A DNA stretch of 64,000 nt from Stachybotrys elegans. Taxonomy: Eukaryota > Ascomycota > Sordariomycetes > Hypocreales > Stachybotryaceae. The position numbers and the translations under genes were made by a program. The notes beneath the pieces were generated by a model. The model made no database searches, was not told where the DNA came from, and saw nothing but the letters and a program-made list of their open reading frames with translations. The stretch lies in contig JAGPNK010000012.1 of the NCBI GenBank assembly GCA_020746835.1, forward strand, positions 372,001 through 436,000, given 5' to 3'. This document shows positions 1-64,000 of the stretch, in pieces. Each line of letters opens with the position of its first letter. Within the stretch, counting starts at the first letter, position 1.

Positions 1-462
1 GCGAACGAGGTACTTGCCAGAGGCAAGCGCGGTGGGGAGCGTGAAGTCGGCCTTGCCCCCGTTGGCGATGAGAGCGTTCACGCCATCCATGCCCTCCTCC
101 GCGATCTTGGACCAGATGGGCTCAGCACCATTGCCCTCTGTGAACTGCGCAATGTAGGTGATCACAGGGCCTTGGTGACTGGGGTCAAGTATATCGTCAT
201 TGCGGACGTTATGATACCATTCAAATGAGAGCTTGTCTCCCGCCTTGGCGGTCACGAAGTCGGAAACAGCCGTGCCTCCGTTGACGTTGCAGACGATATC
301 CGGGCTCTCGAGGTCCTTGACAGGGCTGTTGTTGGGAGGAGACCTGATGTATTTGCCCTGGCCGTCGCCTTGGTCAACATCGTTGACCCAAACACCGTAC
401 ATGAGGGTGTGGGCAGTGGCGGTGGTGGCCATGGCCAGGATCGAAGCGACGTTGGCGCGCAT
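1..462 (-). CDS. AA9 lytic polysaccharide monooxygenase, 5' part (runs off left edge)
   Basis: Copper-dependent oxidative cleavage of cellulose or related glycans outside the cell. The reading frame starts at the ATG at 462 and stays open for 154 codons to the window edge. Residues 1-17 form a short signal peptide ending TATA, so the mature protein would start with His18 (HTLMYGVWVND), the first ligand of the copper histidine brace. A second brace candidate is His96 in DPSHQGPV, the family's usual DPSHxGPV context. The stretch SPVKDLESPDIVCN (residues 46-59) is also typical of AA9. No intron is seen in the visible part. The C-terminal half, including the axial Tyr and any CBM1, lies outside the window. 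Assignment to AA9 is firm; substrate and regioselectivity cannot be judged. Confidence 0.93.
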   Translation of the reverse strand, partial: MRANVASILAMATTATAHTLMYGVWVNDVDQGDGQGKYIRSPPNNSPVKDLESPDIVCNVNGGTAVSDFVTAKAGDKLSFEWYHNVRNDDILDPSHQGPVITYIAQFTEGNGAEPIWSKIAEEGMDGVNALIANGGKADFTLPTALASGKYLVR

Positions 463-1576
463 TGTGAAGATCACGTGACTGTGAGAGGATGTTCTGAAGT
501 GAAAGGAAGGTACAGTAATCGTGGAATATCAGAGAGAAATGAATGAGATGGCACAGCCAAATAAAGAGAGGACCCGACAAGTCGGAAAGTGAGTGAATGC
601 AAAGAGTGAAGACTGAAGAGTGGTGGTGGGAGAAGGGAAGAGGAGACATGGCGAGGTTGGATGAGGCTTTATAAAATGTCTTGACCCCCTCGCAGTCCAG
701 CCGCCGTCGATCCAAGGGATAATGGACCAGCCCCATCAATCCCCCTCGTGCGACAGACGAAATAACGTCCAAGATTGCAGGCAGTGCGCAAGGATTTTGG
801 CATTGGCGGGGGATAGATTGACGCGAGCCAATGCGGGCCTTGATTGGACTAACCCCAAGAGACGTGACATTTCGTGTTTCATCTTAACAAACATCAGTAC
901 TTACCATAGAAAGTTTTAGGGGGTACTCATGTGGGCTGACAGCTGCGATCCTCTGCCCCTCCCAGAGGATCCGAAGTTTCTAGCGATCATCTCATCTTTT
1001 CGTTTTAGCGAGCGCCATTTTGACCCTCATCGGACTTACGGGAAGCCTTCCTAGCGCTGCCAATCCCGATCTTAGAGCTGCTGTCCGTTAAGCGAAGGCT
1101 GTTTCAGGCCGGCGCGGTACCGTACCAGCAATCAACCAGAGGCAGCCAAGTGCTCACCTAAGTAAGAAAACAATGCCATGCCATGCGGGATCATGCACTC
1201 TGAACGTCCGATATAGTGCTGTCATCGACCGAGCTGTCAGATCAAATGAAGCGACAGGCTGCATAATATTAATTTATTCCATACGGTTAATTTAAGGTAA
1301 TTAGGCTCGAACCGACGGGGTGGTGGTGGTATCATTAAGGTTAAGGAAGGTGCGTACCTGCCGAAGGAGCCGCGCGACTCCTACAACCTCCTCCCTGTCT
1401 GGAACATCCACCAATCTCGCTTGCTCAGCGCTCAACTCACATATTTCATGTAAATGAAGTCTACAACCTTCACGAACCACAAAGGGAATGTTGTTCGCAG
1501 CCCAGTCCATGTCAAATTTATTCTATGTAACCTATGCCGGGGGGATCTGTGCCAATCTCTTGATGGATGACCTCAG
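463..1576. other. Intergenic region upstream of the AA9 gene
   Basis: The first 250 bases should hold the AA9 promoter. A palindromic TATA-like TTTATAAA lies at about 668-675, some 205 bp before the start codon. A 69-codon minus-strand frame at 1301-1510 begins with a true ATG but resembles nothing I recognise and is not called. No RNA gene or transposon end is visible. Confidence 0.5.
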
Positions 1577-1860
1577 GCAGGCGACGGAACTCTCGACGTC
1601 TCCTTCGTGACGGAACTTCTCGCCACGTGACGGGACACCCACGCCTTGTTCATGACGAACCCTTGAACGTCATTTGTGATGTGGCGGGACTTCGCGCCAT
1701 CTGAACCCTGAGAGGCCTCCCCCCGACCCAAGACATTAAAAAAACCCTTATCGCATTTATGCAGTCATGAGGGAAAAAATATGATAGCCGATCGCAGTTT
1801 ATGCGTCGAATCTTGTCCGCCGGTAAAACCCCAAAAGTGCAATTTATGCGAGTCTTTTGT
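1577..1860. repeat. Short degenerate repeats in the 3' flank of the first zinc-knuckle gene
   Basis: The stretch at about 1577-1650 (GGCAGGCGACGGAACTCTCG and following) recurs in diverged form at about 3677-3740, before the decayed gene copy there. From about 1749 a unit close to CGCATTTATGCAGTCATGA occurs three times (about 1752, 1795 and 1840), the later ones degenerate. The same units reappear downstream of the other intact copy (7848-8080), so they belong to the 3' flank or UTR of this family. Confidence 0.6.
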
Positions 1861-2044
1861 TGGGGAAAGGCAGGATAGAATATCGTGAAAGGCAAAGAAA
1901 AGAATAGAAAAAAAAGAAGAAGAAAAAAACTCTCCATTGAAAGAGAGAAAAAACAGACAGATGAAATAGCAGACGAGACGTACCATGAAGGACACCAATG
2001 GATCAGACCGAAGTCGGCTATCCTCCTCCCTTTTTATGAGTCTG

Positions 2045-2844
2045 TCACTGCCCCGTCCTCTGGTTCCTCTCATCAGGATCGAACCACTCACCGAACATTC
2101 CAGCCCCCATGAATTGCAGGACATCCATAAAGGTTTCCCAAAACTCAGGATCCAAGCGCCCTACAGTCCGCTCCATGGCTAAATCTAGGCCTTGGAAGGC
2201 GTTGTCCAGGGCTTCAAGCTCCGAAGGAGCAAGAGCAGCAGCAATGGCGGCTGAACGGCGAAGGAAAGTGTCGAGAGCTTGTTGAGCTTCGGAGTCGGCA
2301 GCTTGCTCCTGTCGAGGCATGTCCATTGGGGACACACCATCAAATGACCGCTGCAAGAGAGGGAGGCCTGCAGGAAGGGATCGAGGGACTGGCCCAGTCC
2401 ACGGAACCAAGGCAAGCCCGGGTTCATTATTAGCCACCGGAGTGTTATGGATGCATCTCCATAAGCTTCCTACAGGGTTCATGGACTTTGATTAGATTAT
2501 ATCGAGATAATAAGGGCGAGACAAAACTTACCATCGCCAGCATTAATCATTCTCAAGGCTTGAAATAGCCTGATGCCGCGGCGCCGGCGTTCACCACGAT
2601 AAGGGCAGTATGCCTCTGAGTGCCCTTCGAGCCCACACTGGGGATGGTTAGCAAGCAAGTGAGCTGGTGGAGAGAGAGGACATGCCGAAAAGCATGAAGA
2701 GTTGCCATTTCGAGGGGCGCTGCGGCCTCCTCGTCCTCGCAAGTTACCGCTATGGCCTTGAAGGGCTATACCATGTTCTTGTTCGTATTGGGCAAGAGCG
2801 GCGCCAAATCGTCCACCGAAATGTGCATCGTGTTGGAGTGCCAT
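2045..2844 (-). CDS. RGG / CCHC zinc-knuckle protein, copy 1 (lineage-specific family)
   Basis: Three exons: 2844-2686, 2637-2532 and 2469-2045, giving 229 aa. Exon 1 carries FGAALAQYEQEHG and a short Arg/Gly tract (residues 36-41). Splicing joins Cys51-Phe-Ser to Cys54, making a canonical CX2CX4HX4C knuckle (C51, C54, H59, C64). Exon 2 is exactly as long (106 nt) as in the copy at 8230-9590. Exon 3 has NEPGLALVPWTGPVP, LLQRSFDGVSPMDMPR and a C-terminal segment LDNAFQGLDLAMER that recurs in the decayed copies. The first intron needs a GC donor (GCATGT) with branch site GCTAAC; the second has GTAAGT and ends CTGTAG. The ATG sits directly after an ACAG acceptor, so a 5'-UTR intron is likely. 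Zinc knuckle plus RGG suggests nucleic-acid binding (inference). It could be a Gag-like relic, but no polymerase is near. Confidence 0.6.
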
Positions 2845-3380
2845 CTGTTCTCAGGTTAACCTCGGCGCTGGTGTGCAAACGCAAAGACTAGAATTGAACA
2901 TACCGCGAAAATCTTTCTGCTTGGCTTTTTTCTTCGATTTAGGTCGTGGTAAAATACTGAGAACTGTTGTCCAATGATCCGATTAGTTTCTTGGGACACT
3001 TGCTGACTTCTAGGCGTTGAGAGGCGTACCTGGGTATGTACGTAAAGTATTCGAAATCGAAGATGTTGAAGAAGAGAATAGAAAGAAGAGGGCAAGGTCG
3101 AGAGCGATAAAGGCCTTGACTCCACCTTACCAGTGATTGAATTTTCGCAATATGATATTCTTGTTGTGCGCCAGCTGCGAACAGTCGCAAAAGGTAGGGA
3201 GGGCAGTTCACGCAATGGTTGTCTTCATTCTTGGAACACCACGAACAGGAAATCCCACACATCCTCGAAACACCACTACATGTAGAATGATGACAGGCAA
3301 AGTTCCCAATTTGTTTGGTCACTTCACCCGTCGACAAAGTATGCAAAACACTGCCGCGTCAGCAATTCCTCTATTCACTT
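2845..3380 (-). other. Conserved 5' leader of zinc-knuckle copy 1
   Basis: This stretch resembles the DNA upstream of the copies at 5.4-5.7 kb and 9.6-10.0 kb, including the CTTCTAGGCGTTGAGAGGC block and a GAAGA-rich tract. A probable exon at about 2908-3005 ends GCG/GTATGT and would splice in phase to the ATG at 2844 (reading NRRKKPSRKIFA), matching the third copy. Whether it is coding or UTR is unresolved. Confidence 0.4.
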
Positions 3381-3414
3381 GATAGAAAATCTTCATGTCG
3401 CCATAATCACTATG

Positions 3415-3654
3415 TGTGGGATTTCCCGTTCGTGTGCCCCAATGGGATAAAGACCAGTGACTTCGAGGAGGTCCCCTCTGACGATAAAGACGATATCAAA
3501 TCAATAGATAACAATTGGTTAGAAAATTCGATTGAGAAAAGCTTGATCACTATAGTGACAAATTTCTTGCTGAGATCGTCCTCATCGTTAGTGGGAGGTT
3601 TTTCAAAGCCGCTGGCGTGTGTCCCATTGGGGCACACGATCAAGAAATCCCACA
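3415..3654. repeat. 240-bp foldback element with about 100-bp inverted ends
   Basis: The left end reads TGTGGGATTTCCCGTTCGTG and continues through GTGCCCCAATGGGA. The right end is its diverged reverse complement and finishes in GAAATCCCACA. Pairing extends roughly 100 bp on each side, so the element could fold on itself like a MITE. The same end sequence occurs singly at 4088, 5227, 21914, 43643 and, inverted, at 50807. I found no clear target-site duplication and no coding capacity. Confidence 0.75.
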
Positions 3655-3734
3655 TGACCTCTCCTCTCATTCTCAGGCAGGTGGAGGAACTCTCGACGCC
3701 TCCTCGTGACGAAACACCCGCATCTTCTTCATGG

Positions 3735-4080
3735 CGGGGTTTCACGTCACTATGTACCCTGGCCTTCACCCAACAGTTGTTGTTCGAGGTGTCGTAGCCC
3801 GAGCAACGCTGGTATATACTCCAAGCGTCCTAGAGCTGAATGCAAGCCCCGAAAGGCGTTCTCCATGGTTGCGAATCTCTTGTAAGAGTAGTAATAGGTC
3901 GGGCAGCTGAAGGGCTACCGACAGAGACAAGGCCGGAAGCCGGGCTTTTGCTCTGTGCCTATCCAGGTAATAACTATTATTATATTTCCTAACGCACTGG
4001 TACCCGAACCTCTTCCACGACGATCGGAGAGACGTCCCTGTCCGATAGAATGATGACAAATTCGAGGGGTTCTGTGTTCC
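3735..4080 (-). pseudogene. Decayed C-terminal fragment of the zinc-knuckle family
   Basis: In one minus-strand frame the codons at about 3730-3840 read NAFRGLHSALGRLE... and LRHLEQQLLGEG before a stop. This matches the copy at 4247 (NAFRVLHPALGHLD, LRRLEQRLLGEG) and, more loosely, LDNAFQGLDLAMERTVGRLD of copy 1. The conserved middle module and knuckle are not readable upstream, and the frame is broken. It is taken as a truncated copy. Confidence 0.55.
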
Positions 4081-4087
4081 GTTACAA

Positions 4088-4140
4088 TGTGGAATTTCCC
4101 GATCGTGTGCCCAATGGGATACAGACCAGCGACTTCGACA
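4088..4140 (+). repeat. Dispersed TGTGGG-end repeat, short copy
   Basis: About 50 bp (TGTGGAATTTCCCGATCGTG onward, through GGGATACAGACCAGCGACTTCGA) match the end of the foldback element at 3415. The match stops soon after CTTCGAC, so this is a truncated copy in the same orientation as the left arm. Confidence 0.65.
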
Positions 4141-4246
4141 GACAAAGGAAACAAACCAGACGAGAAACCCACGAAGGACAGTAACAGATCATGCCAAACC
4201 TGTTTTCCCTCAGTCTTTTTTGCCAAGTTTATCCCTACTCGATCCT

Positions 4247-5226
4247 CTAATTTGGGAAATCGGAATTGGGCCCTTCACCCAACAGTCGTTGCTCAAGGCG
4301 TCGTAAGCCGAACCGAAAGAATGCCACCTCATCGGGATCCAAGTGCCCTAGAGCTGGGTGCAGGACTCGGAAGGCATACTCAAACGGCCACACGTTCCGT
4401 AGCAGCGGGACGGGCAGTCTTTGGCCACCGACAGCAGGGGCGGGCACGGGAGCGGGGCCGGACCAGCGGCAACGGCAGTGGAAGCGGCAGCACCATTGTC
4501 GTCCGCCTCCGAGCCGGCAGAAGACGCTATGGTCTCGACTCGCTGTCATTCCAGTAGACGGGTTCGTGGGCGAGGGGGGCCTGCCTGGTCGGCGAAGGCG
4601 GCGGCGGCGGCGCAGGCGGCATGCTGAGCTTCAAACGCCTGGTATGCCTCAAAGGCGCGGGCGGCTGCAGCATGGTATTCAGCATCAACGGCAGCGGCAG
4701 CGTCTTAAGCCTGACGGTTGGCTTCGGTGGCGGCAGGGCGGACTTGGAGGGGCTCGCGAGGGGCCCCAGGGGCGGCAGGAGCCTCAAGAAGGGCTCGGGT
4801 GGGAGGGGCCTCCACGTCCCGTTGCCACTGTCGAGGCATGTTGATAGGGGAGACACCATCGAACGACCGCTGGAGGAGAGAGGTCTCCCGGCTCGGATAC
4901 TGGGCTAGAATGGATCCTTCGCCACAAGTCTCCTGCATGGATATCAATTAGATGTTAGATCAAGATGGCGAGAGGCAAAACTTACCAGAGCATCAGCGAG
5001 TCGCTTAGCTCGCATCTTACTGATACCCCTTCGAGATCGCTCGTTTCGGTACAGGCAATCAGGCCCACGATGCCCTTAGGCCACACTATGGATAGTATTT
5101 GGGTTAGGAAGCTCATGGAGGGTTTCGGGTCGAAGAAATACCGAAAAACAGATTAGAGTACCATTTCGAGGGGTTCCATGGCCTCCTTACCACCGTGCTC
5201 TTTCACGTATCAGGACGGTGCTCGTC
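4247..5226 (-). pseudogene. Zinc-knuckle family copy 2, broken
   Basis: The exon 1 remnant reads PRNGTLICFS up to a GTATTT donor near 5149. The intron keeps a CCTAAC branch site and a CATAG acceptor, followed by the knuckle exon. That exon has lost bases near 5074-5081, so Cys-Gly-Leu falls out of frame with the following GHRGPDCLYRNERSRRGIS. The last exon keeps LLQRSFDGVSPINMPR and a long Ala/Pro/Arg-rich variable part but changes frame. A separate frame gives NAFRVLHPALGHLDPDE to the stop at 4247. The 5' part ends at the repeat starting at 5227, which probably truncated the gene. Confidence 0.65.
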
Positions 5227-5378
5227 TGTGGAATTTCCTGTTCGTGTGTCCCAATGGGATGAAGACCAGCGACTTCGAGGAGGCCCCTCTGGCGATAAAG
5301 ACGATATCAAATTAATAGATGACTTTTGACAAGAGAATTAGGTCGAGAAAAACGTGAGGCTTGTGGCTGTGGTGGTCG
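5227..5378 (+). repeat. Dispersed TGTGGG-end repeat
   Basis: Begins TGTGGAATTTCCTGTTCGTG and carries the inner blocks GATAAAGACGATATCAAAT and TTGTGGCTGTGG seen in the copies at 21914 and 50807. It sits exactly where the 5' end of zinc-knuckle copy 2 disappears. Only one end is present, so it is a solo end rather than a foldback. Confidence 0.7.
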
Positions 5379-5834
5379 TATATATGCATCAACTACTAAT
5401 TCCGAATCGAAGTTTTGAAAGAAGAAAAAGAAGAAGGCAAGGTCGAGAGAGGGAAATTTTTTGACCCCACCTTGCCAGTGATTGAATGTTTGCAATGTGG
5501 GATGCTTGTCCAGCTAGAATTTGTGCGGCTCTGAAGCTGCTTACATCTGCAAGTGCTAAGGTAGGACAATTCACACAATGGTCGGGTGAGGATAGATTGC
5601 CTGCTTGCCCGAAACGCCATTAGATAGAGGATGACTGCATGCAAACGCACTCCAGTTTGTTAAGGCCGTCGACAAACGCAGCTGCGTCGACAATTCATTC
5701 ATCTGTCGTGACCATACTGCATTACAAGAACTGGACAATAGAAACCTCCCAAAGCCACCGGTGCGAGGTGACGGGCATTTGACTTGCGCCTTCTTCATGA
5801 CGGAATCACATTACCGCTCTGCCCGGACAATTTT
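5379..5834. other. Leader-like DNA of another zinc-knuckle unit, no gene
   Basis: Blocks such as GGCAAGGTCGAGAG and CCACCTTGCCAGTGATTGAA match the leader of copy 1 (3090-3140). The segment ends in sequence resembling the 3' flank at 3675-3760 (CTTCTTCATGACGGAATCAC). It looks like the outer parts of duplicated units with the coding core missing. Confidence 0.4.
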
Positions 5835-6177
5835 TCATCCAATAGCCGTTGCTCGAGGAGTCGTAGATGGAACAACATTGCCTTGTGGAGCTGAATGCGA
5901 GTCTTGAAAGGCGTTCCCCAGAGCTACACGATCCGTGAGAATAAGACTAGTATCAGCTGAAGGACTATTGACAGCGGGGACGGGGTCGGAGATGGAGCCG
6001 GGCGAAGGCCAAGGGCAGAGGTGGAGGCCAGAGCGGACAAGACGGTCTGAACGGGTCATTCCAGCAGACCTGAAGCTGCACAATAGGCACGAACGTAGGC
6101 TCGACTGCTCGTCGCTCCTGTCGGAGCATATCACGAGATATTTGGCCACTTGCATGTTGGTTCTGGAATGCTGCTAA
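5835..6177 (-). pseudogene. Decayed C-terminal fragment of the zinc-knuckle family
   Basis: The minus strand reads ALGNAFQDSHSAPQGN before a stop near 5837. In the shifted frame, LRLLEQRLLDE matches the end of the copies at 3735 and 4247. Upstream there is only a Gln/Arg/Ser-rich stretch and no knuckle. At least one frameshift separates the two matching blocks. Confidence 0.45.
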
Positions 6178-6180
6178 TAA

Positions 6181-6690
6181 TGCTAACAGCAGTTCTCGTC
6201 CTCGATATGAACATCATCGAAGGGGGTACTGCACGTCGCTAAATGGTGTGATGTCGAAAGGGGGGCTTTCAGTCGTCTCTTCAAGCAAAACTCTCGCACT
6301 CTTTTCCAAATCACCGGCACCTAAGCCAATGGTTTGCTCTTCCACAACAATTGGAGAGACTGCCCTATTAGATAGAAGTCACATCGGTGCGTCGTTCAAT
6401 GGCGTGCTGCTGTGGTGGTGGAGGGTTTTCTGGATGCCTATTCAAGCAAAAGCTCTTGTTCTCTTTCCTAACACACGGGCGCTTGAACTGGCAATTTTCT
6501 CTCCCATAATCGATTGGAGACTGTTCAATAGGATAGAGTGATAGAGTCGGCGGTTCGTGTGCTCCATTACAATGGTGGATAACGGACGACGTTTGCTTGG
6601 ACGTCCTCCACGATGAATTGAAGAGGCTGCTCTGTCGAGTCGGGTGTTCCTGTGCTCCGGTACTTACTGCGATGAATATAAATGCACCCC
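6181..6690. repeat. Degenerate repeats of roughly 80-160 bp, no intact gene
   Basis: Three to four diverged copies share a pattern like TTTCCTAACACACGGGCGCTTGA ... CGATTGGAGAGACTG ... CGGTTCGTGTGCTCC (around 6290-6390, 6450-6560 and 6580-6660). A related block lies at 3985-4100, inside a decayed zinc-knuckle copy. The 97-codon plus-strand frame here is not supported as a gene. Confidence 0.4.
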
Positions 6691-7680
6691 GCCGGTGACC
6701 TGGGAGAGCTTTATCACACTCAAAGAGATATGAAGGTTCTGGACCTCCGTCCTGTTAAGAGAAGACTAACCTCCACCTAACCTTGGTCATGATCTTCCAC
6801 GGCCAAGGCTCGAAAACAGGAGCGATCCTGACCAAAGCATCTCGCACGGGCAGTTGCCAACAGCAGCAGCAGTACATCGCCGCCCGAATAGAAGGCAAAT
6901 ACTGGTGTATTCCGCTTCCTTGACCGCCAGTGCACGTTGTCGCCCTAGTCGAAGGTGAGCCAATGCATCCAACATTTGACTGCAAGAGCTCGTTTTTGTT
7001 GAATCGAAGGCGAGGCCTTTCAGCAGTTCCGGCGCCCGTAGCGTGTTGGATTGTGCCATCAGTCCCAACACCTGTGAAGACAGTCAGCAACACCATCCAG
7101 ACTACGGGGCGGAAATGTCATACTTGTAGGCTCCATTGTTGGGATCGATGGAGCCCCGGCTCATTCTTTTCCCCGGAGGTCGCTGGCAAACAGTTACTCT
7201 GGCATGCATAGAGATACAGAGGCTCCCTTCTCTCGATGATCACATGCGGTAAACAGAGCCAATTGCGTGCCAGATGTTGGTGTAATATGGGAGGGCAGTG
7301 TTCACACGACCAGACGCCTGGGTGTTTCGGTTGAGTGAGATTCAGTCACTTCCAATGACGTCGCGATCGCACCGGGGCCACCAAATGGGTTTGGAGCGGT
7401 ATCGTGTCTCATGCCTCATGGAAGTGTTGTTTCGAGAATCATCGCTGTTGAGGTGATGTGGAAGGAAGTCGGTTTCTGTGGAGGCATCGATGCTAGTCAA
7501 GTTCCCCAAAGTAGGTGCCATGTCTTGCTACCCAAGACCTATAGACGAGCGAAGACATGCCACTTATTAGGCATTACATTGCCTGCATTTAAGTTAGCCG
7601 GTAAGCTACATCTCTACGAAATCTACTGCAGTCACAAAGCATAGCGAAAAGGTTATCACACCCCGAATCATGTCAAATTG
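6691..7680. other. Gene-free stretch
   Basis: Only short frames without family resemblance are found on either strand. I see no repeat, RNA gene or regulatory element that I can support. Confidence 0.4.
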
Positions 7681-7716
7681 AAACTATTATCAGAGGAATC
7701 CTTCTTGAGCTTTAAA

Positions 7717-7812
7717 GACGGACCATCTCACGTCTTAACGGACCATTTCACGTTGTTTGACGGACCATTTCACGTCTTGACGGACCATCTCACGTCTTTG
7801 CGGACCTTCACG
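7717..7812 (+). repeat. Tandem 20-22-bp repeat, about five units
   Basis: Units close to GACGGACCATCTCACGTCTT follow each other with small changes (CATTTCACGTTGTTT, CATTTCACGTCTT and so on). Each holds a TCACGT core. The array lies about 420 bp beyond the stop codon of the minus-strand gene at 8230-9590. Looser relatives (GACGGAACTTCTCGCCACGT) occur at 1594-1650. Confidence 0.75.
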
Positions 7813-7847
7813 CCTGCTCATTTCCTCCCATATCTGCCAAACAACCA

Positions 7848-8080
7848 CCGCATTTTATGCAGTCTGGCGAAGCAGGACAGGATGGGTATGACTGACAAAG
7901 TAAAAAAAAAAAAACCCCGGTCGTGGGGAAAAAAGAAACCGACAAAAAAAAACCACCTCACCGCGATACGCAGTCGTGATGAAAAAAAACCACCACTTCA
8001 TCGCAATTTATGCAGACATGAAGGGGCAAAAGCAACTGATAGACCACCTACATTCCCATTAAAACCCCTCTGCCGCATTT
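7848..8080 (+). repeat. Interspersed CGCAATTTATGCAGTC units
   Basis: Four units of the type CGCATTTTATGCAGTCTG, CGCGATACGCAGTCGTGA, CGCAATTTATGCAGACATGA and CGCATTTATGCTTGTCG are spaced 40-110 bp apart. A-rich runs lie between them. They match the units at 1749-1855 in the 3' flank of copy 1. Because both intact family members end next to them, they may be part of the transcript 3' end. Confidence 0.65.
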
Positions 8081-8229
8081 ATGCTTGTCGCGAGAGGGGA
8101 AAGGTTGAATGTTGATGTGGTTGACAAAAAAAAAAGAAAACCCTGATACTTGTAAACCGAGAGAAAGAAAAAGGGAAAAGAAAGACCAGCGACAAACAGA
8201 AACCAACCGACAGTGCCAATAGATCATGG

Positions 8230-9590
8230 CTAATCTGTCTTCTCCTTGGCTGCTCCAGCCATCTCGGCGTCGCCCTCCGCGTCTGTGCCTATCGGCTGCA
8301 TGTTTCGGAGGCCACCAGCCAGGGCGGCCACAGTACTCGCGGGCGAACCGGGACGGGTGGGGGGGGCACGAAGGGCTCGCGAACCTTGCAGCATCCCATC
8401 CAGCAACTCCGCGTTGGTCTCAGCGTATTCCGGCTGGGCCACCGCCATCTCGGCACGAAGGACCGCAAACGCCCTCTCAACCTCTTCTGCTGTATGCCCG
8501 GGTACCGGCACAGCAGGAGGAGGCATGGCAAGCCGGGCCAGAGCTTCGGCGGTCAGAGGGGCCTGGCCGGGGGGAGGGACCTGACCAGGAGGAGGGGCCT
8601 GGCCAGGAGGAGGGACGGGGCCAGGGCCAGGGCCAGCGGCAGCAGCAGCAGCGGCAGCACCACCACGATTGTCGCCCATCTCCGAGCCGGCGACAGTAGA
8701 CCCTATGGTCTGAGCTCGCCGCCATTCCAGCAGGAGGGGGTCGTGGGCGGGGGGGAGGCCTCGTTGGTCGGCGAGGGCGGCAAGGCGGGCTTGGAGCTCC
8801 TGCTGTTGTTGGCGGATGGCCGCCACTTGAGCCTCGTGGTAGGCTCGAGCCCAGGCAGCGTCTTGGGCCACACGAATGGCTTCGGCGGCGTCGGCGGCGG
8901 CAGCGGCGTCAGCGGTGGGAGCCTGGGCAGCGGCGGCGGCAGCAGCAGGAGGAGCACCGAGAAGGGCTCGGGCGGCCAGGTCGAGGGCGGCGGGGCCAGG
9001 CTCGATTGCTCGTCTCTCCAATCGAGGCATGTTCATGGGGGATATCCCATCGAACGACCGTTGAAGGAGGGGGAGCCCCTCGGGGAGTGACTGGGGAACT
9101 GGCCCAGTCCACGGAACCAAGGCAAGACCCGGCTCGTTGGCAACAGTCACTGGGCTGGAATGTATCTTCAGCCACAGCTCTCCTATAAGGACGTTAGATA
9201 TTGAATCTAGATGGTAGGGGCAAGTCAAAACTTACCATTCCTCTTATCAGCCAATTTCTTGGCCTGCACTCGACTGATGCCCCTTCGAGATCGTTCGTTT
9301 CGATAGGGGCAATCATGCTCACGGTGCCCTTCCAGACCACACTATGGATGGTATATGGGTTAGCAAGCTCACGGAGGGTAGAGTCGGATCGATCATACCG
9401 CAAAGCAGGCAGCAGGGAGATTTCGAGGGGCTCCGTGGCCTCCTCGTCCTCCTCGTCCTCCTCGGCCTCCTTGGCCGGCACCACCCTGCTTCACGTTATC
9501 TTGGCCTTTTTTAGGGGCCATACCATGCTTTTGCTCATATTGGGCGAGAGCTGCGCCATACCCTTCACCAAAAGTCTTGCGGTACGACAT
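8230..9590 (-). CDS. RGG / CCHC zinc-knuckle protein, copy 4 (best preserved)
   Basis: Three exons: 9590-9399, 9341-9236 and 9182-8230, giving 416 aa with no stop. Exon 1: MSYRKTFGEGYGAALAQYEQ, then a Gly/Arg tract with several RGG triplets (residues 36-53). The first intron (GTATGA donor, TTGCTAAC branch site, CATAG acceptor) removes two in-frame TGA, a TAA and a TAG, and joins Cys62 to Cys65. The result is CFACGLEGHREHDCPYR, a perfect CX2CX4HX4C knuckle (C62, C65, H70, C75) followed by a basic stretch. Exon 3 carries NEPGLALVPWTGPVPQSLP, LLQRSFDGISPMNMPR, then about 200 residues rich in Ala, Gln and Pro. The ATG directly follows an ACAG acceptor as in copy 1. Nucleic-acid binding is inferred from knuckle plus RGG; no function is known to me. 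The long antisense frames here are composition artefacts. Confidence 0.7.
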
Positions 9591-10100
9591 CTGTTCTCAC
9601 GTTAGTCTTGTCAATGTCATACGGTCTGACCATGCAGAAGCAGGTGCAATTAGTAAACGTGAAGAGTAGGGATGAACGTACGGTGAATTCTCTGCTTCTT
9701 GGCGTTCTTCTTCGATTGACCTGATGAAATATAGATCGCAAACTAACTTCCAATATCTGGTTAGTTCTTCCTGGGTCATGCTTCAAACCTGTGGTGACTT
9801 CTAGGCGTCGAGAGGCATACCTGTGCGTGCGCAGAAATTTTCAAATCGAAGGTGTTGAAGGAAAAAAGAAGAAGAATTCAAAGTCGAGAGGGAGAAGGGC
9901 TTTGGCTACGCGTTATCAGCGGTTAATTTTTGAAATCCGTGCAGTTGTGCGCCTTCGGCAGCCGCTCGCAGCTGTAGATAAGGCCACAATCTTTTGGCAG
10001 CGCATACCATCCCATATCCTGTAAGTGGTCATTAGTCTGATACTCAGGTCAACACCCGATGAAAGTGACAGCATTACCACGGCAGACGTATTCCGCGCGT
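9591..10100 (-). other. Conserved 5' leader of zinc-knuckle copy 4
   Basis: A probable exon at about 9682-9790 ends ACC/GTACGT, and the intron runs to the ACAG just before the ATG at 9590. Its frame reads TNQILEVSLRSIFHQVNRRR, comparable with the leader of copy 1. Further upstream are a GACTTCTAGGCGTCGAGAGGC block and GAAGAA-rich DNA, also shared with copy 1. I could not identify an upstream start codon. Confidence 0.4.
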
Positions 10101-10362
10101 TGTTCAGTCAAAGTATGCAAACACAGCCGACTCCATGGCATCTGAGACGTATTGACACATCACGCCGCGCAGCAATTTCTACCGACAACGTCCCTTGATG
10201 GAAGGCAGCGGGCTGAATGTCTTGCCGCGTCGGTGCTCTTCACAAGCCGTTAAGTCGACTTCCTTGCACTCGTTCGTGCTCGGCAGGGTTTGCCACTGAC
10301 TTGGTATAGCAGGCCGCCATGGTACGCGAAGACCCTAGAGCGTTAGAAGGTGATTCCTATGT

Positions 10363-10617
10363 TTACCAAAGACAGCCGTGTCTCTCAATATGCCTTTGAT
10401 TTCCATCTGTGCCGAGTCTTCCAGAGGGTGGTATCGCGCGCCATCCCGACAAGAATCCCGCCGACATCAGGTCGTAATTTTTGCACTCGACACAACATGC
10501 AATACCTTGCCGAAATTCTCCCTTATACTTGGAGTGGTCTGATCTTCGACGGTCCAGCCAAGACTCGCGGTTACACAGATTGGGATTGTCTTGTATGCGC
10601 GGGCATTGGCAGGACAA
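10363..10617 (-). pseudogene. Possible fragment of a GATA-like finger protein
   Basis: The minus strand reads NPNLCNRESWLDRRRSDHS and, 12 residues later, GIACCVECKNYDLMSAG. The order 'NPxxC ... CxxC + aromatic/basic' resembles modules 1 and 6 of the protein encoded at 11204-14264 (CANPQC ... CDGCVRYY). Only one module is visible, and no gene continues on either side. The match is weak and could be chance. Confidence 0.3.
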
Positions 10618-11203
10618 GCCTTACGTCTCCAAAATCTACTTCAATACTCGGACCTTATTTACAATATTGAAAGGAACATGTTCCCTTGCTCCCAAAACCG
10701 AGCGATCAGGGCAATGGTCGCATTCACGGGCATGTACATCGACTAGTCAGCCATCCCTACCTTACCCATGTCGGTTACTGCCGTGGCGGGCGTACCTGAC
10801 ACACCTTGCCATCTGGGGAAATGGATCGCCAAAATCTGGGGAAGCAGACGCCCATCAAAGCATCAGAACACCCAGCGCCAGCCAACACGTCCACACGTCT
10901 GCATAACTGCAAAATGTAGCCCATGCTCCCAGGGTGAAGCCTGCAGGCCTTGAGGCATTGAGGTATCGAGGCCTCAGGCCACTGGTGGGCCGTGTCCCAA
11001 TCGGGAATCGCCCACCCAGTACTGAGAAGAGAGGGAAGGAGCGGACGAGGAGGAGGAAGGACAGCAAGCTGGAAACGGATTCCGAAATTTTAGTTTTCAG
11101 AAATTGTCATTTACGAAGAATACACGATTTTACTGTCCAGATTCGTTTATTGTGTGATCCATTACTGTCCAGGTTCGTTATTGTTGTAATACTGATTGAC
11201 AGG

Positions 11204-14200
11204 ATGGCTCGACAGCAAAAGACCCCCAAGACCCCCAAGACCACTGGTGCGAGTGCCAGTGGCACCAAGAGTACCGCCAAAGCCACGGGCGGTACTTCCT
11301 CGAACTCAGTGGCATCGTCGAGCAGTTGTACGTACCGAGCCATTGGGACCGATATTGACTTATACTGATCATCTTACAGTGCTGCCGACCCCCTCCACCC
11401 GACCGACCCGGCGAACTGCTGCTGCAGCACGAGCCTCAATAGCCGAAGTCCTTTCTTCCATTGGCCATGAACGGTCTGGCCAAGCTCCTCATGAACGGTC
11501 TGAGGAAATTCTCCATGAAGGGTCTGGAGAAGATCTCCATGAAGGGTCTGGAGAAAGTCTCCATGAAGGGTCTGGAGCACGGTACCATGAAGGGTCTGGT
11601 TCCGAACATGACGACTCTGATTGCCATTCCGATTGTCAGTAGAGCTGTCAGTCGGACTGTCATTCGGATTGCTCTGATGACGAGGGTGAGGAGGAGCTGG
11701 AAGGACTTGAGGATATCCTCGAGGACGACCCGTACCTCGCGATCCCCGGAGAGGAGGTGGAAGATGAGGAAGATGGTGATGAAGACGAGGATGAAGACGA
11801 GGATGAAGACGAGGATGAAGACGAGGATGAGGACGATGACCAGTACCTCGACCCGAATGGGAAAGGGAAGCGTCCCGCCCGCACGTCAAAGAATCGTCGC
11901 CTGTCCAAGAAGCCCCGTGTCGATTCCCTCCCCATTTCGCACACCGACGCAGCGGCATGGGTTGAAGAATGCAATTGGCAGTACCAAGTACCCGATGATG
12001 ACGACGATATGGCGAGGTTTCGCGAAAAGATGCGTGCCATACTGGACGCACTGGCGGGATGGGCCCAGGCCATAGGGTCCGATTGGGAAGCGAATCGCGA
12101 CTGGATGAGGCAGAGAAGACCAGAACGAGAGATGACGGTCGGCTTCTATCGGCTGTTCAGATCAAAGCCGGCCAATGAGATCTTTGACCTCGTCACCAAT
12201 GGAATGCCATCCCAATCCCAGAAGGTCTTTGGATCGTGTAAGAACCCGACGGACCTGTTGGATCTTCCCGAAGCTTCGTTGGACCTCAAGCATCGTCTGA
12301 CGTACTTGGACATCCCCACTGGAGGCCAAGATGCTAAAGTCTACATCGGCTCCAGCTTGGCCAAGGCCGGTGGCGGTTACAGGTTAAGGCAGCACTGGAG
12401 AGCGGCCACTGGTCGCAGAGGAGATCACCGCCAGTATCACCAATACCTTTCAAGGCAAGGTGTGGAGGCCAACTTCCGGGTTGCTGGAGTGTACCAGAAT
12501 CCAGATCTGGAAATATTGGACCACACGTTCCAGGACAATTTCAGATGCCTTCCTGTGTTGCTCGAGGGACTCCTTTTTGTGTATCTTGGAGTTTATGTGT
12601 GGGAACCTGGCACTGAGGGATCCGGCTACCTACCTGCCAAGTCCTTTGATCTGGTCGACCGGATACGCTATGAAGTGAAGGGTCTCGTCTCCTTTGCACA
12701 ACATCGGCTTAACCAGGCATGGCCTTTGGTCCAAGGTCCCAATGGAGGCATGAGTCGGGCACGGCAATGCGCAAATCCGCAATGTCTACGCCCATTCAAG
12801 GGGAATAAGGATCCAGTCGTGCCTGGTGCGAAGGTCGCGATTGGTCGTTATCATACTGAATCGGATCCCCTGGGATCGGTATATTGCGATGGCTGTGTGA
12901 GATACTACAGGAAGCACAATGCGCACCGCTCTAGAGAAGGACAAATCAATCCCAGATGGCGGTTTGAGCAGGACCCGCAGACCATCAACCAAGCCTGGCT
13001 TAGTAGCCATGAGCGCAAGTGTCACAATACGGACTGTGGTGTATCGATCCACCCTCAGGCAACATTGTTCGGTTTGGAGGCAGGCATCAGATGCCAGAGG
13101 TGCTTCACATATAGGAGGCGAACACAGCGTGAGTGGTCATCCGACGATGAACCCCATGCCGAGGGGCAATGTTCGAGATGCGGCAAAGCAGGAAGTCGTG
13201 TCTTTGACTCGATGTACCTTGACATGACAGATTCGAGACAAATCATACGCAATGATTTGTGCATGCAGTGTTACGCCTTGCGTTGCTCGTTCCTATCTGA
13301 TGATATTCCTCCTGAGCCGCAACGATGTTACTTTTCCGTTTGCCACAACGCAAAGCACGAAGGAAATATCGCGCCTGCCCTGATAGAGAACATCGAAGAG
13401 CACACCTGGCGCTGCTACCGGTGTGATTATGCTTATATTGCACAGGGCAACGTCGAGCTCTCCTACTCTGATCTCAATGCACCTGTTCCCAATCTCCCTC
13501 CTGGGCCCATCTCCAGCCATAGGTTCAACGAAACCAAGTGCATAAGCTGTGATGCATACGGCACTTGGTGGAAATGGATCAAGAAAGATTCGGGCTTCCA
13601 ATGCCAGGCTTGTGCTGGCCCTGAAGCATCTCTCTGCGGGAATCCACACTGCGATACCTTCCCGTTAAAGACATGGCCTGAATTATGCGATGATGGCCAG
13701 CCACGGTGCAAGCCGTGTAGAGAGTACCGCAAGTATCATAAGAAAGACAGAGAAGGCCCATATAAACCCAAGAGCCGGGTTCTGTCTCCTGGGGTGGGCA
13801 CATGTGGAAATGAGGCTTGCGGCGCTGAGAACAAGAAGCTCTACTGGCATGACGGCATGAACATATGTCGCACCTGTCGGAAATACATGATAAAAAGAGG
13901 GAAGAATCGTGTCCCCGACAAGAATCGTGTCCCCCGGAAGAATCGTGTCCCCTTGGAGATACCTGTACTGCCAAATATATGCTCCAACTGCGGGCTGACA
14001 GGGTCTTCGAGGTACAGGACCAATGCGGGACGCCGACGGTGCTGCGCCTGCGATAGCTACTTTCGCAAGCATGATGGCATCGAGCGCCCAGAGAGCCTCT
14101 GGAATCCTCAGTCTCAGCCTCTGCCAGACATCTGCTTCAATTGCGGGACCACCTCTGCTGATCGATACACTGTCGCCAGGGCAGATGGGCACAAGAGGTG

Positions 14201-14264
14201 CAGAACATGCGCGAAATACCTCAGCAACCATGGCAGAGAAAGGCCAGTGCCAGGAACAGGCTGA
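11204..14264 (+). CDS. GIY-YIG nuclease-like protein with nine GATA-like zinc modules; one internal TAG
   Basis: Model: exon 1 at 11204-11327, intron GTACGT...TTACAG, exon 2 at 11380-14264, 1,002 codon positions. The N-terminus is Lys/Thr/Ser-rich, then six 8-residue HEGSG repeats (positions 70-117), an SDC-rich stretch broken by TAG at 11640-11642 (position 129), and a Glu/Asp run. Residues about 345-450 look like a GIY-YIG domain: KVYIGSS (VYIG 362-365), RLRQHWRAATGRRGDHRQY, NFRVAGVY and Glu437 in VLLEGLLFVYLGVY. From about residue 505 on, nine modules alternate CX4C or CX2C with a later CX2C; the last two read CSNC...CCAC and CFNCGTT...CRTC...NHGRERP, close to GATA fingers. No intron of frame-preserving length can remove the TAG. 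A product from the ATG at 12009 would keep all domains (751 aa). DNA binding and cutting are inferred. Confidence 0.7.
11463..11606 (+). repeat. 24-bp coding tandem repeat, six units
   Basis: Six successive 24-bp units of the form CTCCATGAAGGGTCTGGAGA plus four bases encode HEGSGEDL-type octapeptides. The three middle units are almost identical, so the array has expanded or been homogenised recently. A second coding array (GATGAAGACGAG units) follows from about 11763 and encodes the acidic run. Confidence 0.9.
13902..13955 (+). repeat. 18-bp coding tandem repeat, three units
   Basis: AAGAATCGTGTCCCC plus three variable bases occurs three times in frame and encodes KNRVPx. It forms a basic linker between the seventh and eighth zinc modules of the surrounding gene. 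Confidence 0.9.
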
Positions 14265-15182
14265 TGAGGACATCCAAGTGGATAGACGCTGCCTCATGAA
14301 GATGATTTGGATTGGCAGACGGCATGGAAAGAGGACACATTCCTTTCCTTGCATATTATATTGAACTAATGAAGCCTGATAGAGTAAACGTATTGACAGC
14401 GCGGAAAGATGACACATCCCTTTCCTTGCATATATATATATATTGGCCGAGGAAGCCATGGCTGAGTGGCCATGGTGGAGGCTACCAGGGCGACAGGCTG
14501 GCACCTTCACGTGGTGTCCTGGGTCAGTAACTATAGGCATGTCCAGATGGAGATGTCTTTGGTGAAGCTAAAACCAGCCTACATGCATGGTGAGTTGAGC
14601 ATGAAGTGGTGTTGTGGATAGGTAGACGATACAATGAAACCAAAACCAGACTACGCGTGGTAAAGGAGGGCGAAGTGAGTGTCGTGGCGTTCTTGTCCGC
14701 AATGATTGTTCGATGAGACGCCCCTATGGACATACCCTGACAGGAGAGACGGGCAATCGAGTCTGCTGCCGTGGCCGCTACGCAACCCCCATGTCTATTG
14801 GAGTGTCTTGGTGACCGTCCAGGCTGGTCTTGCTATTATCTGCAGCTGCTTGCCGACATTGAGGCCAACAATCAATTTACTGCGCTCCTCCTCCTCTCTC
14901 ATTACGAGTTCCGCACGACCCAAGGTGTCCAGCCATAGTGAAAGAAACTAAATCAGAGCTGGAGAGTGGCTTGAGATGGGCGAGGGTCATCAGCCCCAGC
15001 ATAAAACGTGAGGATCGGAAAGTAGTCTACGAGGCAAAGCTGTCGATGTACAAACAAGTATGCACTGTCCTAACGCCTGAATACATACATATACAACCAG
15101 ATAAATGAACAAGTGGATGCCGTCCACCATTTTCGCCTGGCACGTCCACTTATCGGCGTGCTTGTAATCATTTCACGTTATG
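14265..15182. other. Gene-free stretch with two small duplications
   Basis: A stretch of about 45 bp with GACACATTCCTTTCCTTGCATAT at about 14333 recurs at about 14409, followed by a TATATATATA run. A second pair (AAAACCAGCCTACATGCATGG and AAAACCAGACTACGCGTGG) lies at about 14569 and 14643. Nothing protein-coding is supported. The last 400 bases may hold the 3' end of the minus-strand gene that stops at 15183. Confidence 0.45.
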
Positions 15183-15830
15183 CTAAACTTCAACAGGGCC
15201 CTGACTACGCGTCTTGCGGGCGGTACGTCCGATTGGAGGGGGATTCTTCTCCTTCTTAGCCCTGACGGCACTCTTGGGGACGGCGTCCCCATTCATCTTC
15301 ATCTTCTTATCGGCGGGCTCGCAGGCAGTCATGGAGAAGGTCGAACCCCCGTTTGTCGCCTTGGGAGCCGGTCCCATCTTGCGCTTGTCGCCTGGAACGG
15401 CCTTGTCGGTAGGAGCAGCCTCAGGAACCTCTTCAGCGGCCGACATCTTGGGGGTAGACTTGGGTCCCTCCACGCCGGTGGTGACGGTAGGCTCGTCGGC
15501 CAGGTTCAGCACAGGGCGCGGAGTCCCCCCAGCCGGCGTATTGTTTTCCATGGGCGTCTCGGGGACCGACATGACTTCGACGGGCTTGGGCGGACTGACA
15601 GAAGGACCTGCGCCATCAGGAACGGCAGCCTTTGTCTCGGTCGCGTCCTTGGATGAGGCAGAAGGAACTACTACAGGCACGCCAGCTTGGGCTTCGGGAG
15701 CACCAGGCGCGGGCTCGGCGACTGTGCGCGTCAGTATGCTGTACACCAATGGTGATACGCACGATGTCGCAATGGCACGTCGACGCTGCGGCTTACCTTT
15801 GTCGATGGCGGGAGCGATGCCGTCGGCCAT
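15183..15830 (-). CDS. Conserved-type hypothetical protein, basic C-terminus
   Basis: ATG at 15830. A 75-bp intron (15796-15722, GTAAGC...GCACAG) is a multiple of three and leaves the frame open, but splicing is likely because its borders are good. The product is 190 aa: MADGIAPAIDKVAEPAPGAP, then a disordered Pro/Ala/Glu/Thr-rich body. The C-terminus is strongly basic (DKKMKMNGD, RAKKEKNPPPIGRTARKTRS), which suggests nuclear or nucleic-acid association. No domain is recognised. It is divergently arranged with DPM1, about 870 bp apart. Function unknown. Confidence 0.7.
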   Translation of the reverse strand: MADGIAPAIDKGKPQRRRAIATSCVSPLVYSILTRTVAEPAPGAPEAQAGVPVVVPSASSKDATETKAAVPDGAGPSVSPPKPVEVMSVPETPMENNTPAGGTPRPVLNLADEPTVTTGVEGPKSTPKMSAAEEVPEAAPTDKAVPGDKRKMGPAPKATNGGSTFSMTACEPADKKMKMNGDAVPKSAVRAKKEKNPPPIGRTARKTRSQGPVEV

Positions 15831-17465
<1,635 letters not shown>

Positions 17466-17541
17466 GCGGACAAGAATGGCCCATCATAGGTTGCGTTGGA
17501 CTCGGCGTTAAGGGGCAGGCATAGTAATAATACATGATATC

Positions 17542-18438
17542 CTACATGTTTCTCCCTCCCGTCACCATTAGAGTCTGCCCCGTCACGTAGGAGAGGAGTG
17601 GGCTTGCTAACGCCAGGATGCTGCTCGCCGCCTCTGTAGCCGTCCCGGGTCTCCTCAACGGGATATCCGCATACGCCGACTCCTCTCTCCCCTGGATCTG
17701 CTTCTGCGGGATTCCAATAGCAATCTTCTCCCCATCTGGACCCGTCACAAATGCACCGTCCTCCTTGGGCGCCGTCAGCCTCGTCAGAATATGCCCAAAG
17801 GCCACGGTGTTGGCACGCACGCCAAACGCCGGGCCCCATTCCTTGGCAATCGTCTTGGTGAAGCCCGTGATGCCCGCCTTGGCCAGCGCGTAGTTGAGCT
17901 GCCCAGCGTTACCGTGGATACCCGTCGTCGAGGATACATTTACGATGCAGCGCGGCTCGCCGTCCTTGACGCGGAAGAAGGGCGCTGCGGCGCGCACAAG
18001 TTGGAACGGCGCCGTGCAGTGTACGGCGATCATAGAGTCCCATTGCTTATCCGTCATTTTGTGAACCACACCGTCCCAAGTGTAGCCGGCATTGTTGACG
18101 ATGATGTGAATCTTGCCGTTGCCAAAGTCGGCAGCCTTCTGGACGAGGCTCTCTATGTACGCCTTGTCAAGCAAGTCGCCAGGAACGCTTATGGCCTGAC
18201 TTCCGATGCTGGCAGCAACCTCGTCGCATTTCTCTTTAATTTGTTAGTTTGAGCGTAGAAGCAACAATTGATACGTACTGGCGTCAATGTCGGCCACAAT
18301 GACTTTGGCGCCTTCGTTGGCAAACAGACGAGCAGCTTCGGCGCCAATGCCCTGCGCGGCACCCGTGATGATGGCTACCTGACCGGTTAATAAGCCACGC
18401 TTGAGGTGGGAAGCAATCTGTGAGACGCGGTCTGCCAT
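17542..18438 (-). CDS. Short-chain dehydrogenase/reductase (FabG-like)
   Basis: NAD(P)-dependent oxidoreductase. Exons 18438-18279 and 18233-17542 with a 45-bp intron give 283 aa. The ATG chosen (MADRVSQ) is the first true ATG; the upstream in-frame codon is GTG. It has the Rossmann motif TGAAQGIG (residues 25-32), VNNAGYTWDG around residue 100, Ser154/155 in NVSSTTGIHG and the catalytic Tyr168-x3-Lys172. The C-terminus RPGTATEAASSILALAS ... SYVTGQTLMVTGG is typical of 3-oxoacyl-ACP-reductase-like enzymes. The residues between 210 and 255 include an insertion with KEDGAFVTGPDG. The gene ends 77 bp from the DPM1 stop (convergent). Substrate unknown; a mitochondrial fatty-acid-synthesis or secondary role cannot be separated. 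Confidence 0.92.
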
Positions 18439-18657
18439 GTTGAGCACTGAGAATTGATCAAGCTCAGGTGGCCGTCGCTATTAGGATGCGTGGTAACATA
18501 TTTGGCAGGCTGACAAGCATGCCGAGGTAGTACCCCGCCACCAGCGCGGGGTGGACTGACCTGACAAGTTCATCTGCATCAACATTTACCACATACGGTC
18601 AGACAAGGGTACTATTATGGCAATCTCATTAACCTCATTATCCATCATATGGCGCAA

Positions 18658-19936
18658 CTACAACTTAAAGTCTGCATTCGTCTTTTCCCAGCCAGCCGGT
18701 GTCTCATTCAGACCAGCCACCCGCTCCGCCAGCCTCAGCTTGAGGTTGCGACTCTTGTCTGTGCACAGCTCGTACGTGGTCGAGAGGTTGAAGAGCAGCG
18801 TGCGCGATGTCTGGCCTGCCCTTACCAGCCCCTCGAGCAGTTCCCGCCCCTGCGAGTGTCAACACGGAATCCCTGGAAAGTAGTGGCTGGCTTACCTCTT
18901 GCATCCTGCCGAGGTAGAGGAGACACACGGCTTTGTTCACGCCCACCATTTCATCGTCCAGGTCATCCAAACTCTGCCACTCCTCCAAAGCAGCCTCAAA
19001 GTCAGCGTCTGCCATGTTGCAGAGTGCCAATATCACCTTTTCGGCCGTCCCGCCCTCGCCAGAGCACTGCCTCGCACAGTCGCGCGCGTTTTCCACGTCA
19101 CCCACATGCAGCCAGAGCAAGGCTTTTGAGAGCACCATCTTGTCATCGCCTCGGTCCTTCAAGGATGCCAGGTGATGTGCCGCGCCAGCCGTATCCTCCA
19201 TGTCGATGAGCGCGCTCGCCACCTTGATCCCCAGATCGCGTAGACGTGCCTTCCACAGCTCTCTGGATGAGTTGTCGTGCTGAGCGGCGGCTTTAATGAT
19301 GTGATCGCGCGCCTCACGGGCGAGTTCGTGGTAGCTCATAACGGAGCGGCGGCGATCCCCAAAGCCCAATCCTTGCAGGCGCACAATCAGCACCCGTAGT
19401 TCCCACGGTACGAGATGCTCGCCCGTAGCATCGTCGACGTAGACTCGCGGATCGCTAAGGTCCTCGAGGGCTTTGACTTCCTGGGCCGCCAGCGGTGTGG
19501 CGTCAATTAAAGTCAGACATGCCAGCCTCGTGTAGAGCAGCTCAAAGATGCGCTTCGAGTCCCGGGGGTCTAGGGGACCGCTCGCACTGGAGCCCGTGAG
19601 TTCCTGGACTGCGGCTATGGCTGCGGCGCGGAAGTGGCCTTTGGCGATGAGGTCCTCGAGGGGCACGCTGGCGTCAGGCTGTTTGACCGAGTTGCGGAAA
19701 GCGGTGGGGACGTTGAGAGGCGTCAGCGGGTGGTAGATCTCGGGGCGGAGCAGAAAGGAAAACTCCTTTGGCCGGGCTTCCCCAAGCTGGGGAACTGGCG
19801 ACGCTGCAGCCGAGCGTCGGATGCCTGACGGGCTTCTGAGCGGCGTGCTCTGCTGCGTTGGGCTGAGCTGCGCGGCCTGGGCTGCGGCCACAGCAGCGGA
19901 CGTCAAGGGGTCGCTGGTCACGTCAATACGAGTCAC
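18658..19936 (-). CDS. TRAPPC12-like TPR protein (5' end unresolved)
   Basis: Likely subunit of the TRAPP vesicle-tethering complex. Exons 19936-18896 and 18849-18658; the intron GTAAGC...TCGCAG restores the proper end GRELLEGLVRAGQTSRTLLF ... NETPAGWEKTNADFKL. About 410 residues are readable. A Ser/Thr/Pro-rich N-terminus leads into RPKEFSFLLRPEIYHPLTP, followed by helical TPR-type repeats (LLWLHVGDVENARDCARQC, VNKAVCLLYLGRMQE). The frame opens at a GTG, and no in-frame ATG precedes it. An upstream ATG near 19971 would need an intron I could not place. The complete N-terminus is therefore unknown. Identification rests on recalled family features. Confidence 0.75.
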
Positions 19937-20459
19937 AGGGTGAGTGGCGGGCCATACTCTTCAGCATCGAGTGGTCCTTTCGTAGAGGATCGCGGTCTCG
20001 TGGCTGGGACCTGTCAGTTCACTGCACGGACAATCACTCAGTGCGTGCACACCTTTTGTAACGGATGATTTATTTCTGGAATGGCCCTTGCTGAGAGTTC
20101 TTTGCGGCGAGCTCATGGCTGCAGTCAACAGAGGGTGATACGCTCAAGATGCGACGTTCGAAGCCTGGAGCACAAGCTTGATGGAGCGGCTGGTCACGTG
20201 TCCGTCAATCACCAACCGAATCTGTCGACCTCCCCTGCCTACCTGCATTCTGTTAATGAGCACACTCTTCCGTCAACTACATTACCTTAGTCTTTGCCAT
20301 TCAGTGCAAGTAGCGGGTCTGTTGTCGCCGTTCCATCCTCCTTCCAGTCCACTGCCAGTCCTGGGAGCCTCGCTAAGTATGCATTCACTCACCAAACTTC
20401 CTCGGCCCTCACTAACGTGCATGCAAGATATTGTACCATTCCGTACCGCCCGACATCCC
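19937..20459. other. Region upstream of the TRAPPC12-like gene
   Basis: Should hold its promoter and possibly a first exon. No other gene is supported. It marks the change from conserved genes to relic-rich DNA. Confidence 0.4.
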
Positions 20460-20768
20460 TCAGTGTACCTGCCCTACATCGCTGGCACTGGCATTTCTCT
20501 TGTTTGATCTGGGCAAGTTCCACGCTGCCCTGTGCAGTATAGCCATCGCACGCCGAAGACAGCGCCAGGCGTGCTCGTCGGCGTTCTCTGCCACACGAAT
20601 CATGGAGTTGCCTCTGCTCGGCATTTCGTGCACGGTGGTGATGCGGCTTTGGGGGAGCGACATGGATGATCTCAGCGCGCCCGTCTTCTGAATGCCAAAC
20701 ACCTTGTATCGGGTTCCTTCGAGACCGAACAATATCGCATGCGGATGATTTAGCTCCAGGGGCCACAT
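20460..20768 (-). pseudogene. Decayed relative of the GIY-YIG/GATA-like protein
   Basis: The minus strand reads HPHAILFGLEGTRYKVFG against HPQATLFGLEAGIRCQRCF of module 2 in the gene at 11204. A little further on, HEMPSRGNSMIRVAENADEHAWRC aligns in part with HNAKHEGN...IENIEEHTWRC of module 4, and ILHRAAWNL with YIAQGNVEL. Key cysteines are lost and the intervening module 3 is missing. It is a rearranged, non-functional copy. Confidence 0.65.
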
Positions 20769-21096
20769 TGCGGCACTTCCGAACCAGGCTTGATGGAGGT
20801 CTTATCCAACTCTCCTTAGCCTCCTGTATATTCTTGAACCTGGCTTTAGCCTCAGCAGCACCAGGGGCTTATCAGGGTGAAGTTGCCAGCCAGTGTGGTA
20901 TGTTCTCGAACTCCAAGTCCAGCACCCTCCAGACCCATGACTGTAAGAGTGTTTACTGACTGCAGCTCCAGCTTGACTCGTACTCACGGACATCTGGCGG
21001 GTATGTCATGGATGAGGAAGATCTCATTGGCTGATTCTGGTCTGAACGGCCTAGAATCTTGCTACGTCCCGGTCTGTTGTCTCAGAATCCTCTGAG

Positions 21097-21604
21097 GTGC
21101 CAGCGGATGCAGCTCAGAACGCGGCTCCAACCCATTTGCCGCAACGCAGCTTCAACTGGACAACCCCAGCCTGTACGGTCGGGTATCCCCTCGTGGCGGT
21201 GGTCGTGGACGAGGGTTGTGTGTTCCCCCGGGTCAACGAGGAGCAAGTGGCAACCAGGAGGGCACCGCCACAACGCGGCCCCCAACTCATTCGCCGTAAC
21301 GCAGCGCCGGGTGGACAGCCAGCCCGTACGTCGATTCCCATGCCTCGTGGCGGTGGCCGTGGACAGGGGTCACCACCCAGAACGCGGCGCCAGCTGGACA
21401 ACCCCAACCCGTACGGTCGGGGATCCCGATGCCTCCTGGCAGGCCGTGGACGAGGATCTTATGTTCCGCCTGGCCAACGCGGAGCAAGCGGTAATCAGGA
21501 GGGAGCCTAACCCTTCACTACGAATGAAGCGCCAGCTGAGCATCCTCAGCCATACCGTTGGTATTCCCATCCCGTGGCGGTGGTCGGGGCAAGGATCATA
21601 ATGG
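21097..21604 (+). pseudogene. Decayed Arg/Gly/Pro-rich tandem repeat
   Basis: Four imperfect DNA units of 75-160 bp begin with CGCCAGCTGGACAACCCCAA-type sequence and continue with CCCGTACGGTCGGG and CGTGGCGGTGGTCGTGG. Read across frames they encode NAAPAGQPQPVRSGIP, RGGGRGRG and YVPPGQRGASGNQEG. No single frame joins all units, so the gene is frameshifted. The RGG character recalls the zinc-knuckle family, but no knuckle is seen. Confidence 0.5.
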
Positions 21605-21913
21605 AATGTGGGACAGATGTACAAATAGGGGCTCGCCCACCTGCGTAGCAGACTCTCTTCTCTCTTCAATCAAGTACTTTCCTACATAATGCTGCTAGAT
21701 CATACCTGCGCGAAACCAAGAGGGAGGTCTGCCCCACCTATTGGAGTCCATCTCGGGTAATGAGTGTTCCAAATTGCTCCTTGAATCCATGCGGCAGCTT
21801 GATACTGCCTCGCATCCTATCCGCAGCGACCGGCCGGTGCAGCTCTCCCATTGTATAGAAGCTCGCAGCAATAGGAAACCTATCATGTTAGTCTGATCCT
21901 ATCACAGAGAACT
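21605..21913. other. Gene-free stretch before a dispersed repeat
   Basis: A 63-codon minus-strand frame (21695-21886) lies beyond the repeat from the truncated rhodopsin-like relic. It shows no recognisable continuation of that gene. Confidence 0.35.
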
Positions 21914-22056
21914 TGTGGGATTTTCTCGTATGTCCCCATGGGTTACAGACCAGCGACTTCGACGAGACCCACTGATGATAAGACAATATCAAATCAATAG
22001 ACGTCAATTGTTGAGAAAATTCGGTTGAGAAGCTTGAGGCTTGTGGGTGCGGTGAT
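21914..22056 (+). repeat. Dispersed TGTGGG-end repeat
   Basis: Starts TGTGGGATTTTCTCGTATGT and carries the internal blocks TACAGACCAGCGACTTCGA, ATATCAAATCAATAGA and GCTTGAGGCTTGTGGGTG of the family. It lies directly behind a splice donor of the rhodopsin-like relic to its right. Confidence 0.75.
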
Positions 22057-22382
22057 GGAGAACTTACAAAGAGGACGTTTCGAAACTCTTCGAAGCCGAA
22101 GGCTATGTCCGTATCAAAGGCTCCATCATTCGATACGTAGTAAATATCTATCAAGGTGTTAGTACGCGTTTGTTACCCAATGTACAAGTACGTGCGATGG
22201 AGGATTAAACCGCAGAACGGGTAGAAGAGGAGGAGTGCCAGCAAGCATAGCCAGTCTGCGCCCTGCAATGGCTGATGGGTCGCGATTTTGCCAATGAATC
22301 GGGCGCCGACAAGAAGGGTCGTCAGGCAGATGAAGACGATGCAGGTGACGGCGTTGAGACGCCCACTAAAGGCGAGCGACAT
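22057..22382 (-). pseudogene. Truncated rhodopsin/Pth11-like membrane protein gene
   Basis: From the ATG at 22382 the frame reads MSLAFSGRLNAVTCIVFICL, then LVGARFIGKI, and GADWLCLLALLLFYPFCGLI, two membrane segments with the layout of the fungal rhodopsin-domain N-terminus (compare the gene at 54700). A short intron with a perfect TACTAAC branch site follows. The next exon (DIYYVSNDGAFDTDIAFGFE) only joins with a frameshift. It ends at a GTAAGT donor, beyond which lies the repeat at 21914. The remaining membrane segments are missing, so this is a broken gene. Confidence 0.55.
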
Positions 22383-25300
22383 GCTGAGCAGACTTCTGAA
22401 TGTCAGTGGTCGGCATCGATGCAAATCTGGATCTGGGGCAGCTGATATACTATTGTATTGATCAGCCACCCTCACAATTGCGTCCAGCCACCAAAACCAT
22501 AGAGCCCGATGCCATTTCGGGAGGCTTTCTGACCACCCTGTGGTCTGAGATCGGTGTGAGGCCTTTACGTTCCGCACGGTTACCAGTCGCAGTCCCTAAA
22601 CCCCATCAGCGAGGTGAGCAACTCTCAGCAGCAATGCCTGGGCAACACGACTGAAGAACTTTTATGGAATCAAAATATAGGACATCTCTCGCAGACTCCG
22701 CTTGAAGGGTTCGGGGCCACAAATATCATCGATGGAGTAGTCTGGGGTCTGGAACGGATTACCAGAGCCGTCGACGAGTGGCACTGGGCAGCGGTGGGCG
22801 ACTTACCACACCAGCTCTGCTGACATGGGAGCCATCGCACCGTATTGCGGGGTTGAATCTGCATTCTGTATGTTTCGGGATGTGCCTGGTGGCACCGGAC
22901 AAATTCGTTCTGCTTCAGTGATCCTTGAGTGGCATTGGCTGAGCAGTTAGTTACGACCCTGAATAACAGATTACTGGGAGGAAAGAGGCTCAGGCTGTAT
23001 AGAAAATACACTCCCATGGCAACAGCTATGTTGAGCAACACTGCGTCAAGCTGAACATGCCGTAAGCAGCCACGCTCACTAAGTGACACACTTTCCAGGA
23101 GTATCTGATCGTTTTACCACTGGTGGCACAGGGACGGGCATCTGACTTGCACTCGATAGCAGCATGAGGGCTGGTGGCTCCAACGCAGGACTGACTGAAT
23201 CAAGCTTCGTTCTGCTGTCTTGGAAAGTTCAGCTATATGCAGTGGTAGAGGCGGCGCGCAAGAGCTTCCACGCATGTGTGCCAAATGGTCTGTCGAGCCT
23301 GAGATATTGCGTCGACCGGGAAAGTTGTTGTTCATCCACCTCGTGTGTCCACTAAAGGTCGACAAGGAGGGCAAGTTAGCCGTAGGAACAGCCACGGCAT
23401 TGCGTTATCACTTCCACTCGAGCCGCGCGGAAACTGGAAGTACATCAAATCTGCAAGCTGTGTGTAATAACGGAGGAAGCATGTCTATCCAGTGATGAAT
23501 ATCTGAGCCTGGGCGGCCTTAACCCAAGCCAGGCTCTTGTTAGTTGTCAAGATTCATCTGTGAGATCCTGCATCTGTGGAAGAGATCTTGACTTCGATCC
23601 ACTCCTTACGCTTCGTCCAGGAGTATCTTACCGTTTGCATAACAAACATGTACCCCACCAAGGTGACCAGTTGCTTGCTCGTGAGGCAGTTATATCTTCA
23701 ATCTGTCCTCTGGGCTACCGTAATTATTAACCAGGAGTCAGTCCATACTATACAATCTTATAGTAAGCGTTAGATTAGACACACTGCTTGTGTTTGGCGA
23801 GATCGAGGGCAGACACCATTAGTATCAAGGGCACCTGCCTTTCTTACGCTGCAACAATATTTTCGATCGAAGTCGATCCAAGAAAGTCACAGCCCTGAAT
23901 AGTTTTACCGCTCTGGATGTTAGGTTGCTCAAGTATTCAGCACTCAATCAGCTACTGCACCGTTTTGGTCCTGCGCGCAACTAAACACGAAAATACGGCC
24001 CAAACCTTGAGGTCAGGAGCTTGTCAATAAGAATAACACAAACAGCTTATCGGGATTTCTGAGAATTTGACTGGATATTTCCGTATTTTTTATTGGTTTT
24101 ATTTTACAGTTCCTCTTGGTATCGAGTTGATGCATCAACCAGTCCTCCTGCCCGGTTTGTGAATGACTCGCTTACCCTATAGCCGAGGTACAAAGGCAGA
24201 CAGGAGATGGTGAACCACAAGAATTGATCAGCATGCTGCCATAGGCATCATTTGTTAATGCTGCAGATGAAACAGTGATTTGGGATGGAGCGGAAATGAC
24301 GAAATGAGGTTACTGTTGACTGCATCGGGAACTAAAGTTAGCGGAACAGCCGTTCACTCAATGTGCTGAATGCTCGTGTTTGTCTTATTAGCGGAGGTTT
24401 AGACCAGCACTGACAATCTGCCGGGTATCGGCAAGGCTTTGTCAAGCCAGACAACGCATTCCAGTCTGTTGCGCCCTTGACGCCCGACGCGATGCTGGCG
24501 GTACTCTCAAGTTATTGCACTCGAAGCGGCGCTGAACAAAGTCATGCATGACGGATTATCACGCATCCCTTTTGTTCAGCTCTCCAGGGGTCGACACGAG
24601 GTCAGGGACCTATAATATGACGGAGGAACGATAAGACGATAGAGATGTGCCCACCCACACAACCACTGCAACGAAAAATGCCGGCTCGCCTCGACACAAT
24701 ATTTGCCCGGCTCAGACAATCCAGGACCACCAGCAAGTCTGACGTCAAGTGACAACCAGAGATCGTCGGACGGGGTACCTGGAGAAGGCTGTGCAGGCTC
24801 CACAGATGTCGGATCAAGCCTTGAAGGATGAATTGAATGCCAACGCCGTTACTATGTACTAATGCGGGCATCCGCCGCCTCCAGACAGGGATACCAGGCA
24901 GTGCTGTCCAGGCCACAGGTGAAGAGAACCGCTGGGACTAATTTCTCAGGGTCTTGAGCCAAGGTTTTCCGAGGACGCGCGTATACAGCAGTGGATCGGT
25001 TGGATCAAGAAACGATGAACAGGATTATCCGTCACTAGGATCGAGGCTGGAAAACCGAGATCTCGCGCATCCGAACCCGCCGAGGTACTTGTCCAATCAG
25101 GGCTGCGTGGCGAACTGCTAAATTTTTTCCTTGTTTTCAAGGATGCTTGTTTTGTTATTGTCGCGCGCAAAATGGTTGGGCATGGAACCTGCGCCGTCGA
25201 CGTGTTCCGTTCACAGGCGCAGATGAAACAAATCTACACCAAAATTAGACCGGCACTCATAACAATTAGCCATTCATCCTACTTATTATTTTTATTCGTG

Positions 25301-25400
25301 TGCGCGACCAACAGCCTCAGATGTTCCTGAATGAAATCTCCAAGGCCTGAGAAAAAGTCAAATGACTTCAACACCTGCCATGTTGCCCACGCGCCGCTCA
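22383..25400. other. Long gene-poor region
   Basis: About 3 kb without a supportable gene on either strand. Frames are short, and many start at non-ATG codons. A block near 23130 (GGGCATCTGACTTGCACTCGATAGCAGCATGA) is similar to 5772-5802 in the zinc-knuckle array, which points to more duplicated debris. The part at 23980-24130 is AT-rich. No transposase or polymerase remnant was recognised. Confidence 0.4.
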
Positions 25401-26049
25401 TGCATACCTCACGTATGTACTTAGTACCTAAGTAGGTAAGGTACTTGTGCCTCGTATTCTGCCCCCTCCTTGCAGGCCTCGACCGTCAAAAATAGGGAGC
25501 CGTGTCCTCGGCGTCCGCCGCAGCCAATCACAGTCGCCCAGGCTGTGAGGACTCGTGTGTTCCTGGAGCACCAAAACGCCCCATGCCCTGAATCTTACAG
25601 GCTAGCACACCAACAGTTAGCTGAGACCCGCCAGCACGACCACTAGACGGTCTCTCCACCCCCTGAGCTCGGTTCATGCATTGCAGTCCATCTGTTATCG
25701 CTGTGAAGGCGTCACTTTCCCCAGCCAATCGAAGTTCTATCCAACCTCCCCTTGCTGACCTCGTCTTCCATCCTCCTACTCTCCCCTTCATTGTTACGAC
25801 GAGCCACGGTTCTTTGTCTTTTTTGCCTAGTCTCTCGTTTGAACGTCCGCCTGTCGCTTCCTACATTCCTCGGACCCGTCGTTTCAGTCAACCGACACTG
25901 TACTGATTGCGAATCCTGTTTATCGCCGATTCTTCGCGAACCATTTCGCTTCTCGTCCCGCTCCGATAACTTTGCGGTCCTTACTGTCCATCATCGATAA
26001 CGTCGACCGATACTGAGCCGACTTCTTCGCCTCGGCGGAGATCTGCGTC
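25401..26049 (+). promoter_or_regulatory. Probable promoter and 5' leader of the CSC1/OSCA gene
   Basis: A TACTTAGTACCTAAGTAGGT stretch (about 25418-25437), with the further GGTAAGGTACTT, forms overlapping palindromes of a kind common in promoters of related fungi. From about 25690 to 26040 the strand is rich in C and T (CCTCCTACTCTCCCC and similar), a frequent feature of fungal transcription starts. Positions of any factor sites are not known. Confidence 0.4.
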
Positions 26050-29000
26050 ATGGCTCTAGAGTGGTCGCTCCTCTTCCGCAGGCAAGAGCAGGAGGGCGGC
26101 GACAGGAATAACCCTGCCCAAGAGCTGCTGGATCTGCTCTCGGATCCCTTCGCTGGCCAGGTCAGTACACATGTCCTAACCCCAGACTATACTGACCGTC
26201 GTAGCTCGCTGCAGCGTCCGTCTACTCTGCCCTGGGCATCTCCCTCGGCTTTACCGTCTTCATCGCCATCTGCTTCTCTTTCCTCCGGCCCTATAACCAG
26301 GCCGTCTACGCTCCCAAGCTCAAGCATGCCAACGAGAGACACGCGCCCCCGCCGCTGGGCAAGCAGCCGTGGTCATGGATCACTCCCTTGGTGACGACGC
26401 GCGAAGAGGCCTTGGTTCATCAGATTGGAATGGATGCCACCATCTTCCTGCGCTTCGTCCGCATGTGCCGCAACATGTTCATCGTCCTCGCCATGCTGGG
26501 TCTCGCCATCCTGGTCCCCATCCACTGGGACAACTGGAACGACATCGCCGAGCACGGAGCGGCTCCTGAGCAATGGATTATGCAAATCACGCCTCTTAAC
26601 ATCAGCGTCAGCGGTACCTGGGCCCAGGTGGCCGTCGCTTGGGTTTTTGACTTTATCATCATTGGGTTTCTGTGGTGGAACTACCGCAAGGTTTTGCAGC
26701 TTCGCCGCAAGTACTTTGAGAGTGAAGAATACCAAAACAGCTTGCACTCGCGCACGCTCATGGTAAGACAATACGAGACTGTTAGAACGACTGCTGACTG
26801 TTCTAGCTGTTTGATATCCCCCGCCAAGGCTGCTCCGACGAGGGTATTGCTCGCATTATTGACGGCGTTGCGCCCAACTCATCCTTCGCTCGTACGGCCA
26901 TTGCGAGAAACGTCAAGGACCTTCCCGATCTTATCGCCGCGCATGAGCACATGGTTCGCAAGCTCGAGAGCGTCTTGGCCAAGTACCTCAAGAACCCGGC
27001 CCAGCTACCACCCGCTCGCCCCATGTGCAAGCCATCCAAGAAGGATCCCGCCTACGACACGTATCCCAAGGGGCAAAAGCTAGACGCCATTGAATACTAC
27101 ACGCAGCGCATCCGCAACCTCGAAATCCAAATCAAGGAAGTTCGCGCCAGTGTCGATCGCCGCAGCACCATGCCCTACGGATTCGCCAGTTACTCCGACA
27201 TCGCCGAGGCTCACAACATTGCCTACATGTGCCGCAAGAAGAAGCCTCACGGAGCTACCATCATGCTCGCACCACGACCCAATGACATCATCTGGCCCAA
27301 CATGGTTCTCTCCAGCTCTGCCCGCAGCCGAAGGAGGTTGATGAGTGCCCTCTGGGTTACCCTCCTGACCTTTTTCTGGATTGCGCCCAACGCCATGATG
27401 TCCATCTTCCTGGTCAACTTGGCAAACCTGGGCAAGGTCTGGGACGCTTTCCAAACCTCTTTGGAGCAGAACACGACCTTTTGGGGTATTGCGCAGGGTA
27501 TTCTGGCTCCTGCCATCACCTCCCTGGTCTTCCTCCTGCTGCCCATCATCTTCCGTCGCCTTTCCATGCGCGCCGGTGACCAGACAAAGACGGGCCGTGA
27601 GAGGCACGTCACGGCCAAGCTCTACTCCTTCTTCGTCTTCAACAACCTGATTGTCTTCTCCCTCTTCAGCACCATCTGGGGTTTCGTGTCTGGAATTGTC
27701 GATAGTACCAGCAACGGCCGCAACGCGTGGAGGGCCATCCTGGACGAGAACATTGCGCTCACGCTCTTTACCTCGCTGTGCAGAAACAGCCCCTTCTGGG
27801 TCACATATCTGCTGCAGCGCCAGCTGGGTGCCGCCATCGACCTCGCCCAGATCTGGCCCCTGGTTTACGCCTTCTTCCTCAAAAAGTTCTCCAGCCCTAC
27901 GCCCAGAGAGCTTATCGAGCTCACGGCCCCGCCACCCTTCGAGTACGCCAGCTACTACAACTACTTCCTCTACTACGCGACCGTGACGCTCTGCTTTGCT
28001 GGTCTGCAGCCCCTTGTGCTGGTCGCCACCGCCATGTACTTTGCCATCGACTCATACCTCAAGAAGTACCTGCTTCTGTACCGCTTTGTTACCAAGACGG
28101 AGTCGGGCGGTGTCTTTTGGCGCGTCATCTTCAACCGATTCATCTTCGCCACCATCCTCTCCAACTTTGTCGTGCTTCTCACCTGCTGGGCTAAGGGCAA
28201 CTCGGCCACCCATATCCAGTTCTTCTCCGTGTGCCCGCTTCCCTTTATCATGATCGCATTCAAGATGTACTGCAGCAGGACGTTTGACGACAAGATTCGG
28301 TACTACAGCACCCACGCCACCAACAGGCACGCGGACGAAGCCGCTCCAAAGGAGAGTCGCCTGCGCAGCGAGAAGCTCGCTAGCCGCTTCGGGCACCCGG
28401 CTCTCTACAAGCCGCTCATCACGCCCATGGTGCACCAAAAGGCTCAGAACCTGCTGCCTTCGGTGTACAGTGGCCGACTTACCGATGGACGAGACGCCGA
28501 TGCCAGCGATCTGGCTACCGTGAGTGGATACTCGGATATGTATGCGCTCGGTGCCATGCAGGGCGGAAAGCCTGGCAAGAGCGCCAATGTTCCTGGCTTC
28601 GAATTTGTCTCGGAGAACCACATGGACTTTGAATACTACAAGAACAGAGCAGAATTCATCGACGACAGAGGCGGCAATGAGATGTACGGACGCGCAGGCG
28701 ACATCACACGTCCTGAAACTCCGGGCTCGTTTGGCGAGGGCAGCGACCACGGATCCCGACCAGGCACCCCGCTATCTGGACGCTCGAATACTCCGTTCGG
28801 CCCTGGCGGTGCACGACGCACCGACACTGGCTACCAGCCTTTCCGTCCTCCGGCTGCGCCCTTCCACCAGCCCAGCCGCCAGCCTAGCCCTCTATACAGC
28901 CAAGAGAACAACAGCTCCTCGGGATTGGTTGGTAATGCCGCTGGCCCGCCAATGAGCCCCAGCCCCGTGTACCCCTATGCGGGAACACCAGGCCGGGCCA

Positions 29001-29173
29001 CGCCGCCCATGTTCTCGCCTCAGGCCGGTGGGCCATCGGTCGGCGCGCTCGGTGGCGGACCTCAGGGATATAGTGGCCTCGCGCAGACCGAGGCCGAGGA
29101 AGCGTCTGATCCGGCACAGTACGACTACTTCAGGGGTAGCCGCCCGAGGCGAGACCCAGGCAGCGGATGGTAG
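26050..29173 (+). CDS. CSC1/OSCA (TMEM63)-type cation channel
   Basis: Osmo/mechanosensitive, calcium-permeable membrane channel family. Exons 26050-26160, 26205-26762 and 26807-29173 (introns of 44 bp each) give 1,011 aa. Domains in order: an N-terminal membrane segment (VYSALGISLGFTVFIAICFS), two further segments (MFIVLAMLGLAILVPIH; VAVAWVFDFIIIGFLWW), and a cytosolic domain with IPRQGCSDEGIARIIDGVAP. The pore region from about residue 370 (MSALWVTLLTFFWIAP, ITSLVFLLLPIIF and later helices) follows. The C-terminal tail is long, disordered and Pro/Gly/Ser-rich (GRSNTPFGPGGARRTDTG). Order and length fit fungal PHM7/RSN1-type proteins. The initiating Met follows a CT-rich leader. Physiological stimulus and location in the cell are not shown by the sequence. 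Confidence 0.95.
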
Positions 29174-29419
29174 AGTAATGAAGACGAGCTGGCGAGCGAG
29201 ACTCGTAGCCGTCAAGGTTGACTTTGGCACGAAAAGGCGTTTTGGATATTAGTAGGCAGCTAGAGAGCTCACAAGCCGTCGCATGGGTACGACGGAATTT
29301 GGCCACGACTTGCGCCACTAGAAGATCTTGTAATTGCGTACATACACCTCAATTAAGACATGAATAAAGAGTATCCAAGAAACAGTGGGCGGCAAGCCCA
29401 AGTCTAGTCTGGTCTTGGG

Positions 29420-30908
29420 TTACGGCATGAACTTGCCTGTCTTGTGGAATCGAGTAGTGAAAGCAGCAAAGTCGCTGCTCAGTTGTTGGATGACGGAGTC
29501 CGGCACAATGGCGTCCTGCCAGGAGATGGCGATGGTCAAGCCGTGGCCAGCCACACTGCCAACGTTGAGACCGATGGCAGGACCGGCGACCATGGCTCCA
29601 TTGGTGAAGAGAATACGGGATATGGCTGTGTCAGTGCCAGGCTCTTTGATGGCGCCAATGTTACTGATTTCCCACGAGTCCTCGCGCGGTTGGCCGTCCT
29701 TCTTGCGCCAGTATGCAAACCAGTCGGATATATATCTAGTCAGAGATATGGGGTCATCCAAGGGCAGCGTAGAGGCACGCTCTGTGAGTTCGTTCTTGAT
29801 GCGCTGGGCATTAGACCAGATCAGCGCGTCGAGGTCGGCAGCTGGATCGCGAAAGGCAGCCACTACAGACGAAGAGTGGGAATGGCTCTGGGAGGATATG
29901 AGAACACGGAGGGTGTGGAGGAGATCTGGATTGGCCGAAGGGGAGAGGTAGGGCCGCGCGTTGATGGGAGTGGCAGATACGAAAGCGGGAGCATCAGCGG
30001 CGGGGAGGTGTAGGGATAGGGAGGTGAGGGCCAAGGCGTGGAGGAGGCCTGTTAGCGAGGTGGAATGACGTCGGCATGCTTTCAGAAGGGATGAGAGGGT
30101 GTCGGCGTCGATGTCCACTGGGGAGACGCGGGTGATGTAGGGGAGCGAGTAGTCGATATGGCGGCCGTGCCAGATGGGTTGTTTAGGCGGCTGGAGCCAA
30201 GCGGGAGCCATGGAAGACCAGATGGCGCCAAGGACAAAAGTTGGCGAGGACTTGTAGTCTATGACATCCTGCTGGGCTTCGGGGAGGAGGGGCGGCGTAG
30301 GGAACGAGAGTGAGTGAGGCGAGGACGGAGGTTGGCTGGGCTGGTTGAGGGCAGTGAGGAGCAGCTCATGAAAGACCCTCCCGCCGGTCCCATCGGCAAG
30401 GGAGTGGTGATAGCCAAAAACCAAGTCGTAGGTGTGCTGCGCAAACATGCCGGCCGGAGGAGTCAGGACAATGAGCTGCCACGGAGGCAGCGTCTCAATG
30501 TCCTGCCAGAGCTGGTTGTGTCTCCAGCCCTGAACCTTGGCCACCTCAGCCTCGTACTCATCTCTGGAGGCCACAGTCTCGACAGGACGAAAGTCGAGGT
30601 GGTTGCGCAGATCCACCTCGGGGACATGAGAGAAGCAGGGCGTGCTGGTGTGCTGGTTGAGGATGCCGACGCGGAGCATGGGGTGGGCGCGAATGAGGAC
30701 GGCGAGAGCGGCGTAGAGCCGGGAAGGGGTGAGAGGGTGCGAGGCGTGGTAGCGACATGTCACGACGACGCAGCGGTAGATGCCCAGGTGGTGACGGGTG
30801 GAAGAAAAGCGTTCGCTGGAGTGTGTGAGATGGAGGGGAGAAGGAGGAGGAGGATGGGACGTACATGTGGCTGAGGGGCCGGAGAGGAGTTGGCGAGGTG
30901 TCAGACAT
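29420..30908 (-). CDS. Alcohol acetyltransferase family protein (AATase/condensation-like fold)
   Basis: Probable acyl-CoA-dependent acyltransferase. Exons 30908-30865 and 30815-29420 give 479 aa. The open frame extends further upstream, but the first exon MSDTSPTPLRPLSH spliced to IERFSSTRHHLGIYRC gives the usual family N-terminus. The catalytic HHxxxDG motif is HHSLADG (residues 151-157). Other family-type blocks are FRPVETV, ISDWFAYWRKK and EISNIGA. The C-terminal ISWQDAIVPDSVIQQL is also typical. It converges with the CSC1 gene, 246 bp away. Yeast members make acetate esters; the alcohol used here is unknown, and a role in detoxifying sterols or making a metabolite is equally possible. 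Confidence 0.88.
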
Positions 30909-31709
30909 GTCGTGACAGTTTTCAATGTCACGTCGGATGGAGGGAATACAAAAGTTGTAAGTTAACCAGTGCTACAACAAGGCGTGCTAAGCGCTGTTCT
31001 AGAAGACCTGGGTGAGGCTAGAGAGCGGTGGAGAGATGGTGGCTTGATTGGCGCCCAGGAACACAGTACATCACATTTAGTATGAACATGAGTCACCATG
31101 CACGAAATCGGTACCTGAGACGTTGCTACTGGTCGCCTGCATAGAAGAAGCAAACAGGCGCTCTGAATTACCGAATTACCGTAAATGTCCAGTCCTACCC
31201 CTCCAAGTTAGGTTGTTTTGAGCGATTGGGCTGAAGGCATTGACGGCTAAGCTTCGGTAATAATACTGCCTCACCGACAATCCATGGCAAAAGCTCGAGT
31301 GGAGGCGCTAAATAGCGGTTCAGCGCAAAGTGGGGCGTGAATCGACGTTGGAGCTTGACGCGCGAGAAACAACATGCGAATTATCCCATCCTATCCCAGC
31401 CCACCATTTACCGACTCCTTCAAAAATAAAAGTACACGACTTCTGCGCGACGATACCCTCTGAAATCTGCATTTGCGTCACATCTCCGCCTTTTCGCCGC
31501 CTGGTGTTTGTCTGTTTGCCATTTGCCACCGCACTCAATCGATACGATACCTTGGCGTGTTTGCTTTCTTTGTTCGCGATCCTCCACCTCGATGCTATGA
31601 TCCGTGCAACTCTCCCGCCTCCCTCCTGACGACACCACCTTGACCGGACGATGCTGCCACGCGCTGCGTGAGATTTCTGATTCAATCTTGCACGACAGGA
31701 ACTTGCATC
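30909..31709. other. Divergent intergenic region
   Basis: Separates the acetyltransferase from the plus-strand gene at 31710 and should hold both promoters. A direct repeat GAATTACCGAATTACCG lies at about 31162. Short frames in both directions are not supported as genes. Confidence 0.45.
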
Positions 31710-34700
31710 ATGGATCGCGACAAGGACGCGCCAAACGGCCGCCCAAACGGCCGCCCTGCTGCCCAGCTGCAGGTCAAGCAATCAGGCCGCAAACCGCTCT
31801 TTGCTGCCCCAAACGCCAGCGGCCGCGACAACACAGCAACAACGACAGCATCCAAGGACCAGACAAAGACGCGGCCCACGAGCCGGTTCCGCAGCAGCAC
31901 CGGAGCGCCCAGCAACCGGCGCACCAGCTCCGAGTCGCACGCCGCGCCGACACCGCTGGGCGATCGCAGGGGCAGCACGAGCAGCGCCGCCTCCTCCTCC
32001 GCCGGCACGCGCATCCCCCGGCCCTCGAGCTCCAGCTTCTCCCAGCGCAAGCCCATCTCCCTCGTCGAGGCCTACAAGCTGGCCGAGCGCGAGGAGGACG
32101 CCGACGACGACGACGACGACGCCTCCTACCACCCGGCCGACGCGTCCCCGAGCCCTGCGCCTAGAGCATGGAGGGCCAAGAACGAGCAGGAAGAGAGGAG
32201 GATGCGCAAGGCGCTGGCCCACGACCATCTCGACGTGAAGGACCGCACGAGGGCGTTGCGCGGCCAGATCGAGGCGGCCACCAAGGCTGCTGACGCGCAG
32301 AAGGATGGTGCCACGGAGGAGAAGAAGTCGGTGAATGCGAATGCTGCTGTGCCTGGTACAGGCGTTAGCGTCACAGATGACAAAAAAGCAAATACGGAAA
32401 ACGGTGTTGCACTGCCAGGAGACAGGGCGGATAAGAACCGGCCCCTCTCTGGGCTGTTTGGCCGTCGCACTCCTTCAAAAGAGAGCGTCCCGGAGAGCAT
32501 TGGCCTCCCCCCGCTAGTACCTGGCATAGAGGACCTGCCACTGCCATCCGGCGACAGCATCCGCCAGGAGCTACCCTTTGCGCTTCGACCACCTTTTACC
32601 TACGACATCAACCCCTCGCCCGAAAAGAGCTTCGCCTGGCAGGTCGACCAGGACTTTACGGCCGGCGACCTCCAAGTCTCTGACAGTCCCATGATCAAGG
32701 TCCGCAACCAGCCTTTTGCCGACCGTTTAAATTTCGACGAGAGCAGCAACATCGACATCAACTCCAAGAACCGCGTCAACCCCCCGGGCTCGCGCAACAC
32801 GAAGCTCGACGAGATTAGGAGGAGCGAGGTCAAGCAGGGCTTCAATCCTGCCGAGCGACCCAGGCGGAACACGAGGCTCGCCGAGATACTCAACCGCGAG
32901 ACGGCGGCGGAGCGGATCCCCATACCTGATCGCAACCTCCCGCGGCCAGCGAACACGAAGCTCGACGAGATTCGCCAGCGAGAGATGGATGGCCCGTCGA
33001 GGCGCGCGCTGGCAGCCACCCGGCTGGAGGAGATACGGGAGAAGAACGCCACGGCGAGATCACCAGATGAGGTGCGGCCCCCCAGACCACTCAGCGATTC
33101 TGGACCAACATTTATCCCAGAGGTCGAGCCGCCAGTAAGGCCAAAGTCGGCGTTTGAGACGGGCGGCCAGCGGATCCCGGATACGCCAGTGACTGTGTTT
33201 AAGAACCGCGGGCGCTACGGAGCTGACACGCTCGACAAACCAGCAGACAAGGATGGACAAGACATCGACGGTGGAGCTACGAGGGCTGATTCAAAGGATC
33301 TCTTGCGTCGACTGGCCAGAGCAGCGAGTAACAGCCCTTCTGTCGAGACTGAATCACATAAACTACCTACGCCGCCTAAGGAACCGGCAGAGAAACCAAC
33401 CACCACCACCACCACCACAACTACGACTTTGAGACCACGCAATACAGCAAGGATCGACAGGGAGAAGCGAAACAGCACTGCGGAGAACAAAGAGGCTGAG
33501 AAGAGGCTCACGGTTGGCTTCGCAGAGTTTCCAGGACTACGTAGGGTGCGGTCATCGGAATCTACTAGAAGTAAGAGATCGAGTCTGCATTCCGAACCCG
33601 ACCCGACGGATAGAATCGAGGCCGAGATGAAGCTGTTTGCGCCAATGGACAACTACTCGGAGAGGGGATCCGTGCGAGCGCCGTCGCCCCCCCCTGACGT
33701 TAAGGACGAAGAGGAGAACGACGACGAGGTGGAGGCGACGCCTAGGCCTAAGAGGCAGGATCCGCTCACGATGCCTACCCCGCGCGTCACAGGCGCCTAT
33801 GTCGAGACGCCGGCGACGGTCAAGGCGGAGGACAGATGGAATGATAAGGCGACCGTGTCCAAGGCGGAGAAGAGGTACTCTGCGCCTGAGCTCCCCGCGT
33901 TGCGCGCTAAGGAGCGTGCGTCGCTGCGGAGGAAGAGCAGCAGAGACGATGATACGGCCTCGGATCCAGGTACGGATGAGAAGAAACCGACTGCGAGCGC
34001 GCTGGCTCCCGCGAGGAAGCCCAGGGCCCGATCGCTGCCGCGGCGTAGGCCTCCGCTGCGCAACTCGGCGAAGCCACCGTCGGTCAAGGAAGACTTGCTG
34101 GAGCTGCAGCGCTCGAACAACATCGAAGACTCTACGCTGGATGAGTTTGAGGAGAAGCTGTCCCTTCGCAAGAACTCCCTTCCCCCGCTGGGTCTCGACG
34201 AGGATGACGATGACGACTTCTTGAGCGACGGGAAGATGGCGCCGCAGGGGGAGAACAAGCGCAAGATGGAGCAGAAGCGGACACAGGAGGAGGCGCTGCG
34301 CCAGGCGCTCATGGCTATTCGCGAGGCAAGGAGTGGGATTGATAGGTTTCAGGAGCAGCTGGATCAGCAGACAGGGAGGGATAAGGGATTGGTGAATGGG
34401 TCGACTACGGATACTACGGAAAAGGAGAGCGTGACCTCGACCGAGACCAAAGCAACCCGCGTATCGACAGAGAAGACACTGCCCAAGTATCCGGTCAAGA
34501 TGCAGCAGGAGAAGCCTGTGGCCTACGTCCCAGCCACTGAGTCGTCATGGACGTACGTCCAGCTCCCGGTGCCGCGCCTGTACCGCCGCAACCCAGAGTT
34601 CAAGCTCACGCTCCTTGGCATGCTGACGCTCCTCCTGACTCTCTGGCTCGCCATGGAGTCGAGCATGTGCGCGCTCTTCTGCCGACCGGAGACGTGCTCC

Positions 34701-35111
34701 ACAGCCACATGCGCATGGTCCTACGACGACCCGGTCTTTGGCCAGGCACTCCCCGTCAAGGTCGACCAGTGGACGACAGGAGGCCAAGGGCGACGCCTCC
34801 TCAACGCAGCCATCGAGGAGGCATGGGACTGGGCGGCGGACCTGGAGGACTCCATGCGGGGGCAAGACTTGACGGATCGCGACACGGAGAGCATGACGTT
34901 TGTGCAGCTGCGGCAGCACCGGCGGAGGCTTTACAAGAAGGGGTTCCTGGACGGGCTGGGGCAGCCGCGCGACGCCGAGGAGCAGAGGAAGTGGGACTCC
35001 TGGCGGCAGACGAGGCTGGCGCGGGAGAGGGTCAGGGAGCTCCGCGAGGCTGGATTCTCGTCTGGGAGGGAGGACGAGGAGGTGTTGGGAGGGGATCAGA
35101 GGGTTGGATAG
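31710..35111 (+). CDS. 1,133-aa disordered protein with one C-terminal membrane segment
   Basis: A single uninterrupted frame; the ATG at 31710 (MDRDKDAPNGRP) is the first true start. Most of the protein is charged and low in complexity. Residues about 363-450 hold four copies of a T(K/R)LxEI(R/L) motif (NTKLDEIRRSEV, NTRLAEILNRET, NTKLDEIRQREM, ATRLEEIREKN). Later come a basic stretch (RKPRARSLPRRRPPLR) and a probable short coiled coil (residues about 850-890). One hydrophobic segment (LTLLGMLTLLLTLWLAM, residues about 967-983) is followed by a Cys-rich patch (CALFCRPETCSTATCAW) and a conserved-looking tail of 150 residues. The layout suggests tail anchoring, possibly at the nuclear envelope or spindle pole body, but this is only a guess. 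I do not recognise the family. Confidence 0.85.
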   Translation: MDRDKDAPNGRPNGRPAAQLQVKQSGRKPLFAAPNASGRDNTATTTASKDQTKTRPTSRFRSSTGAPSNRRTSSESHAAPTPLGDRRGSTSSAASSSAGTRIPRPSSSSFSQRKPISLVEAYKLAEREEDADDDDDDASYHPADASPSPAPRAWRAKNEQEERRMRKALAHDHLDVKDRTRALRGQIEAATKAADAQKDGATEEKKSVNANAAVPGTGVSVTDDKKANTENGVALPGDRADKNRPLSGLFGRRTPSKESVPESIGLPPLVPGIEDLPLPSGDSIRQELPFALRPPFTYDINPSPEKSFAWQVDQDFTAGDLQVSDSPMIKVRNQPFADRLNFDESSNIDINSKNRVNPPGSRNTKLDEIRRSEVKQGFNPAERPRRNTRLAEILNRETAAERIPIPDRNLPRPANTKLDEIRQREMDGPSRRALAATRLEEIREKNATARSPDEVRPPRPLSDSGPTFIPEVEPPVRPKSAFETGGQRIPDTPVTVFKNRGRYGADTLDKPADKDGQDIDGGATRADSKDLLRRLARAASNSPSVETESHKLPTPPKEPAEKPTTTTTTTTTTLRPRNTARIDREKRNSTAENKEAEKRLTVGFAEFPGLRRVRSSESTRSKRSSLHSEPDPTDRIEAEMKLFAPMDNYSERGSVRAPSPPPDVKDEEENDDEVEATPRPKRQDPLTMPTPRVTGAYVETPATVKAEDRWNDKATVSKAEKRYSAPELPALRAKERASLRRKSSRDDDTASDPGTDEKKPTASALAPARKPRARSLPRRRPPLRNSAKPPSVKEDLLELQRSNNIEDSTLDEFEEKLSLRKNSLPPLGLDEDDDDDFLSDGKMAPQGENKRKMEQKRTQEEALRQALMAIREARSGIDRFQEQLDQQTGRDKGLVNGSTTDTTEKESVTSTETKATRVSTEKTLPKYPVKMQQEKPVAYVPATESSWTYVQLPVPRLYRRNPEFKLTLLGMLTLLLTLWLAMESSMCALFCRPETCSTATCAWSYDDPVFGQALPVKVDQWTTGGQGRRLLNAAIEEAWDWAADLEDSMRGQDLTDRDTESMTFVQLRQHRRRLYKKGFLDGLGQPRDAEEQRKWDSWRQTRLARERVRELREAGFSSGREDEEVLGGDQRVG

Positions 35112-35491
35112 GGAAGGGGGTTGCTCTATATGATGTTATGACGGCATTGCTGCTCTCTAATCTCTTGCTTGTATTATCTGATGACACGGAGAAAAGGACT
35201 TTGCACCAGGGATTGTTCTTTAGGCAGGGAGTTGGGATGGCTTGGTAGTAGAACTGAAGTCGAGGAATTACTCGAGGCTTGATTTAAAGAATTGTCATCA
35301 TTCGGAAAATATGGTGCATGCTGTTTTATTTATTTTTGCGCGAATTCCCTTCTCAGAGTATCGAAATGGGTATTGCAGCAACGGTCGGGGTGTATGATGA
35401 GGCTATACAGGTTTCAGAACTTTCATATCATTTCACAGCAAATCTTGCACCACTTGAAGCCTTGGATGGCTACAACAATTAAAACTACTAT
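35112..35491. other. Intergenic, 3' side of the 1,133-aa gene
   Basis: Probably its 3' UTR. A few short frames only; no repeat, RNA gene or regulatory site is visible. Confidence 0.4.
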
Positions 35492-35892
35492 TTAGTCTGG
35501 ACGTGTAATGTAATATGTCTGCCAGCGAATCGGTGCGGCATGGAGCACTTGACGTTGCAACACTTCGGCTACGACATAAAGTGCGACTACAGACGTTATG
35601 GCAAGGATAACACGCAGGGAGTTAGGGATAAATGCTGCTGCCCAGGTAATGCCAGCTGGAAACGTATGCCGCCCGTGTTGCGCGCAGTATGGATTCATAT
35701 CAACAATGCCTCCGAGACTCCCGAATAAACGTGCATTATCCATCATACCAGCAAGAGCTGTTACCAAACATGTTGATGTAATAAAAGATAACCTTGATTT
35801 GAGATTGATGCTGGTAAACATCGTCTAATGACTCACATCCAAGTGGAGACGGCAATATAGTTGATAAACACTGGACCCGGCTATCCGGTCAT
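35492..35892 (-). pseudogene. Small membrane protein, possibly inactive
   Basis: Model: ATG at 35892, exon to 35837, a 44-bp intron (GTGAGT...TCAAG), then exon 35792-35492. It reads GPVFINYIAVSTWM joined to LSFITSTCLVTALAG and later GITWAAAFIPNSLRVILAIT-type hydrophobic sequence, so at least two or three membrane segments. The fourth codon is TAG (35881-35883), which stops the longer model; a start at the ATG at 35821 would give 109 aa but place the intron inside the coding region. It lies head to head with the GNAT gene, with only 42 bp between the starts. It may be a decayed gene or an unrecognised small one. Confidence 0.35.
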
Positions 35893-35934
35893 CTTCAAGA
35901 ATCTGCCTTCAGCTTGAATGCCAGTCCAGTCACA

Positions 35935-36525
35935 ATGGCCGACATAAACCCCTCTACGGAGTTTGTCATCCACCGCGTCCAAACCGAGCAAGACTTCAAG
36001 CAATGGATCCCCTCCTTGGCTCGGCTTCTCCTGATCTGCGTCAACGACGACTCCTATTCCTCCCTCGGCTTCCGCGCACCGCTTTCCGAAGCCAAGGCAA
36101 CTGAATACTGGGAATCACTCCTATCATCCTTTGTCGGCCCCGAAGCCAACTCGGTCTTGTTCATGCTCTCTCGCGCCTCCGGGCCGGGCGGCAATGCCGT
36201 TGCAACGGTTCACATAGCCTCCCAACCAAAGGAGACGCACGCGCACAAGGTCGAGGTCAGAAAGCTGCTCGTCGACTCAGCTGAGCGAGGCCATGGCTTG
36301 GGGAGGAAGCTCATGGATGCGGTAGAAGAGTATGCGGCGCGAGAGCTGGGCAAGACGTTGGTGCTGCTCGATACCTCCACAGTTAGCCCTGCGAGGGCCT
36401 TTTATCTGAGACTGGGATATAGGGAATGGGGCACTTGTCCTGACTACTCTACAAATGCTGCTGGAGTCTTGCACGACACCTCTTTCTTTTACAAGAAGTT
36501 GGCCTGCCAAGACCCTGGTTGTTGA
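35935..36525 (+). CDS. GNAT-family N-acetyltransferase
   Basis: Acetyl-CoA-dependent transferase, 196 aa, single exon. The upstream in-frame TTG is ignored in favour of the ATG at 35935 (MADINPSTEFVIHRVQ). The acetyl-CoA-binding motif A is clear: VEVRKLLVDSAERGHGLGRK with the pyrophosphate loop RGHGLG. It is followed by LMDAVEEYAARELGKTLVLL and the C-terminal SPARAFYLRLGYREWGTCPD typical of the fold. The length is normal for a small-molecule or aminoglycoside-type GNAT. The N-terminal half (LARLLLICVNDDSYSSLGFR) resembles fungal stand-alone acetyltransferases of unknown substrate. Confidence 0.92.
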   Translation: MADINPSTEFVIHRVQTEQDFKQWIPSLARLLLICVNDDSYSSLGFRAPLSEAKATEYWESLLSSFVGPEANSVLFMLSRASGPGGNAVATVHIASQPKETHAHKVEVRKLLVDSAERGHGLGRKLMDAVEEYAARELGKTLVLLDTSTVSPARAFYLRLGYREWGTCPDYSTNAAGVLHDTSFFYKKLACQDPGC

Positions 36526-36690
36526 TCAAGGTTTAATTACAATAATAGCAACAACCCGCTTATCTGACTGGATACGGTCTTGCTGGGGCTCAAATACCCC
36601 TCTACTTACCAAGTTACCATAATGCCCCTCTCCTTTGTCAACTTCGTTCTGCTTCGTGTTCTATAGTAAAATCCTCGTCTGCCAGACACC

Positions 36691-39600
36691 ATGGCTGCCA
36701 CCAAAAAGTGCGTTTGTATCTCTGGGCCCAACTGCGACTACAATCTTAGCTGACAATGGTTAGGTTTCACTTTCGTCGGAGAATTCCTGGCGAGTCCATG
36801 AGTGGATTTATACAGGCGACCGAACTTGTCGATGTCGACGGCAAGGAAGAGCCCACCGAAGACAATGGCGACAATGACGTCGAGGAGGATGAAGACGAAG
36901 ATGAAGACTTCCCCCCCTTTTTCGACTTAGCCTCGGTCAAGCGCGCCCTCCGCAAAGGATGGGACCCAAACACGCAATGGGAGGAGGATGATATCATTGA
37001 GCAAGCTTCTGGCACCGGATGTGTAATCTTCGAGACGCTTCATCCCGGAGAAGACGTCTGGGCCAACTGGAACACACCTCTGCACAGAGCCCTTTGGCAC
37101 AACCAGTTTGACGTGGCCGGCCTTCTCATTGAGCACAAGGCCGATATAAACGGCCTCAATGCTTTGGGGCGCACAATTCTGCACGACGCGATCCAGCTGT
37201 GCCAGCCTCAATGGGTATCCTGGATCATTGACCGCGGGGCTGCGCTGGACACGCCCACAGAGGCTCGCTCCGTCAAAGAGGAGAAGACGAGTCCCGCCAA
37301 TGACCCCCGCACGCGCATCCTCACGCAGACAGGAGGTTGTATACCTCTCCAGGAAGCAATGGAGCGCGGATGTCTGGATCACGTGCGGATACTCGTGAAT
37401 GCGGGGGCTAACGTCAACGCCACGAGAGGGCCTTGGACACTGCTGGACCTTGCCTTGCTGCGCGGACAGCACGATGTGATGCAAGTCCTCTGGGATGCTG
37501 GCGCTCGCTTTTCTGCAACTGGCGATGTGGCAGCAGCGTTAGACGCTGATACAGTAAGTCTATTTAGGGACGAGTTTAACCAGCTGGTTAAGTTCTGCCG
37601 GGGATGTGAAGAACTCCCTCCGTCGTCATGCCACAAGGCATACCAGCTGCTTATCGGACAATCTGAAGGTTGCTGCTCTCAAACCTCTACTGAACCAGAC
37701 AGCTGCATCTCCAAGGCAAGCTCTACGATATATAAATTCTTTGGGATATTGTCGTCCATCACAACTACCAGAAATGTCTGGGCCCCTTCCCCGGAGTGGT
37801 GCGGTCCTTGCCAATCTGCCGTTCAACAAATGTCCATTACGGTATGCAGCGTGTCTGAGAGGGCTAAAAACGGCTGCGATCGCGTCAAGCACCATAACAG
37901 CATGAAAGCGCTCGAGGCTTCGGCCTCAGGGGGCTGCTCCCTGTGTTGCGTCTGGCTGGATGCCTTGAGACCCCTGGATGAGCCTACCAACACTCCCGAC
38001 GACGCAGAAGACTCGGTAGTCGAGTTGTGCATCCTGTGGTTAGAGAAGATGGGAGACGTACAAGTCACTTGTGGCGACAAACGGGGCTTTCTTGACCTGG
38101 TATTTCTCGATGGTAAGTGGCTCCCACCTTGACGCAGAACACTGACCTGAGATGTGCCACCCAGAGAATTTATTGTACAGTCCACTTGCCGCTGAGGATA
38201 GTATACAACTGGGGACCAGTTCTAAAAGAGCACTCGCCGTTGGCACGGCTTGGTTGCGCTATTGCAGGTCCAATCATCCCAACTGCCACCGGCTACAAGA
38301 CACTGCCGATCCAATTTTGCCCACCCGCGTCATCGACGTAGGTAACGACTCTTCTGCGACGCCTCGCATCTTCCTCTCTCACGGCTCTAGAGCACAATAC
38401 TGCGCGCTATCCTATTGCTGGGGGAAAACACCAAACCTGCGTACCGTCAAGAGCAACTTGCAACAGCACTGCGCTGGCCTCCCGCTAGGCAAGATACCCG
38501 CCATCATCAACGAGGCCATCTCCGTGACGCGGGATCTGGGTTTCCGATATCTGTGGGTTGATAGCCTCTGCATTGTGCAGGATGACATGGGTGATTGGAA
38601 CGCCGAGGCCGCGAGGATGAAGGATGTCTACGCCAACGCCGCCATCACACTGTCCTCTCTCACGTCATCGAGTAGCGACGAAGGCTTGTTCAAGCCGCGC
38701 AAAACTCGCTGCTCAAACCCTCTTCCGTTCCCCGTCTGTGCCCCACGATGGGAGCTTCCCTCTGCCCCTGGGAAAGTGCTCGCATGTCTCCCAGCCCTCG
38801 ACTCGCGCGACCAGCTGCTAAGTCCCGGGCCTATCCATACCCGCGGATGGACTCTTCAAGAGCAGTATCTAAGTACCAGAATTCTTTGGTTCGGTCTCAG
38901 CCATCTCCAGTGGCAGTGTGCATCTCTCCATGCAACCGAGGGTCTGGTTGAGGGCATTGCCAAGCCGTATTACCACGAGACAAAGGCCTTGAGCACCGCT
39001 ACACAGGCTAAAGTGCTTCTCCAAATGCCTTACGAAGAGAACCAGACAAGCGAAAACCCTCCAGTCTCTCGCGCGCAACATGTGGATAAAACGTACGGCG
39101 TTTGGGAGGACTTGGTCAACGAGTTCAGCAAGAGAGCTCTTACCAATGACACGGATCGAGTCCCCGCCTTGCTTGGTGTGTCTAAGCTACTGGAACCGTA
39201 TATCGAGTCTGAATACTTGGCAGGCATCTGGAAAGGTACAAGAACGCTCCGCAGTCTTCTGTGGCGTGCTGAAAAACCTGCAACTGCCAAGCCCCTGGAC
39301 ACGTATCCCTCCTGGACATGGGCATCGATATCCTCAGAGATATCGTACGAACTCGCTAGCGATACAGGAGGCGACCGCCCTGTGACGTGGGCAGCGTCTC
39401 TTGTCTCGACAGACACCTCTAGCACGGGGGCTTCACAGAGCCAAGTAAAAGGCACAATTACGCTGCGCGGCCATCTCAGTCTTCTAGAGAAGATGCCGGA
39501 AAAGGACGAGTACTCTTATACTGATCACGACTTTTACATGGACTATGAATCGGTGCAGCTTGAGCCGGGTAGTATCTGGCTCCTTACAATCATGAACCTG

Positions 39601-39789
39601 GGACAAGGGCCGCCGTACCAAGACTTTGGGTACCCACGCTGGCCCGGCGGCCGGCCTCCGGCAGCTATTCGCCTGCTTCTGCAGCCCGTAGATAATGTTC
39701 AGCCTCCTCGGTCCTTTAAGCGCGTTGGTATTTGTCGGGACGATGGGAACTATGCGAATGGTGAGATGGCAACAGTTACAATATGCTAG
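36691..39789 (+). CDS. Ankyrin-repeat HET-domain protein
   Basis: Exons 36691-36707 (MAATK plus two bases), 36764-38112 and 38165-39789 give 996 aa. An acidic N-terminus (DVEEDEDEDEDF) precedes ankyrin repeats at about residues 105-258 (TPLHRALWHNQFDVAGLLIE; IPLQEAMERGCLDHVRILVN; LLDLALLRGQHDVMQVLW). A Cys-rich middle follows (residues about 285-400). The HET domain starts with YCALSYCWG (about 534-542) and includes RYLWVDSLCIVQDDMGDW (about 585-600). HET proteins mediate non-self recognition and programmed cell death in filamentous fungi. Here ankyrin repeats come before the HET domain in one chain, without an NACHT or NB-ARC nucleotide-binding domain. Both introns have good borders. The partner and trigger are unknown. 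Confidence 0.88.
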
Positions 39790-40101
39790 GCTATAATCGA
39801 GTCAGCCAACTCCCCTCGTTGGTCTCGGAGGTCAATTAATTCACAAAATGAAAGTAATGCGGTCGTTTGGTTGTAGATCCAGTATAGACGTAAACCGTGT
39901 AGAAATCCCCAATCACCAGTCACCTTCTACTATGGCAGGCGAAGCACTGCAGCTTCTGCCTAATCCATCATTGAGAGCTTCCTCGCAGATCGTCTGCATC
40001 ACCCGCTCCAGCTCTGAAGAGGCCTGCTAACTCTCACTGAAGACCGCGCGGCAGCCGAACTGGCCTACTAATCTTAGATCTTGGATGCCATAAACTCCGA
40101 C

Positions 40102-41801
40102 TCAATTAGCAGAGGTCAGATATAGACTTCGTGACCTAAGCCGTGGACCTTTATAGAAAAGGAGCCATGGAACAGGAACCAAGAGGAGGCTAAGAAAAGC
40201 AAAAATACTTCCCGCCCATTGGATTCCCATCTGTGACTGATATAACTGAATGATAAACTGGGGGAAAGCTGCTCCCAGAAGGAATCGCAGGAATCCATTA
40301 GCCACCACGGCGGATGCTGAATTGGAGCTGCCGTAAACGTCCACAATGTAAGCTATGGATGAGAGAAACCCTGTTAATGTACCGCAGCCCATGGGAAGCC
40401 CAGCAAGTACTGGAGCGATCCAGTGCACGGATTCACGTGGCGCCCAGGCGAACCACTGCGAAAGCGTCAGCAACCAGGTGAGCGAGAACAGTCGTTTTGT
40501 AGAGACACCAACAAATAGTCCGACGGTTACCATCCAGGAACCAAACAACGCTGCGTAGAGGCGGTGTTCCGGCGCAACATGATTAGATCGTTGCAACTCC
40601 TTCTGGTATTTTGTCACATCAAAGTACGCAAAGACGACGACTGCGAGAAGAAAACCTGGACAGTTCAGCAATCTGAAGGCCTTGTTGTTTGGTACGTGGA
40701 TCATCTAACCAACAATGACGGGGATATAGCAGAGACCAATCTGTTTGGCGTCGAAGCCGTAGACGGTCGAGTAAATATAGGCATAGGAACCAAAGAATGA
40801 GAAGATCATGGCAAAGCTGTAGGAGGTATAAAGGCCAAGGAATAAGGTAAGCGGCTACAAATGACAGGTGAGCAGAGAATTATTGCATATCGAAGAGGTT
40901 AGGCTCACATACCTCGACAAGCGTCATGTGAAAAGGCCTCAGCAGACCATTTCGTATTGTCTTGATCCGGTATGAGGTTGTCGTGTCCTTCAGGCCACGA
41001 CCCCGGCTGCCATGTCTCATGTACAGGATGCGGCTCTTGGAAGTCTCTCTCATGAAGGGAATGGCAATACCCGCAGGCCCTATAATGCAGAGAAGGACCC
41101 AGAGGGACCATCTCCAGTCATTGTCATACTGCTGCAATATATAGGCACCGATGAGCGGACCTAGAGTTGGACCAAGAAAGGGCGCTAGGATGTAGGGCAC
41201 TCCCACCCGGCCTGCATCTTTAGGCTCCCATATGTCGGATAGCGAACCGGCGGCCACGGCTAGGACTCCAGAGCCGCCCAATCCGGCAAGAAACCGGAAT
41301 GTAACAAGCATGGCGAAGTTGTTGGATGCTGCGGCGATGGCAGTAAAGATGAAGAGCATGGGGAAGTTCGTCCAGTATACCCAGCGACGACCGTATATTT
41401 CGGAAACGGGAGAGGCAATACAGGGACCGATGCTAAAGCCGATGGTGTATAGGGATACAGGCAAGAGAGCAACATTCCTCTCGACTTCGAACCGTTGTTG
41501 CAGCTGCGGCAGTGCGGCCACTAGAGTTGAGATGCCAGCACACCTGCGATGATTGAGTCAGCAACAATCGGGAGGCAGTGAAGATGGCGAGGCATGTTAC
41601 ATACAATCCAAAGGACCAAAGTGCCGGTATACCGGTATGCAGGATTCTCTGCCACAGTGGCCAGTTACGAGGGTTGGCAGGATCATCGGCGCTGTCCCAG
41701 TCCCAACTGCCAGCCGGTGCTTCGCCCTCTAGCGGAAATGTATTGGGCTCATGTGGACGAAGGTCATTGGTAAGGATCTGTGATGTATCTTTGGCTGCCA
41801 T
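40102..41801 (-). CDS. MFS transporter, DHA1 drug:H+ antiporter type
   Basis: Four exons: 41801-41605, 41543-40913, 40854-40710 and 40655-40102, total 508 aa. The N-terminal cytosolic part ends in WDSADDPANPRNWPLWQR, the usual DHA1 signature before the first helix. Motif A is ASPVSEIYGRRWVYW. FRFLAGLGGSGVLAVAAGSL and the DWRWSLWVLL block follow in the expected order, then a central cytosolic loop with many Arg/Lys and six more membrane segments. Splicing is phase-consistent at all three introns. The polyamine/azole-type subgroup is likely. The product exported is unknown; its position near a DUF829 protein and a P450 would suit metabolite export, but no core biosynthetic enzyme is present. 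Confidence 0.93.
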
Positions 41802-42251
41802 GCTGGTTGATGGTGTTGGGTACTGCCTGGTATATCCCGAGTGGCAATTTGGCTGCGTGCTCCTCTATATCAACAAGAACGCAACAGCAAATATGAGCTG
41901 GAATAGCAGATGGCGCGGGACCCGGCGCGAGACCTGGAGGTGGATGCCTACTCGCAGGGAAACTCGGCAGTTGCCTCACACTGGTTAGGGGAAAGGGGTG
42001 TTTTTTAGGGGGGGGTAAGCGGATAAATCAGAGGGTACCATGTCGGTGTGTGTGGAGGAGAGTAGCATCCAACCTTGGCTGACGGTAATGCTGCAGCTCG
42101 TAAGACTCCGCGGCTTTTATTATAAGATAAATAAGGCATTCCGCATCACTGTACCAACAGCGTTTCTCATAGTCACCGAGGTTTCTTTCGCAGCAGGGCC
42201 CGGATTCTCTGTACCCATTCTGACCGTGTTGATTCTCATCAAACAGCCTCA
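41802..42251. other. Divergent promoter region
   Basis: Lies between the MFS transporter and the DUF829 gene, which are transcribed away from each other, so they may share control elements. A G-run (GGGGGGG) near 42010 is the only notable feature. Confidence 0.45.
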
Positions 42252-43136
42252 ATGGCGTCCAGCGCGACAGCATCAGCGGCCAAGACAACGCCCCTTTCCT
42301 TTATGGAGGCGCTTCATCCGCTTGTCTTGATTTATAGGCCCGCCGAGACGTCAAGCTCTAGCACCACCTACAAGCAGCCACGACTTATCATCATTGGCAG
42401 CTGGACTGGAGCGCAAGATGTCCACATAGCCAAGTACATTTTCCGATACCAGGCCCTCTATCCTGCTGCCCAGATTCTGCTGCTTAAGAGTACAATGACG
42501 CAGGTTTTGAACCCATCGCAGATTGGCTCTATCATGCAGCATGCTGTTCCTGTTATCCGGGCAGCCTTCCCACAAGGCACCTCACCCTCTTCCCCAGAGC
42601 TTCTTATACATATCTTGTCCAATGGCGGCTCCTCTAGCCTCGCCAACCTCTACAGGGAGTACGGTGCCGCAGCGAGCGCAGGCGAAGCGACACATCTGCC
42701 ACCACACGTCACCATCTTTGACTCGTGTCCTGGCGTCTACACTATTCGTAGCACAGTGGCCTTCGTCAGCGTTGGCCTGCCCAGATTTGTGCAGCTACTT
42801 GCCGCGCCTTTTCTCTACGCCTCAGCTACGGTCTGGTCCGCCTTGATTGTTGTGGGACTCCTGCCTGACGGGCTTCGCGAATGGGGGGAGGCACATAACA
42901 ACATTGCCCTCAATGGGAGTGAATTGCGACGCGCATACATCTCAAGCCCAAGGGATGCAATAGTCGGCTATCAAGATGTTGAGGCACATGCTGCTGACGC
43001 CATGGCCAAGGGTTTCTCTGTTGTGATGGAAAAATACGAGGATTCGGGGCATGTTGCGCATATGAGGCAGGATCAGGATCGATACTGGAACATTGTCAGG
43101 ATGATCATGGATGGCTCTAATTCTTTGACTGGATAA
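42252..43136 (+). CDS. DUF829 / TMEM53 (PaxU-like) alpha/beta-hydrolase-fold protein
   Basis: 294 aa in one exon from the ATG at 42252. Features typical of DUF829: PRLIIIGSWTGAQDVHIAKY near the N-terminus, VTIFDSCPGVYT in the middle, and the C-terminal block AYISSPRDAIVGYQDVEAHAADAMAKG with SGHVAHMRQDQDRYWNIV. ILSNGGSSSLANLYREYG supplies the nucleophile-elbow-like region. A hydrophobic stretch (LPRFVQLLAAPFLYASATVW) may contact a membrane. PaxU of the paxilline cluster belongs to this family, but most fungal members are uncharacterised. It is divergent from the MFS transporter, and the P450 is 1.7 kb further on. A role in secondary metabolism is possible but not shown. Confidence 0.9.
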   Translation: MASSATASAAKTTPLSFMEALHPLVLIYRPAETSSSSTTYKQPRLIIIGSWTGAQDVHIAKYIFRYQALYPAAQILLLKSTMTQVLNPSQIGSIMQHAVPVIRAAFPQGTSPSSPELLIHILSNGGSSSLANLYREYGAAASAGEATHLPPHVTIFDSCPGVYTIRSTVAFVSVGLPRFVQLLAAPFLYASATVWSALIVVGLLPDGLREWGEAHNNIALNGSELRRAYISSPRDAIVGYQDVEAHAADAMAKGFSVVMEKYEDSGHVAHMRQDQDRYWNIVRMIMDGSNSLTG

Positions 43137-44816
43137 GGGGGAAACGAAAGGGATGATGGATACAAGATGTATGTACACATCAAATTTTCATGCAGCAATA
43201 TGCCACAATAGTGTCCTGCTTCTCTAGTCAAGCTCTGGTTGTAAGGCAAGGTAGTTACAGTGGTTTAAACCTTGGCTGCTGGATAGGTGGACGACACATC
43301 CACGTCAACAGACTCATCTAGGCGAATGAAACGCGATCTGACAAAATCCTCACTCCTCCGGCTTCCCATAACCCTGGTGCCGAAATTGATGTCGTATTGG
43401 TGTCTTTGACGCTTCCAAGACATATATCGCTGTGCAGGCTCTGGTCTGCCGTAGAGCTGCCTTTCTTCAGGTACCCGTTAACGCCGACATATAGTAAAAG
43501 AGGCAACGATGTTGGCGATAGAGTGGGCTACAGCAACCCCCATAACAGCCCAGGTCGTTATGCGGACTTTGCCCTGTGAAGATTCTGAGGTATAGTGTCA
43601 AGACCGATAGTTTGAGAAATAGACAGGCTGCCACGTATACTGCGTGGGGTTTCCCGTTCGTGTGCCCCCATGAGATACAGGCCAGCGACTTCGAGGGGCC
43701 CCCTCTGACGATAAAGACGATAACAGATCAATAGATGAATTGGTTAGAAAATCCAACTAAGAAAAGGCTGACATATCTAGAAGCCGGAAATATCATGGCA
43801 AGATGAAAGAAAACAGTGCTTGGACTTGGGCTTGTCCAAATGTCGCGCCAACGGATTCGGAAATTGGGCGACAATTGTGCACCTTGAAAGGAAGGGTCAC
43901 CCTGTGCGGCACAGTTCACGACCGGACAAGGAATGATCCCTCTGTTCCACTATTTGGACGCATCTCGAGGCACCTCGCATATGCAGATGTGGTCAGATAG
44001 GATGATGTTGGCTTGTAAAATATGCCACTTGGGTAAGGCAGTGCGACCAGTCCACACCGCCATGACCAAGGTGGAAAGAGCCCTGGTACCAACTGCATTA
44101 CCTTGCCTGCTTAGCAGGTAGAGGGGTGGTAAGCAAGCCACTCGGCCCTATTACTACCATGGTGGTGTTTGGCACAACCAACAGTTACATCTACACTGCA
44201 TATCCTTGGTAACCCCGCCTTTCGAGCTAAGAGACCACAGCTAGCACTGCCAACAGCCATACTACTTCCTTTCGGCATATGCCTTGGGACTTGCTGTGGT
44301 GTGTTGCATTGGTTAGAGCAGAGACCAAATAGTGAAACTTGAAGCAGCCAAGGAGATTTCATTATTAATCCTATGCAGCCGGGAAACAAATGACAGAACG
44401 GAACCATCCTTGATATAGAATTACCTGGCACCATGATCTTCTTTAGGCACGCTCATTGTTGGGGACCGGAGAACACCTTCTTTGACCTATATCCACGCAC
44501 CCCCTCCCCCCAGGTTTGATCAGCGAAAAGCTTTCCGAATTGGCAATGGCCCATATGGCATACATGTTTTCGCTCTCTTTGATGCCATTAAGAGGCAAGC
44601 AGGGCCAGAAAAGCGGTGAAGAGGAAGATCAGATATACCAGAACGGACTTGGAGGAGGCGAGGGATTACAAGAAGGAACAGAGCAAACACACAAGATGGG
44701 GCAAAGTTACGTGAGAGTAATACTTGTGAGAATAGTTTCGGTTCGTAGCCTTAATACACGAGAGAGGAAGGTTGCCTCCTCCAAGCCGCTCCAGTCTTGT
44801 CATTGCCTATACCAGC
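43137..44816. other. Gene-free region containing a dispersed repeat
   Basis: Holds the repeat copy at 43643 and otherwise only short frames (up to about 110 codons) that I cannot support. The plus-strand frame at 44516-44848 overlaps the end of the P450 gene in antisense. Confidence 0.4.
43643..43772 (+). repeat. Dispersed TGTGGG-end repeat, left member of an inverted pair
   Basis: Diverged copy (GTGGGGTTTCCCGTTCGTGT onward) with the blocks GACGATAAAGACGATA and ATTGGTTAGAAAATCC. Its inner side points toward the P450 gene. The copy ending at 50807 is inverted relative to it. Confidence 0.7.
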
Positions 44817-46582
44817 TCATTCCTTGGTCAAAACTTCTTGAGAGGTAGCCCTCTTCCTGAACTGAAGTACGGGGCCTTGCTTGATGGAAATATATGCATC
44901 CACAACCTGCAGCTGATCCCTCTCCCTTTGACCCCAACCTAACTCAGGTCTTCCTTCCCCTAAGGTCGATCCGGGTGCTTTCCTCAGGTCAAAGCAGAAT
45001 ATAGTCTTGGCAACAATAAGCATCATCTCTGCCATCGCTACATTCCTACCAGCACAGATACCTGGACCGGCAAGAAAAGGGTGAAAATTGGTCCGAATCT
45101 TCGCAACCATCTCCTTGGTAGTCCCAGCAGCTTCATCCACAATCCAGCGCTCAGGCCGGAAGACTCCTGGATCTCCGTAAACATCTGCATTCCGGGAGTC
45201 ACACCAGGGAGCTGTGCCAACTATAGTACCTGCTGGATAAAAGGTCCCAAGAACCTCCAGACCACCAGCAAGCACTTCTCTTGGAAGCTCACAAGGCCCT
45301 GGAGGGACCAGACGCATACCCTCGTCAATGCAAGCCCGCATATAAGTACAGCCTGTCAGCTTTGGGCCATAAACAATATCATTGGCTGATGCAAATGTCC
45401 TCTGCAGTTCTTCCACAAGCTTCTGATAGCATCTAGGCGCCCTGATTAAGTACCAGAAGATACCAGAGAGGCTAACAGCTGTGGTGTCTGATCCTGCAAC
45501 AATGAACATAGCAGCTTCCGCTCGAAGTTCATCTTCGTTGAATGCTGGGAGGCCTGTATCAGGGTCATGAGCCTTGCACAAATAATAAAACATATCCCGA
45601 CGACGCTCGTGTTCAGGAATACCCTCCTGTTTCTTGTAAAGTTCAAGACGTTTAGTGGTGCTATCAGAGACAAACTCATTGAACTCTTGGACGGGCCTCG
45701 GCGTGATGAACTGCATGAGCCAGTCCAGGCCGCGGGGCTTTAACCAGATGAGGAGACTCAGAAGAGGAGAGCGACAAATCTTAGACATGATTAGCGGTTA
45801 TTTCCTTTAGCTAGACTGGTTGTACTTACTGGGTAATAAAATTTAAGGTACTGGGTAATGTTTTGCGGCACTTCCCTCAAAGGATTCTCTCCAGTTTCCT
45901 TGAGATCAAATGATCTCCCGAAGCTAAGATCGCCCATAATATCAAAGATAAGATGGTCTAATTTCTGCCCGAAATCGATAGAGTTCGACCACTCCGTAAC
46001 ACTATTATGCTCGTCTAGCATAATGTGGTGCCAGCGGTCGACATGCTTGCTGATAAAAGCAGATACAAAATTGACCGAGTTTTCAGTGAAGCAGGTGTTG
46101 AGCTTCTTACGCCTTTCTGCGTGCTCCGCGGGATCAATAGTATTTAAGGTTGTCTTTTCTTGCATATTCATCGTCAGTCCTTCATAGAAGACACTCCGTC
46201 GAACATTGGACTTCATATTGTAGATTGCTGAGTAGGCCTCGGGATCACAGAAGAGCACCAAGTTAGGGCCCACGCGAATCGTGTTGCCGTATATCTGGAA
46301 CAACTGCCACAGCCAAATATGGCGCTTGCCATGAGCCGCATGGTACCAAGATGGTATTTCACTGGCTTTGGCCCAAAATGGCCCAGGGATCTTTCGAAGA
46401 GGGTGAAAGTATACGTTATAGAGGGCGCTTGCGATAAACTGTAAGATAGAAATGGCACCTTAGCGTTTGTTTGTTGAGTGAGACATAAAGAGGGACAGAA
46501 GACAAACCAAAGTCGTTACAGCCGCGCAGAGCCAAAGCAGACTTTGCATAAAGGTAGCGCTTAGAATCAAAAGATTCAACAT
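44817..46582 (-). CDS. Cytochrome P450 monooxygenase
   Basis: Membrane-bound heme monooxygenase. Exons 46582-46508, 46438-45830 and 45779-44817, all in phase 0, give 548 aa. The N-terminal anchor is MLNLLILSATFMQSLLWLCA. The proline-rich hinge is HPLRKIPGPFWAK. The I-helix oxygen-activation motif is AGSDTT (residues about 323-328), the K-helix ExxR is EGMR (381-384) and the PERF block is FRPERW. The heme loop is FLAGPGICAG with the axial Cys470. The first donor (GTTTGT) is less certain than the others; an earlier GTAACG donor would shorten the protein by four residues. It resembles the microsomal benzoate/trichothecene-hydroxylase-like P450s of fungi. Substrate unknown. It lies inside the inverted repeat pair at 43643 and 50807. 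Confidence 0.93.
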
Positions 46583-47691
46583 ATTGAGACAGTTAGTTTG
46601 GCACAAGTTGGTGCGTACTATGCAAGTATGTTGTAACTAGAGAAAATAGAGGTGAGAATGAAACAGCAGGCAGAAAAAGAGAAGGAAGAAAAAAAAGAGA
46701 TGGGGCAAGAGAAGGTTGGGGAAGAAACAACCCTCAGCCGCAGGTAGAACCTGCTCCCTGATACGACTGCCTTGGTACACCCCGGTGTCCTTCTAATAAC
46801 CCCCTTTTGGGAAGCCCGTATACGGAAAGCATACTGCAGCCAAGACAATCAGCATGATCCACCAAGAACACTACCACTAGTCAGATGTTGAATTCTTTTC
46901 AACCTATGAGACGCGAAGCCTGTGACTGCCGCTGATGAAGGCGTTGAGCCCTGCTTGTGGAAGAAGGCTGCTGCTACCGCTGGCGAAGGTCAGGATCAGG
47001 CTATTGGCAAGTCCACGATATCATCAGAAGGAACGTTTTTAAGGGCCTTAAGCCAATCCATTGCTAGCGCCAAGCTCTCGACCAGTTGGCTTTTTGTGCC
47101 AAGATTTAGTTCATGATTGGGAGCCGATTAATAAAGCCCAATCTAGAAAGCACCAAATACTTTGATGCGAACCTTCTAGCTTCGCTTAATAAAATACAAA
47201 CTGAGTCGGCCGGTGGAAGTCAGTACTGATGTTCCTGCCAACACACTGTTGATTCCGAGGAAATACCGAGGAAGCAAGAAGAAAACCAGCCAGCGAACAC
47301 AGCAACCCGTCGGACATTTACGAGAACACAAGTTATTGTACCCAGCAAAGAACTACCCTCATCAGTTACAGACATACACGTGCAGTCGGTCTCATGTTTG
47401 ACGCCTCGAACGCAACAATGCTATAATCAAGCCTCAGTCAAAGCCTCTTTACTGTCTTGGAGGTTAGTTCTCTCCAAGTGCTCGGTTCACACAGGTAGCT
47501 TGATTAGGCGAGGTTAGATCCTGGCCTGTGTCAGAGCTTGGCGATGCCCATACAGGCATCCCGCTGAATGTGGCAATGAGCAGCAGCCAACGATAAAGGC
47601 ATTGCCGCTTCCCCGCTTTGTTCCTCCCACATCTCTCTTCCTTTCATAGTCAGCTTGTGGAGAGACAAAAGTCCACCAAACATTTGTCGTC
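46583..47691. other. Divergent region between P450 and the second HET gene
   Basis: Should contain both promoters. No frame of interest; an A/G-rich stretch (AAAAAGAGAAGGAAGAAAAA) lies at about 46673. Nothing else is recognised. Confidence 0.4.
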
Positions 47692-49972
47692 ATGTCACAA
47701 CAACTCTATACATACTCGAAGCTTACAGATCCGGCAAAAGACATTCGACTTGTTACTATCCTTCCTGGTGGAGAAGACGACGGGTTGAAACTCAGGATCA
47801 CGCACGTTTCCCTGGAAAGACTGGACCATCGACATGAACCGGCCAGAGATTTAGACCACGCTCGGGAGAGCTTTCCTGAAGGTTGGGAGGCGTACAAGTC
47901 TCTTGAAGGACGGATTTTGTACATCCATAAACAGAAATCTCTGATTCTATCGACCACGTGGCAGCATCCGAATTCCAGCTTCACTCCGTTGGAGCAGAGC
48001 ACCGAAGCGGTCAAAGGGACCCGGGGCCAGGGTCCCACTTACGAAGCGCTGTCATATATCTGGGGCGTAGAGAATGATCCTTTAGAAGTCCTGATTGATC
48101 TGTCTTCCAACGACTCAAAAGACAATGTTGCCGAGATACAGGTCGAGGTCTCAACTGCTCCTCTGCAATACGCTTCACTCTCAGTGCGGCAGAACCTTGA
48201 AGGCTCGCTCCGGCATCTGAGAAGTATGGACTCGGAGAGAGTAGTCTGGATTGACGCCATCTGTATCAATCAAGCCGACGTGGTGGAGAGGAACGCCCAG
48301 GTATCTCGCATCGGAGACATATTCAAGAAAGCCGAGCGTGTCATTGTCTGGGTCGGACCATCCACTGATGATAGCCAGGTCGCCATTCAGACCCTCGACT
48401 ACATTGGCAAGCAAGTGGTGTCGACGACCGATCGCCGCCTTGCACCAGCACCAGATGCTAGCGAGAAAACATGGTATGAATCCTCCGTTCAGCTGCCGTT
48501 CGACGACAAGACATGGGCGGCTATCAATAGCCTGCTTCGGCGCCCCTGGTTCGAGCGGCTGTGGGTAGTGCAGGAAGCGCATCTGGCTCGCAGGGGATTG
48601 TTCCTGTGTGGCGAGGACGAACTAGATTGGATGACCTTTCGCTATGCCATCCTAGCCCTGTGGTACAATAAGGCCGCATCGTGGACCTTGCCTCCAGTGA
48701 TGAGGCTGATCGGAAACTTGGTGGAGCTACTTCCAGAAAAGCATCCCATCTCAGACATTTTCTATCAAGTCTACAACAGATCATGCACTGACCCCCGGGA
48801 CCGAGTTTACGGTCTCCACGGACTGTTCCCGCCAAGTTTCAAGAAGTTGATCCCCCCAGACTACACACTCTCGGTTGGGAATGTTTACAGAGACGTAACG
48901 ATTGCTCACATCAACTACTCCAAGCGCCTTGAGTTTCTCCGGCGTTGTCTTGTGGAGAAGCCCGAAGAGAAGACGGACCCTTCGTGGGTCCCGGACCTTT
49001 CTTCCAACCTGAAGATTACACGAAGGATGGACTGGCAGTTTGCAGCTGGACACTCTCGGTGCGAGGTGTCCTTTGATATGCCAAACCAGTTAAACGCGAC
49101 AGGCATTTGTTGTGCAACCATTACGGACGTCCACCCGCCTCTACCGCCTGGCGTGGGTGTTGTGGAATGTATAAGTTCGGTGCGAGGATGGGCATCCAAC
49201 GATCTGGACTCGGGTACATACGTTACCGGGGGAAGTATACGTGAAGCACATGCCAGAACACTGACTGGAAATGCGCTCAACGACAGGTTCCCGGCGCGCG
49301 ACTATGCGGGGTCTTTTGATGAGTGGCTCAAGCAAAACTCACCCACGGCTCTCTTTGGTGAGAGAGCATCTACACCTCTTTCGTCTGACTCGAACCCGAC
49401 GCCTATGGAGAAGCTAGCTCTATCTTTACTTCCAGGCCGTGCGTGGTTCATGACTGAGGAAGGCTACTTTGGTCTGGCACCACGAATCGCTCGTGCAGGT
49501 GAGTGTGTCAAGTGAGATATTGTCGAAGGAACTAACTTAACTCGTTCTAGGGGATATGGTTGTTGTTTTCCTCGGCTGCGAGTCCCCTATCCTCGTGCGT
49601 CCACGGCCTAACAAGACCTTCCAGGTCTTGGGTGAATGCTTCGTGTATGGTCTCAACGACGCCAACGCACTCCTCGGCCCCCTTCCATCGCCCTGGTCGG
49701 CGCATGTCTTTGACGACCCAACCGGACTGTTTACAATCCTGCGATTCTACAACTCTGAAACCAAGACGACACAGGATGAAGACCCCAGACTTGGCCCGCT
49801 GGCGGAGGAGTGGGAGGCCATGGAGCGCAAGGAGAGGACCTCGGAAGATCCGCGCATCTTTGCGTACTTTATGAATAAGAAGACGGGAGAGATTGTCAAC
49901 TCTGATCCGAGGATGGAACCACAGGTTTTGAGAGAGAGAGGCGTAGAGTTGGAGACATTTGCCTTGATCTGA
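47692..49972 (+). CDS. HET-domain protein (heterokaryon-incompatibility type)
   Basis: Exons 47692-49498 and 49551-49972 (52-bp intron GTGAGT...TTCTAG) give 742 aa. The HET domain begins with YEALSYIWG (residues about 117-125) and continues with the segment LRHLRSMDSERVVWIDAICI and then NQADVVERNAQVSRIGDIFK, the classic blocks. RPWFERLWVVQE and DPRDRVYGLHGLFP are the usual conserved stretches behind it. The second exon supplies the standard HET-protein ending: GDMVVVFLGCESPILVRP ... VLGECFVYGLNDANALLG. No NACHT, ankyrin or WD40 part is present. Such proteins act in self/non-self recognition. It lies within the segment bounded by inverted repeats, 8 kb from another HET gene. Confidence 0.93.
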
Positions 49973-51061
49973 ATACAAAAATACCTGTATCGAGTTATGT
50001 TCCAAAAACTCTAAGAGGCTCAAAAGGGTGCTATCATGATAGCTTCTTTTTGCGGCACTGGATCCACAGCGCTGGATCCACCGCCTCACACGCCTATTCA
50101 CTGCAATATTTTACATGGCATGGGGGTTGTTCAAACCAGGTATGGGACTCCTGTAGCCAATCAATATGGACAGACACAGCTTGCTAGATACGTCAGCTTG
50201 CTCATCAACCGCTCCGTAAAGAAAACAATTGCAGTGAAATATACCTTATTGATGCCCGACGACTCTCGACAAAATTTTCTCGCGAAGGCAGCAGCAACTT
50301 TAATCCAGTCACCCGCCGAAGCCATCGGCAGATCCAGTCACCGGAAGCCATTTTGCAGTCATCGAAAACCTTGATATCGCATCATCGACAGCAGTCTCGA
50401 TCAAGCCCCCTGGAACAAGCCGTCTCACGGTAGACCTAACTGCATCACTCGCCAAAGCCTCATCGTATATTGTCAGGCCTGACTGTATCACTCGCCAAAG
50501 CCATATTATAGACCCTCCGGCGGAAGCCATCTCTATGCGTTGTGTGCCAATGCAGAAAGGCAGCAGCTCTAATCGAGTCACCAGGCAGAAGCCTTCCCAT
50601 ATGTTGCGCCCAACGCCACGGCAGCATCTTCTAGGCAATTGCAGTAGCTGGAAAACTTTGACATCCGCCACAGCCACAAGCTTTTCTCAATCGAATTTTC
50701 TAACCAATTGTTATCTATTGATCTGATATCGTCTTTATCGTCAGAGGGGGCCTCCTCGAAGTCACTGGTCTGTATCCCATTGGGGCACACGAACGGGAAA
50801 TCCCACATACCTTATTGATGCCCAGAGTGGGCACTGCCAAGGCGACGCCACCGTAGCTTCCGACCAATAGGGGTGGCTGCGGAAAGCCTCATATCACCAA
50901 GCCCTCACCACAGCCACAAGTCTGGCGTGTCAAGGGGCCTTCATACAAACGTGAGAAGAAGACTTAAGTATGTCGAAGGATGATTCATCATGTCACTCGT
51001 ATCGCCCGACTAGACAGTCGTATGTATCGCTGGCTAATCATTTATTCGTAACATCTATCAT
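49973..51061. other. Gene-free region containing a dispersed repeat
   Basis: Apart from the repeat at 50665-50807 there are loose repeats of a CACTCGCCAAAGCC / CACCCGCCGAAGCC / CTCGCCAAAGCCATA type, each preceded by ATCC-A-G-T-C-like words (about 50300-50590). They may be a decayed tandem array. No gene is supported. Confidence 0.4.
50665..50807 (-). repeat. Dispersed TGTGGG-end repeat, right member of an inverted pair
   Basis: On the minus strand it starts TGTGGGATTTCCCGTTCGTG and runs through ACAATTGGTTAGAAAATTCG to AAAGCTTGTGGCTGTGG. It is nearly identical to the left arm of the foldback element at 3415, and inverted relative to the copy at 43643. Confidence 0.8.
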
Positions 51062-52624
51062 CTAAACGCCAGAGTGCTTGATCCAGTAGGCCTGGGGGTT
51101 GCACCAGCCCTTGAGGCCAACCTCACCCCAGTCCATGCCCAAGCCGCTCTGCTTGTGGCCGCCGAAGGGCACGTTGGGGGCCACCTCGAAGTGCGTGTTG
51201 ACCCAGATGCTGCCGGCCTCGAGCTGCTCGGCCATGCGCTTAGCCTTCTCCACGTCCTTGGACCAGACCGAGGCGCCGAGACCCAGTTCCGAGTCGTTGG
51301 CGCGGCTGATGACATCGTCCTCGTCGCTCCACTTCAGGAGGGGCACAATGGGGCCAAAGGGCTCCTCGACAACGATGCGCGAGTCCTCGGGCGGGTTGTC
51401 GATGATGGTCGGGGGCATGAAGTAGCCCTTGGACGTGGTAGGCTCAGGAATACCGCCCAGGGCGACCTTCCAGTTTTGCTTGTTGATTTCCGAGTACAAG
51501 TCATGCAGCTTCTCATACTGCATCTTGTTCTGGATGGGGCCGAAGAAGGCCTCGGCGTCGGTAGAGTCGCCGACCTTGAACTGCTTGGTAGCGGCCACCA
51601 TGGCGGTGAGGAACTCATCGTAGATCTTCTCGTGGACGTAGATGCGCTTTGCGTCCATGCAGATCTGGCCCGTGTGGACAAAGGCCAGGAAGGCGATCTT
51701 GGCGGCGACCTTTTCGATATCGACGTCGTCGCAGATGATGGCGGCGTCGTTGCCGCCCATCTCGAGCGTGAGGCGCTTGACGGTGCCGGCGCAGGCGGCC
51801 ATGATCTTCTTTCCGGTGGCCGTCGAGCCCGTGAAGCTGATCTTGTTGACGCCCGGGTGCGTCGTCAGCATGGGGCCCAGGCTGTCATCGCCGGCGAGGG
51901 CCTGGAAAACGCCCGGGGGGAAGACCTTGGCGCCAAGCTCGGCGAGCTTGAGAGCCGAGTACGGTGTGTAGGGTGAGGGCTTCCAGATGAAAGTGTTGCC
52001 GGCCAGAAGGGCGGGGATCAACTTGCCATTGCCGAGGGCCAGGGGAAAGTTCCAGGGGACGATGCCGACGCCAACGCCAAGAGGGACGTAGCGCACAATC
52101 GCGGTCCTCTGCATCATAGTCAGCCTTTTTACTTTCCTTCTTCTTTTACAAGTAAACGTACATCCTCATTGTCCTCGGGCTTCTCCTCCTTGAGGCGCAG
52201 CTTGGGCGTCTCGCGGGCACTGGCCATGGTCAGGAAAAACTCGAAGCCGGCGGCCTGCGGGGGCTTGCCGGCCTCCTTGCCGATCAGCTCGACAAAGGCC
52301 TCCTGGTTGGCCTCAATGGCGTCGGCAAACTTGTTGAGGTAGGCAGCGCGCTCGTCCTGGGACAGCTTCTTCCAGGCGGGCCATGCGGCGCGGGCGGCGC
52401 TCACGGCCTTGTCGACATGCTCCTGGGTCGAGACGGGCGAGTCCCACAGAGGCTCCTCGGTGCTGGGGTTGATAGCTTGTCGCGTCGTCGAGGTAGAGAC
52501 CAGCTCGTTGTTGATGACGTTGTGGAAGGTCTGTGGGAAGGCGACATGTCAGTGAGGGGAAACGTGGGGGAGCAAGGGGTTCCTGTGTACATACGTCAAA
52601 GGGAATCTTGTAGTCGGTCGCCAT
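51062..52624 (-). CDS. Aldehyde dehydrogenase
   Basis: NAD(P)-dependent oxidation of an aldehyde to the acid. Exons 52624-52595 (MATDYKIPFD), 52530-52162 and 52108-51062 give 481 aa, a normal length for the cytosolic family. Landmarks: PWNFPLALGNGKLIPALLAG (cofactor region), FTGSTATGKKI, the general-base Glu249 in LEMGGND, the nucleophile Cys283 in GQICMDAKR, and EEPFGPIVPLLKW. The C-terminal FGGHKQSGLGMDWGEVGLK is typical too. All introns are in phase 0. The strongly C-ending codons suggest good expression. It resembles the fungal succinate-semialdehyde/salicylaldehyde-type group, but the substrate is not shown. Confidence 0.95.
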
Positions 52625-54699
52625 TTTTGATAGTGTATCGAAAGATGTCTGGATATGTGTACAATGGAAGCAACGCTCGAGAGAATGAGGAGGAGAAGGA
52701 GGAGGAGAAGCAAAAGGATAAGGATAAGGAGAAGAAAAAGAGCTGGTTATCGATTCAAGCTCAAGAACCGGCCAGCAGCCATGCCGTTTTACTAGCAGCA
52801 ACCAGAAGCTAGCAACCAGCTCACCTCAGATGTAGATGGAGAACAGTGAGGGGAAAGGAGGATTTGGGGGAATTGGGGGTCTCGGCGTGCATGTTGACTG
52901 CATGTCTGTGGACACGACAGGCCGAATCAGGCATCGATCTCCGCCATCTAGCCCATCTCAGGAGAATATACGCTAATTATTGGTCCATTTCAATGCATAG
53001 GGAAGAAGGGCGCACACAAAATCTCATCTGATCCATCCATCCAAAGCGAACACAGGGTGCAGTGGAACCAATCGACCAATATCACGGCCAGTATCTGTCC
53101 AGGAGCTCAATTTCCCTGGTTCGGGCGCCAGCACATCACGTCAGCTCGTTTGCCGATGAGGGATTGTCGTTGTCATCTGGATAAGACCCTTGCCTGTTTG
53201 GAGAGCCTCACGAAGTAGCCGCATCACCAAATCATGACACCAAGGCTCTCGCCGTCACCGCCAGCTGACTCTTACTATGCATCTACTGTGAAAAGCTGGA
53301 GACGCCACAAAGACTACTCCTTAGGCTGCATGGACTACCGCAACGGCCCTCTTCTGCTATCCACTGACCCGCCCGTCCTCGTCGAGTAGCGCCGTGCTTG
53401 TGTTAGTCTGCAAAGCATCACCCACTTGCCAGATGTCCCGCCCCCCTTCTCTGAAACGCTCTAGCCTCCTGTTGGCTTGCCGTCTACTGCCCACCGCCCT
53501 TCCTTGGTCCTCCCTGCAGCAGGCTGAACCAGACCAGTCGACTCGCCTGGCGCTTCTCCGGATACCCGACCCGCAGAAGGCTCTGCAACAGGCAAGCATG
53601 GTTCCATCATCGGATGCTTTCATCTGTTGGCCGCCACTACCCTGTCAGACCATCGGCTAATAAGCTCCCGTAGCCTCTCCAACGGTCAACTGTCAAACTT
53701 TCGTAGAACCTCCGTCAAAGCCACCTTGATCGTTCCTACATAGCTTATAAAGACAAAAACACAACCCGTCAAGGAGAGGAAAGGAAAGTAGGGGAAGAAA
53801 AAGAAAAGAAAGGAATAGAATACCCACCACAGATTCCTCGCGAACAGACGTACGGGCGGTAGTTATTAGGAGGGTTTCATTGACGCCACACCCGGCCTCC
53901 CGGTCCCGAGACACTTGCGCACCGACACCGCCCAGCCTTTCCTCAGCCTCAGATGGCATGCCACAAATCTTAATCACCTATGCATAGCATCTATAGAAAC
54001 GGCCCATAAGTAGCTGCGCTCATGCCGAAAGTCTGGTTCTGCACACGTGCGCGCTGTCAAAGTGTCCAAGGATCCGGGCAACCAGACAACCAGTCTTCGG
54101 CCTTTTCAGAAAGGAGTCCAGGATTTTTTTGTCTATTGTCCCCCACCGAGAAACTTTTCATCCTTCCCACTGTCTGAGCCATCGAGATTGAGCTCCGGTA
54201 TATGGTCGGCATCTTCCGGGACCTTGGTCGTGATGCGGGTTCAAAGAGCCGCCTCATACATAGCATAGCATATCGGCCCGCAACACATTGGCTCCCATCT
54301 CTTTTCCTTTGTCGGTATTACTCTGCAAGACTATCCCTGTTCGTGGAAATTGACGTGCATGGAGCTACACCGAGCTTGACATGGGCTCTCCATTGCCGTG
54401 GGCTTCCACAGACTACTACTGCCAGCCTATAACTTTTTCCATCTGGGTTCTTTCGATGTGGAGCGTCGACACCTAGCAGGGCTATAATATCCTCGCCATG
54501 AATTCTGCATGTGCAGACGTTTGTGACCCCCTCTCCTCGTTCCCACTCTTTATGCCAGAAGTCTGATTTCGTGTGCTGGCTCACAACCCCCTTCTTGCTT
54601 CCTTTCTCTTCAGCCAAGGGCAGGACGCTTGACACTTTTCCAAAGGATCAGTGATGTTGTAAAGCTGCTCTGTCTTCCACCACCATCAGAAAAGCCATC
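52625..54699. other. Intergenic region without a supportable gene
   Basis: About 2 kb between the aldehyde dehydrogenase and the rhodopsin-like gene, which are transcribed divergently. The first 200 bases are A/G-rich (AAGGAGGAGGAGAAG...) and form the dehydrogenase leader. Short frames at 53357-53660 and 53693-53977 show no resemblance to known families. Confidence 0.45.
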
Positions 54700-56192
54700 A
54701 TGGGTGCTCCTCCGCTCCTCATCGAAACCTGGTGTCTGTACGCCGTCGGTTCCCTCATCATCTTCATGAGGATATTTACACGATGGCGGACCATTGGCAT
54801 CAGGAACTGGCAACCCGACGATTACCTCATCTTCCTTTCATGGGTACGTAGTAGATCTCTTCCGCGCCTAGATAAATAGCCATTTAACGCTATGTCTAGG
54901 CAACGTACACGGTGATGACGGTGGCAGCCCATATCGTCGGTGGACTGGGCGACCTCCACGCCCTGCCCATGGAGCAACGCAAAGCTTTGACCGAAGAGGA
55001 GGCGGCGTCATTAATATACGGCACGCAATGGTTCTGCGCTGGTGTCGCGACATACGTTCTTTTCATCTGGTCCCTCAAGCTAAACCTTCTCTTCCTCTAC
55101 CAGAGAGTTGTCCGAGGCCTCTGGGTTGAGAGGTTCATCCGTCCGACAATGTACCTTGTCATGGGTACCTTCATTGCCGTATATCTCATTCTCTTCTGCG
55201 CGTGCCGGCCCTACGGCCGCATGTGGGTTGTTTATCCCGACCAAGGCCGTAAGTACTCTGAGCTTGTTCCATCCCTGTCCATCCATTGCCTGACCATCAC
55301 TCTTCAGCTTTGTGCAAGCCCCAGTCCTTCCTCAACATGGTACCGCCATTGATCATGAATCTCATCACCGACATCTGCATCATGGCTATTCCCGCACCCG
55401 TCGTGATTCCGGTCAAGACCACGTTTTGGCGTCGAATTGGTCTTCTTTTTCTATTTGGAGCCGGTACTTTCGTCATGGTTGCTGCTGTTCTCCGAGTCAC
55501 CATGGTGCTAGTGGTATGTCCTCCCCTCACCCCTTACTAGAACACAACTGACGCACGTCTCCCAGGCCAACAACGGTGCGACAGCTGCAATTTGGTCTTG
55601 TCGTGAAGACTTTGTTGCCATAGCTGTTGGCCAAGCCATTCTCATTCGTCCCATGTTTACGCGTAGCTTTTGGTCGGGACAATACTCGGGCACAGGAACA
55701 AACGTTTCGTCCGGGCCATCCAAGGGCAGCAAGTTTGCAGGATCGATTGAGCTGGACAGCAAGCGAAGAGCAAACAAGAGCAAATCTAGGGATCCCTTCA
55801 GTGTCACGGTAGCCCTCGCTACCGTTCATGAAGACGACCAATTTCGCCAGCGCACCGGGTCGATGGAACACTTCTTCGACGAAGCAACCCCGGGCAACGA
55901 CGAGGCCGTCCAGGATCAGCGAAGCAACTCCATCTCCTCCAATGATCGCGACCTAGAGAAGGGCAAGCCGAGAATGGTCATTCACGTCAGCAAGCAGGTC
56001 CATGTTGAGCGGGACGATTCCTCCGACCCGAACCGCCACCTCCCTTGCGATGGTACAGAGAAGGGAGGAGAGGGCAAGTACTGGACGAGCGTTTCCAGTT
56101 CCCACAACAATACGAGGCGCCCAGAGGGTTCCAAGAGGCCAAGCGGGGAGGCTCGCCAGTCTCAGTCTCAGATGCCTGGGCAAGCGATATGA
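54700..56192 (+). CDS. Fungal rhodopsin-domain (Pth11-like) integral membrane protein
   Basis: Exons 54700-54843, 54900-55248, 55308-55513 and 55566-56192 give 441 aa. The N-terminus MGAPPLLIETWCLYAVGSLI is followed by FMRIFTRWRTIGIRNWQPDD, the conserved 'R-x-(Y/F)-x-R ... DDY' entry of this family. Six or seven membrane segments are visible, among them LIYGTQWFCAGVATYVLFIW, YLVMGTFIAVYLILFCACRP and MVPPLIMNLITDICIMAIPA. The cytosolic C-terminal 180 residues are polar, with TVHEDDQFRQRTGSMEHFF and many Ser/Arg. There is no CFEM domain in front, so it is the simple class. Members include receptors for surface sensing, but most have no known ligand. Confidence 0.92.
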
Positions 56193-59101
56193 CACGGCTA
56201 TTTGCTTGATAACATCGGCGTTCAGGATTGTAAAATCACCATTGTTTAGATTTATGTATGTAGTGATACGAAAACACCAGTGCGACGAGTTTCTCCATGC
56301 ATATAGCTGTGTAATTCGCATCTTCGCGGCAACCCTCGGTCAAAAGACCACGACTGACGAGATTTCCCCAATCTGGGACTTGAGCATAGTGCAAGATGAA
56401 TGCCCCATGTTAATTTTCCCTTATCAGCTCAAGCTGGCAGGAGTTTGCGGCTCCATCTTTGCCTTCCCTCCTTCATTCGGCACATATCGGAATCTAGAGC
56501 TCCAGCCTCTGAGCTTAACTCTTTCAAGAACAGCTTGCGGTTTATAATTGACTTGTGATGTCATGTCTTGGCAAGGGTTCCCTGTGAAGCGGAGACGGTA
56601 TTTTCCGATCAAGCTCAACGTGCTACTTCAAAGTCAGGTGAAACCCACTTGGATTCCTCTCCGGCCTTTAATTGCAGCATGGAATGTTTTATCGTTCATC
56701 ATGGCAATAAATAGACCTCGATTTGAGTGTACTGTGTAATAACGTACTGGTAGGCGAGTAGATAGATACTCCATCCTCTCCGTGAAGCTGACGTACACGA
56801 TGGAGTCGATGCGGAGACTCTCTTATGTAGACTTCATGGTTCGGTTGTTCGGAAGGGTGGATAGCCGAGGGAAACCCAATCTCGATCTAGCCCATTCAAT
56901 CTTCCTTCGATGGTCCCTGTGTCCAGGGTTAAAGTGGGATAATTTCTCACAAGAACGAACGCGGATGCAAGCGATCCTTTAGTCAGAGACACACTCCCGT
57001 CTCCTCGGTCTCAGCAAGTAGTTAGCATGCGACTGTTTTTCTGGGCCGACGCAAAACATATGACAAATCTAAAACACACACTTTAAATCTGTACCTGTTC
57101 ATCATATAAAAACGGGATGGACTCCGTTGAGAGAGGTTATAAAGCATGGCGAATATTGTGAAAGCCCAAGTTACAGAATTCGCTCGTGTTCACATCAGAT
57201 AGCCTGTTAAGCTTATCATAAGCTTGGTTTCCTAGTGAGAATTCCCTCAAGCTTTAAACACTAATCCCAGCAACCTCATCACCTCGACGCCCTTGTCCTT
57301 GTAAACTTGCTATCGGACTTGAGTCTCCAGACCTTGCGACAAGGCAATGCCGAACATCTCCAAGCAAGTTGGTAATAACAAGCCTAAACTAGACACAAAC
57401 GACTCCTAGCTGCACTTCACTCTAACACCAATGGAATATGGGCTAGGTTCATCTAGACGTGTCTCCGTTGATGATCGCTCGGCGGCAGCCATAGCAAATC
57501 GAAGCACTAAGCTCGGAATTTGTACGGTTTGAAACATTCCTGCCAATTATATGGGCTCAAATCACTTAAAAATGTCACCCTCGGCGATTGGTCCTAGAAC
57601 AGGCAATAAGAAGTATACAGTATGGGGTAGAAAAGTTAGCAGTGCAAAGGGTTCGAGCGAACAGTAAAGGCCGTGACCCTTGCCCGGGCGACCAATAATA
57701 CTTTTTAGGGATTTTAACTAACCTGGTTTTGTATCTCCTCGACCAACTTCGTCTGAGGTTTTGTGTTTGGCTTTTGGTTTACTCCATTCTACTTTGCCAG
57801 AAATTGATTGCAGTCAACTAAGGACTGCATGAGCATTAGTGGATGCTGCTGTGAATACTTTGATGACTACCTATAAAGCCTTTGGGCAGAGAAATCTCCA
57901 TCGATTTGACGGCTGCTACCATGCTTGATATCAACCGAACTTTCTCTAACATTAGCACGATCATTCGGTCTCTTTCCCCCAAAGCACACATGCATGCGTG
58001 AATAAACAGAACTTGGCTTGCCACATCATCCACGTTCGTGATTACAGTACGTCTCTTGCTCACAAATACAGCATTCTTGTCGAGTGCATGATGCCAGTAG
58101 AAGATCAAGTCAAATCGAGCCTCAATGAGCGTGAAGGAATCCCAAGAGATGTACGAAAGGCTTTCTAAGGACGAGGCCTCTGAAAAGTCCAAACTGTATG
58201 ATAGGAAACTTCCATGGAGAATGATATCGTTCCGTGATTGAGCTTCATCGCCAAGATCTCATAAGTTTAGACCACACATTGCTAGGAGTGGGGGGGGGGG
58301 GGGGGGGGCAGAAATTGATCTATTCGCAAGATGCGTTGCTGATATTGGCCGCTGGCCTATAACGACTGAATAAGGTTATCAATCAAGGCTACTGGGTTAA
58401 CCTAGAAGACGGATTAACCAGGGAAGGAATCTTATCATCGTGTCTTGATTTGGTATTGGAATTACGAGGTCAAGTTCTAGGGCCAATAACGCACGGCCAA
58501 AGATGTCAGTGTTCGAAAAGGGGTATGAGACCGCCCCTTCACATGCCTCGGTAATAGAAACAGCGAAATGACGTTTCAATTCTGGTCATCCGATCAAGAA
58601 ACCACCCGCCGTTACGACTCTGTAATAACGTCAGGATCCCCACAGCGGGGTTTGTTTATCAAGAAACCACAGAATGGGAGGAGATCGCGATTGGCAAAAG
58701 GGGAGACTTCAAACTCATGGGACAGGCTACTCAGCGTTTGACTCATACCTCAATAATGGATTCATGTTCCTAAAAGTCCCATAAGCTTCTTGACTCAGCA
58801 ATATCCATCAGCTCGTCCAAAGACTTGTCAGTTGGTAGAAACCCAGACTTGACCAGAGGCTGCTCCAAGAGCCGGGAATAAGCTGGGCAACAAGAACTTA
58901 TCCCTCTCGGTAAGTGCCAAGTTGAGCAGGAAAATGCAACCCACACCGACACTTGGCATCTCCACACGAATCCTAGGAAACTAGGATATACAAGGAAACT
59001 CGCTTCTCTATCATGGTCTGAATAGGCAACTACGGAGAGACCCAACTCCGGTTCACAAGAACACGGTTGAATTCATGTATGATCAGCCAGTATTGTGGCA
59101 G
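56193..59101. other. Gene-poor region
   Basis: Nearly 3 kb without a clear gene. A minus-strand frame at 57836-58192 (ISWDSFTLIEARFDLIFYWH, HACMCALGERDRMIVLML) has protein-like composition. It starts only at TTG behind an ACAG, so it could be an exon of a decayed gene. A run of 19 G lies at 58290-58308. Base composition is otherwise AT-richer than in the flanking genes. No repeat of the dispersed family is seen. Confidence 0.4.
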
Positions 59102-59109
59102 TATATAAG
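59102..59109 (+). promoter_or_regulatory. TATA box of the FMN oxidase gene
   Basis: TATATAAG lies 88 bp before the ATG at 59197, a usual distance for a TATA-driven, inducible fungal gene. Confidence 0.6.
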
Positions 59110-59196
59110 GCCTAGGAGAAATTGGGTGCCTCCGGAGAGTTTCGTAGGCCAACCCACTTCCTGCTTTCCATCCTTCAGCCATCCCTAAACTCCAAG

Positions 59197-60751
59197 ATGA
59201 AGTATCTCAGTATTCTGACTTCTCTGGTGGGAGTGGCACTCGGCGCCAGACCCTTTCTCGATGTGGCTGATACGGGGCTCGAAGACTATCTGGTTGGCTC
59301 CGGCAACTGGACCGAAGGCACTCTTCCGTCCCTTCAGGACATGCGCGCACTTCCGGACTTTGAGTTTTCGGCTAAGCAGGTATTGGCTGACGAGGACTGG
59401 GCTTTCTACCGTCTGGCGGCCGGCCAAGAATGGGGATACCGAAACAACTTCGATGTCTGGGGCAAGGTGCAGCTCCGGCCTCGTTTCATGACCAACGTCG
59501 TCAACCTCCAGGACAACATTGGGTAGGCACTGCACCGAAGGAATGTACCATTGTCAGGCGAAAGCTCACATGTGCTAGTATTGAGTTGTTTGGATACAAC
59601 TTCAGTGCGCCCTTCTTCATTGCCCCGGCTGCCCAGGCAGGCTACGCTCACCCAAGAGGAGAGTTGAACTTGGCTGAGGCTGCTGGAGACGAAAATCTTC
59701 TCTACAACGTAAGGCATCACTCGCAATCAGGACATATCCGGGTGGTTGGCTGACTGTCTTCATAGGCAGCGCTCTTTGCTACCAAGACCATCGAGGAGAT
59801 TGACGAAGTCAAGCGTGGAGACACCTGGAACGGACGTCAGGTCATCTTCCAACAGGTAAGCCCGTGTTACCAAATGGCAAGGCGATGCATGCTAAACTTC
59901 TTAGATCTACACCAATAACAACCTGAGCATCACCTGGAACGACCTCGATCGTGCCAAGAAGACCGGTGCCGGTGCCATCGTCTTGACCATCGACACGCCT
60001 GGAAACTCTGTCCGCGTTCGAGGCGCACGTTACTCTGGACAAGACTAGTGAGCCCCTCATCCTGAATTGATACAACTCTCCACTAACTTGTGTACAGCGT
60101 TGAGGCTACTACCCGTCCCAATACTGTAATTGCTTGACTTCCATCATACTTTTACTTCATGCTAATGGTGTGATAGTGGGAGATCTTCGACGAGGTGCGC
60201 AGTCGAACTGACCTGCCCATCATCCTGAAAGGAATCGCAACGGTCCAGGACGCTCTCGAGGCTGTTGAGCGTGGCGCTGATGGTATTTACATCTCCAATC
60301 ACGGTGGCCGTCAACTCGAATTCTCTCCTTCACCAATCGAGGTGGCATATGAGATCTACCGTAACGCTCCCGAGATCTTCCAGAAGGTCCCCGTGCTGGC
60401 AGACAGCGGAGTCCGCACTGGATCTGACGTCCTCAAACTGCTTGCCCTGGGCGTCAAGGCTGTTGGCCTGGGTCGACCGTGAGTCTCACTTCGCTGTATC
60501 CGAGAGCCGGTTTTCTAATGTCTGCGAAGCTTCATGTTTGCCAACGTATACGGATATGAGGGCATTATCAAGGCTATTCGTCTTCTGAAGAACGAGATTA
60601 TCCAGGACGGCTGGAACCTGGGAATTGGCTCTCTTGAAGACTTGGAACCCAGCTTCGTAAGTTCAATGGTGCAGATCAAACTGACCTTGCTGACACTGCA
60701 CAGCTCAACCTCAACACTCTTGCTCAGAACGTCAACCTCCTGGATAACTAA
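59197..60751 (+). CDS. Secreted FMN-dependent alpha-hydroxy-acid oxidase
   Basis: Eight exons: 59197-59522, 59579-59708, 59766-59855, 59905-60047, 60098-60125, 60177-60478, 60530-60656 and 60704-60751, giving 397 aa. A signal peptide (MKYLSILTSLVGVALG) begins the protein. The family's catalytic set is present: Tyr in DWAFYRLAAG, APFFIAPAAQAGYAHPRGEL, TIDTP, Lys in IILKGI, His/Arg in SNHGGRQ, and DSGVRTGSDVLK. GLGRP joined to FMFANVYGYEG closes the barrel. These residues bind FMN and oxidise 2-hydroxy acids such as lactate or glycolate, with H2O2 or decarboxylation products. Secretion would make it a source of extracellular H2O2 (inference). The short fifth exon (28 bp) and all splice phases agree. 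It converges with the subtilase. Confidence 0.92.
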
Positions 60752-61002
60752 GAATGCCTGGGGGTTAACAAAACACGACGGCGCTGTAAAGCTTTTATGC
60801 GTATTAAAACCTCATAGATACTTATCCTACCCAGGACGAAGGAGGGGCTGTAAAGACAATATAGAAACTGATCTAAGTGATGGTATTCTTCGAAATAGCA
60901 AGGCCCACGCGATAATCGCAGCTCAATTCAAAGAGTCTCGACGGATGTATCTATTGTTGTTCATGCGAGGGTTTGTTTATTAATAAGCATTAGGTGATTA
61001 AA

Positions 61003-63841
61003 TTAGGAAGAGTATCGAATGCCAAATGGCCCAGTCTCTGTGACTACCCAGTCCTCATCTTTGTCCGGATCGCCGGTGATACGTAACATTCTTGTGACAA
61101 TCTTGTAACGCCCAGGAGGCGCGTATTCGCCATTGTTGAGCTGTCCAAGCCAGGGCCACGACCACTCGCCCTTTGGCTGCCAGTTGCTGGGGAAGCCATT
61201 CAGCTGGCCGATAGACCTGTACCCAAATGAGGTGAGCGTGGAGTTTGGCGCGCAATTTCCCACAGGAACCACGTCGGCGATGAACTGTGGAGTGCCCCAA
61301 TTGAATACGCTCATCAGAATAGGAACGGCTGTTTCTCTGGTATTTACATCACGCGGAGGGGTTCCGCGCGGGGGAAGAGTGAAGGTGGCATTGGGAGAAA
61401 CTGGTGCATAGTTTGTCGAGTCGCCGATGTATAGGGATCCTTCCAGAATCTGCTCTGCATCATACAAGGAGCCCAACAGCCCTTGGTATGGGAGAGAGAG
61501 CGAAGAGCCATCTGATCCATTGATGGCAATGTACCCACTCCATACTGGGAACCGGGATTCGTCGAGATCATGGGGAGGCGTGGCAGTAACAAGGATTGTG
61601 GCTGATCCGCCTGGGCTGATTTTCACCTTGGACTCGCTGAAGGCAAGCTCTGCATGGGGCTCGGAATAATTGTAAGGATACCCAGCCGCCCAGCCTTCTC
61701 TAGTGAAGGAGTAGATACTGCGAGCCGGAGCGTGGGAGATGTCGTAGACAACGTCAGCGTTATCCGTATTGGACAAGGTAAAGTTAAGAGTCCCAGCAAA
61801 GTTGGTGGTGTCGTTGAAAGAGAGGCCCGATGGCGATAGCAGAGTCGAGGCATGTATGGCATCATGCACTTGGATGAGGCCGGCTCCTTGTAGTGCCACG
61901 GAAGAGAACCAGTCATACCATGTGGGCGGTGCAAACCGCTGCTCGTAAACATGGACCTGGGGATTGGCGTTGCTGGACAAGAGGTCGTTGAGCTCGGCAG
62001 GGGAAAGGCGGCCACGAGCTTCGAAGATCAAAGCGATGGACGCGGCGACAAGGGGGGTTGCCATGGAGGTTCCTGACAGTGAGCGAAATGATTCATCCCC
62101 GATCCAAGTCGACATGATGTTTCCACCGGGAGCACCAAACCGTGGCACGAGGTCCATCTCAAACGACGGGCCTATGGACGAGAAGCGACTGGCAGCACCG
62201 CCGATCTCGTAATCAGCATCCAAGTACAAGCTCTGAGCATCATATGATATATCCACGTGGATGCTAAGCCCAGCCTCCAGAGCCTGAACCCATGCCACGC
62301 CTTCTTGTTCCTCGATGCTGACGACAGCCTGTATCGGGCTAGTGGTGTACGCTGCTAACCATCGGAGGCCAGGACGGTCGTTGTAGATTATGAGTCTTTC
62401 GGCGCCCTTGGCAGCAATGTTGTCAGCTTGCGCTTGCACGTCGCAATCTGAGGCATAGCGGAGGAGAACCCAGTATCCGCTTAGATCGGGCGTGTCGTCG
62501 GGCAAAGCCGAACAGCCATCGCCGGTGTTGTCAGTGTCGAAACCTGTCACCCAGACCGGGTAGCTTGCCCCCTGTCCCGAAGGATAGCCATCCCGGAAGA
62601 TAAATGTTGTGCGCGTGCTGTTGCCATCCATGGTGACGGAACCGAGAGGAAAAGTTCTGGCAACCGCGGTATTCTGAAAAGACCCAACCGCCGTAACACC
62701 ATTGCCAACTGCTGGTGATGATACATCCCACATACCAGTGCCACCGGTATTGCCGGCGGCCACTGTGCACGGGACGCCCCTCTCGACGATGCGGCTGACC
62801 AGGAGAGAAGTCATTTCGCTGGGCCATCCAGAACTGGAACCCAGCGATGCCGTGATGATGTCTGCGCCCTCCTCATATGCCCGGGTAAAGGCAGCCATGA
62901 CAATGTCACTGCGTGTATTGCCCTCACATCCAAAAACACGATATGCGGAGAGAGTGACGCCAGGGGCTGCGCCCAGAATACCTAGCTCGTTCTCTTGGGC
63001 AGCAATGATTCCTGCAACGTGTGTACCGTGGCCGTTGCAGTCTATTGGGTCTGGACCAGGGACTGGCTCGTCGTAGATCCCCCCATAGCTATTGCCGACA
63101 AAATCCCAGCCGTGAGTCACGAGACAACCCTCTCCAAAGCAGCCGCCGAGGGCTGGATGGGTATACTCAATCTGTGCAGCAAAAGGATCCGTCAGCAATC
63201 ATGTACACGCGGCAGTCCTCTCCTAGCTTGACTTACACCACTGTCGACAATAGCAATCTTGATGCCGGCGCCGGTAAAACCCTCGGCGTGGACCTTGTCC
63301 ACCTGTGTCATGACATGAGTCGACCTAGCTCGCTCGAGGGGCTTGCTCTGGCGCTTCCGATGGCTTTTTCTGGTGGCGGATGTTGCAGTGGCGTCTCTTT
63401 TGGTCTTGTTGGCATCAAGACGTGAGTCACTCTCCTCCTCTTCTTCTACAGGCTCGGGAAGCCCAATTATTCCCACAGGAGAGATGCGCTTGACGGCGGG
63501 AAGCGAGGCGAGCCGTGCGGCCGCTTCCTCGGCATTCTTGACGTCGTGCAGTTGGATTGACGCGCCTTGGAACAGCTCAGAGCTTAGATCCAAGACAACA
63601 TCATAGTCAGGCTCAGACTGCAGACGGAAAGAATCTTTGTTCTAGGGGTGTAGATGTCAGCAGATTGGAAAATGGGCATTTGAACCACAGCTGCACATAC
63701 TTGGCCATCCTCAAACTCAATGATGTAGGCACCGGGTACAATGTTAGATCGAGGCTTGCCGGATGGTCTGCGGACATGCTCAGTTGCAGACCCAACCGCT
63801 ACGGCCGCAAGGAGCGATGCCAAGAGCGAGACGCGAACCAT
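61003..63841 (-). CDS. Secreted subtilisin-like serine protease (S8) with PA insert
   Basis: Exons 63841-63701, 63641-63237 and 63171-61003 give 904 aa. The signal peptide is MVRVSLLASLLAAVAVGS. An inhibitor I9-type propeptide follows (YIIEFEDGQ ... ELFQGASIQLHDVKNAEEAA), with a basic processing site near KSHRKRQSKPLERAR. The triad is Asp180 in IAIVDSG, His230 in NGHGTHVAG and Ser551 in SGTSMATP; the oxyanion Asn323 lies in AAGNTGG. A PA domain is inserted between His and Ser (WVLLRYASDCDVQAQADNIA, RLIIYNDRPG). An Fn3-like C-terminal region carries many N-glycosylation sites (NFTLSN, YNYSEP, INGSDG). The layout is that of minor extracellular protease Vpr-like/cuticle- or plant-degrading fungal subtilases. 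It is the convergent neighbour of the FMN oxidase, 251 bp apart. Confidence 0.95.
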
Positions 63842-63916
63842 ACTTAGAGTTCCCTGGAGATTAGAGGGAGATGGGATGATGGTAAAGCTCTCAGATGTGC
63901 ATACCGACGAGCGGAC

Positions 63917-63922
63917 TTTATA
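63917..63922 (-). promoter_or_regulatory. TATA box of the subtilase gene
   Basis: On the minus strand TATAAA lies about 76 bp before the ATG at 63841, in the context AGTATAAAGTCC. Confidence 0.55.
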
Positions 63923-64000
63923 CTTTCGACATTGCATACACGATGGTCCTTTCTCGCGCTCGTTTACCGTAACCGTCGTGACCCAACCAGTTCAGCCCTG

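Follow-up and report, generated by a model that had tools for sequence, protein, structure and literature searches.

A fungal gene family joining a predicted GIY-YIG-type nuclease domain to an array of Cys4 modules

The gene described here lies in the window, a stretch of 64,000 nucleotides of DNA from Stachybotrys elegans, a member of the Stachybotryaceae in the order Hypocreales (assembly GCA_020746835.1, contig JAGPNK010000012.1, positions 372,001 to 436,000). Translation of the window placed the motifs quoted in the original prediction, made from the letters alone, in the plus-strand frame that ends with the stop at 14264. The coding sequence at 11204-14264 is, however, interrupted by an in-frame TAG in the N-terminal linker (Table 1), which the same prediction had overlooked. 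The 873-codon frame 3' of the TAG is free of stops, compared with a mean of 37.5 and a minimum of 22 stops in 500 shuffles of the same bases. Intron 1 is credible from its sequence. Its splicing yields ...LLPTPSTRPTRR, and the LPTP stretch also occurs in the N-terminal parts of the related proteins P0004, P0005, P0006 and P0009. When introns of 38-150 nt that would take out the TAG were sought, nine candidates emerged, none of them convincing by eye. The next in-frame ATG is at 12009, and a start there would remove part of the cap domain. Candidate explanations for the TAG are removal by splicing, a sequencing error and a null allele; because of it, the allele in the window may have lost its function recently. 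In the gene model of the original prediction (ATG 11204, intron 11328-11379, stop 14264), the numbering of a glutamate as Glu437 was reproduced exactly only if the TAG was counted as a residue.

Table 1. Coordinates of the features of the gene, in window positions
Feature	Position	Strand	Basis or remark
Putative exon 1	11204..11327	+	starts MARQQKTPKTPK..., translation; its one support is the LPTP stretch right behind the intron
Intron 1, 52 nt	11328..11379	+	GTACGT ... TACTGAT ... TTACAG; splice signals and joined frame
Low-complexity N-terminal linker, five 24-nt direct repeats (HEGSG type)	11380..11639	+	
In-frame TAG within the linker	11640..11642	+	same frame open on either side
Main open frame, 873 codons and TGA stop	11643..14264	+	translation, stop count
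Family-conserved helical N-cap domain	11925..12284	+	six helices in AF2 model, alignments
GIY-YIG-type nuclease domain	12285..12737	+	motifs, alignments, AF2 model
Active-site candidate Y183	12303-12305	+	
Active-site candidate Y196	12342-12344	+	
Active-site candidate R209	12381-12383	+	
Active-site candidate H213	12393-12395	+	
Active-site candidate E270	12564-12566	+	
Active-site candidate N319	12711-12713	+	
Cys4 module M1, C-x4-C-x33-C-x2-C	12768..12896	+	regex
Cys4 module M2, C-x4-C-x18-C-x2-C	13020..13103	+	regex; most alike across five compared proteins
Cys4 module M3	13170..13271	+	regex
Cys4 module M4	13326..13424	+	regex
Cys4 module M5, C-x2-C-x17-C-x2-C	13539..13613	+	regex
Cys4 module M6	13635..13718	+	regex; in profile A5
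Cys4 module M7	13803..13877	+	regex; in profile A5
Cys4 module M8, GATA-like	13980..14051	+	regex; PF00320 15.5 bits
Cys4 module M9, GATA-like, C-x2-C-x18-C-x2-C...NHGRERP	14133..14210	+	on its own without PF00320 match

The proposed GIY-YIG order was supported in its strands, helices and active-site residues, which lie behind the cap. The model, built on an 8-row alignment, showed the expected topology with the beta-beta-alpha-beta-alpha core of the superfamily; VIA-align Z values for the nuclease domain were 3.3-3.5, which is within the range the tool warns about. Tyr, Tyr, Arg, His and Glu were invariant in 9 of 9 aligned rows, with the Arg/His pair of P0002 at RLVAH (alignment A10, made without P0007, which has no YIG stretch, and without P0009 and P0010, which end early). 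The Asn was present in 9 of 9 aligned rows. Asn319, the sixth active-site residue, was absent from the list of the original prediction. The set was compared with that of I-BmoI/Eco29kI as given in an extract of PMC3161791.

Profile searches did not recover the domain. The GIY-YIG model (PF01541) had no match in the window protein, the isolated domain or nine members, so that its cut-off was not reached and the protein is not placed in that narrow sequence family. Fourteen Pfam families appeared at E <= 10 among the nine members, with no GIY-YIG, T5orf172 or GATA model among them; the strongest, Cytochrome_C7 (4.8e-5, one member only), and similar matches were set aside as putative Cys-pattern matches. 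Nothing usable came from scanning the window protein with Pfam and NCBIfam or four nuclease-domain pieces with PHROGs, and the domain profiles met no GIY-YIG chain among PDB sequences, where the matches were to acidic runs or due to chance. Kinship to T5orf172 (PF10544) was rejected, as there was no profile match and hhalign gave no collinear alignment to six such domains from the S. elegans genome (P 0.037 and 0.072). A reverse transcriptase, the mark of a Penelope-like retroelement, had no family match in the window protein or the nine members. The N-terminal GIY-YIG endonuclease domain of UvrC (PDB 1yd6, 1ycz, 1yd5) is 15-16% identical to the family domain. In contrast to UvrC, the family has a long helical N-cap and extra helices before the Asn; all 8 of the 8 relatives examined have 29-31 additional residues separating the two Tyr, which are absent from the window copy.

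The C-terminal 499 residues contain 39 Cys, arranged in nine non-overlapping modules of the type C-x2/4-C...C-x2-C. In 20,000 residue shuffles the mean was 0.65 modules and the maximum 4, with none reaching 9; regex and shuffles thus confirmed the predicted number. The likeness to GATA fingers found some support in the distal modules. PF00320 matched one of the nine modules at all (M8), below its 26.8-bit cut-off, and the other eight gave no match. Profile A5, made of 16 hand-picked and mostly distal modules, had GATA-3 (E 1.3e-5) and GATA-1 (7e-5) as its top chains in the PDB, where two fingers contribute to each match and single fingers have i-E values of 0.05-0.9; a FYVE-type chain (0.0081) ranked amid the weaker GATA chains, and RNase H chains followed from 0.06. 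Residues 742-831 of the window protein (M8-M9) matched chains of GATA-4 and GATA-1 with E 0.0021 and 0.0028. On the other hand, a profile of M2, a module with a mean similarity of 43% outside Cys among five proteins, matched no GATA finger.

GATA fingers (PF00320) and the distal modules share a first knuckle of the C-x-N-x-C type, a C-x2-C second knuckle and a tail like H-G-x-x-R-P. Unlike GATA fingers, the modules vary in inter-pair spacing (x13 to x37), and many begin with a knuckle of the form C-x4-C. GATA factors carry one or two zinc fingers, whereas the arrays of this family have 7-11 modules. With Cys left aside, M8-M10 of P0001 have a mutual similarity of 43-56%, against 23-40% for the remaining pairs of M7-M11; because M8-M10 are the more alike, the sequences fit growth of the P0001 array by duplication. 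Values of 100% for M5-M6 were discarded as an artefact of overlapping cut-outs.

The S. elegans assembly (61 contigs, 43.4 Mb) holds at least two full copies, that of the window and one on contig C59, and one remnant. The C59 paralogue (1715852-1718455, minus strand) lies in a single open frame of 971 codons, at locus 1715852-1718764, with cap, nuclease and ten modules, and is 31% identical to the window protein (BLASTP). Its public model, B0I35DRAFT_409501 (P0009; 100% identity with the paralogue in an alignment that covers 23% of the query), has 373 aa and stops inside the nuclease domain, whereas the DNA is open through ten modules. The third copy, C59:1736622-1737184 (plus strand), is a decayed remnant of modules.

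A word-limited search of 5.8 billion proteins for candidates of similar length returned ten relatives, P0001-P0010. Nine came from other genomes, including Fusarium sp. MPI-SDFR-AT-0072, Fusarium sp. LHS14.1, F. ambrosium and Cylindrodendrum hubeiense; because matches were few, the family appears patchy in its presence. In six of the ten (P0001-P0006) the nuclease domain shares a protein with one or more Cys4 modules, the other four being short or broken models. Among these proteins of similar length none had the array without the nuclease part, and no homologue had the two parts as separate genes. The two halves share one reading frame in homologues, and the nuclease-array fusion is a family and not an accident. 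By regex the array has 9 modules in the window protein, 10 in the C59 paralogue, 11 in P0001, 8 in P0002 and 7 in P0003; counts of 4, 2, 1 and 0 for P0004-P0007 belong to models that end early or are broken. The window copy sits on the longest of ten branches (1.82) of a weak tree with one of seven inner branches well supported. Decayed copies and this long branch agree with the earlier view of a lineage-specific, fast-evolving gene. Pattern matches in viral contigs (15) and in bacterial and archaeal contigs (23) included no relative, and the pattern was unmatched in a plasmid collection.

Around the gene, Pfam scans of twelve window frames identified an AA9 gene (1-528), a glycosyltransferase family 2 gene (16782-17462) and a short-chain dehydrogenase (17545-18243); further frames matched an acetyltransferase, ankyrin, two HET proteins, an aldehyde dehydrogenase and a subtilase, and three of the twelve (8230-9225, 15183-15830, 18707-19936) had no Pfam match. 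The HET (heterokaryon incompatibility) domain genes lie at 38152-39789 and 47692-49515. The C59 paralogue has an MTHFR gene and a PQ-loop gene in its vicinity. In the window, the AA9 gene and the nuclease-array gene are some 10 kb apart, and the DNA between them contains diverged local repeats as well as two copies of a 130-base repeat. The local repeats, upstream of the gene at 2306-3151, 4435-5187 and 8604-9936, are 64-75% identical, and the Ala/Pro-rich frame at 8230-9228 (minus strand) overlaps them. The repeat of about 130 bases occurs in the window at 3415-3545, 5227-5357, 21914-22037, 43644-43766 and 50677-50807; genome-wide, 40 of the 43 matches listed, the query place included, are 94-100% identical, and it has the look of a short interspersed or MITE-type element that was active recently. 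Directly 3' of the gene, 14446-14580 is 76% identical to C23:2246716-2246841.

The gene is flanked by an inverted repeat (8997-9063/14700-14765; 67 nt, 76%, one gap). Its local score of 52 exceeds chance, the maximum among 387 random pairs of window pieces being 32, which favours a bounded unit. The left arm, a part of the local repeat, recurs at 2306-2428 and 4831-4878; for the right arm, a genome search at E <= 10 yielded no other match. Because of this the arms may be fragments of the local repeat.

The explanation we favor, with a probability of about 0.6, is a fast-evolving family of hypocrealean nuclear endonucleases in which a helical cap and a GIY-YIG-type catalytic domain are tethered to DNA by a Cys4 array. 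Domain order, conserved residues, module counts and paralogy were read from the sequences and the predicted structure; catalysis, zinc binding, DNA binding and nuclear location are what we infer beyond these. The GIY-YIG-type domain would cut or nick DNA, by analogy in a metal-dependent manner, with a divalent metal ion held by Glu270 as a ligand and the Tyr/Tyr/Arg/His/Asn set around it. The string of nine modules would bind zinc and tether the nuclease to its DNA; because the distal ones are GATA-like, we take them to be zinc- and DNA-binding. Those nearer the nuclease may act as mere spacers, as does a zinc finger in the I-TevI linker according to a reference title within PMC3161791. Members have different numbers of modules, so that target or affinity would change from one species to another. 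Most likely, at about even odds within the statement as a whole, the family would take part in intragenomic conflict, controlling selfish DNA or being itself selfish, and would not be a housekeeping repair enzyme; decay, few relatives and module turnover are the reasons for favoring this role.

A rival explanation, which we rate somewhat below even chances, holds that the window copy is a pseudogene whose TAG ends the real protein before the nuclease, leaving the C59 paralogue as the working copy. The TAG without a convincing intron for its removal, the cap residues lost with a start at ATG 12009, the longest branch of the tree and the decayed sister copy all agree with this. Yet candidate introns over the TAG exist, an assembly error at this site is possible, and the frame stays open for 873 codons beyond it, in which all nine Cys sets are intact and the six active-site residues are kept; any loss of function would therefore be recent. 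That the first half is no GIY-YIG domain, the motif match and a model built on few aligned rows being misleading and the protein a zinc-module transcription regulator, would account for the missing GIY-YIG profile match, the low VIA-align Z and the PDB sequence search without a hit; we consider it quite improbable. We also think it unlikely that the family is a structure-selective repair or recombination nuclease of the SLX1 type, with zinc modules for protein contacts or branched DNA and not for sequence reading. SLX1 consists of a GIY-YIG domain and one RING/PHD-type zinc domain, and thus likewise is a eukaryotic nuclease of this type with a zinc-binding part; the catalytic residues are kept here and the downstream neighbours are ordinary genes. 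But this family has 7-11 Cys4 modules where SLX1 has one zinc domain, the window protein has nine of them in place of a single RING/PHD domain, and at C59:625459 there is a separate GIY-YIG (PF01541) match, scoring 48.6 bits, whose DNA by eye resembles SLX1. Decaying copies, the long window branch and the likeness of the distal modules to DNA-binding fingers of GATA type also disagree with repair. According to a figure legend in PMC9071465, selected GIY-YIG members include RING and Cys-rich regions.

The original prediction had also offered a homing-type or mobile-element endonuclease, which would cut an empty target to spread its own gene and use the zinc array as the reading part. I-TevI and I-BmoI, as presented in an extract of PMC3161791, couple an N-terminal GIY-YIG nuclease with a Tyr, Tyr, Arg, His, Glu, Asn active site to a C-terminal modular DNA-binding part, and the gene studied here has the same layout and the same six residues. 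It differs from them in its own putative spliceosomal intron and its nine Cys4 modules, no group I intron was detected, and homing is hypothetical here. Decayed copies, few matches and the repeat-rich 10 kb upstream would suit mobility. Because the inverted repeat brackets the gene, we rate this explanation slightly higher than we otherwise would, which still leaves it unlikely. The arms may be the two repeat fragments mentioned above, and none of the three inverted-repeat pairs listed for the extracted locus of the C59 paralogue (L004) brackets that copy. None of the 41 matches listed for DUF3435 captains, by which Starship cargo would be recognised, lies on C4 or C59, and Rfam at gathering score gave no match, self-splicing introns included, in window 9000-17500 or L004, a result with which a free-standing homing gene would be compatible. 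With two full copies and one remnant in the genome, mobility was left without direct support.

A further-reaching form of the favored nuclease-array explanation, which we regard as rather unlikely, is a natural zinc-module nuclease of hypocrealean fungi. Its long, duplicating GATA-like array would let this nuclear GIY-YIG endonuclease read an extended site in DNA, gains and losses of modules would retarget it from lineage to lineage, and it would be used against or by selfish DNA. If true, fungi would have arrived on their own at the design that engineers gave to zinc-finger nucleases, and a length-variable array joined to a nuclease would be a direct system for testing how DNA-reading arrays are retargeted. 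It would also allow a test of whether fungi maintain lineage-specific nucleases against selfish DNA alongside RIP and RNAi. What is new is the domain architecture, inside known superfamilies: titles and openings of abstracts, a scope outside which most subscription journals lie, contained no description of a fungal protein that has both GIY-YIG domain and Cys4 array, and Pfam does not recognise the family. The finding also flags the public gene model of the C59 copy as truncated.

Other GIY-like loci were seen in the S. elegans genome. A second family (L029, C34:2314706-2317846; L032, C5:728035-728763; L033, C13:111246-112898) has decayed relatives on C45, C23 and C34 as well as open copies. 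It shares the order Tyr, Tyr, Arg, His, Glu with the nuclease-array family, and its tail GLNxxxPLxxG resembles LNQxWPLxQG of the latter. In contrast, no Cys4 array was seen in it, while L029 and L033 have zinc-knuckle-like stretches upstream (by eye). Alignment of the two families by hhalign was collinear with P 0.14-0.17 for the longer profiles against one sequence and 0.019-0.021 in two other comparisons; one further alignment (P 0.19) covers a different stretch. We regard kinship of the two families as a lead from sequence comparison. At a separate locus (L030, C11:328537-328701) a GIY-YIG match of 22.9 bits is followed in one 614-codon frame by what by eye is a helicase-like ATPase motif, GDPGTGKT.
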